Of a stretch of 64,000 nucleotides of DNA, positions 1 through 64,000 are shown in pieces (the stretch's first letter is position 1; the number at the start of each line of letters is the position of its first letter). The notes under the pieces were generated by a model. The model saw nothing but the letters and a program-made list of their open reading frames with translations, did no database searches and was not told the origin of the DNA. The stretch spans positions 21,486 through 85,485 of the forward strand of contig WTXG01000157.1 in assembly GCA_022496185.1 (NCBI GenBank), given 5' to 3'. Source of the DNA: Multifurca ochricompacta. Its lineage: Eukaryota > Basidiomycota > Agaricomycetes > Russulales > Russulaceae. The translations under genes and the position numbers were made by a program.

Positions 1-690
1 AGCCTGGCCCTGTTGAGCCAGGCTTGTTGTAGATCCCGGACCCACAGCGTCGGGTGCCGCAGATGTGGCTGACTAGTGCCGGACTAATGTCAGTGGACTC
101 GCGCTGACCAGTGCACGTCACACAGCAACGCCCCGCTGAGCATTACACAGCGAATACTTCTGCCCAGAGACAAAACCCTCTAGCTACTGTGTAAATACTA
201 TAGTAGTGTGGCCTACTTGTATCAAGCCCAAGCATCATGGGGGTGACTACCCATGCCTTGTTCTAGACCCTAAACTCTACCAGCGGGTGGCTAAACCCAG
301 CTTACGGATCGAGCCAAGCATTGACCAGACCTAAAGCCTCAAGCCTTCTGGGCAAGTGGCCTACTAAAACTATCTATGGGACAAAGACCCAGCTACAACT
401 ATGAACACTATTTACTTAGGGCACACATGAGGAGCTTAAGGTGTTTCACCCACTAAGGGTCCCTCGTCACCTTTTGCAAGAACCCTTAAGAAAGGGCTAG
501 CCAAACAGATCAAGGTGGGCACATAAAGCGCACCACCTTGTGGACAGTTAAGGGCAAGTAGACGAAAGAGAAGCTCACAAGGAAAAGTTATTGGGAATGA
601 ACTTTTGAAGCTTTGTTGAGCTTGAAAGATTTGTTGGACTGTGATCAAAGAAAGGAGTGCCAGATCAGTAAAGAGCAGCAGGGCCCATAA
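1..690 (-). mobile_element. copia-1 leader (5' untranslated region), truncated by window edge
   Basis: Read on the minus strand from 690 to 1, this continues the copia-1 LTR at 8016-8508 once the chromovirus E1 (691-8008) and its CATAA target duplication are removed; the rejoined junction restores the primer binding site GGTTATGGGCCC. It matches by eye the leader after the copia-1 LTR at 51697-52105 over about 400 nt, for example around the shared GGGTTCTTGCAAAAGGTGA. No open frame is convincing; a minus frame at 436-768 crosses the E1 junction and is fortuitous. The coding part of this element would lie left of the window. Confidence 0.75.
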
Positions 691-1318
691 TGTCACAGCA
701 AGGTGTGGTGCTGTGTCGAAGTTCGAGGTTCGAGGTTGTCTGTCAGTGCTACAAGAGCCTTCTATCAAGTCAAGGTTCCAAGCTAGGTCAAGTTGTGCCG
801 GTCAAAGGGGGCACACGCGCGAGACGAAGTCGAGCAGTGACACTAAGTCCTGCTGCAAGTTTCAAGGGGTCGAAGTTCCTTCAAGGCGCAGCTTAAAGGT
901 TTCAAGTGGAAGGTGTTCTCAGTCAAGTAATGTGAGTCCCAGTACACCTGTATTGCTACAGAAGAACAGACTTAATGTCTTGTCCTTTCTACTAGGGTCT
1001 TTATATACATGCATGCTGGTAGGGAGACTATTCTGGTAGTTACTAGAGCTTTCACTAGACAGTCTAATGGTTGTACAGTAGAATGTCCCAGAATGATATA
1101 GATGGTGGAGGGGTTACGCCCTCTACTACTGATCAGTAAGCAGATGAGTAAGATCCTCAGTAAGCAATCAGTCAGCAGTGTAAATGATAAGTCATAAGTC
1201 CTTTATCAGCACGTCATGTGGTAAGAGTAGCATATGGAAAGAAAAGAAAAGACAAACAGCAAAGCAAACAACAAGTCACATGTCCTTGACCCTTGTACCA
1301 GCCTAGGGAACCGTCACA
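691..1318 (-). repeat. E1 3' LTR (628 bp)
   Basis: Identical to 7381-8008 apart from one A/G difference in the tract AAAGCAAAC[A/G]ACAAG. On the minus strand it starts TGTGACGG and ends TGTGACA. A TATATAA box lies at 1007-1001 (minus). About 32 nt downstream is TTAAGTCTGTTCTT (975-962), the likely 5' end of the RNA. Confidence 0.95.
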
Positions 1319-1330
1319 TTACCCCCTTTG
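1319..1330 (-). other. E1 polypurine tract
   Basis: Directly inside the 3' LTR, the minus strand reads CAAAGGGGGTAA before the LTR's TGTGACGG. This purine run at the 3' LTR boundary is the expected plus-strand primer of a Ty3/gypsy element. Confidence 0.8.
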
Positions 1331-1359
1331 TAGGTCCCTGTCTGACCCCAGACAGTTGG

Positions 1360-2550
1360 TCAGTCACCCCGAGGTTGATCAGCATCGAGTGGTGGTAGAC
1401 GGCGTGTGCGGCGGCGATGAGGGAGATGTCGACTTCCTGGTCCACCTGCCTGCAGGACTGCACGCAGCTCAGGGTGTGGTGCAAAGCGGGCTGCTTGAGT
1501 GGGGGGAATGGCGCGTGAGGGGGCGAAGGCATACGTGAGGTGGGGGAAGAGTTGGTAGTACAGGTCATTTCTTGACATGGCATGCCTGGCAGAGTGGATG
1601 GCCTGTTGGGCTTGGTCCGCGCGTCGTCGCCAGTGGGCAAGGTTACGTCGAGCTTCATCCAGATGGTAGGTCGCGTAGCGGAAGTGGGTGACCTCAGCCC
1701 AGGCTCCAGGGTCATGCAGGTTGTCCAGCGCCACATTAACTAGTGGGGTATAGGTCTGGTTGTCGTCAAAGAGTCGCTGTTGATGGAGGGATAGGAGGGG
1801 GTTGGGTCCATGTGCGAAGCGGTAGTAGGTGGTGGCATAGAGTGGGGCATCGGTTATGGGATGACGCACTCCCATAGTGAAGTAGATGCGGGGGTCAGCA
1901 CAGTGGTAATCGAAGGCAACCCACCTAGCAACATCAAGGCGGCCTGTGTTATCTGCTATTCGGTGTGGGATGAAGGAGGGGGAGTGTACATGGTTGTGGT
2001 GGAAAGGGGGGCCTGGTGAATCAAAGTCAGAACTTAGACCATGGACCTCTCGTTGTGTTTGCGTGACGAGCTCCTCGTGAGGTAGTTGGGAGAAGTCCGG
2101 GGTAGTGGGGCGGTAGACAAGAGTAGGATCGTCGGCTGGGGGTTCAGGGGTTTGTAGCCTAGCACGAGCTTCCTCCAGTAGAAGTAGTACCCTGTTGCGT
2201 ATGTCCTCCTCCAGTGATAGGTTTGTAGCTGTAAGGGTTATGGCTTGAGTAAGATTGGTGGTGGGATTGTCGGTCATCGTAAATGGGGTTTGGGGACGTG
2301 GTGGAGAGGGAATAGGTGATGTGGTTGGCGTAGGTGGAAGAGTGGGAGCATCCTGTGGTCGTCTTAGTGCTGCTTTGGTGGCAGCATCTAGGGCAACAGA
2401 GCGGGTGGCCTCAAAGACTGCAGGATCATCAATAGGGGATGGAGCTCGTCCAGTGAGGGGGTGGCGAAAACGAGAAGTGGACATCCTTGGGGTGATTCTG
2501 TAGAACTTTCGTTCTTGTGTGAGGCGAGCTGGGCGTTTTATACAAGCCAT
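1360..2550 (-). CDS. E1 third ORF downstream of pol, function unknown
   Basis: An intact 396-codon frame between pol and the 3' LTR. The first Met is at 2550; a second Met (MSTSRF) at 2484 could be the true start. The N-terminal third is rich in Pro, Thr and Ser, a central part contains an Arg/Ala-rich helical stretch that may form a coiled coil, and the C-terminus is basic (HLPHRRRTRRLPP). I see no signal peptide or membrane segment, so it is not a recognisable envelope. No CCHC knuckle is present, unlike the third ORFs of E0 and E2, which occupy the same place and have nearly the same length. It is in frame with pol, separated by TAA and by a TGA shortly before the Met. I do not recognise the protein. 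Confidence 0.7.
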   Translation of the reverse strand: MACIKRPARLTQERKFYRITPRMSTSRFRHPLTGRAPSPIDDPAVFEATRSVALDAATKAALRRPQDAPTLPPTPTTSPIPSPPRPQTPFTMTDNPTTNLTQAITLTATNLSLEEDIRNRVLLLLEEARARLQTPEPPADDPTLVYRPTTPDFSQLPHEELVTQTQREVHGLSSDFDSPGPPFHHNHVHSPSFIPHRIADNTGRLDVARWVAFDYHCADPRIYFTMGVRHPITDAPLYATTYYRFAHGPNPLLSLHQQRLFDDNQTYTPLVNVALDNLHDPGAWAEVTHFRYATYHLDEARRNLAHWRRRADQAQQAIHSARHAMSRNDLYYQLFPHLTYAFAPSRAIPPTQAARFAPHPELRAVLQAGGPGSRHLPHRRRTRRLPPLDADQPRGD

Positions 2551-2623
2551 TTGTCAAAGGAGGGAGAGAAGAAAAAAAAGATGGGGATAAAAAAAAAAAA
2601 AAAAAAAAGGGTTGGGGATGGGA

Positions 2624-2639
2624 TCACCCTCCTTTTAAG
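2624..2639 (-). promoter_or_regulatory. Purine-rich context at E1 pol stop codon
   Basis: The minus strand around the pol stop reads CTTAAAAGGAGGGTGA, with TAA as the pol terminator. E2 has GTTAAAAGGGGGAC at the same place (14423-14411). The third ORF follows in the same frame in both elements. The tract could be a readthrough or reinitiation context or an internal polypurine tract; the sequence does not decide. Confidence 0.4.
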
Positions 2640-5600
2640 AGTGGCAGTGACCCTGACGCCTAGATAAGGAGTTATAGTATTGTTTGATAAGGTCAGGGGC
2701 ATGGCAGTCGTCGTTGTTTACCCAGGAATTGTCACTCGTGGGATATCCTTTCCAGCTGACAAGAAATTGCAGGTTCTGGGAGCGCCCATGGAGTCGATGA
2801 TCTAAGATGGCCTCTACTTCATATTCTTCGTCATTGTTGACAATGTCAGGTGGAGGTCTTAAGAAGTTTGGGCCATGTGCATCTGTTTCTTTGTAAGGGG
2901 ACAGAAGATCAACGTGGAAAACATTGTGGATCTTCATATGGGGTGGCAGAGATAATCTATAGGCCACTGGAGAGATTTGGTCTAAGATCCGGAATGGGCC
3001 ATGCCGGCGCGGGGCGAGTTTTGTTGAGGGGAAGTTTGTCTTGATGTTGCGACCTTCGAGCCAGACCTGTGAACCGACGGGGAACTCCGGATAGGATGGG
3101 CGTGTAGCGTGTGAACGGAAGGCCGCTTCGGCTCGCATGCGGGCGTGTCGTAGACTGTTTAGGCGGTTGTCTAGGCGAGGGACGTCCGTGTCGGATAATT
3201 CTGCTTTCCAATCCAGTGAAACGCCGTGAAGTAGTGCGTGTGGAGACAACTTAGTTTGATCGTGTGTCCAGGAATTATGGACATATTCGGCAAGCGGGAG
3301 GAAGTCGGCCCACTGATGTTGATCGTTGCCGACCCAGAGGCAGAGGTATTGTTCTAACCATAAATTCATTCGCTTGCTTGCTCCGTCCGTGCGAGGGTGA
3401 AATGCTGTGGATAGGTTCTGTTGGATCTGGAGGGTAGTCGCTAGTGCTCGAGAGAATTGAGAAGTGAAGCGCGGATCGCGATCTGAAATGATACGGCGCG
3501 GGACGCCGAATAGTGGGAATACGTGTCAATAATAAAGTGTCGCAATTCCTTCACCCGTGATGTCTTTCGAGCACGGAATGAATTTAGCCGCTTTTGAACA
3601 TCCTTGATCCACAATGGTTAGTACTGCGTCGTAGCAACCCGAGACAGGGAGATCCGTGATGAGGTCCATAGCAATGTATTGGAATGGCCCCGCGGACGCC
3701 GGTACATCTAGTGGGAAGAGCGGAACTTTCTTTGTCAGTCTAGGCTTATTTTCTTGGCAGAGCGCACACCCACAAATGTATTCGCGTACGAAGTCCGTAA
3801 GTCCTGGACCTTCGTAGTCTTGCTGAATTTTTCTGATTGTTTTATCAATGCCGGGGTGTCCCGCTAAGACATGATCATGATGCTGGTGCAGAATGTGCTG
3901 TCGTTCGGGCAAAGTTTGGGGAAACGGGAGTTTATTGGTTCTGGCTACTTTGACAAATAGCGCCGGTGGTAACATGGTGACTGCTTCGTTGTCATTATCG
4001 CCGTGTTCGGCGTCGGGTCTACGCGATAGCATGTCGGCTACTGTGTGGAGTTTGCCAGGGACATGTTCGAGAGAGAAGTCAAAGTCCGCTAATTCCTGAA
4101 GCCACCGTGCTTGGCGTCGATTGAGTTTTTGCGGTTCTTTAAAATATTGTAAATTATTATGATCGGTGCGCACTTGTACCTGGTCTTGGGCTCCCAGAAG
4201 GTATTGTCGCCATGTTCGGAAGGCGACCATAATTGCGAACAGTTCTCGATCGTAAATGTCCCAATTTCGTTGGGTGGCGTCTAATGTTTTAGAAAGATAT
4301 GCGATGGGATGCAGTCGTCCGTCGTGGTCTTTCTGGCTAAGCGTTGCTCCGATTGCGAACCCTGAGGCGTCTGTATCGACGATGAAAGGTTTGGTGAAAT
4401 CTGGTTGGGCGAGGACGGGTTGTGAAGTCACCCGTTGTTTTAGAGTGTCGAAGGCGTTTTGTTCATCAGTTGTCCACTTCCATGGATTCTTCACACTAGT
4501 GAGAGCGTTCAGGGGTGCTGCAATTTTACTGAAGCCTTGTATAAACCGTCTATAGAACTGACAGAATCCAAGGAATGATCTGACTTCCTTAACCGTGGTC
4601 GGGGCCTTCCAGGTCGTGATACCTTCAACTTTTACCGGGTCCATATGAACTCGATCCCCTTCTAGGATTAAGCCGAGGTACTCAATTCGTGTTTGTTCGA
4701 AGGCACATTTTTCTGGTTTAAGATACAGATCGAGTTTATTGAGTTTGTCCAAGATGTGGTGGACTTTAGACCGGTGGTTTACGGGATCGGAGTCCGTATG
4801 TATTAGAATGTCGTCCATATACACCGTAAACCAGGCCTTTCCCGAAGCATCGTGTTCATCCAATTCTTCGCAGAATTCTGCGTTCATCATGGTTTGAAAT
4901 GTTGCTGGAGAGTTGGTTAGTCCGAAAAACATTACGTTAGGCTCATAGAGGCCGCGATTAGTTTTGAAAGCCGCCTTCCAACGATCTTCTGGTATGATCC
5001 GCACGTTGTTGTAGCCCCAGCGGATATCCATTTTGGTGAATAGAGTGCTCCCTCGTACGCGATCGATAAGCTCAGGTATGAGGGGTAATGGATATGTATT
5101 TCTGATGGTCCAACTGTTGAGCTTTTGGTAATCCTGGACGGGACATAGCTTCCCGTCTTTCTTCTTTATGAAGAAGAAGGGGGATGCATAGGGTGATTTG
5201 GATTCGGTAATATATCCCTTCTGTAAATGCTCATCTAGGAATTTATTGAGTGCTTCCTGTTCACCCGGTCCTAATGGGTAGATCTTGCAATCTAGCGTAG
5301 CAGGTGCTTCTGGTTTTAGTTTGATTTTGTGATCCCAGATTCGTGCCGCCGGGAATCGTTGTGCCTCTTGGTCGCTAAAGACTTTTTGATGCCGATGATA
5401 TTCTTTCGGAACGATCTGGTCCCAAGTCCGCTCTGTCGAGTCTTTGGCTTTGATCGCTAATTCTTGTGCTATATTTAGACGTTTAAGTCGACTGTTGGGT
5501 AGGTTGAACGTGAGTGATTGGTTGAGGGTTCCCGTTGTCCAGTCAATATTCGGGTTATTTGCGGCAAGCCAGGGGTATCCTAGAATCATTTCGTCTGAGC

Positions 5601-5928
5601 CAATAGATGCAACATAGAAGTGATGATTCTGTTGTTTGTTATTAGTCGTGACTTTGAGATCTACACATCGTGTGATAGTGTGTGTTTGATTGGGTGATCC
5701 GTCTGCGTTCTGGAGTTTTTTTGGAATAGTTAATCGTTTCATGGGGAGGCGATGTTTAACGACCGTTCGATAGTTGATGAAGTTTTCGGTTGCACCGCTA
5801 TCAACAAGTGCTTGTATGTGGGCCTTATTTGTCACGTCATGTAAGGAAACAGATACTTTCATTGACTTTAGAGATGATCTATATACATGATGTGAGATTA
5901 TCGCTCGAATGTAGGCCGTTTCATTCAA
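2635..5928 (-). pseudogene. E1 pol polyprotein, one internal TGA and altered integrase Glu
   Basis: One continuous frame of about 1098 codons apart from TGA at 3526-3528. From the N-terminus: aspartic protease (LVDSGATENFI), reverse transcriptase (FTKMDIRWGYNN, YMDDILI), RNase H (DTDASGFAIGATLS), integrase H-H-C-C finger (HDHVLAGHPGID, CGCALCQENK), integrase core with Asp in AMDLITDLP and SDRDPRF, and a C-terminal chromodomain (EYEVEAILDHR, LVSWKGYPTSDNSW). The TGA stands where related elements have a residue after LYY, consistent with CGA changed to TGA. The third catalytic residue is Lys (DGASKRMN) where E2 has Glu (DGQSERTN). Pol lies in the -1 frame relative to gag and overlaps its TGA, so it may be made by frameshift or reinitiation. 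The listed 5' end is only the open-frame limit (TTG); the first in-frame Met is residue 23. Confidence 0.93.
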
Positions 5929-7088
5929 GCGATGTAAAAATCCTCGTCGCCACTAAATTTCTCCTGGAGTTTCTGGCGCTGTTCATCCATCATAGTCCTA
6001 AGAGCCGTAGCAAGCGCGTCGAGATCGACTGTCAGGGTGTTTGACGCGTTAGTGGAGGCAGGCGCCTTTGCGGGTACCGTCGCCGTTGTGGGTGTTTCGG
6101 TGATTGTGGCAGCGCGAGCCGGTGTGGGAGCATTCGCACGTGGTTTCTTATTCGGGCAGTCTTGGACCAAATGTCCTCGCCTACCGCATTCGAAACATCG
6201 GCCTTCCTTTTTGTATTGCTCTTTCTCTTCGACTGTTACAGCTTTTTTTATGACTTCGGGGATCGAGACATCGTGATCACGTCGTCGATAGAATGTGAAT
6301 TTATTGCCACGCGGTGGTGTATTGGTTGTGGGTCTCATGCCAAGGGCATCTTTACTGTATAACCAATTAGCGTGATGTTTCCAAGCAGATGCTGCTGCTT
6401 TGTCAAAGGTTTTGGGCTGATCAAATAATAACATTGTTTGAACGAGACGTGTGGGGAGACCTCGGTGGAAGTACTGCCGAGCGGCCGGATCATCGATATG
6501 AAGTTCTGCCCTTGTGGCTAGCGTGCGAAATTTGGCGATATAGTCATCAATATTGGCATCGCGCATTTGTAATCGGTCTAGCGCGCGTAGTGCCTTTTGT
6601 CCTGCCACTACGTCGGCCCATGCTTCTCGGAAGATTTGTTTGAATCCGGCCCAAATGTATGGGACTCGAATGTTCCCTTCTTTGATGTCAGTCAGCCACT
6701 TGATTTGGTCCACTACCCATCGGTCTACCCTGGGTCCTCGTATCAATCCCAAGGTGTAAGCCACTCTGGTTCTTTCGTTCTGGACTGTGGCCATGGTTTC
6801 ATTCAAACTGAAGAATAATTCGAGTTTGGCCAACCAATCCATGGCCGTGTCGCGGTCCCCTTCGAAGAAGGATGGTGGTACTCCTGTCATGGTTCCACTT
6901 CCTTGATTTACTGTTCCTGCCCCCAGGGTAGGAGGGCCTAAGGGTGGTTCGTCGGGATTTCTGCCCATGGCTCGGGTGGTCGCAGTGGATCTCTCTTCGG
7001 GACTTCGTTCAGGACGACTGGGATGCGATTCGACAACGTCTTCCTCCGCGGCCTGTCGTGCTTGTCTAGTATTCGGTCTGGCTGCCAT
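5925..7088 (-). CDS. E1 gag (capsid/nucleocapsid)
   Basis: 387 codons from the first Met. A Ty3/gypsy capsid-like region spans roughly residues 75-240 (FFEGDRDTAMDWLAKLELFF, YIAKFRTLATRA). A single CCHC knuckle, CFECGRRGHLVQDC, follows near residue 300, then an Ala/Thr/Pro-rich linker and a C-terminal helix. The protein should form the cytoplasmic virus-like particle and bind the RNA. The same frame stays open for about 85 codons upstream of the Met (to near 7345) with protein-like sequence but no ATG, so a non-AUG or lost start further upstream is possible. Confidence 0.9.
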   Translation of the reverse strand: MAARPNTRQARQAAEEDVVESHPSRPERSPEERSTATTRAMGRNPDEPPLGPPTLGAGTVNQGSGTMTGVPPSFFEGDRDTAMDWLAKLELFFSLNETMATVQNERTRVAYTLGLIRGPRVDRWVVDQIKWLTDIKEGNIRVPYIWAGFKQIFREAWADVVAGQKALRALDRLQMRDANIDDYIAKFRTLATRAELHIDDPAARQYFHRGLPTRLVQTMLLFDQPKTFDKAAASAWKHHANWLYSKDALGMRPTTNTPPRGNKFTFYRRRDHDVSIPEVIKKAVTVEEKEQYKKEGRCFECGRRGHLVQDCPNKKPRANAPTPARAATITETPTTATVPAKAPASTNASNTLTVDLDALATALRTMMDEQRQKLQEKFSGDEDFYIA

Positions 7089-7365
7089 TATTTGTGGGGT
7101 GGTGGTCCTAGTTTCTATGTCGATGGTATCGTCTGTTGCGGCAAGTAATGCAAATTGGTTGTGGAGGTCAAAGGGTAAGTCACCTCTTTCTCTGGGTTCT
7201 GATTCTTCGGTCGACAGGTATCTTCGTGGAGATGTTTCGTCGAAGGACGTTCGTTCGGACGGTGGGGTTCTGGGCTCGCGTGTTGAAGACGTCGCGATCG
7301 GGTGTCGGGCAAGGGACGCGTCGTCGTCGCCTTGCAGTTCTGGTGAGTTCTTTTGTTAAGTTCTG

Positions 7366-7379
7366 TTAAGTCTGTTCTT
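7366..7379 (-). other. E1 self-primer binding site
   Basis: Immediately after the 5' LTR the minus strand reads AAGAACAGACTTAA (7379-7366). This is the exact complement of TTAAGTCTGTTCTT in the LTR (7665-7652), about 32 nt below the TATA box and so close to the expected RNA 5' end. No tRNA-type primer site is seen. This matches the self-priming of Tf1, whose RNA 5' end folds back onto the PBS over 11 nt; here the match is 14 nt. Confidence 0.75.
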
Positions 7380-7380
7380 A

Positions 7381-8008
7381 TGTCACAGCAAGGTGTGGTG
7401 CTGTGTCGAAGTTCGAGGTTCGAGGTTGTCTGTCAGTGCTACAAGAGCCTTCTATCAAGTCAAGGTTCCAAGCTAGGTCAAGTTGTGCCGGTCAAAGGGG
7501 GCACACGCGCGAGACGAAGTCGAGCAGTGACACTAAGTCCTGCTGCAAGTTTCAAGGGGTCGAAGTTCCTTCAAGGCGCAGCTTAAAGGTTTCAAGTGGA
7601 AGGTGTTCTCAGTCAAGTAATGTGAGTCCCAGTACACCTGTATTGCTACAGAAGAACAGACTTAATGTCTTGTCCTTTCTACTAGGGTCTTTATATACAT
7701 GCATGCTGGTAGGGAGACTATTCTGGTAGTTACTAGAGCTTTCACTAGACAGTCTAATGGTTGTACAGTAGAATGTCCCAGAATGATATAGATGGTGGAG
7801 GGGTTACGCCCTCTACTACTGATCAGTAAGCAGATGAGTAAGATCCTCAGTAAGCAATCAGTCAGCAGTGTAAATGATAAGTCATAAGTCCTTTATCAGC
7901 ACGTCATGTGGTAAGAGTAGCATATGGAAAGAAAAGAAAAGACAAACAGCAAAGCAAACGACAAGTCACATGTCCTTGACCCTTGTACCAGCCTAGGGAA
8001 CCGTCACA
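7381..8008 (-). repeat. E1 5' LTR (628 bp)
   Basis: Partner of 691-1318 with a single difference, indicating a recent insertion. It contains the TATATAA promoter at 7697-7691 (minus). Confidence 0.95.
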
Positions 8009-8015
8009 CATAACC

Positions 8016-8508
8016 TGATGAACAGGCATGTGCGCACAGTGATACTGACTGTGGTTAGCGTGTGAGGCTAGATGAACAAGTTATACTTCAGAGGAAGAAA
8101 ACTCTATTATACTATACTACACACCTAGATGAACAAGTTATCTACACGAGATGGTTAGCCAAAGGTAAAGTAGTAAGTAAGAGAGATGGGACTTACACTT
8201 CAGAGGAAGAAAACTCTGAAGTGTAAGAGACGAAATAGACCACCTTATATACTACAAGAGGATGGTCTGTGTGCAATGGAAAATGCTAGAATGTACTACT
8301 GAGGGACAAAGGCCATTGGCCAGTGAGATATCACATGCTACACAGGATTACCAAGGTACATCAGTCAGCTGCTGCGCATCGCGAGAAAGAAAGTAATAAT
8401 GATATAGTAAAAAGTCCGAAACTCCGAATCTATATCTAATCTAATCTTGCACAGCTTAGACCCTAACCTAGATGCCTGAAGCACCTCAAGACACATGCCG
8501 TGTCAACA
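8016..8508 (-). repeat. copia-1 5' LTR, long form with internal intron and spliced repeat
   Basis: 493 bp, minus orientation, from TGTTGACACGG at 8508 to TTCATCA at 8016, followed by GGTTATG and the E1 insertion. Downstream of a TATATAAG box there is a hairpin segment ending CTCTGAAGT. Next come an intron-like GTAAGT...GTGTAG at 8196-8142 (55 nt) and then ATAACTTGTTCATCTAG. Further on the hairpin recurs joined directly to ATAACTTGTTCATCTAG, i.e. with the intron removed. This LTR's private variant TTCATCTAG is present in both copies. Confidence 0.85.
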
Positions 8509-8548
8509 ATGCATGATGCAAGCAAAGAACTTGCATGCATTTACACAG

Positions 8549-9142
8549 TGTAATGCCTGATGCAGGTGTTCAGCATGACATGTGGCAAGTCGCATAGCAT
8601 AACTACAAAGTCTTGTGTACACTGTGTTACTAGCATACAAAGTCAAGGGACAAGTCAATACCAAGGAGCTAATCCCTTAGTACTGGTGAGCAGAAGAGTG
8701 CCAAAAGCACTTGAGATGATTCAGAGGTTGGTTCTTAGAGATCACCCAGAAGGTAATGCACCAAGTTGATTAAGAAGTCGAGTCTAAGGCATACAGGGCT
8801 ATCTAAGCAGGCCTTATATATGTAATAGAGGTTGGAGTCTAAATTGGAGTAAAGTACTTGGTGTATCAATGAAGTTGTAATATCACTACAAGGGGAAACA
8901 GAGTAGAGGTGGGCCAGGTGAGAATATACATAGATGTATCCAGTATAGTCATGATTCTGGTGGGAAAATATGTAAGAGTCCATATGTAATGTAGGAGTCA
9001 AAGATAAGCACAGCATGAGTCAGAGATAAGGAACAAATAGATACAAGCAGCAATCATAACATGATCAACAAGGGCCAAGCAAGGCCAAACAATGAGTCAC
9101 ATGAAGGAAAAGAGACAAGACGACATAGCGGGGTTCATAACA
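8549..9142 (-). repeat. E0 3' LTR (594 bp)
   Basis: Begins TGTAATGCC and ends TTCATAACA on the plus strand, followed by TTACCCCC, the complement of a polypurine tract. A related but truncated LTR lies at 59505-59826. It contains AAGTCGAGTCT near 8770, the complement of the self-primer seen in E2-type elements. Confidence 0.8.
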
Positions 9143-9313
9143 TTACCCCCTCTCTAAGTCCTAGCTGAACCAGCTAGATTGGCATACTGTTGTCATCCTG
9201 CACCAAGGAGAGGTAGTCATCTGCTACAGCATAGTGATCAGCATCATAGTTCTCCTTGTCTTTGTCCATGGGGCAAACATGTGTTTGTAGAAAACCATAG
9301 GGCCCTCACCTCC

Positions 9314-9894
9314 TGTTACGAACAGGGCCCAGTAGCCCTATTTTCTTCACTCTCCCCAACCGGGACCCCACTCTCCCACCGACCCTCCACTTCCTCATTA
9401 CATCTCCCTCCTGGGACCCCTCACATGCGCTGCTTCCATCCCCATGACTGTTGTTTGGACTTGTATACCTACTGTTTGCCTATGATTGTCTTCCCTTATC
9501 TTCTTATCTTTACGACCGGACATTTACTTAATCCCCTATCAGAAGCCAGGCTTTACGCCGTCCGCTTTCGTATCTTTGGGCCCACATGACTCCAATATCC
9601 TTATCTATAGACGCCCGTCCATTTACGTATATAAGTCCGTCTTAGCTATGCTGTAGACTTCAGACTCGACTTATTGAATACATCGGTGTTCGTCTTTTGG
9701 ACTACCCCTTGCAATCTCTGACTCGTCTGTCTCAGTGCTTTCGGCACTCTCCGCTTAACATTGTCCTAGGGAACAGCCCCTTTGACTTTGACTCATCCCC
9801 GTGAACTCCAAGAGGTCCTGTTGACCTCTTATCTGAAACCCTTGATCAACGCTGTCGCACAAGTCGTGCGGAACGTCCCACACTGGACGTAACA
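9314..9894 (+). repeat. Solo gypsy LTR (E2-like family), TSD CCTCC
   Basis: 581 bp from TGTTACGAAC to GGACGTAACA, flanked on both sides by CCTCC (9309-9313, 9895-9899). It is a plus-orientation relative of the E2 LTR. It retains an unmutated AGACTCGACTT at 9662-9672, about 30 nt below a TATATAAG box, the predicted RNA 5' end used for self-priming. Confidence 0.9.
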
Positions 9895-10796
9895 CCTCCC
9901 ACATCGAAAGCAGCTGTTGTAAATATGACAGTTGATTTCTTGATGTCTGGCATTATGGGAGAGGAACTTACTGCACCATCCAGAGGGATTGATGATGGTG
10001 GGGGCCTGTGTAAGTTGTCAGAAAAGGCACTGGCAACTCCAGTGGGAGGTACTTTGGCAATGTTGACAACATTTCTTGGCAGTGGGGCAGCACCAACTGA
10101 GATGATATTTACTGCCACAACACCAGCAAGTCTGACCTCCAGGGTTTTCATGCAAGCATGGCATTTCAAGGCAACTCAGGTTGAGCTGGGGTGTGAGCTT
10201 GAGGGGGTGGCAAGGAAGAGGTTGGGCAAAAATGTTGGTGTACCATTCAGATATGGTTGTGTATGCCTCCCTGAGCTCCAGTCATGTCCTAATCAATGCC
10301 AAATGCTGCTCAACATCAAAGATGCATCTCGAGATTCTTGTCATTTGCCTCATATAATCATTGTACTGCATGTTGAGATTGGCTTTAAGTGCTTGAAACT
10401 TGTGCAGCCATGTGACTTCAGTGGTCAGTCACAGCATGCACAAGTCATGAAGGACCTCATTGATTGTGAAGGTGCAGGGGTCAGTACTGGACAGGTGCTC
10501 TAAATGTTCTGACCCCAGGATGTAGTGAAGGTGCTCAGTCAGTTTTTCTTCAAGATAGATGGGGGCCCTGTACACAGGCCCTCCCTTCTCCAGACAGCCT
10601 GCAATGTCCATCCCTTCATTGGTGTAATAAATGTACTTAGCTATCTTGGTTTTGCCATCCCCTTTAGAGGTGGGAATCATAAGGGGGAAATAGAACAGGG
10701 ACTGGGGGTTGTTTGGGAAGAACAGGAAGTCAGGGATCTCGTCACCAAAGTCGACGTTGATGAAGTCATTCAGGTGTGGGTGTTTGGGCAGATTAA

Positions 10797-11302
10797 TGTC
10801 AAACAATCATGCTGCTGGTTATACTGACTGTGGTTAGCAGTTTAGGCTAGAAAGACAAGTATACTTCAGAGGTTGAAGAAACTCTGTATTACTATTCTAC
10901 TGACCTAGAAAGACAAGTATCTACAAGAGATGGTTAGTCAAAGGTAAGGTAGAAAGTATAGTAGAACTTACACTTCAGAGGTTGAAGAAACTCTGAAGTG
11001 AAAGAGATGAAACAGACACCCTTATATACCCATGGGGGCCAGGGAAATGGTCTGTGTGCAATGGGAATAAGTCCACAAGTGCTGGACAATAAACAGAGAG
11101 GGATAAAGGCCATTGGCCAAAGAGATATCACATGCTTACTGCGCATTACTAAGTCCATCACTAATCAGCTGAGTAAGGTGAGAAAGAAATGTAATAAAGA
11201 TAACATAAAAAGTCCGATACTCCGAAATCTAATCTAATCTTATCTACAGCTGAAGCGAACCTTAGATGCCTGAAGCATCTCCAGACATGTCCTGTGTCAA
11301 CA
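10797..11302 (-). repeat. Solo copia-1 LTR, long form, TSD ATTAA
   Basis: 506 bp, flanked by ATTAA at 10792-10796 and 11303-11307, inserted in the E0 third ORF. Intron-like segment at 10971-10921 (51 nt, GTAAGT...TTGTAG). The unspliced and spliced copies share this LTR's own exon-2 variant ATACTTGTCTTTCTAG and hairpin variant GTTTCTTCAACCTC. Confidence 0.92.
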
Positions 11303-11525
11303 ATTAAAATCTTGATCAGCATCAGGGGTTCTGATCCTTTTGGCCACTTTGGCAGCTGCATTGTAATTGATAGGAGAGAGTGGACAAGAAGGAGGGTGAG
11401 CAGAAGGAAGTAGGGGGAACACATTGATGGCGGCAGAGGTGTGGATGTTGAATGAAGACATGGGCGAGTTGGTAGTGGACTTTTATGGGGAAAAGTGGAC
11501 TGGGGAGTAGACACGTCAAAACACC

Positions 11526-12074
11526 CTATTTATCTGCTTCTGGATGGTGCCTATAGAAGTCTTCAATTAGCTTGGGCGCAAAGATGTCCACAGCAAGCTC
11601 CCACGAGTTGTCAGCATTGGGGAAGCCTTTCCATTTGATCAAGTAGTGGAGTTTGTGCCCTTGCCCCTTTCTTTTCACATCAGCAATATGTTCTACCTCC
11701 CATTCTGGTTCCCCATCAACTAATTCAGGGGGTGGTCTTGGGAAATTCTGTCCATGTATGGAGGTCTCTTTGTATGGCGTGAGAAGGTTGGCATGGAAAA
11801 CAGGGTGGATCTTCCATGAAGGTGGTAACGTAAGCCTGTATGTAATGTCTGACAGCTTCTGTTCAATTGTAAATGGGCCATGGCATCTAGGAGTGAGTTT
11901 TGCCATTGGGTGGGAAGTATGAATGTTGTGTCCTTCTAACCAAACCTGATCTCCAATGTGGTAGGGCATAAACTTTGTGGGCTTCTCAGCCAGGGTCTTT
12001 TGCACCTTAAGAAGACTCCTATTGGCCAATTCTCATATCTCCTCCCATTGGCCAATACATTGGGTCATGGATGG
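11526..12074 (-). pseudogene. E0 pol C-terminus (integrase tail and chromodomain)
   Basis: Frame covering WEEI-TGA-ELANRSLLKVQKTL, then the GPF/Y-like integrase tail (PRCHGPFTIEQ, YRLTLPPSWKIHPVFHANLL) and a chromodomain (EWEVEHIADVKRKG, YLIKWKGFPNADNSW). A TGA replaces the Arg codon after WEEI near 12034. The N-terminal part is lost at the copia-1 LTR junction. Confidence 0.85.
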
Positions 12075-12474
12075 TGTTGAACACAGGACATGTTCGGTGA
12101 TGCTTCAGGCATCAGGAGATTAGATTAGCTACTTTGTGGATTAGATTAGATTCCGGAGTTTCGGACTTTTTACTATATCCTTATTACTTTCTTTCTCACA
12201 CTCTGCAGTAGCTGACTGATGTACCTTAGTAATGATGTACAAGCATGTGATTCCTTACTGGCCAATGGCCTTATCCCCTCTTGTTTATTGTTTGGACTTT
12301 GTCCGGCACTTGTGGACTTATTCCCAGTGCACAGACCATCCCTTGGATAGTATATAAGGGTGTCTGTTTTGTCCTCTACACTTCAGAGTTTCTTCCATCT
12401 CTGAAGTAACTTGTCTTTCTAGCCTAACATGCTAACCTCACAGTCAGTATGCTGCGCCTCATGCCTGTTCAACA
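12075..12474 (+). repeat. copia-1 LTR, short form without intron
   Basis: 400 bp from TGTTGAACAC to CTGTTCAACA. It has a TATATAAGGG box and one hairpin (ACTTCAGAG...CTCTGAAGT) joined directly to AACTTGTCTTTCTAG, with no intron-containing copy. The length difference from long forms (about 107 bp) equals one unit. Flanks (GATGG, GGTGT) do not match, so this is not a clean solo LTR. Confidence 0.8.
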
Positions 12475-12514
12475 GGTGTAAGGGTCCAAGTACATATGGG
12501 TACAGGTACAGGTC

Positions 12515-13110
12515 TGTTACGTCCGGTGCAGGACGTTCCACATGACTTGTGTGACAGTGCGATTCGTAGGGTTCAGATAAGAGACCAATAAGATCTCTTG
12601 GAGTATTAAGCGGGATGAGTCAAAGTCAAAGGGGCACTTCCCTAAGACGATGTTGAACGGAAGAGTGCCGAAAGCACTCTGAGACACTGATTCAAGGATC
12701 CAAGGGGAAGTCCAGAAGACAAGCACCAATGTATTCAATAAGTTGAGTCTGAGGTCTACAAGGTAGATACAGCAGACTTATATACGTAAGTAAACGGGCG
12801 TCAACGAGATAAGGATGGCGACATCAAGTGGGCCCAAATATACGAAAGCGGAGGGTGTAAAGCCTAGCTTCTGATAGGGTATTAAGTAAGTGTCCAGTCA
12901 TAATGATAAGGAGATACGAGATAACAAGATAAGGGTCAAACGTGGACACACAGCAAGTCAATAAGTACAAAGGGGGTCATGGGGATGGGAGTAGAGCACG
13001 TGATGGGTCCCAGGATGGAGACGTGATCATGAAATGTAGGGTGGGCGGTAAAGAGGGGTCATCGTTGGGCAGAGTGAAGAAAATTGGGTTGCTCAGCAGG
13101 GGTCATAACA
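12515..13110 (-). repeat. E2 3' LTR (596 bp)
   Basis: Runs from TGTTACGTCC to GGTCATAACA. It pairs with 19421-20016 without any insertion or deletion. Confidence 0.95.
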
Positions 13111-13141
13111 TCACCCCCTCTTCTGGTTCTAGCAGACCCGG

Positions 13142-14341
13142 CTAGAAACAACTCATACCATCATCATCCTGTACCAGCTCCAGATAATTGTCGGCTACAT
13201 TACGATCGTCCATGGTATAGTTCTCTTTGTCTGCATCTTGGGGACACTGATGAGTGCGAAGGAACCCGTAGGGGCCACGTTGCCCACATAGACGACACAG
13301 GTCGTGGATGGGACAGTCCAACTCCCGGTGTCCTGAATTGTGACGTAGGCACTTGCCACACCACCCGGACGGGTTGCTAATCGTTGGGGCGACTCCCACT
13401 CAACGGAAGATACAGAACCTGCTCCAATGCAGGTTGCTATGACAGTGTTGGCACCACTTACAATTGAGTGGGCAGTTCCAGCTGATGTGGTACTTGCTGT
13501 CGCATCGCCAGCACGTCTCCCCATGAGGATTCTCATGCATGCATGGCATCTCGAATCGGTTTGGCAGTAATACCGGGGCAGCCCCCAATGATCGCGGTGG
13601 GAGGGGTCAGGCATAGGTGTCAGCATACCTTTCAGTGGTTGTCTGGTATGCGTCCCCCTTCTCCAACCTCTTTCGGATCTCCACTAACTCCTGCTCGATT
13701 TGGAACATTCCGTTGGTCAGCCGGGCCATCATCTTGGCATGTTCTTTGTACTGTCGGTTGAGCGTGTCGCGCAGGGTCAGATTCTTCCACAGCCTCATTA
13801 CCTCGGCTTTGAGGCGCGGAAGTCGCATATCACTCAGTACCTCGTCGATGGCAAAGGCCCGGGAATCTTTGGCAGCTAAGTGCCCCAGCTGCTCATCGGT
13901 CATCGTGTGGTGCAGACGACCTGTATACCTTTCCTCCAGATAAACCAGAGCTCCATAAACCGGACCATCCTTCTTCATACACCCAGCGACATCCATCCCT
14001 CCGTTGGTGTAGAAGATATACTTGGCGACTGCAACTGTTCCATCGCCCATGGTGATCTCCAGTGGGTAGTACGTGGAGGAGTTGGGGTTGTTGACGAAGA
14101 AAGGGAATTCTGGAACTTCGTCGTCCGATTCCATACCCACCAGGTCATTCGGGTGCGGTTCTTCACAGTGTTCGAAATCATCATTAGGGTTGGGGGATTG
14201 GTTCTTGACTCGAGCCTCAGCGGCTTCATAGTCAATGGGGGAAGAGGGGCGCGTAGAGGGATGAGCAGAGGGGAAGTTCTTGACAACGACGGTAGTGGCC
14301 GTGAAGGCATCAACGGCAGCATTGGTGGCAATAAAAGACAT
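13142..14341 (-). pseudogene. E2 third ORF, zinc-knuckle protein of about 400 codons
   Basis: One frame from Met 14341 (or 14380) to 13142, broken only by TGA at 13607-13609 and 13400-13402. N-terminus is acidic and Ser/Pro-rich (SSPIDYEAAEARV). A central block (FFVNNPNSSTYYPLEITM, AKYIFYTNGGMDVAGC, GPVYGALVYLEE) is followed by a helical, coiled-coil-like segment (LRDTLNRQYKEHAKMMARL, EQELVEIRKRLE). Then come a CCHC knuckle CWRCDSKYHISWNC, a second CQHCHSNLHWSRFC, and further Cys/His clusters (CGKCLRHNSGHRELDC, CRLCGQRG). The C-terminus ends in an acidic VADNYLELVQDDD. It matches the E0 third ORF along its whole length. CCHC knuckles normally bind nucleic acid, so an RNA-binding or second nucleocapsid-like role is inferred, not shown. 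Confidence 0.8.
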
Positions 14342-14410
14342 AATCAAGTGAATAGTGGTAGAACGTTGCTGTGGGAGCATGTACTGGGGACTTTGCTTGG
14401 GATGTGGGTT

Positions 14411-14423
14411 GTCCCCCTTTTAA
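14411..14423 (-). promoter_or_regulatory. Purine-rich context at E2 pol stop codon
   Basis: The minus strand reads TTAAAAGGGGGAC with TAA as the pol stop. The frame then stays open for 13 codons into the third ORF. The parallel in E1 (2624-2639) makes chance less likely. Confidence 0.4.
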
Positions 14424-17400
14424 CTGCCCTTGGGTGCTTCAGGATGTCGGTCATGGAATTCCGAGATAAGGACCGGGGCAAAGATATCTCTGGCGGGCTC
14501 CCATGAGTTGTCAGAGTCTGGGAATCCTTTCCACTTGACTAGGTAATGCAGTTTGCGCCCTCGGCCTTTACGTGAGGAGTCTAGAATTCGTTCCACTTCC
14601 CACTCCGCTTCTCCATCAATTAAGTCAGGAGGGGGTCTTGGGAAGTTTTCCCCATGCAGGGACGTTTCTTTGTAAGGCGTCAGGAGTCGAGCGTGGAAGA
14701 TGGGATGAATTTTCCATGTGGGTGGGAGTCTGAGTTCATATGACACATCTGACAGCTTCCTTGTTATCGTGAAGGGCCTGTGACGTCGGGGAGCTAATTT
14801 GGCAGTAGGGTGTGATGTATGGATATTCTTTCCTTCCAGCCAGACAAGGTCATTGGCCCGATAAGGTGTGAACTTCGACGGCCTTTCGGACAGGGTCTTT
14901 TGCGCCTTCAACAGGTTCTCATTGGCTGATTTCCTGATCTCTTCCCATTGGCTGATACGCTGTGCAGCCGAAGGGACGTTCATGGGTTTCTTGGTCCAGT
15001 TGGTCCGTGGCATCCATCCCATGATAAGTGAGAATGGGGGGGTCTTAGTAGTCCTGTTGGGCCATGAGTTATGTGCAAACTCTGCCATTGCCAGCCAGTC
15101 AGCCCAATCATCCTGTCGTCCATTGCACCAGAACCAAAGGTACTGTTCCAGCCACTGGTTTGTTCTTTCTGATTGTCCATCAGTTTGTGGATGGTAGGCG
15201 GTTGAGATGTTTTGGGTGATGTCTAAGGTCTTACAGAGCGCTCTGGCAAATGCGGAGGTGAAACGTGGGTTGCGGTCAGAGATAATTTTTTCTGGGAGAC
15301 CGTAGTGTCTGTAGACATGATCCAGGTAGAGCTTGGCCACTCCTTCCGCTGTGACGGACTCATTACAGGGTATGAACAGTGCCGCTTTAGAGCAATCATG
15401 GTCAGTGATGGTCAAAATGGAGTCGAATCCTCTGGAGATGGGGAGTTTGACGATGAAGTCCATTGTGACAGTCTGGAATGGTAGTGAGGCCATAGGTGCG
15501 ATCAGGAATAGTGCTGGTGGATGTGGGTGCGTGTTTACTTTGTTGGCTTGACAGTCCGCGCATCCTTTCACATAGTCCTCCACATCCTTCTTCATGTTTG
15601 GCCACCAGTAATCTCGTTTGGCCAAGGCATATGTGTTGGCAATGCCAGGGTGACCTGCAGAGGGAAGATCGTGGTGAAAATGGATCACCCCCCTCTTAAT
15701 GTTGTCGCCACCGGTGACAACGAGTCGATCCCCGTCCTTCCACCAAAGGCTGTCAATCTTCTTCAGATTGTGTGCATCTGCACATGATTGACATAATTGC
15801 TGATTCATGTTCTGTGACACTTGGGCCCATAAGTCCATGTCGTGGAGACTTACGATGGCAGTTCTCGCGAAGACCTCTTCGGGGAGGACTGTGACACCAT
15901 TGTTGTCCTCCTCTCCATTGTTCAAGTCAGGCCGTCGCGACAGGGCATCTGCGCGTGCGTTCCGACTTCCTGCAATGTGTTTCAACACAAAGTTGTACTC
16001 TTCTAGCTCTAGGACTTCACGAGCAACCTGTCAGCTGATCTTATGGGGTTCCTTCCAATATAACAGGTTGGAGTGGTCGGTGTGAATAATGGTTTTATGG
16101 GGAGTTCCAGCCAGATATGGTCGCCAATGTCGCAATGCCTTGACAATGGCAAGCAGTTCTCTGTCCCAAATGTCATAATTATGTTCCGCTGGTGAGAATG
16201 TTTCCGAATAAAAGGCAATCGGATGAAGCAGTCCCACCGCATCCTGTTGATTTAGTATGGCTCCATTCGCAAAGTGTGATGCGTCAACTTCGAGTTCGAA
16301 GGGTTTCTCCAGATCTGGTTGCAGGAGGACGGGTTCTGAGCTCACAATGTCTCGGATCTGTTCGAAGGCTTGTTGCTGTTCGTCTCCCCAGTGCCAGGGT
16401 ACATCCTTCTTTAACAGTCCATTTAACGGTTGGGCAATGCCTGAGAAGCCTCGTACAAATCGTCGGTAGAAATTGCAGAACCCGATGAAGGACCACACGT
16501 CCTTGATACATGTGGGTATGGGCCACTCCCGGACTCCTTGTACTTTCACTGGGTCCATCCGGACACGTCCTCCCTCTAGGATGACTCCCAGGTATTCTAT
16601 ACTTCGTTGTTCAAATGAACACTTGGCTGGTTTGAGATACAGATCGTGTTCGTGCAGAATTTCCAATACCTGGTGAACCCGCTCTCGGTGATGGACCAAA
16701 TCGTCTGTTGTAGCCACAAGGATATCGTCCATGTACACCACCACTTCGCTTGTGAGGATAAGGTCGCGGAAGATGTGGTTCATCATGGATTGAAAGGTGG
16801 CAGGCGAGTTGGTGAGGCCGAAAAACATGACGTTTGGCTCGAAGAGTCCTTGGTTGGTCTTGAATGCGGCTTTACATTGATCTCCTTCCTTAATTCTGAT
16901 GTTGTTATATCCCCATCAGACGTCCATTTTGGAAAAGAGGGACTTGTCTTGCATGGTGTCAATGAGTTCGGAGATGAGAGGAAGGGGGTAAGCATTCTTT
17001 ATGGTATGAGCATTTATCCATCGGTAGTCTTGAACAGGTCGAAGTTTACCATCTTTCTTCTTGATGAAGAAGAAGGGTGATGCATATGGTGACTTTGATG
17101 GCCAAATGTACCCTTTTGCAAGGTGCTCTTCAAGGAACGTTGTGAGTGCCGCTTGCTCTGTCTGGGATAGTGGGTAAATTTTGCAGTCAATGGCAGATGG
17201 GGTGTCAGGTGTGAATTCGATAGCATGATCCCAAGGCCGTGCAGGCGGAAAATGCTGTGACTCTTCTTCTGAGAATACCTTCCAGTGCCGGTGGTAAACC
17301 TCCGGCACCACCTCTTCAAAGGTCTTTTCAGTTCGCCCCTCTGCAGCCTTCTGGGCAAGTTCCAATGCCTTTGTGGCATAACAGCGACCTACATCCTCTT

Positions 17401-17884
17401 CCGCTGTCCTCACATGTCGGATGGCGTAGTCATACCCTAATGATGTAATGAGGACAGGGTAAAATTCTTTGTCCATGGTTGCATCGCTCCAATTGATCTT
17501 TGGCTCAAATGCAGCCAACCATGGGTACCCTAGGATTAAATCTTCATTCCCTAGATTGGTGACAAGGAACCGAATTGTTTTTGTCTTTTCTCCTACTTGG
17601 ACATTGAGGTCGGTGTAGTGGGTAATCCTTCTGGCTTTATTGGCCATTCCATCTATGTTCCAAATATTCTTTTCCTGGGGGAGTTCCAGCATCCCCAAGC
17701 CCATGGTTCTTGCCATTCACAGGCTGATGAAGTTATCAGTGGCTCCTGAGTCTATCAGGATGTCACGATTGGCCGTCCTCTGTGTAGTCTCAAAATGTAC
17801 TGGTATTTTCAGTGATTTGAAGCGACTAGTGTACACAGAGGTTACATGTAATGCTTGTGCCCAGGCCGACAGGGTAGAGCCAAT
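14420..17884 (-). pseudogene. E2 pol polyprotein with three TGA stops
   Basis: A single frame of about 1155 codons in the -1 frame relative to gag. Motifs in order: protease ILIDSGATDNFI, reverse transcriptase (SLFSKMDV, VYMDDILVA), RNase H (EVDASHFANGAIL), integrase H-H-C-C (HHDLPSAGHPGI, CADCQANK), integrase core (MDFIVKLP, SDRNPRF, DGQSERTNQ with all three acidic residues) and a chromodomain (EWEVERILDSSR, LVKWKGFPDSDNSW). Stops are TGA at 17717-17719, 16916-16918 (where E1 has the Arg of MDIRWGYNN) and 16031-16033. Each is consistent with CGA changed to TGA. The element therefore cannot make a full polyprotein. Confidence 0.93.
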
Positions 17885-19401
17885 CAAAAATCCTTTTTGG
17901 CGAAAGCCTTCTCTACCAAGATGGCCCGCACTTCCTCACTTTCTTTCATCATGTTTGCCCATATTTCCTGCGCCTTCTCTTCTTTCGTCGGTGTCTTTTT
18001 GTCGACAGTGGGTGGGTTATTACGGATAGGTGAGACCGTTGCTTCCGCCACTCGTGCTCCTTTCCTGGGGCATTCTCTTGACATATGACCCAGTGCTTTG
18101 CAGCGAAAGCACCTTCCTTCCTTCATCAAGGTCTGCCTTTCGTCTTCAGTAAGCGCGACCCTTGCTCTGGTCCTGTCAGCCGAGGTATCCATTGCGTTTG
18201 GATCCCTCTGGGAGGCGTGGGTGGGCTTGACCCTGAAGGCAGCCTTCCACTGGTCCCAGGTCTTTCCTTTCTTAGTGTTGACTCCGAAGCGTGTTTGGAA
18301 GTCGAGATAATCTTGTTGCTGTCATCGGGCAGCATCAACCCATTGATCCCAGTCCTGGGGGTGGTGGAACTGGATAATATTTTTGACCAGCGGGTTAGGT
18401 AGCCCTTGTGAAAAGAGGTCCAATGTTGCCTCTTCATCTGTGTCGTACCCAGCCCTGTTGGCCAGGCTTCTGAATTTTGCCACATAGGCATCCAGTTCTC
18501 CTTTCTCCATTTTAAGAGACTTCAACTCCCGGGCAGCCTTCTGCTTGGCCTGTCCGTCCGTGAATGCATCTTTGAATCTCTGGGCCACGGTTTCCCAAAG
18601 ACCTTCACTGGTGGTACAACGACCACCTTCGACTTCTTCGTTCAGCCACTCCAGCTGTTCCATTGTCCAGTCATCTACTGCGTCCCCTCGTATCAGGGAC
18701 AGAAAGAGGTTGGCACATTGAAAGGGGTTGATGATCTGGGGGACGTCATGGTTGAAGTTTTTAAACGTCGTAAACTCCAACATGAATTTCTTGCTCTGGG
18801 AGCGGTCCCCAGTGAATGTCTGGGGTAATACTCCTGACAACCGTCCAGAGGGTGGTGGTATGTTTGGCGGCATCATTACTGGCGGAGGTGGCAGGGGTGG
18901 AGGGGCTGGGTCTGGGAGCTGGGCAGCGATGGTGGACATATTTCGTGTAGATAGGGTGACGGTACGGGTGGACTGTGTGGACATCTGAGGAGTTGTCAAA
19001 GCAGGGGCTCTGATCGTGACAACTGCTGGTGCAACTGGGGTTGTAGTCGACACTAATACCAGTGCTTCTTCACTATGTTCTTCTACATACTCTTCTGGTT
19101 CAGAGTCCGTGACAATGGCCAGGGGATTTTCTCTCCATGGTCCTAATCCAAATTCAGGTGGGGCAGGTCCTGTAGTGACCCAAGAGTGTTGGCTGTCTGA
19201 ATATCAGATACGATACCAAACCCTCTTTTCGTCGTTGTATTCTACCGGTTGGTATCTTCCGTCATGATAGACGTAGTATCCAAACTCGGATTCAAAATCT
19301 TTCCAGGCGGCAGAGCCAAGTGCTTGCTGTGAAAGATTATTCTCTTCTCTTCGTTTGATGAGCTCTTCTTTGAACAAAGTCTGACTGTGGCTGGAAGCCA
19401 C
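17884..19401 (-). pseudogene. E2 gag with two TGA stops
   Basis: One frame of about 506 codons from near the primer site. The capsid-like region contains FTGDRSQSKKFMLEF and YVAKFRSLANRA; the nucleocapsid knuckle is CFRCKALGHMSREC. In-frame TGA codons at 19204-19206 and 18322-18324 break it. The first codon matching the start of a homologous protein is GTG at 19401 (GTGGCTTCC), possibly a decayed ATG. Confidence 0.88.
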
Positions 19402-19407
19402 GATGAG

Positions 19408-19418
19408 AGACTCGACTT
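19408..19418 (-). other. E2 self-primer binding site
   Basis: The minus strand just inside the 5' LTR reads AAGTCGAGTCT. The E2 LTR carries its complement with one transition (AGACTCAACTT, 19656-19646), while sibling LTRs at 9662-9672 and 53743-53733 keep the exact 11-nt complement AGACTCGACTT at the predicted RNA start. Confidence 0.65.
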
Positions 19419-19420
19419 GA

Positions 19421-20016
19421 TGTTACATCCGGTGTGGGATGTTCCACACGACTTGTGTGACAGTGCAATTCGTAGGGTTCAGATAAGAGACCAATAAGAT
19501 CTCTTGGAGTATTAAGCGGGACGAGTCAAAGTCAAAGGGGCACTTCCCTAAGACGATGTTGAACGGAAGAGTGCCGAAAGCACTCTGAGACACTGATTCA
19601 AGGATCCAAGGGGAAGTCCAGAAGACAAGCACCAATGTATTCAATAAGTTGAGTCTGAGGTCTACAAGGTAGATACAGCAGACTTATATACGTAAGTAAA
19701 CGGGCGTCAACGAGATAAGGATGGCGACATCAAGTGGGCCCAAATATACAAAAGCGGAGGGCGTAAAGCCTAGCTTCTGATAGGGTATTAAGTAAGTGTC
19801 CGGTCATAATGATAAGGAGATACAAGATAACAAGATAAGGGTCAAACGTGGACACACAGCAAGTCAATAAGTACAAAGGGGGTCACGGGGATGGGAGTAG
19901 AGCACGTGATGGGTCCCAGGATGGAGACGTGATCATGAAATGTAGGGTGGGCGGTAAAGAGGGGTCATCGTTGGGCAGAGTGAAGAAAATCAGGTTGCTC
20001 GGCAGGGGTTGTAACA
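19421..20016 (-). repeat. E2 5' LTR (596 bp)
   Basis: Partner of 12515-13110. The terminal AACA is followed by the duplication AGGTC and then the flank of an older TACCC-rich sequence. Confidence 0.95.
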
Positions 20017-20048
20017 AGGTCCATGTGTTTTTACCCACAGGTTACCCA

Positions 20049-21498
20049 TAGTGAATAGCAGGGGTAACCCCCAGGTATCTTCATTGGTACCCATACCCAT
20101 ACCCGTACCCATCGCTATGGGTATGGGTAACCCACAGGTTACCCGCGGGTCACCTGCAGGTTGCCTGTGTTAAACACATGCAAGTTCTTTACTTGCATCG
20201 CGCATTTCGGATATCCGGCCCAGGACATCCCGGACCAAGGAGATACACAACGCGTTCATTTATGGCTGCTTAAGATCCCTCAATGACTCTTGTTTTATGC
20301 TCAGAAGATTAAGATAATTCATTATTCCATTTTTATTTTATTATGCTGGTCTCAATTTTATACAAGCACAACTAAAATCCACCCCAATATACAGAGATGA
20401 TTAGATAGGATGTAATAGAACATTGAATGAAAAGCCTGTCAGATAACCACACAGAATGCAAAAATAATTGACAAATGCATAGTGATTGGCAGGGGTAACC
20501 CCTGGATATTTGTTTTGATACCCAGGTTACCCATAAAATGAAACACGTGCAAGTTCTTTACTTGCATTGCACATTTCGGACACTCAGCCCGGTCCATCCT
20601 GGTCAAGGAGATACGCACTTGGGTACAACGCATTCATCTGTAGCTACTCAGGATCCCTCAATAATTGCTGATTTATGTTCAGAAGATTAAGTTTATTCTT
20701 TATTTACATTATTATTTTATTTCATTTTGTGGAACAGGCATGGCGCAGGCTTGTACTTTAGATGTACTATATCAGCTACTAGATTAAATGAACGTGTTAT
20801 CTCATTATCTCGTTTAATGATGTGATTTGATCATATGTCAGATCTTAGATGTATATTCTATGGATCTAATTAATTTGTGAACGTGTTTCTGTTGTGTTAT
20901 CTATGCATGATCACAATCTTGTCAGACCAATGGAAAATCAAAGCTGTGATTGTTAAGTCAACCTTCCTTAATAGGAAGGAGATCAGACCAATATGCTGGT
21001 CCATGCGATGCAATGTAGTCACTGCTCTATGCAGCCTGTAGATACATGCGGGCCTTGTTTCAGTAAACTAATTTGATAATTAGATTATAGAATAGTCTAA
21101 AGTAGTCTAGAGTGTATTTTAGATAGTGCCAGACCAGCAGAATTGATCGCGCGTTAATAAAACAGTTGCATCATGATTTTTAAGAGAGTGGATCACTGAT
21201 AACACTTTTATTTTACATCGCACTGTTGATCTGCTTTGATATTTCATAGGATAACACTAGAATATATTTACAGAAACCCTGTAGCATACATCAAATTAAA
21301 TCTTATCATTTGTTTGCTACAAATGTATTTTATCATTACATTTCTGCTGATCTTGTCAATGACTGATGACCACTTATACCGCCAAACCCGCTGCGCAGGT
21401 ACAGGTTTCTGGCGGGTTGGGAGTTGTATACCCATACCTGTACCCGTCAAAACCCACGCACTTACCCACATGGGTATGAAAACCCTTGCTGATCCCTA
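20049..21498. mobile_element. Non-autonomous hAT-type element (family hAT-iii), TSD GTTACCCA
   Basis: 1450 bp with imperfect terminal inverted repeats (TAGTGAATAGCAGGGGT and, inverted, TAGGGATCAGCAAGGGT) and an exact 8-bp duplication GTTACCCA at 20041-20048 and 21499-21506, the hallmark of hAT transposition. The interior has repeated subunits, each starting like TAGTGATTGGCAGGGG (20480) and containing the small palindrome TGCAAG-TTCTTTA-CTTGCA. No transposase frame was found. A second, 5'-truncated copy is at 54097-55372. Confidence 0.85.
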
Positions 21499-21575
21499 GT
21501 TACCCATGGTGAACACTAGTCACAACAGAGGTGGTATTTTTGAGGATTAACAAAGCATGTCATGCTAGCAGGGAA

Positions 21576-22073
21576 TGTGACAGAATTCTCCCTGCGACGT
21601 TACTAATGACTTGACATTGTGTTTCACCGGTGTTTTGGCTTACTGAGGGCCTAACCCCTCCTAATTCTCCTTAGTTCTAGCTCATTCTACTGCACAACTA
21701 TTTAGATACTATGTCATAGTCCTAGAACCTTCTATTTACTATGACATAGCTAGTTCTACATGTATTTAAAGACCTACTAGAGTAGAGAGACAGACTAAGT
21801 CTGTTCTCCTTGTATTCAATCAGAGGTGCTTCGGAATCCTTGAATCCTTTCAGTTAGAGCCCCACTTGAACTCTCCAAGATGTGACTTGGAGAGCCTTCA
21901 TCATCTTGAACTTGTTGCAGGACTGAGTGTCTCTGCCGTCGACTTCGATTCTCACATGCGTGCCCTTTGACTTCGTTGTGGGCTTGAACTGAATTTGCTC
22001 TTGCTGTGACCTTGAATCTTGTCTTGTCTTGCTCCCGTCCGACCCCGACACAGTTCCGCACCTAACTGTGACA
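21576..22073 (+). repeat. Solo gypsy LTR related to E1, TSD GGGAA
   Basis: 498 bp from TGTGACAGAA to TAACTGTGACA, flanked by GGGAA at 21571-21575 and 22074-22078. A TATTTAAAG box is followed by AGACTAAGTCTGTTCT, resembling the self-primer segment of the E1 LTR. Confidence 0.9.
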
Positions 22074-22479
22074 GGGAATGATGGAGGGAATAGACTATAG
22101 ATAGGGGTACTGGTGTTAGTCCAGTACAGCAAGCTGAATTTGCCAGTATGGTTGGCAATAGCATGGAAATTGACCTAAGAGCAGAGTGAGCATGAGTAAG
22201 AGTAAAAGCAATTGTTAAATTCACTTTTGTGAGAACTAAGTCAAAGCAGACAAGTGGATTGATGGGATCAAAACTGGATGATTGATTTAAGACAAACTAC
22301 TAGGGCTTTTATACAATTTAACTATAGGAGTAAATATAGGGGAGATAGCACAGTAAAGTCAAAACTGGAGGCCAAAGATCTGGCCAGAGAATCATACAAT
22401 GTAAACTACAAGTCAATCAGAATCAAATGCAAGGCAAGGAATGCAAGAAAGAGGGGCATGCAAAAGAAGCAGATCTGTA
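22074..22479. other. Intervening sequence, nothing recognised
   Basis: AT-rich sequence between a solo LTR and a hAT MITE. No frame, RNA gene or repeat could be supported. Confidence 0.5.
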
Positions 22480-22981
22480 TAGTGATGTGCCTGGCCCGGC
22501 TCAAAGCCGGAAGCCGGGCCAAGCCGGGCCTGTTTGGGCCGGGCCAAGCCAGGCCGTTGTGACGGCCCAGCAAGGGCTTTGGCCCGGCTCAGAGAAGCTA
22601 AAAGCCAAAGCCGCCGGCTCAGGCCGCGGCTTTCAACAGCACATACAAGTGCAATAGCAATCGTCAAAATCAGTAGAAATCTGATCACAAAGTGGTTGAT
22701 TTGGGTCACGTGATCATGTTTATTGCGGCATTTCAAACTTTTTCTTCGATATAACTTTGCAATACGTAACACACTAAGTCATATTTGGATTAGCTGAACT
22801 ATAACTACTAGTTATATGTCATAAAATTTTCTCTACCAAAAGCCGCGGCTTGGGCCAAGCCGGGCCAGGGCCAAGCCGTCTGTGACGGCTTTGGCTCGGC
22901 CCAGACTTTAGGAAAGCCGGAGCCGCCTCAGGCCAAGCCAAAGCCGCGGCTTTTGGGCCAAGCCGGGCCGGAACATCACTA
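22480..22981 (+). mobile_element. GC-rich hAT MITE (family hAT-i), TSD GATCTGTA
   Basis: 502 bp with ends TAGTGATGT and ACATCACTA and the exact 8-bp duplication GATCTGTA at 22472-22479 and 22982-22989. Both arms are dense in GGCC/GGCTT words (GGGCCAAGCCGGGCC), separated by an AT-rich core, so the single strand should fold strongly. Relatives are at 32250-32538 (truncated), 57816-59015 (with TSD) and 59400-59437 (end only). No coding frame is credible. Confidence 0.92.
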
Positions 22982-22989
22982 GATCTGTA

Positions 22990-23230
22990 ATGTATAACTG
23001 TGTGGGTTTTAGTTGCACTTGTATAAAATGAGACCAGAATAAAATGAAAATGGAAATATAAAATGCATCAACTCTTCTGAACATAAAACCATAATTTTGC
23101 AGTAATCTTGAGTAGCCGAATGAACACAGCAATAATCTTGTGTCCAAGTGTGATCTTGACACTCCTAAGATCCTTCTCCTCTGGCCGGGCCGGTCTGTCC
23201 GGAATGCGCAATGCAGCAAATGATCCCTGG
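22990..23230 (-). repeat. Diverged subunit of the hAT-iii interior
   Basis: Read on the minus strand, this resembles the subunits of 20160-20380 and 54400-54600: GCGCATTCCGGAC, a central TTATGTTCAGAAGA, and TTTTATACAAG followed by CAACTAAAA. It is a decayed solitary copy. Confidence 0.5.
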
Positions 23231-23373
23231 GAAAACGGTGTCAGTTGCCAGGTAAGTAAGGGGGGGCATGGAAAACATGAGAATGAATCATAAAATTGAA
23301 GAATTGAATGAATTTCATTTTAATTGAAATAATGAACACAGATAAAGCAACCAAAATCAAATTCATGTCCTAT

Positions 23374-25361
23374 TCAGAACCTAAATCCGCCAGTGAGGTT
23401 CATAACATTCCCAGGATCGATCACCCGCCTTAGTCTCCGTAGCCTATCCACGTTATTTCCGTACATGGCCTCCAGCGGGGTGTCGAATAATGCGTAGTTC
23501 GGATATACCACCGCATTAGTCACATTCTGACCTTCCCTCAGGGCTGCCGCATGCAGATTGTCTGCCGCCTGCCGTAATGAGCCCACCATGACCTGGTCCA
23601 AAGAGGAATTAGACCACTTTAATCCTATCCCGGATGGGAAGTAGATTTGTGAACGATTGGGCGGGTAGGCGGATGGGGTGCCATGGCTAAGCAGGCCACT
23701 GGTGAAATAATCAATCGCAACTAATACCTGTACTTCCGGGTCAAGTTGAGTTAGCCGACGGCCCCAAAACTAGTACAGAATTAGTTATCACGTATAAAAA
23801 ACGTTGGAAGATAGTCGTACAATAACTTCATCAACTGAGTCATTGATAAAGGAGGTCGAATACTCTGTGGGTCCGAATCCACATGCGATGCCACTTAAAT
23901 GAGTGCCAAATGAGAACCGAATTCGATATACCAAGTCCTAAACATCGCTCACCGCACGTCGGGAGAAATGGTTGTGGAAGCTTGGCTCTTAACAAGATCC
24001 GAGAACGACCTCGTGGACAAGTCCCTTTGAACTGGGATGTTGATAAAATCATCGAAAATTCCTGGCGGAGGCACGGGGCCGTCGTAGAATACCGAGGTCG
24101 TCGTAAGAACCTATAGAGTGCACGAACATTCAATCCTAGCCGCCGCCACAAGTGATGATGTCTGGACGCACATCTCCAGAAGTGTAAATAAACGTGGGGA
24201 TGGCAACAGCCTTCGGATCTGTCACGGTTGTAAACTTTGCGACAGCATTTTTGGACGCTTCTAACTGATCCGCTCCCCACGTAACGATACCGCCCTAAAT
24301 TCGACAGCGCGTGAAAACCCATACCACCAAAGTAGTAAAAGAGAACTAACCCAGACTTCCCCTTGTGGAAACGACTTGAGCGTGAATTTGGTCACAATTC
24401 CCTGGAGAACGACAATGACGTAAACCTCGTATTGGTTTAGATTTCATATTGGCTTACAAAGTTGTTGCCACCACCCTAGAGATTGAGAAAGTCAGACTAA
24501 CAAACTAGCAACATGACTGCCTTCGCTTACCCTCAGACCGAACCACAGATCCTCATCGTCTGCTGTCACCTTTTTAAATGTCCCATTCGGCAACACAAGG
24601 TCGTAAGACACCACATTGTCAATTCCAAGTCCATATTGGCTGGCTATGAAAGAGTATCCTGTATAACCACGCATCATATGAGCCACCCTTCCTATGGATG
24701 CGGGCAATTTTTACATACCACCACCAAGTAATAATCCACCAACGCCAACACCAGGTACGCGTCCACCGGCCACAGTCAAATTAAATGCGGATAGTTGCTG
24801 ATAGACGTTGTCCCACGTCAGGCCAGACCCGAGATCAACCGTGCAGGCGTCGGCATTGACATTGACGGCGTTGAAACGTGTCATGGCGATCTGAACGCCA
24901 GGAGTGGATGAGAAACCAGGGTTACCATTATGTCCACCACTCTTGACCGCAAATGGCGTGCGCGTTCGTCCAATGATTTTCAACTGTGACGTCGGTCAAC
25001 ATCGTGTGGTAAAGATATTTCGACAATAATTCGACGCACGATCACGCTCACGTCCTCCACCGAATCAGGTTCAACGGAACATGTAGAAGCTTGGGTGGCC
25101 GAAAAGAACTGGTGTCGGTTGTCGGAAGTATATTGAGGTGCGGCTTTTTCCGCAGGTGCATGTCAGAGTGTGAAGGTGTCGTTGACGACATGGTAGACAC
25201 TTACAAGGGGGGAAGACTTGTGACGCGTTCGACACTGCTGAGGCAATTTGGCTGCAGACAGCTTGGAAGTTTCCGGGGCTCGAGTCTTTCATTGAGAGTC
25301 CAGGAAGGCCATTGACGAGCGGTGTACTCAAGAGAACGAAAGTAAATGGGGTCCAAAACAT
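23374..25361 (-). CDS. Secreted FAD-linked oxidoreductase (berberine-bridge-like, AA7-type)
   Basis: Ten exons, all phases consistent, give 488 aa: 25361-25205, 25143-25040, 24983-24719, 24658-24531, 24475-24458, 24401-24351, 24294-24172, 24110-23953, 23893-23827, 23769-23374. An N-terminal signal peptide (MFWTPFTFVLLSTPLVNG) is followed by the FAD_binding_4 domain with KSGGHNGNPGFSSTPGV, whose His is the usual covalent flavin site, and GVGVGGLLLGGG. The C-terminal berberine-bridge segment includes YPNYALFDTPLEAMYGNN and RLRRVIDPGNVMNLTGGF. Such enzymes oxidise sugars, alcohols or secondary metabolites with oxygen; the substrate cannot be read here. Exon 5 is an 18-nt microexon coding GGGNNF. 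The intron 9 donor GTTATT is weak. The gene looks intact and is the first cellular gene after the left transposon block. Confidence 0.9.
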
Positions 25362-27175
25362 GGTGTTCAAGTCGCTGCTGGGTGCAGTTGCATGTCTGTG
25401 CTGGCATTGTCTCTTGTTGTTATTGATGAACACATCTTAAAAGGGTTTTAGGTAGTGGATAAGTTCAGTTTATGTGATTTGTTTTATTTGAATTCAGTTT
25501 ATGTGATCAAAACTATTTATTTATTTAGGTAGCGTGAAGTGAACGCATACAAAGTAACGACCTTTTATACTACAAATTAGCATGAAAAATACAAAGTAAG
25601 TTTTCCTATTTACTTGTCAAGATACTAAGGACACGCAATGTGGAATTGTCTCTGAATCAAATCAGTTAATTGATTTATCTTATTAGGCACAATCTTAAGA
25701 TCGACCCGGGAGTCTGGCTGTCTGGTCGCTACCGGCCCGTCTCAGCTGCTAATCTCAAGGCAAGGAGAGCAAGGACAGTCTGGTCCTTGAAAGTCATTTG
25801 CTGGATTGAGCTTGGTGAGATGACGACTAACCCTGCAATAGTATCCGGATGCCAGCGCTGACTGACACAATCCCGCTATGGCACGCATAGCAAACAAGGG
25901 CCATCATAACGAAGTAAAGAGGCGGAGGCGATTGAGACCGGACATTGAGATTCAATTCAAGTTTTGGCGCTTACCCTCAACTAACTAATTCAATTTATTC
26001 TAGTTCCAGGACTGACTCCCTCCCTCCCTTTTTCCGAGTTATGGGTTCCCAAGGACGGGCGCCTTTCCATAGATTTGCCCTTAGACTATGTCAGCGGACT
26101 TAGCACCCCGGGACTCCGAGAGTAAACGTGATGATGGTGACGATGACTTTGAGCTCCCCAGTTCCTCGCCAGCTCTCCAACCTCTTGCACCTATTGACAT
26201 ATCCTGACTCCAGATCTAAATCGCATGCCAGACCAATGTGGCCAGGGAAGGACAACAGCAGCAAGCGAACACGATGGCGGCAGACAAACAAAGTCACAAA
26301 GTCACAAGGTCATAAAGTCACAATCCGAACCACCACTGCGGAGAAGTGTAAACCCTCAACGTGGCCATACTGAATGGGAATGGGAAAGAAAAGCGGTCTG
26401 TGGAACGTGTAGTGGGGGATAGAAAGAACGATAGAAAGTGAAAGTCAAACTGTGCCTGTGTCCCTGATCTCCAGGGTTGGGCTTCCCCGGTCACGGTCAA
26501 TAGCTTTTTTATCCCCGTGAATGGTCAAATGCGTCCCGAACTTCTGTACTACCTCCAATCACAATCAAATCCTCTCTTTTTCGAACAATTGAATAGGTAG
26601 TTCTTTGAAGTCTAACGGTACTTCTTCTCAGACACTCGCCGCCAACTGCCTTCTTTCAGGTCATTGTGAGCCCAATTCATCATTCTACACCGGCCGGCTG
26701 CACTCCCAAGTTTAAGGTGGCTGTCAGATGCTCCGAGTTTTACATAACATCTATTACAATGGCGCCGAAGTCTGTGGTGCCGAAGTCTTCAGTTTGATCA
26801 TTTTATAGGCAGACACACTGACGTATTCAGGTTGGTGGTGGGGGTGGCACCCGTAACGCCTCGTCCAGCTGTTCCTGTCCCTGACATCACAGTTCTAGGC
26901 CACCATCACACCTCAGTTGGCGGGTCGATCTCGCCTCCGAGTCCCCTCCTCCAGGTTCATTGACCTATCTCGATCAAAAGATCGAAACGGGGTGTTTTAA
27001 CAAGTCGGTCAGATAATATTACACCCAATTCTGCGACGCAGTTGATGAGACACCATACCATGACGCCTATTGCAACATCGATTTAAACTTGGCCTGCACT
27101 TAGAAGGAAGCGAGGAAGAGCACGCAAAACTCCTGTTATCTGGCACCCGCAAATGTGACTTTAGGGTGACCATTT
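25362..27175. other. Intergenic, no gene seen
   Basis: Short open frames here show no family resemblance and no splice-supported extension. A small tandem of AAGTCACA-like units lies near 26289-26325. I see no tRNA or rRNA. Confidence 0.5.
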
Positions 27176-27584
27176 TGTTGAGCCGGTAACGGATCAGAGT
27201 TGGCCGGACCGGATCAGAGGTGACCGGAGTTGCCGGTGCAAGACGGAGTTAAGTGGACATTGTAATATACCTACTGACATTCACTCGTTTACTATGATTA
27301 CTTATGATTAAAGATACAATCCTTTATGACCATAGCACAGCACACTCTTTACAGTATTTAAGGACATTATTTCTGTAGTGTACACTTCAGTTTTGACCAT
27401 TCACAACTGAAGTGAGTATTTACTTAGATTATCTTTACCACGCGTATAGCTAACATTACTCGCGTAGTTATCTTGCTACCCGTTTAGGTAAAGACTAATT
27501 AATATACAGTTTTGACCATTCACAACTGAATTATCTTGCTACCCGTTTAGGTAGCGCTTATCTAACCTCAGCTGCGTTTCCACA
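27176..27584 (+). repeat. Solo copia-type LTR (third family), intron plus spliced repeat, TSD CATTT
   Basis: 409 bp from TGTTGAGCC to TTTCCACA, flanked by CATTT at 27171-27175 and 27585-27589. After a TATTTAAGG box comes a hairpin (ACTTCAGTT...AACTGAAGT). An intron-like segment, 27412-27467 (56 nt, GTGAGT...GCTAAC...GCGTAG), precedes TTATCTTGCTACCCG. A second unit from about 27508 repeats the hairpin joined directly to TTATCTTGCTACCCG. Sequence-wise this is unlike copia-1, yet the architecture is the same. Confidence 0.88.
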
Positions 27585-28467
27585 CATTTTCACACAGTAT
27601 GAAAAGAGAGTATCAGAAGTGAAGGAAAACAATAATATTCATCAAGTTGGGCAACATGCACAAGTCAATCCACTGCCAACGGAGGAGCCCATATATACTT
27701 TTTTTTTCGCGGGAACATAACATTTTATGAAAGTACGACCATGGACATCAGGAAGATTATAAAATGCTAGGATGACTAGAATTACCAGCGCTAGACACCC
27801 TTACCATTCTAGGCAGTTTATGTTGGTTTTGTTATTGGGGTTGGTCACCCGTTACACAAGCTGCTGGTGAAACATACAGTAGAAGTAGAATTAAGATACC
27901 TCTACTAGTACAGTTGCACAATTCCTGCTTCAACAATTTGGCCTTCCATTTCAATTAAAAATTCCAACCTTTTCGTCTTCGGCTATTCTGTCCTTTCCCC
28001 TCACCCTGAATAGGATGACTGCCGAGTATGCCTGACATTGCTAAGGCTGGCATGAACTTCCTTCATTGAACACACGGTAATGTAATCCATTCCTCATTAC
28101 TATATTCCGGTCGTCGTTTTGTGGAGAACGCGATGTCACGATGTCCTGATATCACATGCGCGTCCTGAACCTGTACATTCCATTTCTCTCTCGCTACTGC
28201 TGTACGTACACCTTTCCATTTTCAAAAAGGAAAGCAAAAGAACAAAAGAACAAAAGGCAATAACATTTTGTAACCACCATGCTAAGCAGATGAGTCCTCC
28301 AAAAGTTTCTTCTTTGTCTTGCACACATCAGGTTCTACTTTGATCCGTCCTCCAAACCTCCTTTACAAAATGGGCGAACCTTCCTCGCGCGCGGGTACAT
28401 ATAATAACGTCATGTCATTCGTTGGCCAACCAGTTACACCACCCCCCACCCCCCCTTTCTTTCTTCT
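27585..28467. other. Intergenic, nothing recognised
   Basis: No credible frame or repeat. CT- and C-rich stretches precede the end of the NACHT gene and may belong to its 3' untranslated region. Confidence 0.5.
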
Positions 28468-30718
28468 TCAATTCTTACCCCGCTGATCCAGCAGTTCCGC
28501 GATCTTGTTATGACCATATGCCAACGCCACCTGCGTCGGCGTGCGGTACTGATCGTCCCAATTGGTCTTCTTTAAAGCCCCCAACTGCAACAAAACCTCC
28601 ACAACGCCCAAATGGCCCCTCGCCGCCGCCGCGTGCAGCGGCGAGCCAAACGCACCGCCAACCACGCTTATGTCATCCGGACGTTTCTCCGCCAGGTGTT
28701 CCACCAGACGTGGGAACCCACACAAGGCGGCGTAATACAGTGAGGACGCGGCCGGCGTCTCCGGACTCTCCGTCGGCATCGTCCCCCGCTCAGGGTTATC
28801 GATGTCGTATAACCATATCCACGCTTTGAAGATAGGCAGATCTGGATTGAACAGTCGCTCCAATCCCAATCGGACCTCTTCCCTCTCCGCCACTTTCCCG
28901 TATTGCGTGTGATGCACCCAATGCTCCGCTGCGTAGTTTGCCATCGTGAAGATCTTGACCGACTCCCGATTCAGCGCCACGGGTAACTTCTCGTCAAAGT
29001 GGAGGAGCGAGCTGATGCACGTCAACGCAGAGACAGCGTGCGAGTCCTCGAGGTTGATACGATAACGTGGGATCTTGACCTGGTCGTGGGCTGCTAAGAT
29101 CCGCTCAGAAAACAACCAGTCCGGCACAGTTACGTGCGCGAACTGCACGGTAGGGACGCCGTTGATATTGTCTATGGTCACCAGATTGTGGCATACCGTG
29201 AAGATGTCCGCGTCCGGAGTCTCCGGGTGCCAGATCGCCTCGTATTTCGGTGTCGTTCCCGTATCGTAATCAATCGTGAGGATCTCTGAAAGTTCGTCGA
29301 CCAGAAGCGGGCGGACACTGGCGGCAAGAAATTGAAACATCCGATGAGCGTGTTCCCAGTTCTCGTTTGGGACACGCTGCATCACGCGTGCATAGGTCCC
29401 ATCGAGAGACGGGTCCATCCGTTCGAGAACCCGTTGAACTGTTGCGGGTAGACAGCCAGGTAGAATTTTGATCTGACAGATAATCCATTGCCATCTATTT
29501 TTCAGGGTTAAGTATTTAAATATCTTTAATCTACCAGTCTGATACGACCACTCACGATCCTGCAGCCTTTTCGGAAAGTATCTCCCAAGTGGAGACCCTG
29601 TCTTCGTATCTCCATCTTCGCATCCTACTGTTTTCTTGGATACGCCACTGGATGTATGAAATTATATCGTCCAAGTGTTCTTGGTTTTCATGAAGCGACA
29701 GGCTATGAGAAGCGAGAGGGTGAAGGATATTATGGATGTCTTGTTCTGGAAGACTGGTAGCAAAGATGCGTAGATCTTGGCGTTTCAAGTCAACCAGCTC
29801 GCTGACGACATTCACCACGTCGCGTGGTGATTCTGCGGTGCTTGAGAGTCCTTCATCCAGTGCATCGATTATGAAGTACGTTGTGCCATTCCCGGGGAGT
29901 GTGAGCAGTTCTTTCAAGGACTGTAGGAGTGTGTCGTCGCTGGGCTGCTGTGTGCCATTCCCATGCTGTGTATACAAGCTGTGGAGAACGCTGCGGCGAG
30001 AGTCGGACTGAGCGGCGAGCTGGATCAGGAGGGAGGAGAGCGCGTTGCGGACGCGCCGCTTCGCAGGATCGCGAAAGTCGCAATAGAAATATGCCAAGGA
30101 GGCTGATTCCTGTGCGCTTAATGACCGCAAGACCTCGATAATCGCAGAACTGGTCAAAAGTTGACATTCGACCCTTCAATAACGATTGTAGGCTGTCTGG
30201 TGCTCACTCACGTAAGGATAGTCTTTCCAGCTCCCGCTGCATAAGAAAAGAAAAGAAAGGGACATGAAATGAACAAAGGCGGGAAACACAAACAAATGAT
30301 GACGACACGGGCTTACTTTTACCATGCACCCAAAACAGAGAACCATTGTTTTTCCACGCGTTGAAGGAATCCCCCTTGATTAACCACTGAGAACTTTCGA
30401 CGTAGTGAGCCGTGTGTGCGATCCCGTGATTGGTGGATGGATCTGGAGGGGAGAGCCAGTTCTGATAATTCTTTACTTTTTCACCTGCGAAAAAGATAGC
30501 ACATCAGTTTTCCCAAAAGGAAAACAATGGTTCGGCCTGAGACACCTATACTCACTCAACTCGGGGCTGAGAAGGGGTTCGAAATGAGGAGGGGGTGGAT
30601 CTGTGATTGGATCCTGGGGTACTGGCTGTTGCTGTGGCTCAGACTGGGATTGGGATTGGGGTTGTGGCTCAGATGAAGACATAGCGGGTAGAGGTATTAT
30701 GGAGGAGGGGATGCTCAC
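28468..30718 (-). CDS. NACHT-ankyrin (NLR-like) protein
   Basis: Five exons with consistent phases (30718-30556, 30484-30323, 30236-30212, 30149-29556, 29494-28468) give 656 aa, or 644 if the second Met is used. A short Gln/Pro/Ser-rich N-terminus leads into the fungal pre-NACHT motif NWLSPPDPSTNHGIAHTA and WLIKGDSFNAW. The P-loop AGAGKTIL follows, then Walker B YFIIDALDEG and a NACHT C-terminal part (DGTYARVMQRVP, VDELSEILTI). Two recognisable ankyrin units close the protein (SPLHAAAARGHLGVVEVLL, TPTQVALAYGHNKIAELL). The P-loop is encoded by a 25-nt microexon. Fungal NLRs of this kind act in non-self recognition or cell death; this one lacks a large N-terminal effector domain. The gene appears intact. 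Confidence 0.88.
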
Positions 30719-31528
30719 AAAGGAGATGAGGAGTGATAAGGATCAAAGTACAAGAGATGGGGGAGGGGGGGGGCGCAGAGTTGAAGGAGACGCACTGATC
30801 AGTCGCACGCACGGCCTTGTTTCCAAGTCCGCTAAGACAGATAGTCGCCCAAAGAACTCATATTATTGGGTTTTTGAATATATAGTATGCCAGATATGGT
30901 GCAGATGATAGACGCGCGGGGCGACCCAGGTCAGGAAACCAATACCTTAGCTGTAACAGACAGGTTAAGACCATGGCTGAACGTTTGACTCAGACTCTTT
31001 ACAACCATAGGTTTTCGAAAACGATGGAAGAGGCGAAAATGCTATGTATTGGTATTACAATGGAAATATAGTGAGGACTCAGGGCCTAGGGGATTGATGG
31101 ATGATGGATGCACGAAGCATGAACCTCTTGATAAGATTTCATCACTAAAGACCGGAGTTTCCCGCGCCGTGCTCTCTGGCAGAACCGGCACCAGTTCGCT
31201 TAGCGTTCGTGTATCAAGCAGAGCCAGCGCTCTATCCGTTCATCGATTCATCAATCAATCAATCAACATCAACCAATTCATTACAATTAATTCGGGTAAA
31301 ATAACGTGAAACCATCATCAAGCCACTGCAACTCGAACCTTCATTGACTACTGCGTAGTTAATAAACAAAACGAAATCTACAATCCTCAAAAATTCCGCC
31401 GAAGCGCCAACAATATAAACAAAAAGAATTCTCTTTTGAGCTACATTTGCAAGGTTTCAGAGAAGGAACAAGGCTACAAAAACATTGTCCCCCTTTCGTG
31501 CTATGCGACGCTCTGGCACGTGCTATCG
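30719..31528. other. Upstream region of the NACHT gene, nothing else recognised
   Basis: A G-rich stretch near 30750-30770 and AT-rich sequence. No supported gene. Confidence 0.45.
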
Positions 31529-31810
31529 TCAGAACGGACTCTGGTTCTCTGATCTTTGAGCAATTTCCAAGAATGCGCTACAAACCTCGTCTGACGACTT
31601 TTTAAAGTCGCATACTGCACGATCTGTGCTCAACCCAACCACAGAGCGTGTCAATCGTGCTGAGGGATAATCTGAAGCGACGATGTATTGGTAAGCATGC
31701 GACGACGAATCAATTACTAGCATATCACCCTTTCGAAAGAAAGGACTCCAATTCCTGTTCCGACAATAATCTCGCGCATGGTTGGGGAAGGAATGACTGG
31801 AAGTTGTCAT
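31529..31810 (-). CDS. Small hypothetical protein (93 codons), doubtful
   Basis: A single-exon frame from ATG 31810 to 31529. It is free of low complexity and has a protein-like stretch (FRKGDMLVIDSSSHAYQYIV). I recognise no family. The length is within chance range and no neighbour supports it, so this is only a candidate. Confidence 0.25.
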   Translation of the reverse strand: MTTSSHSFPNHARDYCRNRNWSPFFRKGDMLVIDSSSHAYQYIVASDYPSARLTRSVVGLSTDRAVCDFKKSSDEVCSAFLEIAQRSENQSPF

Positions 31811-33375
31811 CGTGCTAGCAGAAGATATTATGTTCCTTTCAAGAAGGGATGTTAAGGGGACTATATTTTGCCGCGCGAAGTACCGATGGATTTGATCCAG
31901 AGCCGTAACCTAAATCCTTTATCAGTCGGTAGCCGCGCACTTAGGCAAAGCCTTGACGCGCGTAATAAACATGATTTTAGAATTAAAAAAAAAATAGTGG
32001 TTGTTTTTTTGAATCGAGTTTCATTGACACGCTTGCAAGGCCGAGCCTAAGTTGCGCGGCTATCTAGTACAAAGGGTCCCCTAGTAGCTACTGTAAATGT
32101 ATTAGGGCAGAGCCCCATTGAAAAAACCCCGGGGGGAAAAGTAAAAGTGATGAAGTTTGGTTGGTTAAATGAGGCAAGGGCAAAAAAAAAAATAGTGGTT
32201 ACTGAGCACCGAGGCTTTTTTTATTTAGAAAGAAAACTAGTCGCATGCAAGGCATGGCCCAAGCTGTGGCTTTTGGCAGAGAAAATTTTATGACATATAA
32301 CTAGTAGTTATAGTTCAGCTAATCCAAATCTCCAAACTCCAAATCCGACTTTGGTGTGTTACATATTGCAAAGCTATACGCGATAAACATGATCACATGA
32401 CCCAAATCAACCACTTTGTGATCATATTTCTACTGATTTTGACGATTGCTATTGCACTTGTATGTGCTGTTGAAAGCCGCGGCCTGAGCCGGCGGCTTTG
32501 GCTTTTAGCTTCTCTGAGCCGGGCCAGGCACATCACTACTTATGTGAAAGCGTTGAAGTCTCGCAATAAGAAAGGAGGGGTACCCGTGAGGTGTGTATGG
32601 TCCACGACGACCCATAAATCCCGGCTAGGTTTTCCATGTCAGTTGATATTGGTGACGATGGGGAGAAGCGGGCCATCTTTGCTCGCCCACTGAGAGAGGT
32701 TGTGCGTATGTATGAATGGCGTGTGGTGAGTTGTGTGAACGAACTGAGCACCTGGACCTTGTTACAAATTTCCCTGGCCGGTCGCCTCGTGCAAACTTTT
32801 TCAGCCGACAGCTTCCATATGTGCGCTGAGTGCGCCGAGCCTTCGACATAATGAATTGAATCTCAGTCCCTCTTCGCCGAAGACGGACCCGAGAGCATGC
32901 GCAAGCGCGCTCCGCGCTGCACTAGATTGCTCTGATGGCGCTCTGACTCGGCTACACGGCCAATCTCTCGTATGGTTATGAAAACACGGATGATGATAAT
33001 ATGACAACCAAGTGAGCATTCAACAGAGGCAGAGAGTAGAGTCAGGCGTCAGACGGCTGGAAGGATGGTGCGGAAAACGAGTCGAGAAATCAGGATCCTT
33101 GGGCCAGGAAGTCCAGGAAAGTAGAGGATACAGAATACAACAATCAGAATCGGAATAGGTTACCAATCCCTTCTTCTCGCCGGTTCTTACATGCGCACTA
33201 ACGATTCTAACTCATTCTGTTACGGGGATTTGAAGATCCAGAAATGTAATAATTACTACATGAGGGCACCCTCCCAAAGATAAAGCCAGCTCCATGACAG
33301 GTCAAGAGGCTCCCCATCCCAGCGCCTCATCCCAACCCTGAATATTCCCTGCATTTCGATACTGGAAAAGCCACC
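31811..33375. other. Intergenic with poly-A tracts and a truncated hAT MITE
   Basis: Poly-A runs near 31985 and 32180 and a hAT-i MITE fragment at 32250-32538. Open frames at 32536-33019 have no recognised family and lie mostly in low-information sequence. Confidence 0.45.
32250..32538 (-). mobile_element. Truncated hAT-i MITE
   Basis: Matches the middle and one end of the element at 22480-22981 in inverted orientation, including GTTATATGTCATAA-like core words and the terminal ACATCACTA at 32530-32538. The other end is missing. Confidence 0.8.
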
Positions 33376-34574
33376 ATGTCAAATAGATACTACATTCACG
33401 AGACCTTGAAGGATTAGAAATGGCCTCGTCGACTCAATCCTCACTACCATGAGGTCAGTGCAACGTCCACAGTTTGGATGAGCAGCTTTGGGGCCTTCAC
33501 GCCTAGAGCTCAGGAGGCCTATGATCGCTGCAAGATCAGTAAGCAAGGACGCTGTATCCACTCCGAGATCATTGACTCAGCTCTTGTCAGGCCTTCTCGC
33601 ATCCCTTGCGTACCCCTTTCATGACAAAGGTAGACCCTCCATCGAGGCTACACAATCAACTATGCTCACTCTCTATCCGAAGCCCGCCTGCGCACTTGTT
33701 GCGGCTTTATGAATCTAGCCTTCCTATTCAACGAGTATTCAAATTTAGCAAGAGAGGATGAAGTTCAGATAATGGACAACATTATTATGGACGTTTTGCG
33801 CAATCCACATGCCCCTCGTCCTGAAGGTGAATGGATTGGTGGTGAGGTCACCAAACAGTAAGAAATGTTGGAAAAGGGGAAGAGACATATCTTAAAGGCA
33901 TTGCATCCAGGTTCTGGGAATCGGCAATCAAGATAGCCAATCCCCAGTCACAGAAAAGGTTCATAGAAAGCTTCAGTACCCTCATGCAAGGTACTGTACA
34001 GCAGGCAGCATGGCGAAGCAGCAAATATATACCAAGCATCCAGGAGTACATCGAAGAAAGAAGAAGGACTATTGGCAGTTCTCCAGTCTTCGCGCTCATC
34101 GAATTAGGAATGAACCTCCCCGATGAAGTAGTTAACCACCCGGCCATAGAAGAATTATCAATGTTGGTCACCGACATGGTCTGGATGGCCAATGTAAGTT
34201 GTGCCTCCTTCCACTGGATGCCAAGGCTGACGTGCTGACGGACGATCTTGCGCTTGACTTAGGACATCGCCTCATACAACCTAGAGCAGGCGCGCGGCGA
34301 TGACGGTCACAATATAGTAACCATTTTAATGCACCAAAACAAGGCCGACATCCAGGGAGCCATAAATTGGGTTTATGAATATCACAAAGAGCTGGAAGGG
34401 AAGTTTATGGATATATATGAGAACAAGATTCCCAGGTTCGGTGAACAGGTGGACGAAGAACTGGCGCGGTATGTGGACGCGCTCGGCAACTGCGTACGAG
34501 CGAACGATCAATGGGACTTTGAAAGCGAGCGGTATTTTGGCAGGAAAGGCTTAGAAATCCAGAGAACACGCTAG
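33376..34574 (+). pseudogene. Sesquiterpene synthase pseudogene
   Basis: Five exons with consistent phases (33376-33538, 33591-33629, 33683-33857, 33911-34193, 34263-34574; 324 codons) rebuild a basidiomycete class I terpene synthase. It contains [64 protein letters not shown], and the NSE metal motif NDIASYNLE spanning the fourth intron. A C-terminal Arg-Tyr pair lies in ESERYFG. Codon 14 is TAG (33415-33417), where the family has Trp (LKDW). The aspartate-rich motif, normally D(D/E)xxD, reads NEYSN, so both metal-binding Asp are Asn. These are G-to-A changes. The enzyme would cyclise farnesyl diphosphate; this copy should be inactive. Everything else is well preserved, so the loss looks recent. 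Confidence 0.9.
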
Positions 34575-35250
34575 GTAACCTTGTTGCCGAAGAGTCATTT
34601 AGACGATATCGGCCCGCAACTTGTTGATGACTCAAAGTTGTAACGTATCTATACCCAGATCACACACGCTAAAGGGGGTTTTGCTGAAGGAAACGGTTGA
34701 AATAACATGAGGACGGGTGGCGAGTGCCAGGTGCCGCTCCTCAAATGTTTCATTTTCCAATATTGAACACGTGCTGACACGTGGCCATCTCATCATTGTT
34801 GCGTGCATCACTTTTTCCTTGATGATTTGGATTTGGATAGTTAGTTTTCTCATTTACACCTCGGTTGTGTATATGTGATCATTTGAAAACTCACTTTTAT
34901 CATTGGTGCCGCTAACCAGAAAGGAGCGCACTTTTGGCAAATCACCGTCCCAAGTACTTATTTACGCGCTGTCACTTTTCAATAATCTTAGAGGAGTCAG
35001 ACGGCTCGATGGAACAACCAGTGGAGATGACCTAATACCCCATGCTTGAATTGATGGTAGTATCACCGTGGCCCGAAGTGTCATGTCTGATAACCGTCTT
35101 TGAGAAGCGAGACAAATAAAAGTGGCGCCAAAAGCTCATTGTTACATTATGGGTGGCCAATAGTCTACTGTCACCTCGAGAAAATGTATTACCAGTATTA
35201 CGGAGGATGTTTCTTCAACAAATTTTCAAGAAAGATTCCAGAAAATAGAA
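34575..35250. other. Intergenic, nothing recognised
   Basis: Short frames only. The right end probably holds the 3' untranslated region of the HAM1-like gene. Confidence 0.5.
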
Positions 35251-37814
35251 TCACACGTCGTCAAATGCGCTGCTCATCCACCCCCGTTTACTCTCCTCCA
35301 TCTTTTGCTTCTCGGTAATCATCTCCTCGAACGTGCGCGCTTTCTGCAATCCAGCCTTCGCGCCATCCCGCGCCTGTCCAACCACATCCTTCGCTGTGCC
35401 TTCAACGCTTTTCATGCTGCCAGCATCACGAGCACGCTCTTTCAGCGGTTGAACGAGTGTACCCTTCGGCCCGTGTTTCTCCGGTGTGAGTACTTGTGGC
35501 TCGGCACCAAATGCAACATCAGCTTTCCCACTCTCCCGTACGATCCCGGTACCCGTCAGGTGCCAGCCTGCCCATAACCCACCATGTGTGCGCCGTAGGC
35601 GACCAAGCTCGCTCCACCAGGCCGCAGCGAGAGCGGGGCCACGCTTATATCCGGCATCTTCGAACACCTCCGCGCGTGCGATTACGTCCCACGCGAGCTC
35701 ATCGAGGCCGTCTAGAACGCTGCGAATGTTTTCGCTCAAAGTAGTTTGCAATGCGCCGCGGAGACGGGCTGTAAGGAGCGGGCGGAACATTGCGAGCAAG
35801 ACCGGGTGGTTTGACTTAGTCACGCGTACCTCGGCGTCGTTTGAGACATTAACCCCGACATGCTCGACGCGCAGGAACCTCTTTCGCTCGGCGCGCTCGG
35901 AAAGTCCGGTGGGCGTACTCGGAATCATTCGCACCTTGATGTCAAGGTCGACGCCTTCAGGCGGAAGTGTGATCTCGGCGAGCCCAGTAAATCCCCAGGT
36001 CCGACAGTGGCGGTCAAATCGCGATAGTAGAAGGAAAGTTCACTGAGCTTGAACTGTAGGCCTTTGACATGAACTTGTATCAGACCCCCGACAGCCGTGG
36101 TTGATGTCCCATTGCCAGGGGCTGAAATTTCAATGTCGGCAATGTTGCGAATGAAGACTTGTCCCGGAAGAAGCCCAACAGAAGAAATGTCGAGATCTTC
36201 GAGCACAAATTCCATTTTATTGTCGACATATTCTGTACTACAGTAGGTATTAGCGACCAAGCGGTCAACAAATAGAAAAGTAAATAGACACATACCGTGG
36301 GATCGGAATGCTCTTCAGCATGCAGACAAAGCGCGGCAGATAAACGTTGAACAAGTCCGACCAGAGCCAGGATGCACCACTAATGGCACTTTGCACGCCT
36401 ACCGATGCGGCGTCGAGGAGGGTTTCCTCGAAGTCACGACCAAGTTGGGCGTACGCTTTGCGTATAGCCTGCAGGTCTTTATCCGCCTCTATGCACTCTT
36501 GGAAAGCGCGAAGTTCACCACGCAAAGCTAAAAAGTCGTCCTTCCACTTGCGACTCTTTTCAGAATCCGAGCTGGTGAGCTCACTCCAGCGCCGGAGGAG
36601 GTCCTCGCGAGTGTTCATGACATCTTCAGGATCGTTTTCGCCGACATGTGCGAGTGTTCGCTTTGCATATGCGAGGTAATCGTCCACCCACCGCTGCAGA
36701 TTCACGTCATTGCGGATGTCGATAACGCATGTGCGCAGGACAGAGTAAAAATCTTCAAGACTCTTTCCATTTGCGATATTTCGCGCAAGCTTGTCCATAC
36801 AACGGATAGCACTGACGAGATGCTTCTCGGGTGTCGGGTCGTTGATGAGTGACGCGAGAGAGGTTGATTGAGCAGCATCTGCCACCAAATCTCCTGTTGC
36901 CTTGAGCCATTTTTGAATGAGATTGAAGAGTGTGTCGAGCGACTGACGGTAGTCCGGCTCTTCCTTTGCACGCTTTGTCATCTACGCAAACAAATGAATC
37001 AGTCCAAACCCTATATTTCAAGATTTTAAAAGAAAAACTAATTCACCGCCCTTATTGCTGCTTGGAGCCGCGTACGGGAGCGATCCTTCAATTCCGTACT
37101 CTTGCCGCTCACAGAATGAGTAACGCCGATGGTAGCTGAGCCAGCGACTTTGGCTGTGTCCATACCCTTCTCGAAAGCCTCGCGCGCGTCGGCATTCTTC
37201 CATTCTTCCTTGGTCTGCTCTTTGAAACCAATAGGATCGCGTTCTCCCGCCTGGACTTCACCTTCGACCGTGCGCAGCTTCTCGGCTGCTCGACTAGACT
37301 TCTCGCCAACTACTTCGGCGGCGTCTGCGAGCGATAGTCGGGTAAAAGACGCAAAGTCAGAAAAAACTCCACACCCTTCGATGGTCGCGTTGTCCCAGAA
37401 GATTTGGAGTGAAATGCGAAGGGCCGAGATGATGGCTCGGTAGTCATTCAGGGCTTCTCCAGTGTCCATCGGGATATCAATGTCGAGGGAAGATGAAGCG
37501 ATATCGGCTTGACCAAGGTGCCAGAGTGCCTCCTGCACGAGATTGTCGCCTATGAGGGCTTGAGAAAATACACGGCCGAAGGAGGCGAAAATCCTACCGT
37601 TCTTGTGAGAACCATAAGTCTTGAAAGTTTCGAGAACGGTACGAAGATCCCGAGCTAGCTTTTTGCCATTCTCGTTCAGCTCTCCGCCTCCTGTGGTTTG
37701 TTCCACTTGAATAAGCTCGGATGAGAGCAATTTCTCTATCCAAGCATTAGTCTGGGATTGTGAGGGTTGCTTGCCCGCTCTGAGAGCGGCAATAACAGAA
37801 GTTGTTTTGTCCAT
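35251..37814 (-). CDS. HAM1-like protein, with a one-base frame disruption
   Basis: Three exons: 37814-37047, 36981-36296, 36237-35251, about 813 aa. I recognise the fungal HAM1-like family (N- and C-terminal HAM1/DUF4449 regions) from the long helical N-terminus, the conserved IPIPRTEYVDNKMEFVLEDL junction across intron 2, SVGLLPGQVFIRNI, and the C-terminal FEEMITEKQKMEESK. The family is linked by name to hyphal anastomosis; its biochemical role is unclear and a lipid-binding fold has been suggested for relatives. At 35993-35996 a run of four C (GGGG in sense) puts the frame out by one; one extra G, or two fewer, would join ATVGPG to FTGLAEITLPPEG. This is either a sequencing error in a homopolymer or a recent frameshift. 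Confidence 0.75.
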
Positions 37815-38229
37815 GATTATGATAGTGATAATAGGAAGCGGTAAAATTCATTTATGTGGTGACCTTGCTTATATACGTACACAATATAGGAGTGGGAGCG
37901 GGAGCGGCGTGGAGGAATTTAAATGGAGGAATTTACGATCCTTGAGAATGACGTCCTCAAAGAGGGCGCGTACGAGCACGTGACCGCTTTGCTCCACCTG
38001 GTGACGCCTTTTGAATGTCAAGTTGCATGTCATCGAGTGGGGGTATCGCGATTGTCATTATATTACCGTTACCGAGCATTGGCCATGGACCCCATCATAG
38101 CAAAAGGATTATCATTTTAGGTGCGTGGTGCGTTGAAAGGTAAGGGGGAGAGAAATACAGCGGGTTGAAAGAGAAGAGTGATGATGATGCAAATGTAAGC
38201 AACACAGACAGGCCGCTGCAATAAACTAG

Positions 38230-38496
38230 CTAGTCAAAGAGACCGAAGCCCTATTAAATGACAACAACGGTCAGCGATCTCGTAACTAATTGAAACGGAA
38301 ACGCATGACTGAGACACGCACCATGTCATCATCTGACTCCTCCTTCTCTTCCTCTTTCTTCTTCTCTTCTGCTGGTGCCTCTGCAGCGGCGGCACCAGCA
38401 CCTCCGGCGGCAGCAACAGGAGCACCGACTGCAGGCGCACCGCCACCAGAACCGACGTTCGAAAGGAGTTCCTTCACATTCTTTCCTTCAAGGGCT

Positions 38497-38527
<31 letters not shown>

Positions 38528-38832
38528 GCTCAAAGCCTGCAGCGCTGGTTATCGCAAGGATCTTGTCAGACTAAGAACTAACGGTCAGAGATGTGCTAAT
38601 GGGCATCGTCATGACGATTTGCGTACTGTAATATCCACGCCATCGTCGGCGAGGATGAGGGTTGCGTAAGTTGCGGCAAGTTCGATTGAGGCCTAAGAGA
38701 AGGGAGGGTTCAGTCAATATTTTGTTATTCAATCTGGCACATCCGTTTCAACTGCTATTCATCCACCCATTAACCAAAAAACATGTCCATCCTTTGTAGA
38801 TGGAACAGGATACAAACATGCGTGCTCACCAT
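38230..38832 (-). CDS. RPP1: 60S acidic ribosomal protein P1
   Basis: Four exons (38832-38830, 38692-38627, 38570-38322, 38250-38230) give 112 aa. The N-terminus [18 protein letters not shown], followed by [26 protein letters not shown] and [12 protein letters not shown], matches P1 rather than P2. An Ala/Gly hinge and the charged tail [26 protein letters not shown] end follow, with GFGLFD on the last exon. P1/P2 dimers form the ribosomal stalk that recruits elongation factors. The first exon contributes only the ATG; the intron GTGAGC starts right after it. It is divergent from SEC61, with about 1 kb between the start codons. Confidence 0.95.
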
Positions 38833-39867
38833 TGGGTAAGTAACTAGGTGATTGAGAGCGTCGGGAAGCGTGTAGTTGTGGGCGATGACGGCGGCAGGTT
38901 GGTGGTGAATAAGGTTTCTTCCTGTCCTCTTAGGTGGGAAACACTCACGTGAAGGTTTCCCTTAATCACGTGAGTACGACGCGTCTGGGGATTATCATGC
39001 ATTAGGGTTGCGGAAAATATTCGAGGCCACTAATTTACTGGTAATTTACAGAGGGTCTGAAGGGAGGTGGTAATTTACTGGTAATTTACTGGTAAATAAT
39101 TCCACGTGATACTTTCACGTGATGTTTTTATTGAAAATTTTATAATTCCATCGAGAAGTTGTTGTCTAGGGACTCTCCAAGAGCTTCTGGAGGGTTAGGA
39201 GCAGCCACAGAAGTGTCACTTGATGGTTCATCAGAAAGAGTGCTGCAAGACACTGAGATGACAGATCAATGGTTGGTGAGACCTGAGAGAATGTTCAGGA
39301 TGGAACGTCTCAAGATTCGGCTCATCCAACCAACTATCATCCTCAGATTCTCATCCAGTTTGCCATCTGACTTCGAAAAGAACCTGTTTTGATATCAAAA
39401 AATTTCACAGACGGTTTTGAATTAGCATGCAAGCGAGCCTTTGATGACAGAGTGAGATAAGCTGTCAAAAATGTGCAAATAGATAGTTATGCATGCACCT
39501 TTTCTTCCGTTTTGTTTGCTGTATCTGAGTCATTACAGTCACGTGGGACGTGACCTGGTGAATTACTACCTCCCACAGCGGCCCAGTAAATTACCATAAT
39601 TTACTAGTAAATATTGGGTTGGTAAAAAAGTACTATTTTTTCCGCAACCCTATCACGCATGCACCCCACGCAATTGGTGGTGATGTGGTGATGATTAGAA
39701 ATGTCACGTGGCTATTTATGTTATTTGTACATGTTTGTAGTGCCACGTCTCAATTTGCCCAACCAATTAGGCGGAGAGTTGCCAACGACGCTAATCACCG
39801 AACAACCCTCTTCTCTTTCTCCTTCCATCATCCTGTCGCTCCTTGGCATAGGCTTTACTCTACAGTC
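38833..39867. promoter_or_regulatory. Shared RPP1/SEC61 intergenic region with repeated CACGTG boxes
   Basis: Between two divergent housekeeping genes. CACGTG palindromes occur at 38946-38951, 38967-38972, 39103-39108, 39116-39121, 39540-39545 and 39705-39710. Three of the six are inside the hAT MITE at 39003-39652. CACGTG is the core site of bHLH factors such as Cbf1; its use here is inferred. Confidence 0.5.
39003..39652. mobile_element. hAT MITE (family hAT-ii) in the RPP1/SEC61 promoter
   Basis: 650 bp with a perfect 15-bp terminal inverted repeat TAGGGTTGCGGAAAA and an 8-bp duplication TCATGCAT/TCACGCAT (38995-39002, 39653-39660) differing by one C/T. Subterminal repeats of TAATTTACTGG lie on both sides. 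No transposase frame. A truncated relative is at 50048-50165. Confidence 0.88.
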
Positions 39868-41736
39868 ATGAGCGGATGTAAGTGTTCTACCTGCTTTCTA
39901 TTTTTTCTCTTTCTTTTCTCATGCATCTTCCCTTCAGTCCGGTTCCTTAACCTCGTCCGACCTTTCCTTCCTATTCTCCCGGAGGTCTCGTCACCAGACC
40001 GCAAAGTATTTACATGATTTATTTCGACGCTACTTTCTCCACTAATTTTTCCCTTTCAAGGTCCCTTTCAACCAAAAAGTGTTATGGACGGCCGTCACAC
40101 TTCTCATTTTCTTGGTCTGCTCACAAGTCCCCCTATATGGTATCATGTCTTCCGACTCGTCGGACCCGTTTTACTGGATGCGTGTCATTCTTGCCTCCAA
40201 TCGTGGCACCCTCATGGAACTCGGAATAAGCCCTATCGTCACTTCGGGAATGATTATGCAGCTTCTGGCAGGCGCTAACCTCATCGATGTCGACTTTTCC
40301 CTCAAGGAGGATCGTGGCTTGTTTTCTGGAGCCCAAAAATGTGAGTGCATCCGTATATATATACCACTAAATGCACTGATCAGTTATGGTACAGTGTTTG
40401 CGCTCTTGATTTCTCTTGGCCAGGCTACAGTATATGTTCTTACCGGTCTTTATGGCCAGCCGCGGGACCTCGGTGCAGGTGTCTGCCTCTTGCTGATCAT
40501 TCAACTAGTCGCAGCTGCGCTCATCGTTATTCTCCTTGATGAGCTCCTCCAAAAAGGTTACGGTCTCGGCTCGGGTATCTCCCTCTTCATCGCAACAAAT
40601 ATCTGCGAGTCAATTGTATGGAAGGCTTTCTCTCCCACCACCATCAACACTGGCCGTGGACCCGAATTCGAAGGTGCCATAATCTCTTTGTTCCACCTCC
40701 TTTTCACCTGGAACGACAAGGGTCGTGCCCTTCGTGAGGCTTTCTGGCGCGAGCGTCTTCCGAACGTGATGAACCTTATCGCTACTCTGGCCGTATTTGC
40801 CGTCGTCATCTACCTCCAAGGCTTCCGCATCGAGATCCCAGTCAAGAGCAACCGCTTCCGTGGACAACGCGGCTCTTACCCCGTCAAGCTCTTCTACACG
40901 TCCAACATGCCTATCATGCTCGAGTCAGCGCTCACTTCGCATATCTATATCGTCAGCCAGATGCTCTTCTCTCGCTTCCCCGACAATTTCCTTGTCAAGA
41001 TCCTCGGGGTTTGGGAAGTATGTTTCTTAATTACCTTGCTTTTTTGGCCATTCTAATCTTTATTTATTGCCTTGATAGCCTATGGAGGAATCAGCTCAAC
41101 TTTCTGCCACGTCTGGCTTCGCTTATTACATTTCTCCTCCACGAACCCTCCATGCGGCGCTTGTTGATCCCATTCACACGATTTTATACATTCTGTTCAT
41201 GACGTCTGTATGTGCCATCTTTTCCAAGACGTGGATCGAAGTTTCCGGTTCAGGCCCACGTGACATTGCTAAGCAACTCAAAGATCAACAACTTGTGCGA
41301 GATTTTGTTTTCTTTCCTCTTTTCATATACGTGAGTACTCATTCGGATTCAGGTCATGGCTGGCCACCGTGAAGGTTCGATGTACAAGGAACTCAAGCGC
41401 GTCATCCCGACCGCGGCCGCATTGGGGGGTGCCGTCCTTGGTCTACTTTCTGTAGTTGCTGATCTCATGGGTGCCATTGGTTCTGGCACCGGTATTCTCA
41501 TGGCCGTTACTATCATCTACTCTTGTGCGTACACGATGTTTAATCGTTTACCGCCTATTTTGCTGATCACGATTCTGCTTGGCTCTTTTACTTGCGTAGA
41601 CTGGGAAATTGGTCAACGGGTACGTTTCTGCCCCCGTAGAAAAAAGACTTTTGTGATTGACTAACTACAAACCTTTTTTTACTGAACACAGGAGGCTGGC
41701 GGTCCTGAGATGGCTGCTCTCGGCGAGTTCCTGTAA
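39868..41736 (+). CDS. SEC61: Protein translocon subunit Sec61 alpha
   Basis: Eight exons with consistent phases: 39868-39877, 39938-40005, 40061-40340, 40395-41017, 41079-41294, 41353-41524, 41600-41619, 41692-41736, giving 477 aa. Begins [20 protein letters not shown] and contains the plug and TM2 region ([17 protein letters not shown]), the ligand loop [38 protein letters not shown], and the ending [12 protein letters not shown]. Ten transmembrane helices are expected from the family. It forms the ER membrane channel for co-translational secretion and membrane insertion. The gene is intact and of normal length. Exons 1 (10 nt) and 7 (20 nt) are very short. Confidence 0.97.
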
Positions 41737-43362
41737 GAGCAAGAACAAAACCTTACAATTCCTATTTGTTGTTCGTTCGCCTTTGGCGAAATAGTAGGCC
41801 TTGGGCATGCATACAGTTTCCTTTCGGAACGCAGAGTATAAAAGGGATTCGTGGGAGTAGCAGTCGGGAAGGGGAGGGGGAGAAAACTAGGTTAAAAGAT
41901 AGCTGTTAATTATATATATTGTGGCCCACAAAAAGGTGTTATGCCATGCGCCGCCAGTCGTATAATACCTTTTTTTTTTGCCACTTTCACGACATGACTA
42001 ATTCCTCTCCCTCTGAGAAATCCATCTATGCTTCATGCATATATATTATATGTAGATATGAATTCTCCGAAGGTAGTGGGGGGGGGAAAGCTCTATTAAG
42101 GTTGCGCAAGTTCATGGGTTATGGTGGGAGATGAGGCACGTGATCTTTCGCTGTACCTTGATTAGTCAGCAGATAATTGTTTCGACGGTTTGGAGGATCT
42201 GGATTAGAAAGGTCAATTCAATTCATACCAGTGCGCAAGATAAGGCAAAGAAACAAACAATGGAATGATAAAGAAAACCGGAATAATGCCACATCAAAAT
42301 GAGAGGTACCCACACTGCGTGTGTAATGGTACTAGTACTTTTCAGGTTCCATCAATGGGGGGACTTGTTCGAAACTATTGTACTCATTCCCCCGAAGAGC
42401 GCTGTTAACTCGCAAAGCAAGAATCTTTATCAACTTTGCGCCAGATGCTGTCACTGTCAATTAACACTGCGGCGGAGTTCCAAGGAGCAAGGAGAGGAGA
42501 CAATTAAGGTGCCTCAAGTTGGGAGGCAAAACAAAAAGAGCCACTTAGGCGGGAATGTCGGCCCGGTCCGAGTGGTCAGGTCATTCTTTTTCGACGTCGA
42601 CGACGAGCTTACGACGAGGTCGTCCGAGACGAGATGGAGGCTGAACATTGTTTGAACGTTTGGGAACTTTCCATGGCCATGGCACGCACAATTTAATCTC
42701 ATTAACTTTCAATTTTTATTATTATTAGGAACGAGGATAAATGAATCCTTTTTTTCCTATTATTGCGTAAATTGGGGGGGGTTCTCCACTCCACGGTTGT
42801 ACGCCCTGCTCCCCAATAATGCCAACACTCGACTTTTTTTTTTGTTTCCCTCCAAACCCCGTTTTTGTTACATGTACAAGTCCAAGCCACATAAAAGAAT
42901 CATATTGACCCCCCCCACCTCTCCCCCAACTCAACACATCCGAACACAAGTCGTTCAAAATTTGAATTTAGAAGTGCTAATTGATGAATTATTATTACAT
43001 AATGTAGGTACACGATGCAAAAAGTACGTGCAAGCGCTGACAATGACATTAAATTCTCCACAACATGGCATAATTACTAACTATATATGACTTCCTTGTT
43101 AACGGGGACAATGCCCAGCGCACATCTTATTTTAAACTTGAACTGGCCATTTCTGAATTGACCGCACGCTTGCCAGCCGGTGCTGCGGAGGCTCAAATTA
43201 AATACAAATGAAGGCCAAATGGTCAACTACCCTATTCCAAATGTTGAATTTCCAGAGCTAAGGCCTACATATGTTACTATGAGACGAATTAATCTTAAAC
43301 TCGTTCGCTGACTTCAGTTACATCTCCCGGCACCAATATTGCGCAGACCCAGGGAACCAGAT
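41737..43362. other. Intergenic, no gene seen
   Basis: SEC61 3' flank and AT-rich sequence with poly-T and poly-C/G runs (about 42774, 42835, 42908). Short frames lack any family signature. Confidence 0.5.
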
Positions 43363-44053
43363 TCACTCCAGACGAATGAACTGAAAGGTCCACTGCTGGA
43401 AGTATCCTTCGGAGCTATCAACACATTTTTCGCGAAGGAAAACCTGGCAGGGCTGAACTTATCAACATAGTGGAGACACAAGTAACTTACATTGTTGGCA
43501 CCATGAATAGTATAGGTCCACAGCAAGTTATCTACCTCGTGGCTGATCCTATACGAACGCATAAGTAGACCCGACACGAGTGAAAGGGAGCAGCATACGT
43601 GAATAACCCAGGATTGCCTTCGATAGGGTTGATCATGTACTTTGAAAGGGTAGACTTTTCACCACAATTAATGACGGGACCATCTGGACGACCCTGGTTG
43701 CATTGCATCAGATAATAGAATCAGAACCGCGCAGTTTGTTACTGACTCCTCCATCGTCCGGACCGTTCTGCGCGAAGCACTCCGTCGAGGGCTGAGATTC
43801 GAAGGTGTACATGCCATCGTCATGACATGTAATCCTCCACTAGTACATGTACACACAGTGAGTAGATACTTCAGGTTAGATGAAAAAAGAGAAGTCTAAC
43901 CATCTGGACATCCTCCAAAGGGTTCTGGCGTCGAATGGCTATGATATTCTCTCCGAAGTGGTTGCTCGTAGGTGAGGTGACGACGACTTGACCCTGGTCG
44001 CCCCCCTGGCCCGCCGGGAGTTCGATCGCATATACTGCAGAGGGGATAACCAT
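43363..44053 (-). CDS. Beta-trefoil protein B (protease-inhibitor/lectin-like)
   Basis: Five exons with consistent phases (44053-43901, 43839-43747, 43693-43599, 43548-43491, 43452-43363) give 162 aa. Begins MVIPSAVYAIEL, then GQVVVTSPTSNH, NPLEDVQMWRI, GRPDGPVINCGEK, LFTISHEVDNLLWTYTI, and ends EGYFQQWTFQFIRLE. The repeated hydrophobic-W spacing and terminal QQW resemble fungal beta-trefoils such as cospin-type (I66) inhibitors and ricin-B-like lectins. It is a paralogue of the gene at 45863-46605, with introns at equivalent positions and phases. No signal peptide, so probably cytoplasmic. The inhibitory target cannot be inferred. Confidence 0.7.
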
Positions 44054-44744
44054 GTGTGGTCTTGTAGAGGTGTTTGTGTGTTTGGTAAACAGGAATGGAG
44101 ATGAACTTTGCGGCGAGGTGGAACTTAGCCTTTCTTATGCCTTCAGTCTTCCAGAATTCAACATCTCAACATCTATTATAGTAGTAAAAGAGCTTAGTAT
44201 TTTCAACAAGACCCTAGATCTGCAACTCGGAATCTTCGCTGGCCAACGTAGGGCACATGCCGCCTATCGGTCGCCATCAGAAGATTTCAAAGGGGATTAG
44301 CTGTTGATCATGAGAAGATGCTCATGTGAATTTATCTCGGAGGTGTGGAAATCTGGAATAGACGTCTTCCAGCAACTGTTGACTGCTCAGGTGGCGCCAG
44401 ATATGGATAGATTGAATCGAACTTTCTTCAATTGACCGTCCTCGCAAATCGCGCCTGACACCTGTGACTGACCAGTGATGCATGCGAGTCTGGGCCGCCT
44501 TTCCTATCTACGGTGCCCGTGGCTATCTTGAATTTCGTATCTCAGTGTCTGAGTCAGTAGATTGTTCTTCTCAAAACCAATCCTAACGACTCCGGCGCGA
44601 GAAGCAAGGACCCAAGACACAAGTAGCGTTCTGACCAGGCGAATGGGATGAACCGACATAGAAGTTCATGGAAACAATAACGCCACAGAGCGCTTAAGCA
44701 CTGAAGTACTGACGTTTGTGGTAGGTTGTTAAGAGCTTTGCCTC

Positions 44745-44872
44745 TCTTCGATCATTTTCTGCCCACACTTGACGCCTGCACCTACAAAGGGACAGCTTCT
44801 GCGATTAATCAGAATCATGAGACCAAGACACTCCCTTATTCCTTCAGGCTTCCAAACTACACAAATGGCGCC
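44745..44872 (+). repeat. Direct repeat, copy 1
   Basis: Matches 45497-45622 with scattered substitutions and small indels, including CACTTGACGCCTGCAC/CACTTGATGCCTGCAC. Confidence 0.75.
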
Positions 44873-45496
44873 TTTCCCGTCACGCGAACGGTCAGGCTGT
44901 TAAACTAGTCAGTACGCTGTTGACTTCCATGATTGGTATGCCAAATCGATTTTCTTGAATCTCCAAGTAGACTTGGTCCGCGGACCAACGCTTCCGGGTG
45001 CTGTCGGAGGTTCAAGATCTGCCAGATAGGTGACGCTGCACCCCACCTGTAATAATAGCCTGAGTGGTGTTGAGCAGCATCGGTGTGAGTTATGGAGTTG
45101 AGGAGATGAACAATCGACAAGAGATTCGGAGATTCCTGTCCAATGCCGTTGACGGCCGTAGTTTGATGGCATTGGACGGGTGGCCCAGTCAACTGTCGAC
45201 ACTCCGCCGGAACCTCACAACGGTTGGCCCATGCTCGTCCTTCAAATTGGGGGAAGTGCTGACATTGCATGTATTGTACCTGAGCTGCAAGCAACGATTA
45301 TCATCAAGTCACGAACAGAGGAAGTGAAGAATAGGGCGTGACGGCGGCTATGGCACAAGGTGCTGGTGAACCCTCGCCCATGATCTTCGAGTCGTCGAAA
45401 TTTACTGATCGGGACGCCCTCAGCCTACTTGGATGAGGCCCTCTCCCTTGCTACCACCTCCATCTCTGGCACATCCCAAATTATGACTATTATTAG

Positions 45497-45622
45497 CCCT
45501 CTCTTCGCCACACTTGATGCCTGCACTACAAAGGGACAGCTTCTGCGATCAATCAGAATCATGAGACCATGACTCCTCTGCCTCTTCAAGCTTCCAAACC
45601 ACACAAACGGTGCAGATCTCTC
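45497..45622 (+). repeat. Direct repeat, copy 2
   Basis: Second copy of the segment at 44745-44872, about 240 bp upstream of beta-trefoil gene A. It may mark a past tandem duplication in which one gene copy was lost or inverted. Confidence 0.75.
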
Positions 45623-45862
45623 AGTGAATGGCCCGGCCATCACCTAATGGCCATCCTCTTGTTTAAAAACTCTCCAATTTCAGTTTCGTCGCCATTTACC
45701 GCATAGTCAAATGGCTGCTTTTGTTTTCTATCTCGTCCTTATTGGGATTTACAAGTCCTATCGATAAGATGAATTGAGTTCCCGGAGAACATAAAAGGCC
45801 ATTGTTCCACCCCCAGTGCTTACCATCATCCCCACCCCAATTGCCAAACATCTGAGTAAATC

Positions 45863-46605
45863 ATGCCTATTCCCATTGTTGCCTCTGGGGTATACAAGAT
45901 CATCTCAGCGTCCCGCCACAGTAATGGCGTCATCACTCTAAAGGATGGCATTCCTAGGGGCGACGTCGTCGTCCAGCCGCCGAGAGACCCTCTCGCCCCA
46001 TACCAGAAAGTTGTATTTTCCCTTTTTATTTATTTATAGCGTTTACTAACTCACGCCTACCTGTAGTGGGCTGTAATAGATGAATTTGACGGAATTTCCA
46101 CCTTGAAATCTCGGATCACGAAGTTCGAGAATAGGACCCTCTCAGAATCGAAGAAGCCGTACGCGCAGAACAGCGTGGTGAACGACATCGAGGTCAGTGC
46201 AACCGCGTTACTCCGAGTTGGATCCATTATTTCATGCAACGGCCAGGATCCTTACATTCGTAGCGGTGCCCTTGCTGTGTTCTCCGCGTACAGGATCAAA
46301 CCCGTTAACCCGGACGACCCTAACAACAAGCTGTTCACGTGAGCTGCGATCGTCCACTCATGGCGTGTGTGCTACTAGAAGGTGCTTACGATCCACGCAG
46401 GATCAGCCTGCCAGAGCGTAATCCCCTAACGGTGTGGACCATCGCTGATAACGGCACGAATGTAAGCTATCCTGTATCCCTAATCTGTTTCTAATTAATT
46501 TTACCTCGCCAGATCCTCCTTCTCGAATACGGCAAGGGCAAGGATAAGGATAAGGACACTGAGGGTCAACACTGGATGTTTGAACAGGTTGAAGACTCGG
46601 AGTGA
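45863..46605 (+). CDS. Beta-trefoil protein A (protease-inhibitor/lectin-like)
   Basis: Five exons with consistent phases (45863-46009, 46067-46192, 46247-46338, 46401-46461, 46513-46605) give 172 aa. Begins MPIPIVASGVYKIISASRHS, then GDVVVQPPRDPLAPYQKWAV, LFTISLPERNPLTVWTIADN, and ends GQHWMFEQVEDSE. It shares with protein B the PL-(4)-Q-W block, the LFTIS block across intron 3 and the W near the C-terminus. Intron 2 has the same unusual donor GTCAGT in both genes. A beta-trefoil fold is inferred from these repeats; the I66 inhibitor family is the best guess. Confidence 0.7.
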
Positions 46606-47177
46606 GTCTGATCCCTAGTACTAGTGACCTTGCAATCTCGATACTAGTAAATATAACCAAAATCAACTTATGGACTTTGTGGTCGATTCTTAGCTCTTGT
46701 TAGCATCATGTGAATGGAATCATTGTATCTGTTTCACCTCTCTCACTTCGAGTCCCAATGTACATAGGCTCGGGTTAGTCATTTGCGATATTCGGCTTGC
46801 CCCATGGACTGCCATCTAACACTAACCCCCTCAAGCAGATCAGCTTGACAGCTACATGCTTGCAATGTGTATCACTATCGGGGTTGAGCTGTTTGGTGAA
46901 AAAGATCGGCTTATTTTCGGGATCTCAGCATTCCTGCAGGGTTGTTTGACTTTCTTCCACTCATTTTCTTATCAGGTGATCAGGTGTCATTCGCGAAGTT
47001 TACTGACGAACCTAAATGATACAAGTGGTTTGGGCTTCGGAGCCCAAGACTACATGTGGATGACAACAAGGGTAGAATAAGCGTCCCGTGGAGAGAGAAA
47101 CATGGTTCATATGTATGTATCTTTTTCGTTTTGCATCTATTGATTTCTCTGAGCCAGGCATAAATTCACACACATCT
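46606..47177. other. Intergenic, nothing recognised
   Basis: 3' flanks of two converging genes; no frame worth calling. Confidence 0.5.
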
Positions 47178-49051
47178 CTAATTCTTACATATGTATAAAT
47201 ATTTTTCTCTACGTGGATCAGGTAATAGACTAAACAGAGCTTCGACCCCAACACGAGAGAGCTCGACGACCTCCTTGACGTCCTTCACATGTGTCAAACT
47301 GATATTCAAGGTGCCAGCTCCGAGTAATGCAGATAGCTGTCCATCGTCCAGCACCTCCGCCGTGCAGCGCCCTGACACTGCCATCAGGTTCTTGCTTTGG
47401 ATCTGCAGCCATCGATTGGGGCCGCAGGGAATCCAGTACCACCAGGTGTGAGTGTACTCAGAGCATCGTGCACAGGTGCCGCGGGGCGCGAAGACGGGGG
47501 TGGATTTCTCTGTGTCGGGTGTGTTAACGTCTCCCATGGAACGTCCCACGCGCGCGGCAGGTATGGCAAATGTGGAAGGTGCAAGCGGGGGACCCAAAGA
47601 TGGTGAAGATGGTGATGGTAGTGATGGTGGAAAGGAAAGGAAAACGACGCAGGAGTCGTACATATCCATCGGGGACTTGTCCGAGCCAACCATCCACAGG
47701 GCGCTCGAAAGCACACTGTCACCGATCATGGCAGTGATCTCGATTTCGATCGAGGACGATTTGCTCGGGTCGAAATGACGCGGGAGCTCGCACGACATTT
47801 GCGGCTTCTGAGGCTCGCTGAGCAGGTTCATGATGTGCAATGGGGAGAAGGAGTCGTCAGCGTGCGGATCTATGCCGCGGGGGTGAACGTGAATCTGGTA
47901 CTGCGCGGCAGCGAGGGTGAGGTTCAAGACACGGGTCTTCATCATCACATCGAGATCTTGCCACCGGTGGCCGACCATCATGCGATCGGCCATCGGCTCT
48001 CGCATGCTCCCGGTGAAGTGATATGTGAGGATGCGGCAGGCAACCCAAGCGACCTGAAATCCCGCCCACATAAGCGTGAATACCACGGTCATCTTGGTCA
48101 AGACGAAGTAGGTGAATGCGAGTGAGACGATGTGCAGAAGCCCACCGATGGACCACATGAGCCTCCACCATATCGAGGTCCTTGGCTCAGCAAGGAGACC
48201 AAGGACGACCTTCTTCTCGCCGCCGGCCTTCTTCCATGTGGGCAAATCGCCGATGATGACATCGAGGTTTCCGATATCGCCGAGCCTCCACGCAAGAAAC
48301 TCCCCTCGAAAAGTGATGATGCACCCAGAGACGAAGAAGAACGCGAAAGGGATGGCCAAAATGACAGCCAGGTGATGCGCGCCGTTAGTCCAGTAGCAAT
48401 ATAGTTCTAAGCACTTAAGCAGTGACAACGCGAGTGCCGGCGACTGGATGATGGTCGTGCGAACGCGTAAAAGTGGATTTGGGATAGCTACGTAGACGGT
48501 GAGTGGATCACGAGGAAGAGTTTTTTTGAGCCCTTCAACTATGCGCATGGTCGAACGGTCGAAGGCATAGACGTCTTTACATGAGGGGTGGTCCCTCGAC
48601 AATGGTTCACTTTGTACCTTCTGTAAATAAATTAATTCGTTGGTGACTCCACAAGAGAGAGAAAGTCTACCCGCAAAGCATTTGCATCACAAGACACGCC
48701 CAATGGTTGATGGTCAAAAGTGCGCCGGACCTTGATTGCCTGGCTGGATTTGCGCGCGAGTTTCAAATCCAGTCCGACCGCTCTATCGGAAGCAATACTC
48801 CTCAATCCCAGCAGCGATCTGAGCCACCCAGGACTCGCCCCGCTGATGAAAGCCTTGATAACAGAAGGGGCTCCGAACACACTGGCGATGCTCCAGACCA
48901 AACCAGCTGGTCCTCTCTCTCCCAGCGCGAGCGTCTCGGCGATGTCGGACCCGATGAGAGTCGTCAACGCGGCGAATGGGACGAGGCCGTTTCCGAGATT
49001 GATGGACTGGATACCCAGGTCGTCAGAGGTCACAGATGTGGAATTTGACAT
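47178..49051 (-). CDS. Multipass membrane protein of unknown function
   Basis: Two exons (49051-48671, 48620-47178) joined across a 51-nt intron (GTAGAC...TTACAG) give 607 aa. The N-terminal 120 residues include a Gly/Ala-rich amphipathic stretch (GLVPFAALTTLIGSDIAETL). The middle has at least three hydrophobic helices (AVILAIPFAFFFVSGCIITF, a GGLLHIVSLAFTYFVL segment, and a VVFTLMWAGFQVAWVACRIL segment). A Ser/Pro-rich loop and a Cys/Trp-containing C-terminal part (WWYWIPCGPNRW) follow. I recognise the general pattern of fungal integral membrane proteins without an assigned role. The splice junction ALR/KVQSEPLSRDHPSC is phase 0. The gene appears intact. Confidence 0.72.
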
Positions 49052-50654
49052 GCTTGGTCGGATGTTACGCTCGAGGTTAGTGTCGAGATTATATCGACGG
49101 AGTTGGGGTGTTTAGAAGACAAAACAGAGATTGTATTCCTGAGTCAAGTACTTGTAGACACAAGAGCTCGAAATTACAGAACCAAGGGCTTGGAATACTA
49201 CAGTTTAAATAGATAGGACAAAGTCAATGACGTCTATGTTGAATGACGTTGTATGCGTTGAAAATGCTGTTACAGTAGTCGAGAATGGTGGAGTGGAAAA
49301 GAAAGAAAGAAAGAAAAAGAAACAGTGAAGTACATGTATATCGGAGGTTCAAGAGACATGCATGAGCCTTGAGGTATGCTGCTGGTAGTAGTGACCGTGA
49401 TGCGTACGTGACGCGTGAACTTCCGTTACAAACGGCGAACCGGCGTCTTTCCCTTCGCAGGTCTCGTCAGCAAACGGTCTCTCGGCGGGCGGTCCTCGGA
49501 AATGAGTATGTCGCCCAGTTCTTTAAGCACATAGCCTCAGTGGCAATGTCATGTAATTAGGTAATGGTTATAATACAATATAATGGTCGATGAAGAAACC
49601 GCCTGGCAAGAACTGGCCAAGCTGCATCCTTAGGCCTCAAGGTTGATCTGAGTCCTTGTGAGCCTCTCGGACACCTCAGCACATAACCGGGGTCCATGGT
49701 GTTCTGAAGCAACTGCCCCATCGTCGTGGCGCTTCATGAATTTTGAGTCCGAGATGGGCCAAGACCTATTGTCAAGTAGTCCGATACCCCAATTCCACAC
49801 AGGCTTCAAATCTTTAGGTGCCCTGCCCAAACCTGCACAGTTAATCTCCCCACAATTGACGACATCACCGTTCACTGATGGCTATCTGGCATCCCAATTT
49901 AGCACATCACACGGAAAGGCAGTCAAACTCAGATTGAGGTTAGGCCGCCTCGAGGTGCCAGTAGGTGACAAGTGACGAGTAGATGGGGCTGTTGATGGTG
50001 CTGAAACATGAAAATTAGGGTCGTGTGTTCATGGCGGCTACTGCCATTAGTCTTGCAGAAAAAATGGGTACTTTTTTTACGAACCCATTATTTACCGGTA
50101 ATTTACTGATAATTTACTGGGTCGCTGTGAGAGTAGTAATTTATCAGGTCATGTGCCCACGTGACTAATATATGAGTTCAAAAATTAAACTAAACTAAAA
50201 GCTCACCCAACTCTCCCCCACCACTGATATCCCTAAAGCGGTAATATTGTCACACGACATCTCTAAAGCGGTAACATTGTCACACGACTGTGATTTGTAA
50301 TACTATTTATTTTAAAAAGGAAGTTATTGTTAAATATTTATTTTTAAAAAGGAAAGTTATCGTTGATCAACAAATCATCATTACAAATCAAAGTCATGTG
50401 ACATATAGACATGTTTTCAACCTAATAGTGAAAGACCCCATGCGACGACCTCACCCCCTCACCTTCCCTCACACACTCTTCTGCTGCCCCCTCTACTCTG
50501 ACTGTTGACAGGATCTCCAATTCCTGCCTGACTGGGCTCTGAAACTTGACCCACCTCCATGGCACATATTCATCACTTGCAAACCTTACATTGAGGATTT
50601 GCTCACCTCTATCCAGGACACACAGGCCTTCACAAGGCCTCATTCAGTGAGATG
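49052..50654. other. Intergenic with MITE fragment, short tandem repeat and one possible exon
   Basis: Contains the hAT-ii fragment at 50048-50165 and two about 30-bp tandem units (ATCTCTAAAGCGGTAACATT) at 50227-50288. A plus frame at about 50511-50652 (DLQFLPDWALKLDPPPWHIF) preceded by an acceptor-like TTGACAG could be a gene fragment of unknown identity cut by the copia-2 LTR. Open frames at 49630-49975 have no recognised family. Confidence 0.4.
50048..50165 (-). mobile_element. Truncated hAT-ii MITE
   Basis: Matches the inverted right end of 39003-39652: TIR-like TAGTCTTGCAGAAAAAA, then the TAATTTACTGG repeats and CCCACGTGAC. The other half is missing. Confidence 0.75.
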
Positions 50655-50995
50655 TGTTGGAAGTGCAGCCATAGCATGCAATCAATTGATACCAGAGATG
50701 GCAGCCTGAGTCTGATCACTACTATATCAATGCAATGCAATATTCAGAGCATGTGGGTTGTGCAATTTTCCTTTATCATAAAGACTCAGTAGCATAGTTA
50801 GAAACCTCAGTCTTTCTATTCCAAAGACTGAGGTCAGTACTCTCTGTGTTACAGCTACATTATTACTTTACTGATTCATTGTGTAGCTATGCATTTATAG
50901 GTATTAACAAATCATATAGTCTTTCTATTCCAAAGACTGAGCTATGCATTTATAGCTCACTACAGATTATGAGACCTGAGTTGCTCTAAATCACA
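50655..50995 (+). repeat. copia-2 5' LTR, with intron and spliced repeat
   Basis: 341 bp from TGTTGGAAGTGC to TAAATCACA. It contains a perfect hairpin CCTCAGTCTTT...AAAGACTGAGG and the intron-like segment 50833-50886 (54 nt, GTCAGT...ACTGATT...GTGTAG), followed by CTATGCATTTATAG. At 50918-50955 the hairpin recurs joined directly to CTATGCATTTATAG. Followed by a short leader and the gag start at 51027. Confidence 0.85.
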
Positions 50996-51026
50996 CCAGA
51001 CAGAAAACCACCACACACTCTAAGCA

Positions 51027-51295
51027 ATGAGTTCCCTGACCAGTGCAGTGGCACCCAAAGTAGCAGCAGCAGCATCTGTGGCAAACTCAAAAGGAGCATG
51101 TCAATATGACATACCTCACTTGGAAGACAATGGTGGAAACTTCACATTCTGGAAGTACAGAGTTCAGATGGTCCTGAAACTGTGGAGATTGTGGTCTGTG
51201 GTTGATGGATCAGAGCCTCAGCCAGATGCCACAGCACCTCCTGAAGCACAGGAGGAATGGGCACTCAAAGATAGCAAAGCACAAGCACAAATATT
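51027..51295 (+). pseudogene. copia-2 gag N-terminus, truncated
   Basis: Starts MSSLTSAVAPKVAAAASV and contains the Ty1/copia gag entry motif YDIPHLEDNGGNFTFWKYRV, then LWSVVDGSEPQP and EEWALKDSKAQAQI. It ends where a copia-1 LTR begins at 51296. Confidence 0.85.
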
Positions 51296-52105
51296 TGTTG
51301 ACACAAGACGTGTCTGGAGATGCTTCAGGCATCTAGGGATCACTTAAAGCTGTAGATAAGATTAGATTAGGTTCTGGTGTTTCAGACTTTTTACAATATC
51401 TTTATTACATTTCTTTCTCACATTACTCAGCTGATTAGTGATGTACTTAGTAATGCGCAGTAAGCACATGATATCTCTTTAGCCAATGGCCTTTATCCCT
51501 CATTGTTTATTATCTGGCACTTGTGGACTTATTCCCAGTGCACACAGACCATTTCCCCTGGCCCCCATGGGTATATAAGGGTGTCTGTTTTGTCCTCTAC
51601 ACTTCAGAGTTCTTCTTCCTCTGAAGTTTAACTTGTCTTTTAGCCTTACACACTACTAACCACAGTCAGTATAACCAGCAGCATGATTGTTTGACAGGTT
51701 ATGGGCCCTGACACTCATACTGATCTGTAATTCCCTTTTGTTCACATTACAGCCCAACTCACTCTTGCACACCAAGCTCACAAAAGCTTCAAAGTCTTTC
51801 CCACCAGCTTCTTCCTGTGAGCTTTCCTATTTACTGTCTGTGCACCTTAACACCCCACAGGATGACACAGTTTACTGCTCATCCTGAACTGTTTGGCTAG
51901 CCCTTAAAGGGTTCTTGCAAAAGGTGATGAGGGACCCTAAGTGGGTGAAACACCTTAAGCTCCTTGAGTGCGCACTAGGTATTAGTAACTTCATAGTTGT
52001 AGCTGGGTTTTCATCCCATAGATAGTCTTAGTAGGCCTATAGCCAGAAGCTTGTGGCTTTAAGTCCAGTCAATGCTTGGCTCTGTCTGTAAGCCAGGTTT
52101 AGCTA
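51296..52105 (+). mobile_element. copia-1 5' LTR (short form), primer site and leader
   Basis: LTR 51296-51696 (401 bp, TGTTGACACAAG...GTTTGACA) with one hairpin joined directly to TTAACTTGTCTTTTAG, i.e. intron-less. The primer binding site GGTTATGGGCCC lies at 51697-51708, followed by leader sequence homologous to 690-1 (minus). The leader breaks off near 52105 without coding sequence. Confidence 0.8.
51697..51708 (+). other. copia-1 primer binding site (half tRNA-iMet type)
   Basis: GGTTATGGGCCC is complementary, with one mismatch, to the anticodon stem-loop of eukaryotic initiator tRNA-Met (GGGCUCAUAACC). Priming by an internal tRNA-iMet fragment is known for Drosophila copia and yeast Ty5. 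Confidence 0.65.
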
Positions 52106-52392
52106 GTGTTTAAAAGTCTGGTCCATTGGACCAAAAAAAGACTGCAAACCGGACCAGACTGGACTGATGGCAACCGGACCACCAGTTGCAGTTGCCCCAA
52201 TTTTTCACACATGCAGTCTGCAGTCCATCAACAATGATAGACAGCCTAAAAACCGGACTAGACCGGTATGAACCAGTCTGGACTGGTCTTTTTGGTGCCT
52301 TAAAGATAAGATAAGATAGAGCATTCTAATATAGATAACTACCATTGAAAACTGCACAGAATGCAGATAGTGATGGATGCATAAGGCTTAAG
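52106..52392. repeat. CCGGACC/CCAGACTGG-rich sequence and hAT-iii-like scraps
   Basis: Multiple forms of ACCGGACC, CCAGACTGG and CTGGTCC in both orientations from 52110 to 52300, able to fold back. I found no clean terminal repeat or target duplication. The sequence after 52300 resembles 58030-58130. Confidence 0.4.
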
Positions 52393-52837
52393 GCAATCAG
52401 AGACACTCAGAATTGTGCATAGAGCAAGTGTATTACTATTACTACTATCCTACAAAGTTTCAGATCAGATCATGCATCTGATCTGAAGTGAGACAAGAAT
52501 CAGTTACAGTGACTCAAAAATGTGATTCAATGTTTGGCACTCTCTGGTTATTTGTAAATTAATAACAAAGCTAGGCCAAACAGAGCCACGTGTTTGGTGT
52601 AGGCCTGGCAGATGTACATAATAGCTTTATACCAAAAAAGGAATGATGTAATTATGAGTGGTATTCATGGAGATATAGGCAATTTAATCTGATGCATCAT
52701 TGAATCACCTTTTTGAGTCACTGTAACTGATTCTTGTCTCACTTCAGAGCAGATGCAAGATCTGATCTGAAACTTTTTAGGATAGTAGTAATAGTAATAT
52801 ACTTGCTCTATGCACAATTCTGAGTGTCTCTGATTGC
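52393..52837. repeat. Foldback element with about 140-bp inverted arms
   Basis: The left arm starts GCAATCAGAGACACTCAGA and runs to about 52531; the right arm (about 52697-52837) is its near-identical inverse, ending CTCTGATTGC. The spacer is about 165 bp. It abuts a copia-1 LTR at 52838. No target duplication could be seen. Confidence 0.8.
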
Positions 52838-53510
52838 TGATAAACAGGCATGTGCATGCAGTGATACTGACTGTTGGATGTTAGCGTGTGAGGCTAGAGA
52901 GACAAGTTATACTTCAGAGGAGAAGAAAACTCTATTATACTATACTACACACCTAGAGAGACAAGTTATCTACATGAGACGGTTAGTCAAAGGTAAGGTA
53001 GTAAGTAAGAGAGATGAGACTTACACTTCAGAGGAGAAGAAAACTCTGAAGTGTAAGAGACGAAACAGACACCCTTATATACTACTCAAGGGATGGTCTG
53101 TGCGCAATGGAATGCGCTAGAATATCTACTGAGGGACAAAGGCCATTGGCCAGTGAGATATCACATGCTATACAGGATTACTAAGGTACATCAGTCAGCT
53201 GCTGCGCATCGCGAGAAAGAAAGTAATAATGATATAGTAAAAAGTCCGAAACTCCGAATCTTTATCTAATCTAATCTTGCACAGCTTAGACCCTAACCTA
53301 GATGCCTGAAGCACCTCAAGACACATGCTGTGTCAACATCCCTCCATGATTAAGGCATCAGGTTAAAATGAATTAAATGAGCATATTGCCAATTAAGAGG
53401 CGTGAGAGTGAGTCGATGAGAGGAGAGGAGTGATCTGAAGTGTGTTATGCAAACTGAAACGCATTCAGTCACACACCTCTTGCATCACTCTCGAGGTCGA
53501 CAATATGGAC
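52838..53510 (-). mobile_element. copia-1 3' LTR (long form) with 3' untranslated region
   Basis: LTR 53338-52838 (501 bp) preceded in sense direction by 53510-53339, which matches the 3' untranslated region of the copia-1 element at 60597-60335. Intron-like segment at 53024-52970 (55 nt); its own exon-2 variant ATAACTTGTCTCTCTAG occurs in both the unspliced and spliced units. The rest of the element is cut off by the gypsy LTR at 53511. Confidence 0.82.
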
Positions 53511-54096
53511 TGTTACGTCCGGTGCGGGACGTTCCACACGACTTGTGTGACAGCTCGATCTACGGATTCAGGTAGGAAGTCAATAGGGCTTCCTGGAGTT
53601 CGGGTGAGGTGAGTCAAAGTCCAAAGGGCTGCCCCTCGAGACAATGTTAAGTGGAAAGTGCCAAAAGCACTGAGACAAACGAGTCAGAGTTTCAAAGGGG
53701 ATGTCCGAAAGACAAGCACCGATGTATTCAATAAGTCGAGTCTGAAGTCTACCATGTAGCTACAGCGGACTTATATACATAATCGAATGGGCGTCTATGC
53801 GATAAGGGACTAGGATCAGGTGGGCCCAAATATACGGAAGCGGAGGGCATAGAGCCTAGCTTCTGATAGGGTATTAAGTAAGTGTCCGGTCATAAAGATA
53901 AAGAGATAACGAGATAAGAGAGTAAACATAAGTACACAGTCAGTCAACAGATGCAAAGCAAGTCACAGGGATGGAAGCAAGGCACGTGAGGGATCCCAGG
54001 ACGGGGACGTGATCAGGAAGTGTAAAGTAGGCAGTAAAGAAGGGTCATTGTTGGGGAGAGTGAAGAAGACAGGAAGAGAGGGTAAAAATTGTAACA
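53511..54096 (-). repeat. Gypsy LTR of the E2 family
   Basis: 586 bp from TGTTACGTCC to ATTGTAACA. It keeps the exact AAGTCGAGTCT (53733-53743) whose complement is the self-primer. Flanks TGGAC and AAGAA do not match, so recombination or deletion followed insertion. Confidence 0.85.
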
Positions 54097-55372
54097 AAGA
54101 AGATACACAACGCATTTATTTGTGGCTGCTTAAGATCCCTCAATGGCTCTTGTTTTATGTTCAGAAGATTAAAATAATTCATTATTCCATTATTATTTTA
54201 TTATTCTGCTTTCAATTTTATACAAGCACAACTAAAATCCAGTATACAGAGATGATTAGATAGGATGTTATAGAACATTGATGAATAGCCTGTCAGATAA
54301 CTGCACAGAATGCAAAAAAAATTAATGAACACATAGACATTGGCAGGGGTAACCCCTGGATAATTGTTTTGATACCTGGGTTACCCATAAAATGAAACAT
54401 GTGCAAGTTCTTTACTTGCATCACACATTTTGGACAATTGGCTCGGGCCATCCTGGTCAAGGAGATACGCACTCAGACACAATGCATTCATTTATGGCTA
54501 CTCAAGATCCCTCAAAGATTCCTATTTTATGTTCATAAGATTAAGATAATTTATTATTCCATTTTTATTTTATTATTCTGGTTTCAATTTTATACGAGCG
54601 TGACTGATCTTTGCATTTCTGTGCATTTCGGATAAATGGCCTGGGCCATCCCGGTCAAGGAGATAAGCACTTGGACACAACGTGTTCATTTATGGCTACT
54701 CAAGATTCCTCAAAAATTGTTGTTTTATGTTCAGAAGATTAAAAGGATCTTTTATTTACATTATTATTTTATTATTCTAGTTTCATTTCATACAAGCACA
54801 ACTGTCCTGGTCCCTGGATGCACAATTCTGCGCGTTTAAGTCAACCTTCCTTAATAGGAAGGAGGTCAGACCACCATGCAATGCAATGTAGTCGCTGCCC
54901 CATGCAGCTTGTAGATACACACGGGCCTTGTTTCAATAAAGTAATTTGATAATTAAATTATAGAATAGTCTAAAGTAGTCTAGAGAGTATTTAAGATAGT
55001 GCCAGACCAGCAGAATTGGTCACACATTAATAAAACAGATGCATCATGATTTTCAAGAATGTAGATCACTGATAACAGTTTTATTTTACATCACACTGTT
55101 GATCTGCTTTGATATTTTGTAGGATAACACTAGAACATATTAACATTCACCCTGTATCATAAATCAGACGAGATCATATATTTTTGTGGCTGCAGATGTG
55201 TTTTATCTTAGAAATTCTACTGATCTTGTCAATGCATAATCAGTGCCTATACCCACCAAACCTGCCGCACAGGTACGGGTTTCCATGGGTTGGGAGCCAT
55301 ATACCCATACCTGTACCTGGCAAAACCCGTGGCGCTTACCCGTGCGGGTATGAAAACCCTTGACAATCACTA
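54097..55372. mobile_element. hAT-iii element, 5' truncated
   Basis: Homologous to 20240-21498, with the same subunits and the same TACCC-rich right end, terminating CCCTTGACAATCACTA. It disrupts the copia-2 pol at 55373. Frames here (WLLKIPQ repeated three times) come from the repeated subunits and are not called as genes. Confidence 0.8.
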
Positions 55373-56859
55373 CCTGCCAGGAAGAAATGCAATCATTCAA
55401 AAGCATGGGGGTCTACGAGGTTGTCACGCGCCCAAATGGACATAAAGTTGTTGGCAGTAAATGGGTGTTCCATACGAAGTGTGGACCCACAGGGGAAGTC
55501 TTGAGGCACAAAGCTCGCATTGTGGCACAGGGTTTCACACAAGTCAAAGGCATCAACTACAACGAGACTTTTGTGCCCATTGTGAAGTTTGCATCTCTTT
55601 GCGCAATTCTTGCATTGGCAATGCAGTTTGATCTTGAAGTACACCAAATGGATGTGAAGTCAGCATATCTTAATGGTGAGCTCAAGGAAGAAATATATAT
55701 GGAACCACCCCCGGGTTTCAACATCCCTGAGGGCATGGTACTCCAACTAGTCAAGGCAGTGTACGGCACCAAGCAAGGCGGCCGTGTATGGTACCAAGAT
55801 ATCAGAGCGAAGTTAGAAAGCATTGGATATCAACACACTGAGGCTGACCATGCCATGTTCATCCACCACAGAAACAATACCCCATCCATCATCACCCTCT
55901 ATGTTGATGATATCACAATGGTATCTAAAACTCTGGAGGAAATAAATGAGGATAAGGAGGCACTCAAAAGGGTCTATGAAATGACAGACCTTGGTGAGCT
56001 TACCTGGATTCTTGGGATGCATGTCACTCATGACTGGAAAGCAGGTTGGATGGCACTCTCCCAGAAAAAATACATTGAAGAAATTTTGGCACATTACAGA
56101 AAATCTGACATTTGACCCATCAGCACCCCTGCTCTCGCAAATGAGCACTTAATCAAACTTGACTCACCCACTGTTGATGTCAAGGTGTACCAGCAAGCCA
56201 TTGGTGCCTTGATGTATCCCATGCTCAGCACCTGCCTGGACCTCGCATACACAGTCGCTGCACTTGGACAACATGCTGCAAATCCTGGAGAGGAACATCA
56301 GTGAGCCCTAGATTGCACATTCCATTACCTTAGAGCCACAAGCGGCATGAAGCTAGTCTTCACACACAGTGCACCTAAAGGAACTGAGCTACAAGGTTAT
56401 GTTGATGCTGATTGGGCTAGCGACGTGAATGATCAAAAATTGACTTTGGGTTTTGTCTTCATTCTAGCTGGAGGTGTGATAAGTTGGAGCTCGAAGAAGC
56501 AACCTTTGATCATGCTATCAAGCACTGAGGCAGAGTATATTGCAGGAGCCCATGCTGCAAAGGAGGCTGTCTGGTTGTGTCAGCTACTAGCTGAAATCCA
56601 CCAGAAGGATGACTTACCTACTACCCTTCACATGGACAACCAATCTGCAATATTGGTCGCCCAAAACCCTGAATTCCATGATCACACCAAACACATCGAG
56701 ATCAGACATCACTTCTTGAGGCACATGCATGAAAACCAAGAGATCGAATTGAAGTATGTACCAACAGGAGAACAACTTGCAGATGTGTTGATGAAGGGCC
56801 TCATGCAGGAGAAACATGAGAAGTTCACTGAAGCGATGGGAATTCAGCATGCAGGCTGA
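55373..56859 (+). pseudogene. copia-2 reverse transcriptase/RNase H, two TGA stops
   Basis: One frame from the hAT-iii junction to 56859, interrupted by TGA at 56113-56115 and near 56302. Reverse transcriptase: VGSKWVFHTKCGPTGEV, FDLEVHQMDVKSAYLNGEL, LYVDDITMV. RNase H: GYVDADWASD, LSSTEAEYIAG, HMDNQSAILVAQNPEFHDHT, GEQLADVLMKGL. The gag-to-integrase part has been lost to insertions. Confidence 0.9.
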
Positions 56860-56866
56860 GGGGGCA

Positions 56867-56964
56867 TGTTAGAATACAGCCACGGCACGCAGCCACATTG
56901 ATACTGGAGATGGCAGCCCGGGATTGATCACATTGAGGCCATTCTACACAATGCACGAGGTATC
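56867..56964 (+). repeat. copia-2 3' LTR, 5' piece
   Basis: Begins TGTTAGAATACAGCC right after the polypurine tract GCTGAGGGGGCA that follows the RNase H stop. It is cut at 56965 by a copia-1 LTR. Confidence 0.82.
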
Positions 56965-57471
56965 TGTTGAACACAGAAGATGTTCGGTGATGCTTCAGGC
57001 ATCAGGTGATTAGATTAGCTACTTTGTAGATTAGATTAGATTCCGGAGTTTCGGACTTTTACTATATCTTTATTACTTTCTTTCTCACATTCCGCAGTAG
57101 CTGACTGATGCACCATGTAACATGTGATTTCTGTAGTGGCCAATGGCCTTTCTCCCTCATGTTTATTGTTTGGACTTTGTCCGGCACTTGTGGACTTATT
57201 CCCAGTGCACAGACCATCCCTTGGATAGTATATAAGGGTGTCTGTTTCGTCCTCTACACTTCAGAGTTTTCTTCACCTCTGAAGTGTAAGTCCTTTCTAC
57301 ATTACTTCCTACTTATACCTTTGACTAACTGCTCTCTGTAGTTAACTTGTCTTCTAGGTCAGTAGTATAGTAATATCCAGAGTTTTCTTCACCTCTGAAG
57401 TTTAACTTGTCTTCTAGCCTAACCTGCTAACACTTTACAGTCAGTATGCTGTGCCATATGCCTGTTCGACA
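56965..57471 (+). repeat. copia-1 LTR, long form
   Basis: 507 bp from TGTTGAACAC to CTGTTCGACA. The hairpin unit with intron 57286-57341 (56 nt, GTAAGT...GACTAAC...CTGTAG) joins TTAACTTGTCTTCTAG. The spliced unit from about 57378 joins the hairpin directly to TTAACTTGTCTTCTAG. Flanks GTATC and AGAGA do not match. Confidence 0.85.
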
Positions 57472-57805
57472 AGAGAAACTCAGGTCTCATAATCTGTAAG
57501 AGCTAGAAAAGCGAGTAGCTCAGTCTTTGGAACAGAAAGACTATATTGCTAGGTAATACCTAGAAAAGCGAGTAGCTACACAAAGAATTAGTAAAATGCA
57601 ATGTAGCTACAAAGAAAATAATACTGACCTCAGTCTTTGGAACAGAAAGACTGAGGATGCTAACTACACTGGTAGTCCTATAATATAGTAAGAAATTTGC
57701 ATGATACAATACCTTGTGCATTGTGTAGAATGGCCTCAATGTGATCAATCCCAGGCTGCCATCTCCAGTATCAATGTGGCTGTGTGCTGTGGCTGTATTC
57801 TAACA
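57472..57805 (-). repeat. copia-2 LTR in inverted orientation
   Basis: Inverse of the 50655-50995 type, ending GTATTCTAACA. It lacks the last few bases of the LTR at the 57472 junction. Intron-like segment at 57628-57576 (53 nt). Its exon 2 is CTACTCGCTTTTCTAG, different from the other copia-2 LTR but identical in its own unspliced and spliced units. Confidence 0.82.
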
Positions 57806-57815
57806 ATGCTTCAGG

Positions 57816-59015
57816 TAGTGATGTGCCTGGCCTGGCTCAAAGTTGGAAGCCAGGCCAAGCCAAGCCATTGTGACAGCCCAGCAAGGGCTTTGGCCTGGCT
57901 CAGAGTAGCTAAAAGCCAAAGCTGCTGGCTCAGGCTGTGGCTTTTGACCATAATTCTAGCACATACAAGTGCAATAGCAATTGTAATGGGTGCAACAATC
58001 CCAATTACAAGCAAGGATTAGATAAGATGATAAAAAGTGTCCTTAATTAAGTAGACAATGAAAATGATGAAAATGCCTGTCAAAAGCTGTGCAGAACACA
58101 GAGATTGATGCATGCATAAGGTTTGAGGTAGTCAGAGATGAACAGCCCTGATTGTACAGCAATAATACACCTATATTGACAATACCAAGAGCCTGCAGCC
58201 CCAAGAGGACAAGATCAGCTCCTACTATGCCTAGATACAATGTAAACCCACCTGCATGTTACAGGATGTCTTATATACATATTTGCTGTTATCCTATGAA
58301 GTGCCAAGTTGGATCATGTGTCCAATGTAAAATAAGACTACAATCAGTTATGGGATGCATAAGAGCATATCTCCATACTACTGTCTTGTTTGGTCACATG
58401 TGGTCTATTTGTGCAGTCTGGCACCCTCTAAAATACATTCTAGACTATTGTTAGACTATCCTGGTAATTACATATTGTTCCATCTATTGACACAGTGTCT
58501 GCAAGTATCTACAATGTCTGTGCTGCATAGGGCAGTTCTGTAAACATGTAATGCACACAAAGTGCAGGGCAGACCACATTGGTCTGGCCACTCTCCTGAC
58601 TGTGAGGGTCAGATCTTGAGTAAACATGCACACAAGGCACTCTGGGCAGCTTTACTAATGGGATACATCATAAGGAATATAGTAAGGCTATTTAACAACA
58701 ATAAAGACAAAGTATATGACTGTGGCCCTGGTGCATGTGAGCTCGCACAATGGCACATCTCACCTGTGCACTTGGGCCTGCACAGCTGGCACTTGTCTCA
58801 AAACTTGATTTCAAAAAAAGGAAAAAAAAAAACTACTAGTTCTACATTGTAAAATATGTACTTTCTCTGCCAAAAGCCATTGCTTGGGCCAAGCTGGGCC
58901 AGGGCCAAGCTGTCTGTGGCAGCTTTGGCTCAGCCCAGACTTCAGGAAAGCCAGAGCCACCTCAGGCCAAGCCAAAGCTGTGGCTTTTGGGCCAAGCCAG
59001 GCTGGAACATCACTA
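57816..59015 (+). mobile_element. Long hAT-i element, TSD GCTTCAGG
   Basis: 1200 bp with ends TAGTGATGT and ACATCACTA and the exact duplication GCTTCAGG at 57808-57815 and 59016-59023. The ends match the 502-bp element at 22480-22981; about 700 bp of unrelated sequence sits in the middle. It is inserted in a copia-1 LTR remnant. Confidence 0.9.
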
Positions 59016-59023
59016 GCTTCAGG

Positions 59024-59399
59024 CATCTAAGGTTCACTTCAGCTGTAGATTAGATTAGATTCCGGAGTTTTGGACTTTTTACAATATCTTTATTACATTT
59101 TTTCTCACCTTACTCAGCTGATTAGTGATGGACTTAGTAATGCACAGTAAGCATGTGATTTCCTTTTGGCCAATGGCCTTTATCCCTCTTTGTGTATTGT
59201 CTGGCACCTGTGGACTTATTCCCAGTGTGCACAGACCATCCCTTGGAGTATATAAGGGTGTCTGTTTCATCTCTTACACTTCAGAGTTCCTTCTACCTCT
59301 GAAGTGTAAGTCCTATCCTCCTTACTCTCTACTTCCTTTAGACTAATGCTCTATGTAGAACTTGTTGTTGAACCAAGATATTAGTACAGAGGCTCTGGG
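59024..59399 (+). repeat. copia-1 LTR remnant
   Basis: Continues from 57806-57815 across the hAT insertion: CATCTAAGGTTCACTTCAG, a TATATAAGGG box, the hairpin and GTAAGT. It is cut at 59400 before the spliced unit. Confidence 0.75.
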
Positions 59400-59826
59400 T
59401 AGTGATGTGCCTGGCCCAGCTCAAAGCTGGAAGCTGGTGTCAAACAGGCATGAGGTGCAGCATACTGACTGTTAGTGTTAGCAGTTTAGGCTAGAGGGAC
59501 AAGTTGTAACACCTGGTGTGGGTGTTCAGCACAACATGTGACTAAGTCGTGTAGCGGAACTATGAAATCAGTGCACACTGTGTTACTAGTGTATGGAGTT
59601 GAGTGATGAGTCAATACCAAGGAGCTAATCCCTTAGTACCATTGAGCAGAGAAGTGCCAGAAGCACTGAGATGAATCAAGAGTTGGGTCTTTAGAGATCA
59701 CCCAGAAGGTAATGCACCAAGTTGATTAAGAAGTTGAGTCTAAGGCATACAGGGCTATCTAAGTGGGCCTTATATACATAATAGAGATCAGAGTCTGAAT
59801 CGGAGTAACATACTTAGTGTATCAAC
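59400..59826 (-). repeat. Three fused fragments: hAT-i end, copia-1 LTR end, gypsy LTR
   Basis: 59400-59437 is the TAGTGATGT end of a hAT-i MITE. 59438-59504 is the last 67 bp of a minus copia-1 LTR. 59505-59826 is a gypsy LTR resembling 8549-9142, broken off by the copia-1 LTR at 59827. Confidence 0.7.
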
Positions 59827-60334
59827 TGTCAAACAATCATGCTGCTGGTTATACTGACTGTGGTTAGTAGTGGTGAGGCTAGAAAGACAAGTATACTTCA
59901 GAGGTTGAAGAAACTCTATATTAACTATACTACTGACCTAGAAAGACAAGTATCTACAAGAGACATTAGTCAAAGGAAAGTAGAAGGTATAGTAAGACTT
60001 ACACTTCAGAGGTTGAAGAAACTCTGAAGTGAAAGAGAAGAGACAGACACCCTTATATACCCATGGGGGCCAGGGGAAATGGTCTGTGCGCACTGGGAAT
60101 AAGTCCACAAGTGCCGGACAATAAACAGAGAGGGATAAAGGCCATTGGCCAAAGAGATATCACATGCTTACTGCACATTACTAAGTCCACCACTAATCAG
60201 CTGAGTAAGGTGAGAAAGAAATGTAATAAAGATAACATAAAAAGTCCGATACTCCGGAATCTAATCTAATCTAATCTACAGCTGAAGCGAACCTTAGATG
60301 CCTGAAGCATCTCCAGACACATTCTGTGTCAACA
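59827..60334 (-). repeat. copia-1 3' LTR, long form
   Basis: 508 bp, ending at TGTTGACACAG (60334) after the polypurine-like ATGGAGGGA. Intron-like segment at 60002-59954 (49 nt, GTAAGT...TTGTAG). Exon 2, ATACTTGTCTTTCTAG, is identical in both units. Confidence 0.88.
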
Positions 60335-63300
60335 TCCCTCCATGGTGAAGGCATCGATCATAGATTGAAATGAGTTAAATGAGCACACCACTGTTCACAA
60401 TTGAATGAACATATCACCAGAGATCCAACTTCTCTAACTCTCAAGTGCGAGAAGGGCATGGTGTTCAGAGGCATATTGCAATGATTCGCTTATGCAAACT
60501 GAAACCATACACACATCTTGTGTCACTCTCGAGGTTGAGAACGTGCTCATGGTGGGAAAGTGAAACTGGTATACAAAGTCTCCAGATTCCAGCTCTTTCA
60601 TTCCAGCACTAGTCCAAATCCAGTTACCATAAGATCAAAAGATGATCTAGGCAGAGACTTTGTAAGGCCATCTGCCAGCATCTCTCCAGTGGGAGTTCGC
60701 ACCAAGTCAATCTGGTGTGATTCTACATACTCCCTAATGGCATGGTACTTTATTGGTATGTGCTTTGATCGCCTTCCTGTGACTGGGTTTAATGCAAGAT
60801 CTACTGCACCCTTATTGTCACAATGCAGTTGTATGGGTGAACTAACTTCATATCCCAACTCCTGCATGAACGTCCTATACCACACTGCCTGATTTGAAGC
60901 CTCAGCAAGGCTCATATACTTGGCTTCAGTGGTGGACTGTGCTACTGTCTTCTGCTTCCTGGAACACCAGCTAATGGCTCCATTAGCAAGGAAAAAGACA
61001 TAGCCTGAGGTGGAGTGGCGGTCCTCTTGATCTCCCCATGAGGAATCCGCAAAGCCATGAAGGCCAACTTCACCATTCCCTCCAGAATAGCGCAACTTGT
61101 AGTCTTTTGTAGCACATACTTTGCTAGTCGCATGTGCTGCTGGGAAGGGTTGGAAGCAAATTGACTGAGGCATGCAACAGTGAAACTAATGTCAAGTCTG
61201 CTTCCAATCTGCACCCAAAGCAGAGACCCCATTAACTGCTGATACCTCTTAATATCAGAGGTAGATGCCTGGTCTTCAAACTTGACCAAGTGAACATCCA
61301 CACCAGAGGGCAGAGGAGTATATACTGGGTTGGAATCCCCCATTCCAAACCTCTCAACTATTGAGGATACATAGGCTGTCTGGTCGATATCCAGTGTCTT
61401 GTTAGGACGGTCCCTGGTGATGTTAACTCCAAGGTATGACTGGATTTCGCCAAGATTGGTCATCTCATATTGACTAGATAGAGAGTCCTTCAGCCATTGG
61501 ATCTTCTTAGTGGAGGACCCAAGTATAGTGATGTCATCAACATATAGAATGACGAAAAGTGAACCATCCCCCTCTTGGTGATGATACACATATACTCCTG
61601 CATCAGAGTATGTCCAAGTAAAGCTCAGTTCATTAAGAACTGCATGGAATTGCAAGTTCCATGCTTGGGAAGCTTGTTTGAGGCCATACAGAGCCTTCTG
61701 TAGCCTACAAACCTTGGACTCTTGTCCAGCAACGATGAAACCAACAGGTTGCTCCATATAAATCTCCTCATCCAGGTCGCCATGTAGGAATGCCGATTTG
61801 ACATCCATCTGATGGATTTCCTGTCGAACAGGCATGAGGTGCAGCATACTGACTGTAAAGTTAGCGTGTGAGGCTAAAAGACAAGTTAGACTTCAGAGGT
61901 GAAGAAAACTCTGTTACTATACTACTGACCTAAAAGACAAGTTAGCTACAGAGAGCGGTTAGTCAAAGGTATAAGTAGGAAGTAATGTAGAAAGACTTAC
62001 ACTTCAGAGGTGAAGAAAACTCTGAAGTGTAGAGGACGAAACAGACACCCTTATAACTACTGAAGGGATGGTCTGTGCGCAATGGAATGCGCTAGAATGT
62101 ACTACTGAGGGACAAAGGCCATTGGCCAGTGAGATATCACATGCTATACAGGATTACTAAGGTACATCAGTCAGCTGCTGCGCATCGTGAGAAAGAAAGT
62201 AATAATGATATGGTAAAAAGTCTGAAACTCCAAATCAATATCTAATCTAATCTTTGCACAGCTTAGACCCTAACCTAGATGCCTGAAGCACCTCAAGACA
62301 CATGCCATGTCAACATTTCCCAATCCTCAAGTGCGGCCAATGCTAATAACAGTCTAAGAGACTCAAATCTGGTGACTGGGGAGAAAGTTTCATCGAAGTC
62401 CACCCCCTCTATTTGGGTGAACCCTTTTGCTACAAGCCTAGCACAAAAGCGTCCATCTGCTTTCAATTTAAAGACCCACTTGGACTTTACTGCCTTTCTA
62501 CCTTCAGGAAGGTCTTCAAGGTGCCACACTTTAAGTTTTTCTAAGGTGTCAATTCATATTGACATGCCTCAAGCCATTCACTGGCATTATCAGACTCCAT
62601 TGCTTCTTTAAATGTAAGAGGATCCCTGTAAGGCAATCCTGCAGCATTAAGTAGATCCATCTGACCAAGTCTGGAAGAACCCTGCATAAACTCTGCATTA
62701 TCCTCGTTGTAGAAGCGAGGATTCAGACGACGATTCCGATTGGGACATGCAGTATCCAAGTCTAAATCATCTTGGATTGCCCTATCTCGTCATTCAGAGC
62801 ATGGACTTGTCCTCTGAAAATTAGGTTGAGGAAGTCTGCCTGCAATTCTTTCTGATTTTCTAATTGCACAGGTTCTTTTGGGAGGGGAGGATGGTTCCAG
62901 AACTTGTGATGGAGGGGTCTGATATATAGTCTGAGGTTGTGTAGTGTCTATATTACGTGTGGGTGTGGTAGGCTTTGGTGGTAATTGAGGAGGTACGATG
63001 TCCTCCTGTTCCTCTTCTAGGTCTTCCTCATCTTGAGGAGCCTCAGGAACATGTGTAGCAGTTGCTGGTGGTGGTTGGACACTTCCACCAGGTAAAGTAA
63101 ATGAGCGACCTTCACTAGGTTGCTCTATGGATTTATCTGCTCTGTTGTCCTTTACAGAGCAGGATGGGAAGGATCTCTCATCAAAGGTAACATCTCATGA
63201 AAAGATGAGAGACTGGGTACGACTATCCCAAAGTGTATAGCCCTTAGAAGTGGGCTCATACCCGACAAAGACGGCTTCCCTGGCTTTGGGATCTAATTTG

Positions 63301-64000
63301 TGCTGCTTGCCCTCTGGAACATGATAGTAGGCTTTGCAACCAAAGACCTTGAAATATGAGACATCTGGTTTGTTCCTGACCAGAAGCTCAAGCGGAGTTT
63401 TCCACTTATTAGAACAGATGGGAGTTCTGTTATAAATATGACATGCTGTCTCAACAGCACACTCCCAGAAACCAAGGGACAGGCCAGCATCATGCAGCAT
63501 GCTAGTGCCTTTTTCCATAATGGTTCTATTAAATCTCTCGGCCCTTCCATTCTGTTGTGGACTATATGGCATCGTAAGTTTATGCTCTATGCCAAAATCT
63601 TCAAGCATTGCCTTCAGTGCCTTGTTCACATACTCGCCACCTCGATCTGTATGAAGACACTTGATTTTATGATTGAATTTATTTTCAAGTAGTGTCTTCA
63701 GTTTATTAAAAACTGGTGTAAACAGATCCTTAGATTTCATTGGAATGATTAAAGCATATCTGCTAAATTGTCCAAGAAAGTGGTGAAGTATAGATTCCCT
63801 TGTATTGAACTGCACTGCAAGGGTCCTACAAGATCACTATGAAGGATCTCAAGGGGGGCTGATGCATGCTTTGAAGATGGGGGAAATGGGAGACGATGGG
63901 ACTTGCCATTTCACAGCCATAACATGGCTTGTCTTCCATTTGGCTACTATTAATTTTGAGGCCTTTAACTGCCTCAGGAGCATATCTTTTCAGGGCTTCT
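60335..64000 (-). pseudogene. copia-1 pol and 3' untranslated region, degenerate, running off the window
   Basis: In minus order from 64000: pre-integrase finger (CYGCEM), integrase core (CLHTDRGGEYVN, MPYSPQQNGRAERFNRT), FKVFGCKAYYHVPEGK, a Pro-rich linker, reverse transcriptase (KSKWVFKLKADG, then IHQMDVKSAFLHGDL and LYVDDITIL after a solo LTR), and RNase H (GFADSSWGDQEDR, TEAKYMSLAEA) ending at 60598. Defects include TGA at 63195-63197 and about 62795, a one-base loss near 62540, a deletion near 61110, frameshifts near 63770 and 63900, and the solo LTR at 61822-62315. The segment 60597-60335 is 3' untranslated. Confidence 0.9.
61822..62315 (-). repeat. Solo copia-1 LTR inside copia-1 pol, TSD TTTCC
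   Basis: 494 bp flanked by TTTCC at 61817-61821 and 62316-62320, splitting the reverse transcriptase between LEDWE and IHQMDVKSA. Intron-like segment at 62000-61946 (55 nt). Exon 2, CTAACTTGTCTTTTAG, is private to this LTR and present in both its unspliced and spliced units. Confidence 0.93.

What the first reader, a model, noticed from the sequence alone, without database searches (positions are those of the whole stretch)
57250..57420. LTRs that carry a spliceosomal intron followed by the spliced version of the same segment
In the copia-1 LTR at 56965-57471 the segment after the TATA box reads hairpin, GTAAGT...GACTAAC...CTGTAG (57286-57341, 56 nt), then TTAACTTGTCTTCTAG. About 40 nt later the hairpin recurs joined exactly to TTAACTTGTCTTCTAG. 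The missing piece has donor, branch site and acceptor typical of fungal introns. Three sequence-unrelated LTR families show this: copia-1, copia-2 (50833-50886) and the solo LTR at 27176-27584 (27412-27467). It suggests the leader RNA is spliced and the spliced cDNA is added to, rather than replacing, the unspliced copy during strand transfer. I know of no described element with this design.
Basis: partly seen in the sequence, partly recalled or inferred. Interest (0 to 1): 0.92.

Follow-up and report, generated by a model that had tools for sequence, protein, structure and literature searches.

The report
Jumping gene that keeps its introns
Copia-type jumping genes in this genome carry two small introns in their end repeats, laid out so that copying through spliced RNA should rebuild the introns in each new copy instead of erasing them, as normally happens when an RNA is copied back into DNA.

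Summary
Copia LTRs of three types read U3 - H1 | intron 1 | E1 | intron 2 (spacer-H2-E2) | U5. H begins at the inferred transcription start, E is a microexon of about 14-20 nt, and H2-E2 matches spliced H1+E1. E1 is followed by GT (49 of 49) and E2 hardly ever is (2 of 49), which points to a second intron; the doubly spliced 5' end would be H-E-U5. Its strong-stop cDNA matches H2-E2 of an unspliced 3' LTR; extension from there rebuilds both introns.

Support: H and E differ among copies but agree within a copy (A type: E 63, H 69 of 71). Of 49 LTRs found with H joined directly to E, all 44 examined lack both introns. No expanded arrays were found (A type). In two collapsed elements both LTRs are collapsed and a target-site duplication is present. 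A hairpin across the start site pairs the first donor base in read-through RNA, a possible 5'/3' LTR switch, moderately supported.

No RNA data were available: splicing, RNA ends and masking are inferred. Eight full-text searches listed no such element.

The parts
56965..57471 (+). A-type copia LTR (TG...CA), 507 nt; 43 matching places scored genome-wide, a lower bound
57229..57235 (+). TATA box (TATATAA), about 30 nt before the inferred start site
57255..57288 (+). hairpin spanning the start site (12-bp stem in the fold); its right arm ends in the first three bases of the 5' splice site. Only RNA reading through from upstream holds both arms
57263..57285 (+). H1: first exon, starting at the inferred transcription start (A of CAG)
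57286..57341 (+). intron 1 (GTAAGT...GACTAAC...CTGTAG), 56 nt
57342..57357 (+). E1: 16-nt microexon ending in TAG
57358..57417 (+). inferred intron 2 (GTCAGT...TAG), 60 nt: spacer 57358-57378 + H2 57379-57401 + E2 57402-57417
57379..57417 (+). H2-E2: joined copy of H1+E1; inferred landing site (3' R) for the spliced strong-stop cDNA
57418..57471 (+). U5
50655..50964 (+). C2-type 5' LTR; PBS GATTATGAGACC follows at 50965. The RVT_2 pol at 55354-56112 is attributed to this element because it runs into a C2-type 3' LTR at 56867 (inferred)
50833..50886 (+). C2 intron 1 (54 nt); H1 50809-50832, E1 50887-50900
50901..50955 (+). C2 inferred intron 2: spacer 50901-50917, H2 50918-50941, E2 50942-50955
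27176..27584 (+). S-type solo LTR, target-site duplication CATTT on both sides
27412..27467 (+). S intron 1 (56 nt); H1 27389-27411, E1 27468-27487
27488..27550 (+). S inferred intron 2: spacer 27488-27507, H2 27508-27530, E2 27531-27550
61946..62000 (-). intron 1 of another A-type LTR with the full design
59954..60002 (-). intron 1 of another A-type LTR with the full design
57576..57628 (-). intron 1 of a second C2-type LTR (E differs from the 50887 copy, yet E1=E2)
52970..53024 (-). intron 1 of another A-type LTR with the full design
10921..10971 (-). intron 1 of another A-type LTR with the full design
8142..8196 (-). intron 1 of another A-type LTR with the full design
51296..51696 (+). collapsed A-type LTR (U3-H-E-U5, both introns absent), followed by PBS; H 51606-51627, E 51628-51643
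12075..12474 (+). collapsed A-type LTR; H 12385-12407, E 12408-12422

Best explanation
An LTR that rebuilds its own introns. Transcription starts at H1. In the 5' LTR the leader H1-i-E1-s-H2-E2-U5 loses two introns, i and (s-H2-E2), giving H-E-U5. Reverse transcriptase primed at the PBS copies U5, E, H and stops at the cap. This cDNA is complementary to H2-E2 in the unspliced LTR at the 3' end of the RNA, anneals there, and is extended through s, E1, i, H1 and U3. The new LTR again holds both introns, with H2-E2 freshly written from parental H1+E1. Introns stay in the 3' LTR because RNA reading through from the body forms a hairpin across the start site that ties up the first 5' splice site, while RNA starting at H1 lacks the upstream arm. 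Shown by sequence: the layout, the splice-site pattern, the copy-by-copy agreement of H1E1 and H2E2, the complementarity of the hairpin arms, and fully collapsed by-products. Inferred: that splicing occurs, where the RNA ends lie, that the transfer uses H2-E2, and donor masking. A likely benefit, also inferred, is that mushroom genes can need an intron for expression.
For: PBS-anchored sample of 60 sites, picked without regard to the LTR: 50 show the layout; the best-scoring junction is GT-AG in 50 of 50; E1 is followed by GT in 49 of 49 informative cases, E2 in 2 of 49.

Concerted evolution in 116 parsed LTRs (window and L001-L120; 5'/3' pairs of one element are included, so not all independent): A 71 copies, E1=E2 in 63, H1=H2 in 69; S 24, 19 and 23; C2 21, 12 and 21. 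Permuting partners 2000 times gave at most 11 E matches in A (62 observed before boundary re-cuts), 10 in C2 (12) and 17 in S (18, so weak there); for H at most 26, 16 and 19 (65, 21, 23 observed). In L083 H1 and H2 share an unusual final C.

By-products: H joined directly to E at 27 A, 20 S and 2 C2 places, against 1423 A and 253 S places with an intact H1-donor. All 44 of 49 examined lack both introns. In the two pairs checked, both LTRs are collapsed with TSDs ACCCA and GATTA. H-i-E-U5 occurs once, expansions not at all; both patterns cover part of A only.

Hairpin, 40 distinct leader variants: mean -15.3 to -17.8 kcal/mol with the upstream arm, -2.7 to -4.9 from the start site; donor G+1 paired in 40 of 40 versus 6 of 40.
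Against: No RNA reads, 5' or 3' ends were available. Ensemble pairing in longer contexts does not cleanly show donor masking: mean unpaired probability of donor bases +1..+3 fell from 0.21 to 0.10 in A (25 of 66 variants used), 0.05 to 0.03 in S (14) and 0.70 to 0.36 in C2 (11), falling in 19, 8 and 11 of these; over +1..+6 it rose in A and S; in C2 a scrambled arm gave 0.40, close to the real arm. In S the donor G+1 is paired in 4 of 5 start-site RNAs too, and shuffled C2 arms reached -18.7 kcal/mol, below the real mean of -16.6. What keeps intron 2 in the 3' LTR is unexplained; polyadenylation before its acceptor is a guess. Collapsed LTRs could also form by recombination between H1 and H2, and some are copies of one locus (L131, L132, L140, L142 share a flank; L127/L128 and L137/L138 are pairs), so independent events are fewer than 44. 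Two other families with the same PBS (L069/L073, L075/L099) lack the design. Of 20 S-type places picked for rare H variants, 12 had no H2, 2 a damaged one, 2 one mismatch and 4 H1=H2.
Confidence: 0.8

Rival explanations
1. One reading: only intron 1 is spliced, and the spliced cDNA is added beside the unspliced copy at strand transfer.
For: H2 equals spliced H1+E1.
Against: Predicts growing spacer-H-E arrays or LTRs lacking only intron 1; none seen: 0 expansions (one exact A-type pattern) and 0 of 44. Does not explain GT after E1 in 49 of 49, nor why the repeat ends there.
Confidence: 0.04
2. Old duplication kept by selection: H2-E2 arose once from spliced cDNA, is now inherited in the ordinary way, and stays alike through gene conversion or template switching between the repeats.
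For: Members of a type share the layout. Unspliced RNA would also replicate faithfully through an ordinary long R (inference).
Against: H and E both agree within copies although H1 and E1 are split by an intron while H2-E2 is continuous, and the repeat ends sit at the inferred start site and at a splice site in three types. The 12 nt after E1 and after E2 are only 34% identical, so homogenising does not spread past the exon ends.
Confidence: 0.09
3. The introns serve only subgenomic mRNA, as in spliced retroviral RNAs; unspliced RNA is the genome, and the H2-E2 repeat serves another purpose such as RNA packaging.
For: A-type leaders carry branch-site-like and acceptor-like sequences shortly after the PBS, which would allow PBS-free mRNAs.
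Against: Does not explain why H2-E2 tracks H1+E1 copy by copy, nor why the examined by-products lose both introns.
Confidence: 0.06
4. Chance repeats or an assembly artefact.
For: None found.
Against: 9 of 9 layout hits in the window are GT-AG; 1 hit in 20 shuffled strands. 1423 A and 253 S places carry the H1-donor motif, and the reversed-pattern control found none.
Confidence: 0.01

Closest known systems
Ty1/copia LTR retrotransposons with a half-tRNA primer (Drosophila copia, recalled; plant Osser and Bryco, PMC6317226 passages)
   Same: RVT_2 pol, TG...CA LTRs, PBS right after the 5' LTR that matches (by recall) the anticodon half of tRNA-Met
   Different: No two-intron leader with a joined copy of its exons in the LTR is known to me for those elements
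Deltaretroviruses such as HTLV-1 (PMC3434621 passages)
   Same: Splicing within R of the LTR removes leader sequence from some RNAs
   Different: There (recalled) the acceptors lie outside the LTR and the genome is unspliced RNA; here two complete introns lie in the LTR and the spliced leader appears to be the template
HIV-1 poly(A) hairpin (PMC2645353 abstract)
   Same: RNA structure helps a signal present at both RNA ends act at only one
   Different: It regulates polyadenylation; here the hairpin spans the start site and would gate a 5' splice site
Intron-bearing LTR elements: Ogre, EVADE, Cer1 (PMC12786077 passages)
   Same: LTR elements with introns or spliced RNAs
   Different: For Ogre and EVADE the introns are described as serving subgenomic RNAs; the passages I saw describe no mechanism that restores an intron after a spliced template
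Intron-marked Ty element of 1985 (PMC12786077 passage)
   Same: A spliced RNA is reverse transcribed
   Different: The new copy lacks the intron, which is the usual rule that this LTR appears to evade

Membership tests
Ty1/copia LTR retrotransposon | copia-type reverse transcriptase (RVT_2) | tested here: met
   C2: window 55354-56112, E 1.3e-64; A: L005, L012, L014; S: L046, L033
Ty1/copia LTR retrotransposon | paired LTRs with TG...CA ends and short target-site duplications | tested here: met
   LTR ends; TSDs CATTT (solo S), ACCCA and GATTA (two collapsed A elements; the first ends TTTAATA, not CA). The A-type LTR of the finding itself has no TSD
Ty1/copia LTR retrotransposon | PBS next to the 5' LTR | tested here: met
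   GGTTATGGGCCC in A and S (379 sites), GATTATGAGACC in C2 (44 sites); the match to tRNA-Met halves is recalled, not tested
Ty1/copia LTR retrotransposon | integrase before reverse transcriptase in pol | not tested
   whole elements were not read through
Spliceosomal intron | GT...branch site...AG consensus with exact removal in a related sequence | tested here: met
   50 of 50 unconstrained best junctions allow GT-AG, 31 of them unambiguous; branch-like CTAAC/CTGAT/CTAAT visible
Spliceosomal intron | removal from RNA by splicing | not testable with these tools
   no RNA data
Deltaretrovirus-type R-region splice donor | acceptor outside the LTR, unspliced RNA as genome (definition recalled) | tested here: not met
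   both inferred acceptors (ends of intron 1 and of E2) lie inside the LTR

The most novel reading that the evidence does not exclude
A retroelement whose introns are replicated parts of the element: a doubly spliced R at the RNA's 5' end anneals to a pre-joined exon copy in the unspliced 3' LTR, so each cycle passes through spliced RNA yet restores both introns, and a hairpin straddling the start site tells the 5' LTR from the 3' LTR by exposing the splice donor only in RNA that starts there.
Probability: 0.6. Interest if true: 0.93.

Novelty: new variant of a known kind. Interest (0 to 1): 0.88.

Why it matters
Loss of an intron in one cycle is the classic sign of an RNA intermediate, and retroelements are expected to be unable to keep introns in the sequence they copy. 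This LTR appears to have solved that by sequence layout alone; over 1,600 places in one genome carry its H1-donor motif. It suggests how an element could meet a host's need for introns in expressed genes (an intron was required for transgene expression in the mushroom Armillaria, PMC4935854 abstract). It makes strand-transfer choice, start-site choice and splicing readable from genome sequence, because each insertion would record the exons of its parent. It also gives a concrete candidate for an RNA switch that lets identical LTRs behave differently at the two ends.

Tried and rejected
Single-intron add-on model: rejected for lack of expanded forms and of intron-1-only losses. Chance or artefact: rejected by shuffles and genome counts. 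Post-insertion deletion as the origin of collapsed LTRs: unlikely for the two pairs checked, not excluded for the rest. Donor masking by ensemble folding in longer context: mixed, so the hairpin role is only moderately supported. Rfam and tRNA scans of the window found nothing. The 20 rare-H S-type places were meant as a test of H1=H2 but were mostly truncated or damaged (4 with H1=H2, 2 with one mismatch, 2 with a damaged H2, 12 without H2). The gypsy LTR pairs of the window (690-1318/7380-8008; 12515-13110/19421-20016) gave no layout hit.

Limits of the counts: L001-L060 are the best hits to LTRs that have the design, so that set is biased towards it. The PBS sample was picked from the first 100 of 379 listed places (40) and from 44 listed (20), leaving out some already held. 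My patterns imposed the donor motifs, GT after E1 and the C before H1, so GT statistics come only. Boundary re-cuts moved one A copy and one S copy to E1=E2; the count of 35 E sequences in A is from before that. One search shows about 40 nt upstream of H, so U3 of the collapsed copies was seen only in part, and L134 and L147 deviate in upstream or E sequence.

Other genomes were not tested.

Full report
What is there. A scan that looks only for a joined pair XY downstream of X-gap-Y, without asking for splice sites, finds nine places in the window on both strands; all nine gaps are GT-AG, while 20 shuffled strands gave one hit in all. The nine LTRs fall into three types: A (like 56965-57471), S (27176-27584) and C2 (50655-50964), each found beside copia-type RVT_2 pol where this was tested. 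In the parsed copies the layout is U3, H1, intron 1 (49-57 nt), E1 (14-20 nt), spacer (16-23 nt), H2, E2, U5. H starts at the A of a CAG about 30 nt after a TATA box in A. H2 begins at or within a base of that A: what comes before it is the spacer, not the sequence before H1.

The second intron. Sixty sites were taken from the genome by their primer-binding site alone: 40 from the first 100 listed of 379 with one PBS, 20 of 44 with the other. An unconstrained search found the layout in 50, and a best-scoring junction was GT-AG in all 50 (31 unambiguous, 19 with two or three equally good positions). The ten misses are two collapsed LTRs (L067, L078), two truncated ones (L065, L081), two with the layout but two mismatches in E (L115, L120), and four from two other families without the design (L069, L073, L075, L099). 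Where both copies of E end in TAG at the same offset (49 of 50), E1 is followed by GT in 49 and E2 in 2. The 12 nt after E1 and after E2 are 34% identical, so the repeat stops sharply there. The simplest reading is a second intron from the end of E1 to the end of E2, which makes the fully spliced leader H-E-U5.

Rewriting in each cycle. If cDNA of H-E-U5 lands on H2-E2 of an unspliced 3' LTR, the new LTR is rebuilt whole and H2-E2 is a fresh copy of parental H1+E1. This predicts that H and E vary between copies but agree within a copy. Among 116 parsed LTRs (58 from L001-L060, 49 from the PBS sample, 9 in the window; some are the two LTRs of one element), E agrees in 63 of 71 (A), 19 of 24 (S) and 12 of 21 (C2), and H in 69, 23 and 21. 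Permuting partners 2000 times gave at most 11, 17 and 10 E matches against 62, 18 and 12 observed before re-cutting, so the E result is strong in A, modest in C2 and weak in S, where few E variants exist. C2 mismatches are all C/T or A/G, as expected of decay after insertion. In L083 an unusual final C of H appears in both H1 and H2.

By-products. Landing on H1 instead of H2 should give U3-H-E-U5 with both introns gone. Genome patterns for H joined directly to E gave 27 A, 20 S and 2 C2 places, against 1423 A and 253 S places with an intact H1-donor; no matching intact count was made for C2. I examined all 27 A, 15 of 20 S and 2 of 2 C2: every one lacks both introns and none keeps the spacer and H2. 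They are not all independent: four share one flank (L131, L132, L140, L142) and two pairs are the two LTRs of one element. A pattern for the other deletion (H-intron 1-E-U5) found one place (L165), and one for expanded arrays found none; both patterns cover only part of A. In the two pairs checked, both LTRs are collapsed and flanked by target-site duplications ACCCA and GATTA, so the collapse came during reverse transcription or from the parent, not from later deletion of one LTR. Collapse by recombination between H1 and H2 remains possible for single LTRs.

The hairpin. The bases just before the start site pair with the end of H1 and the donor: 6-10 bp in 63 of 66 A variants, 6-9 in 14 S and 4-5 in 11 C2. 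With this arm the fold is on average -17.8 (A), -15.3 (S) and -16.6 (C2) kcal/mol; without it -2.7, -3.5 and -4.9; with a shuffled arm -6.2, -7.0 and -10.1, single shuffles reaching -14.3, -13.6 and -18.7. Donor G+1 is paired in 40 of 40 variants with the arm and in 6 of 40 without, 4 of those 6 in S. RNA started at H1 lacks the arm; RNA reading into the 3' LTR has it. This would keep intron 1 in the 3' LTR. Against it, ensemble pairing in longer context is mixed. Retention of intron 2 at the 3' end may rest on polyadenylation before its acceptor; this is a guess.

Known relatives. The elements are Ty1/copia by RVT_2, LTR ends, TSDs and PBS. Half-tRNA-Met primers are described for some plant copia lineages (PMC6317226 passages). 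HTLV-1 splices within R (PMC3434621 passages), and HIV-1 uses a hairpin to repress polyadenylation at the 5' side (PMC2645353 abstract). Introns in LTR elements are described for Ogre and EVADE, and an intron placed in TyH3 is lost on transposition (PMC12786077 passages). Eight full-text searches aimed at this point listed no paper that I recognised as describing this design; I judged them from listings except where passages are named. In two surveys of fungal LTR elements the words intron and splic do not occur in the main text (PMC3248453, PMC5445492). The library lacks most subscription papers.

Verdict. The structure is certain; the two-intron, self-restoring cycle is strongly supported by sequence (about 0.8); the start-site hairpin as the 5'/3' switch is plausible (about 0.55). 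No RNA evidence was available.

Noticed in passing
L002, L004, L129 and other A-type 5' leaders, about 20-40 nt after the PBS: A branch-like ACTGAC/ACTGAT and an acceptor-like GATCAG or TTACAG follow the PBS, and U5 often holds CTAAC...ACAGTCAGTAT; further splicing could remove the PBS and make mRNA that cannot be copied.
   Followed up: partly
last base of the spacer before H2, all types: This base is mostly T or C (A 52 T/14 C of 71, S 10/12 of 24, C2 17/4 of 21); the base before H1 is C in these copies (imposed by my pattern). The C form may record start-site choice one base upstream.
   Followed up: partly
L166, L179, L181, L184: S-type copies break off in the spacer at nearly the same place into a shared TATAGTGGGG sequence, perhaps a DNA transposon.
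   Followed up: no
L083, L081: Chimeric or truncated LTRs whose breakpoints lie at or next to the intron 1 donor.
   Followed up: no
window 56965 and 57472: The A-type LTR has no target-site duplication and abuts an inverted C2-type LTR, so this spot looks rearranged.
   Followed up: partly
window 690-8008, minus strand: A gypsy element with chromodomain integrase and LTRs 99.8% identical over 629 nt, hence probably a recent insertion; its LTRs gave no layout hit.
   Followed up: partly
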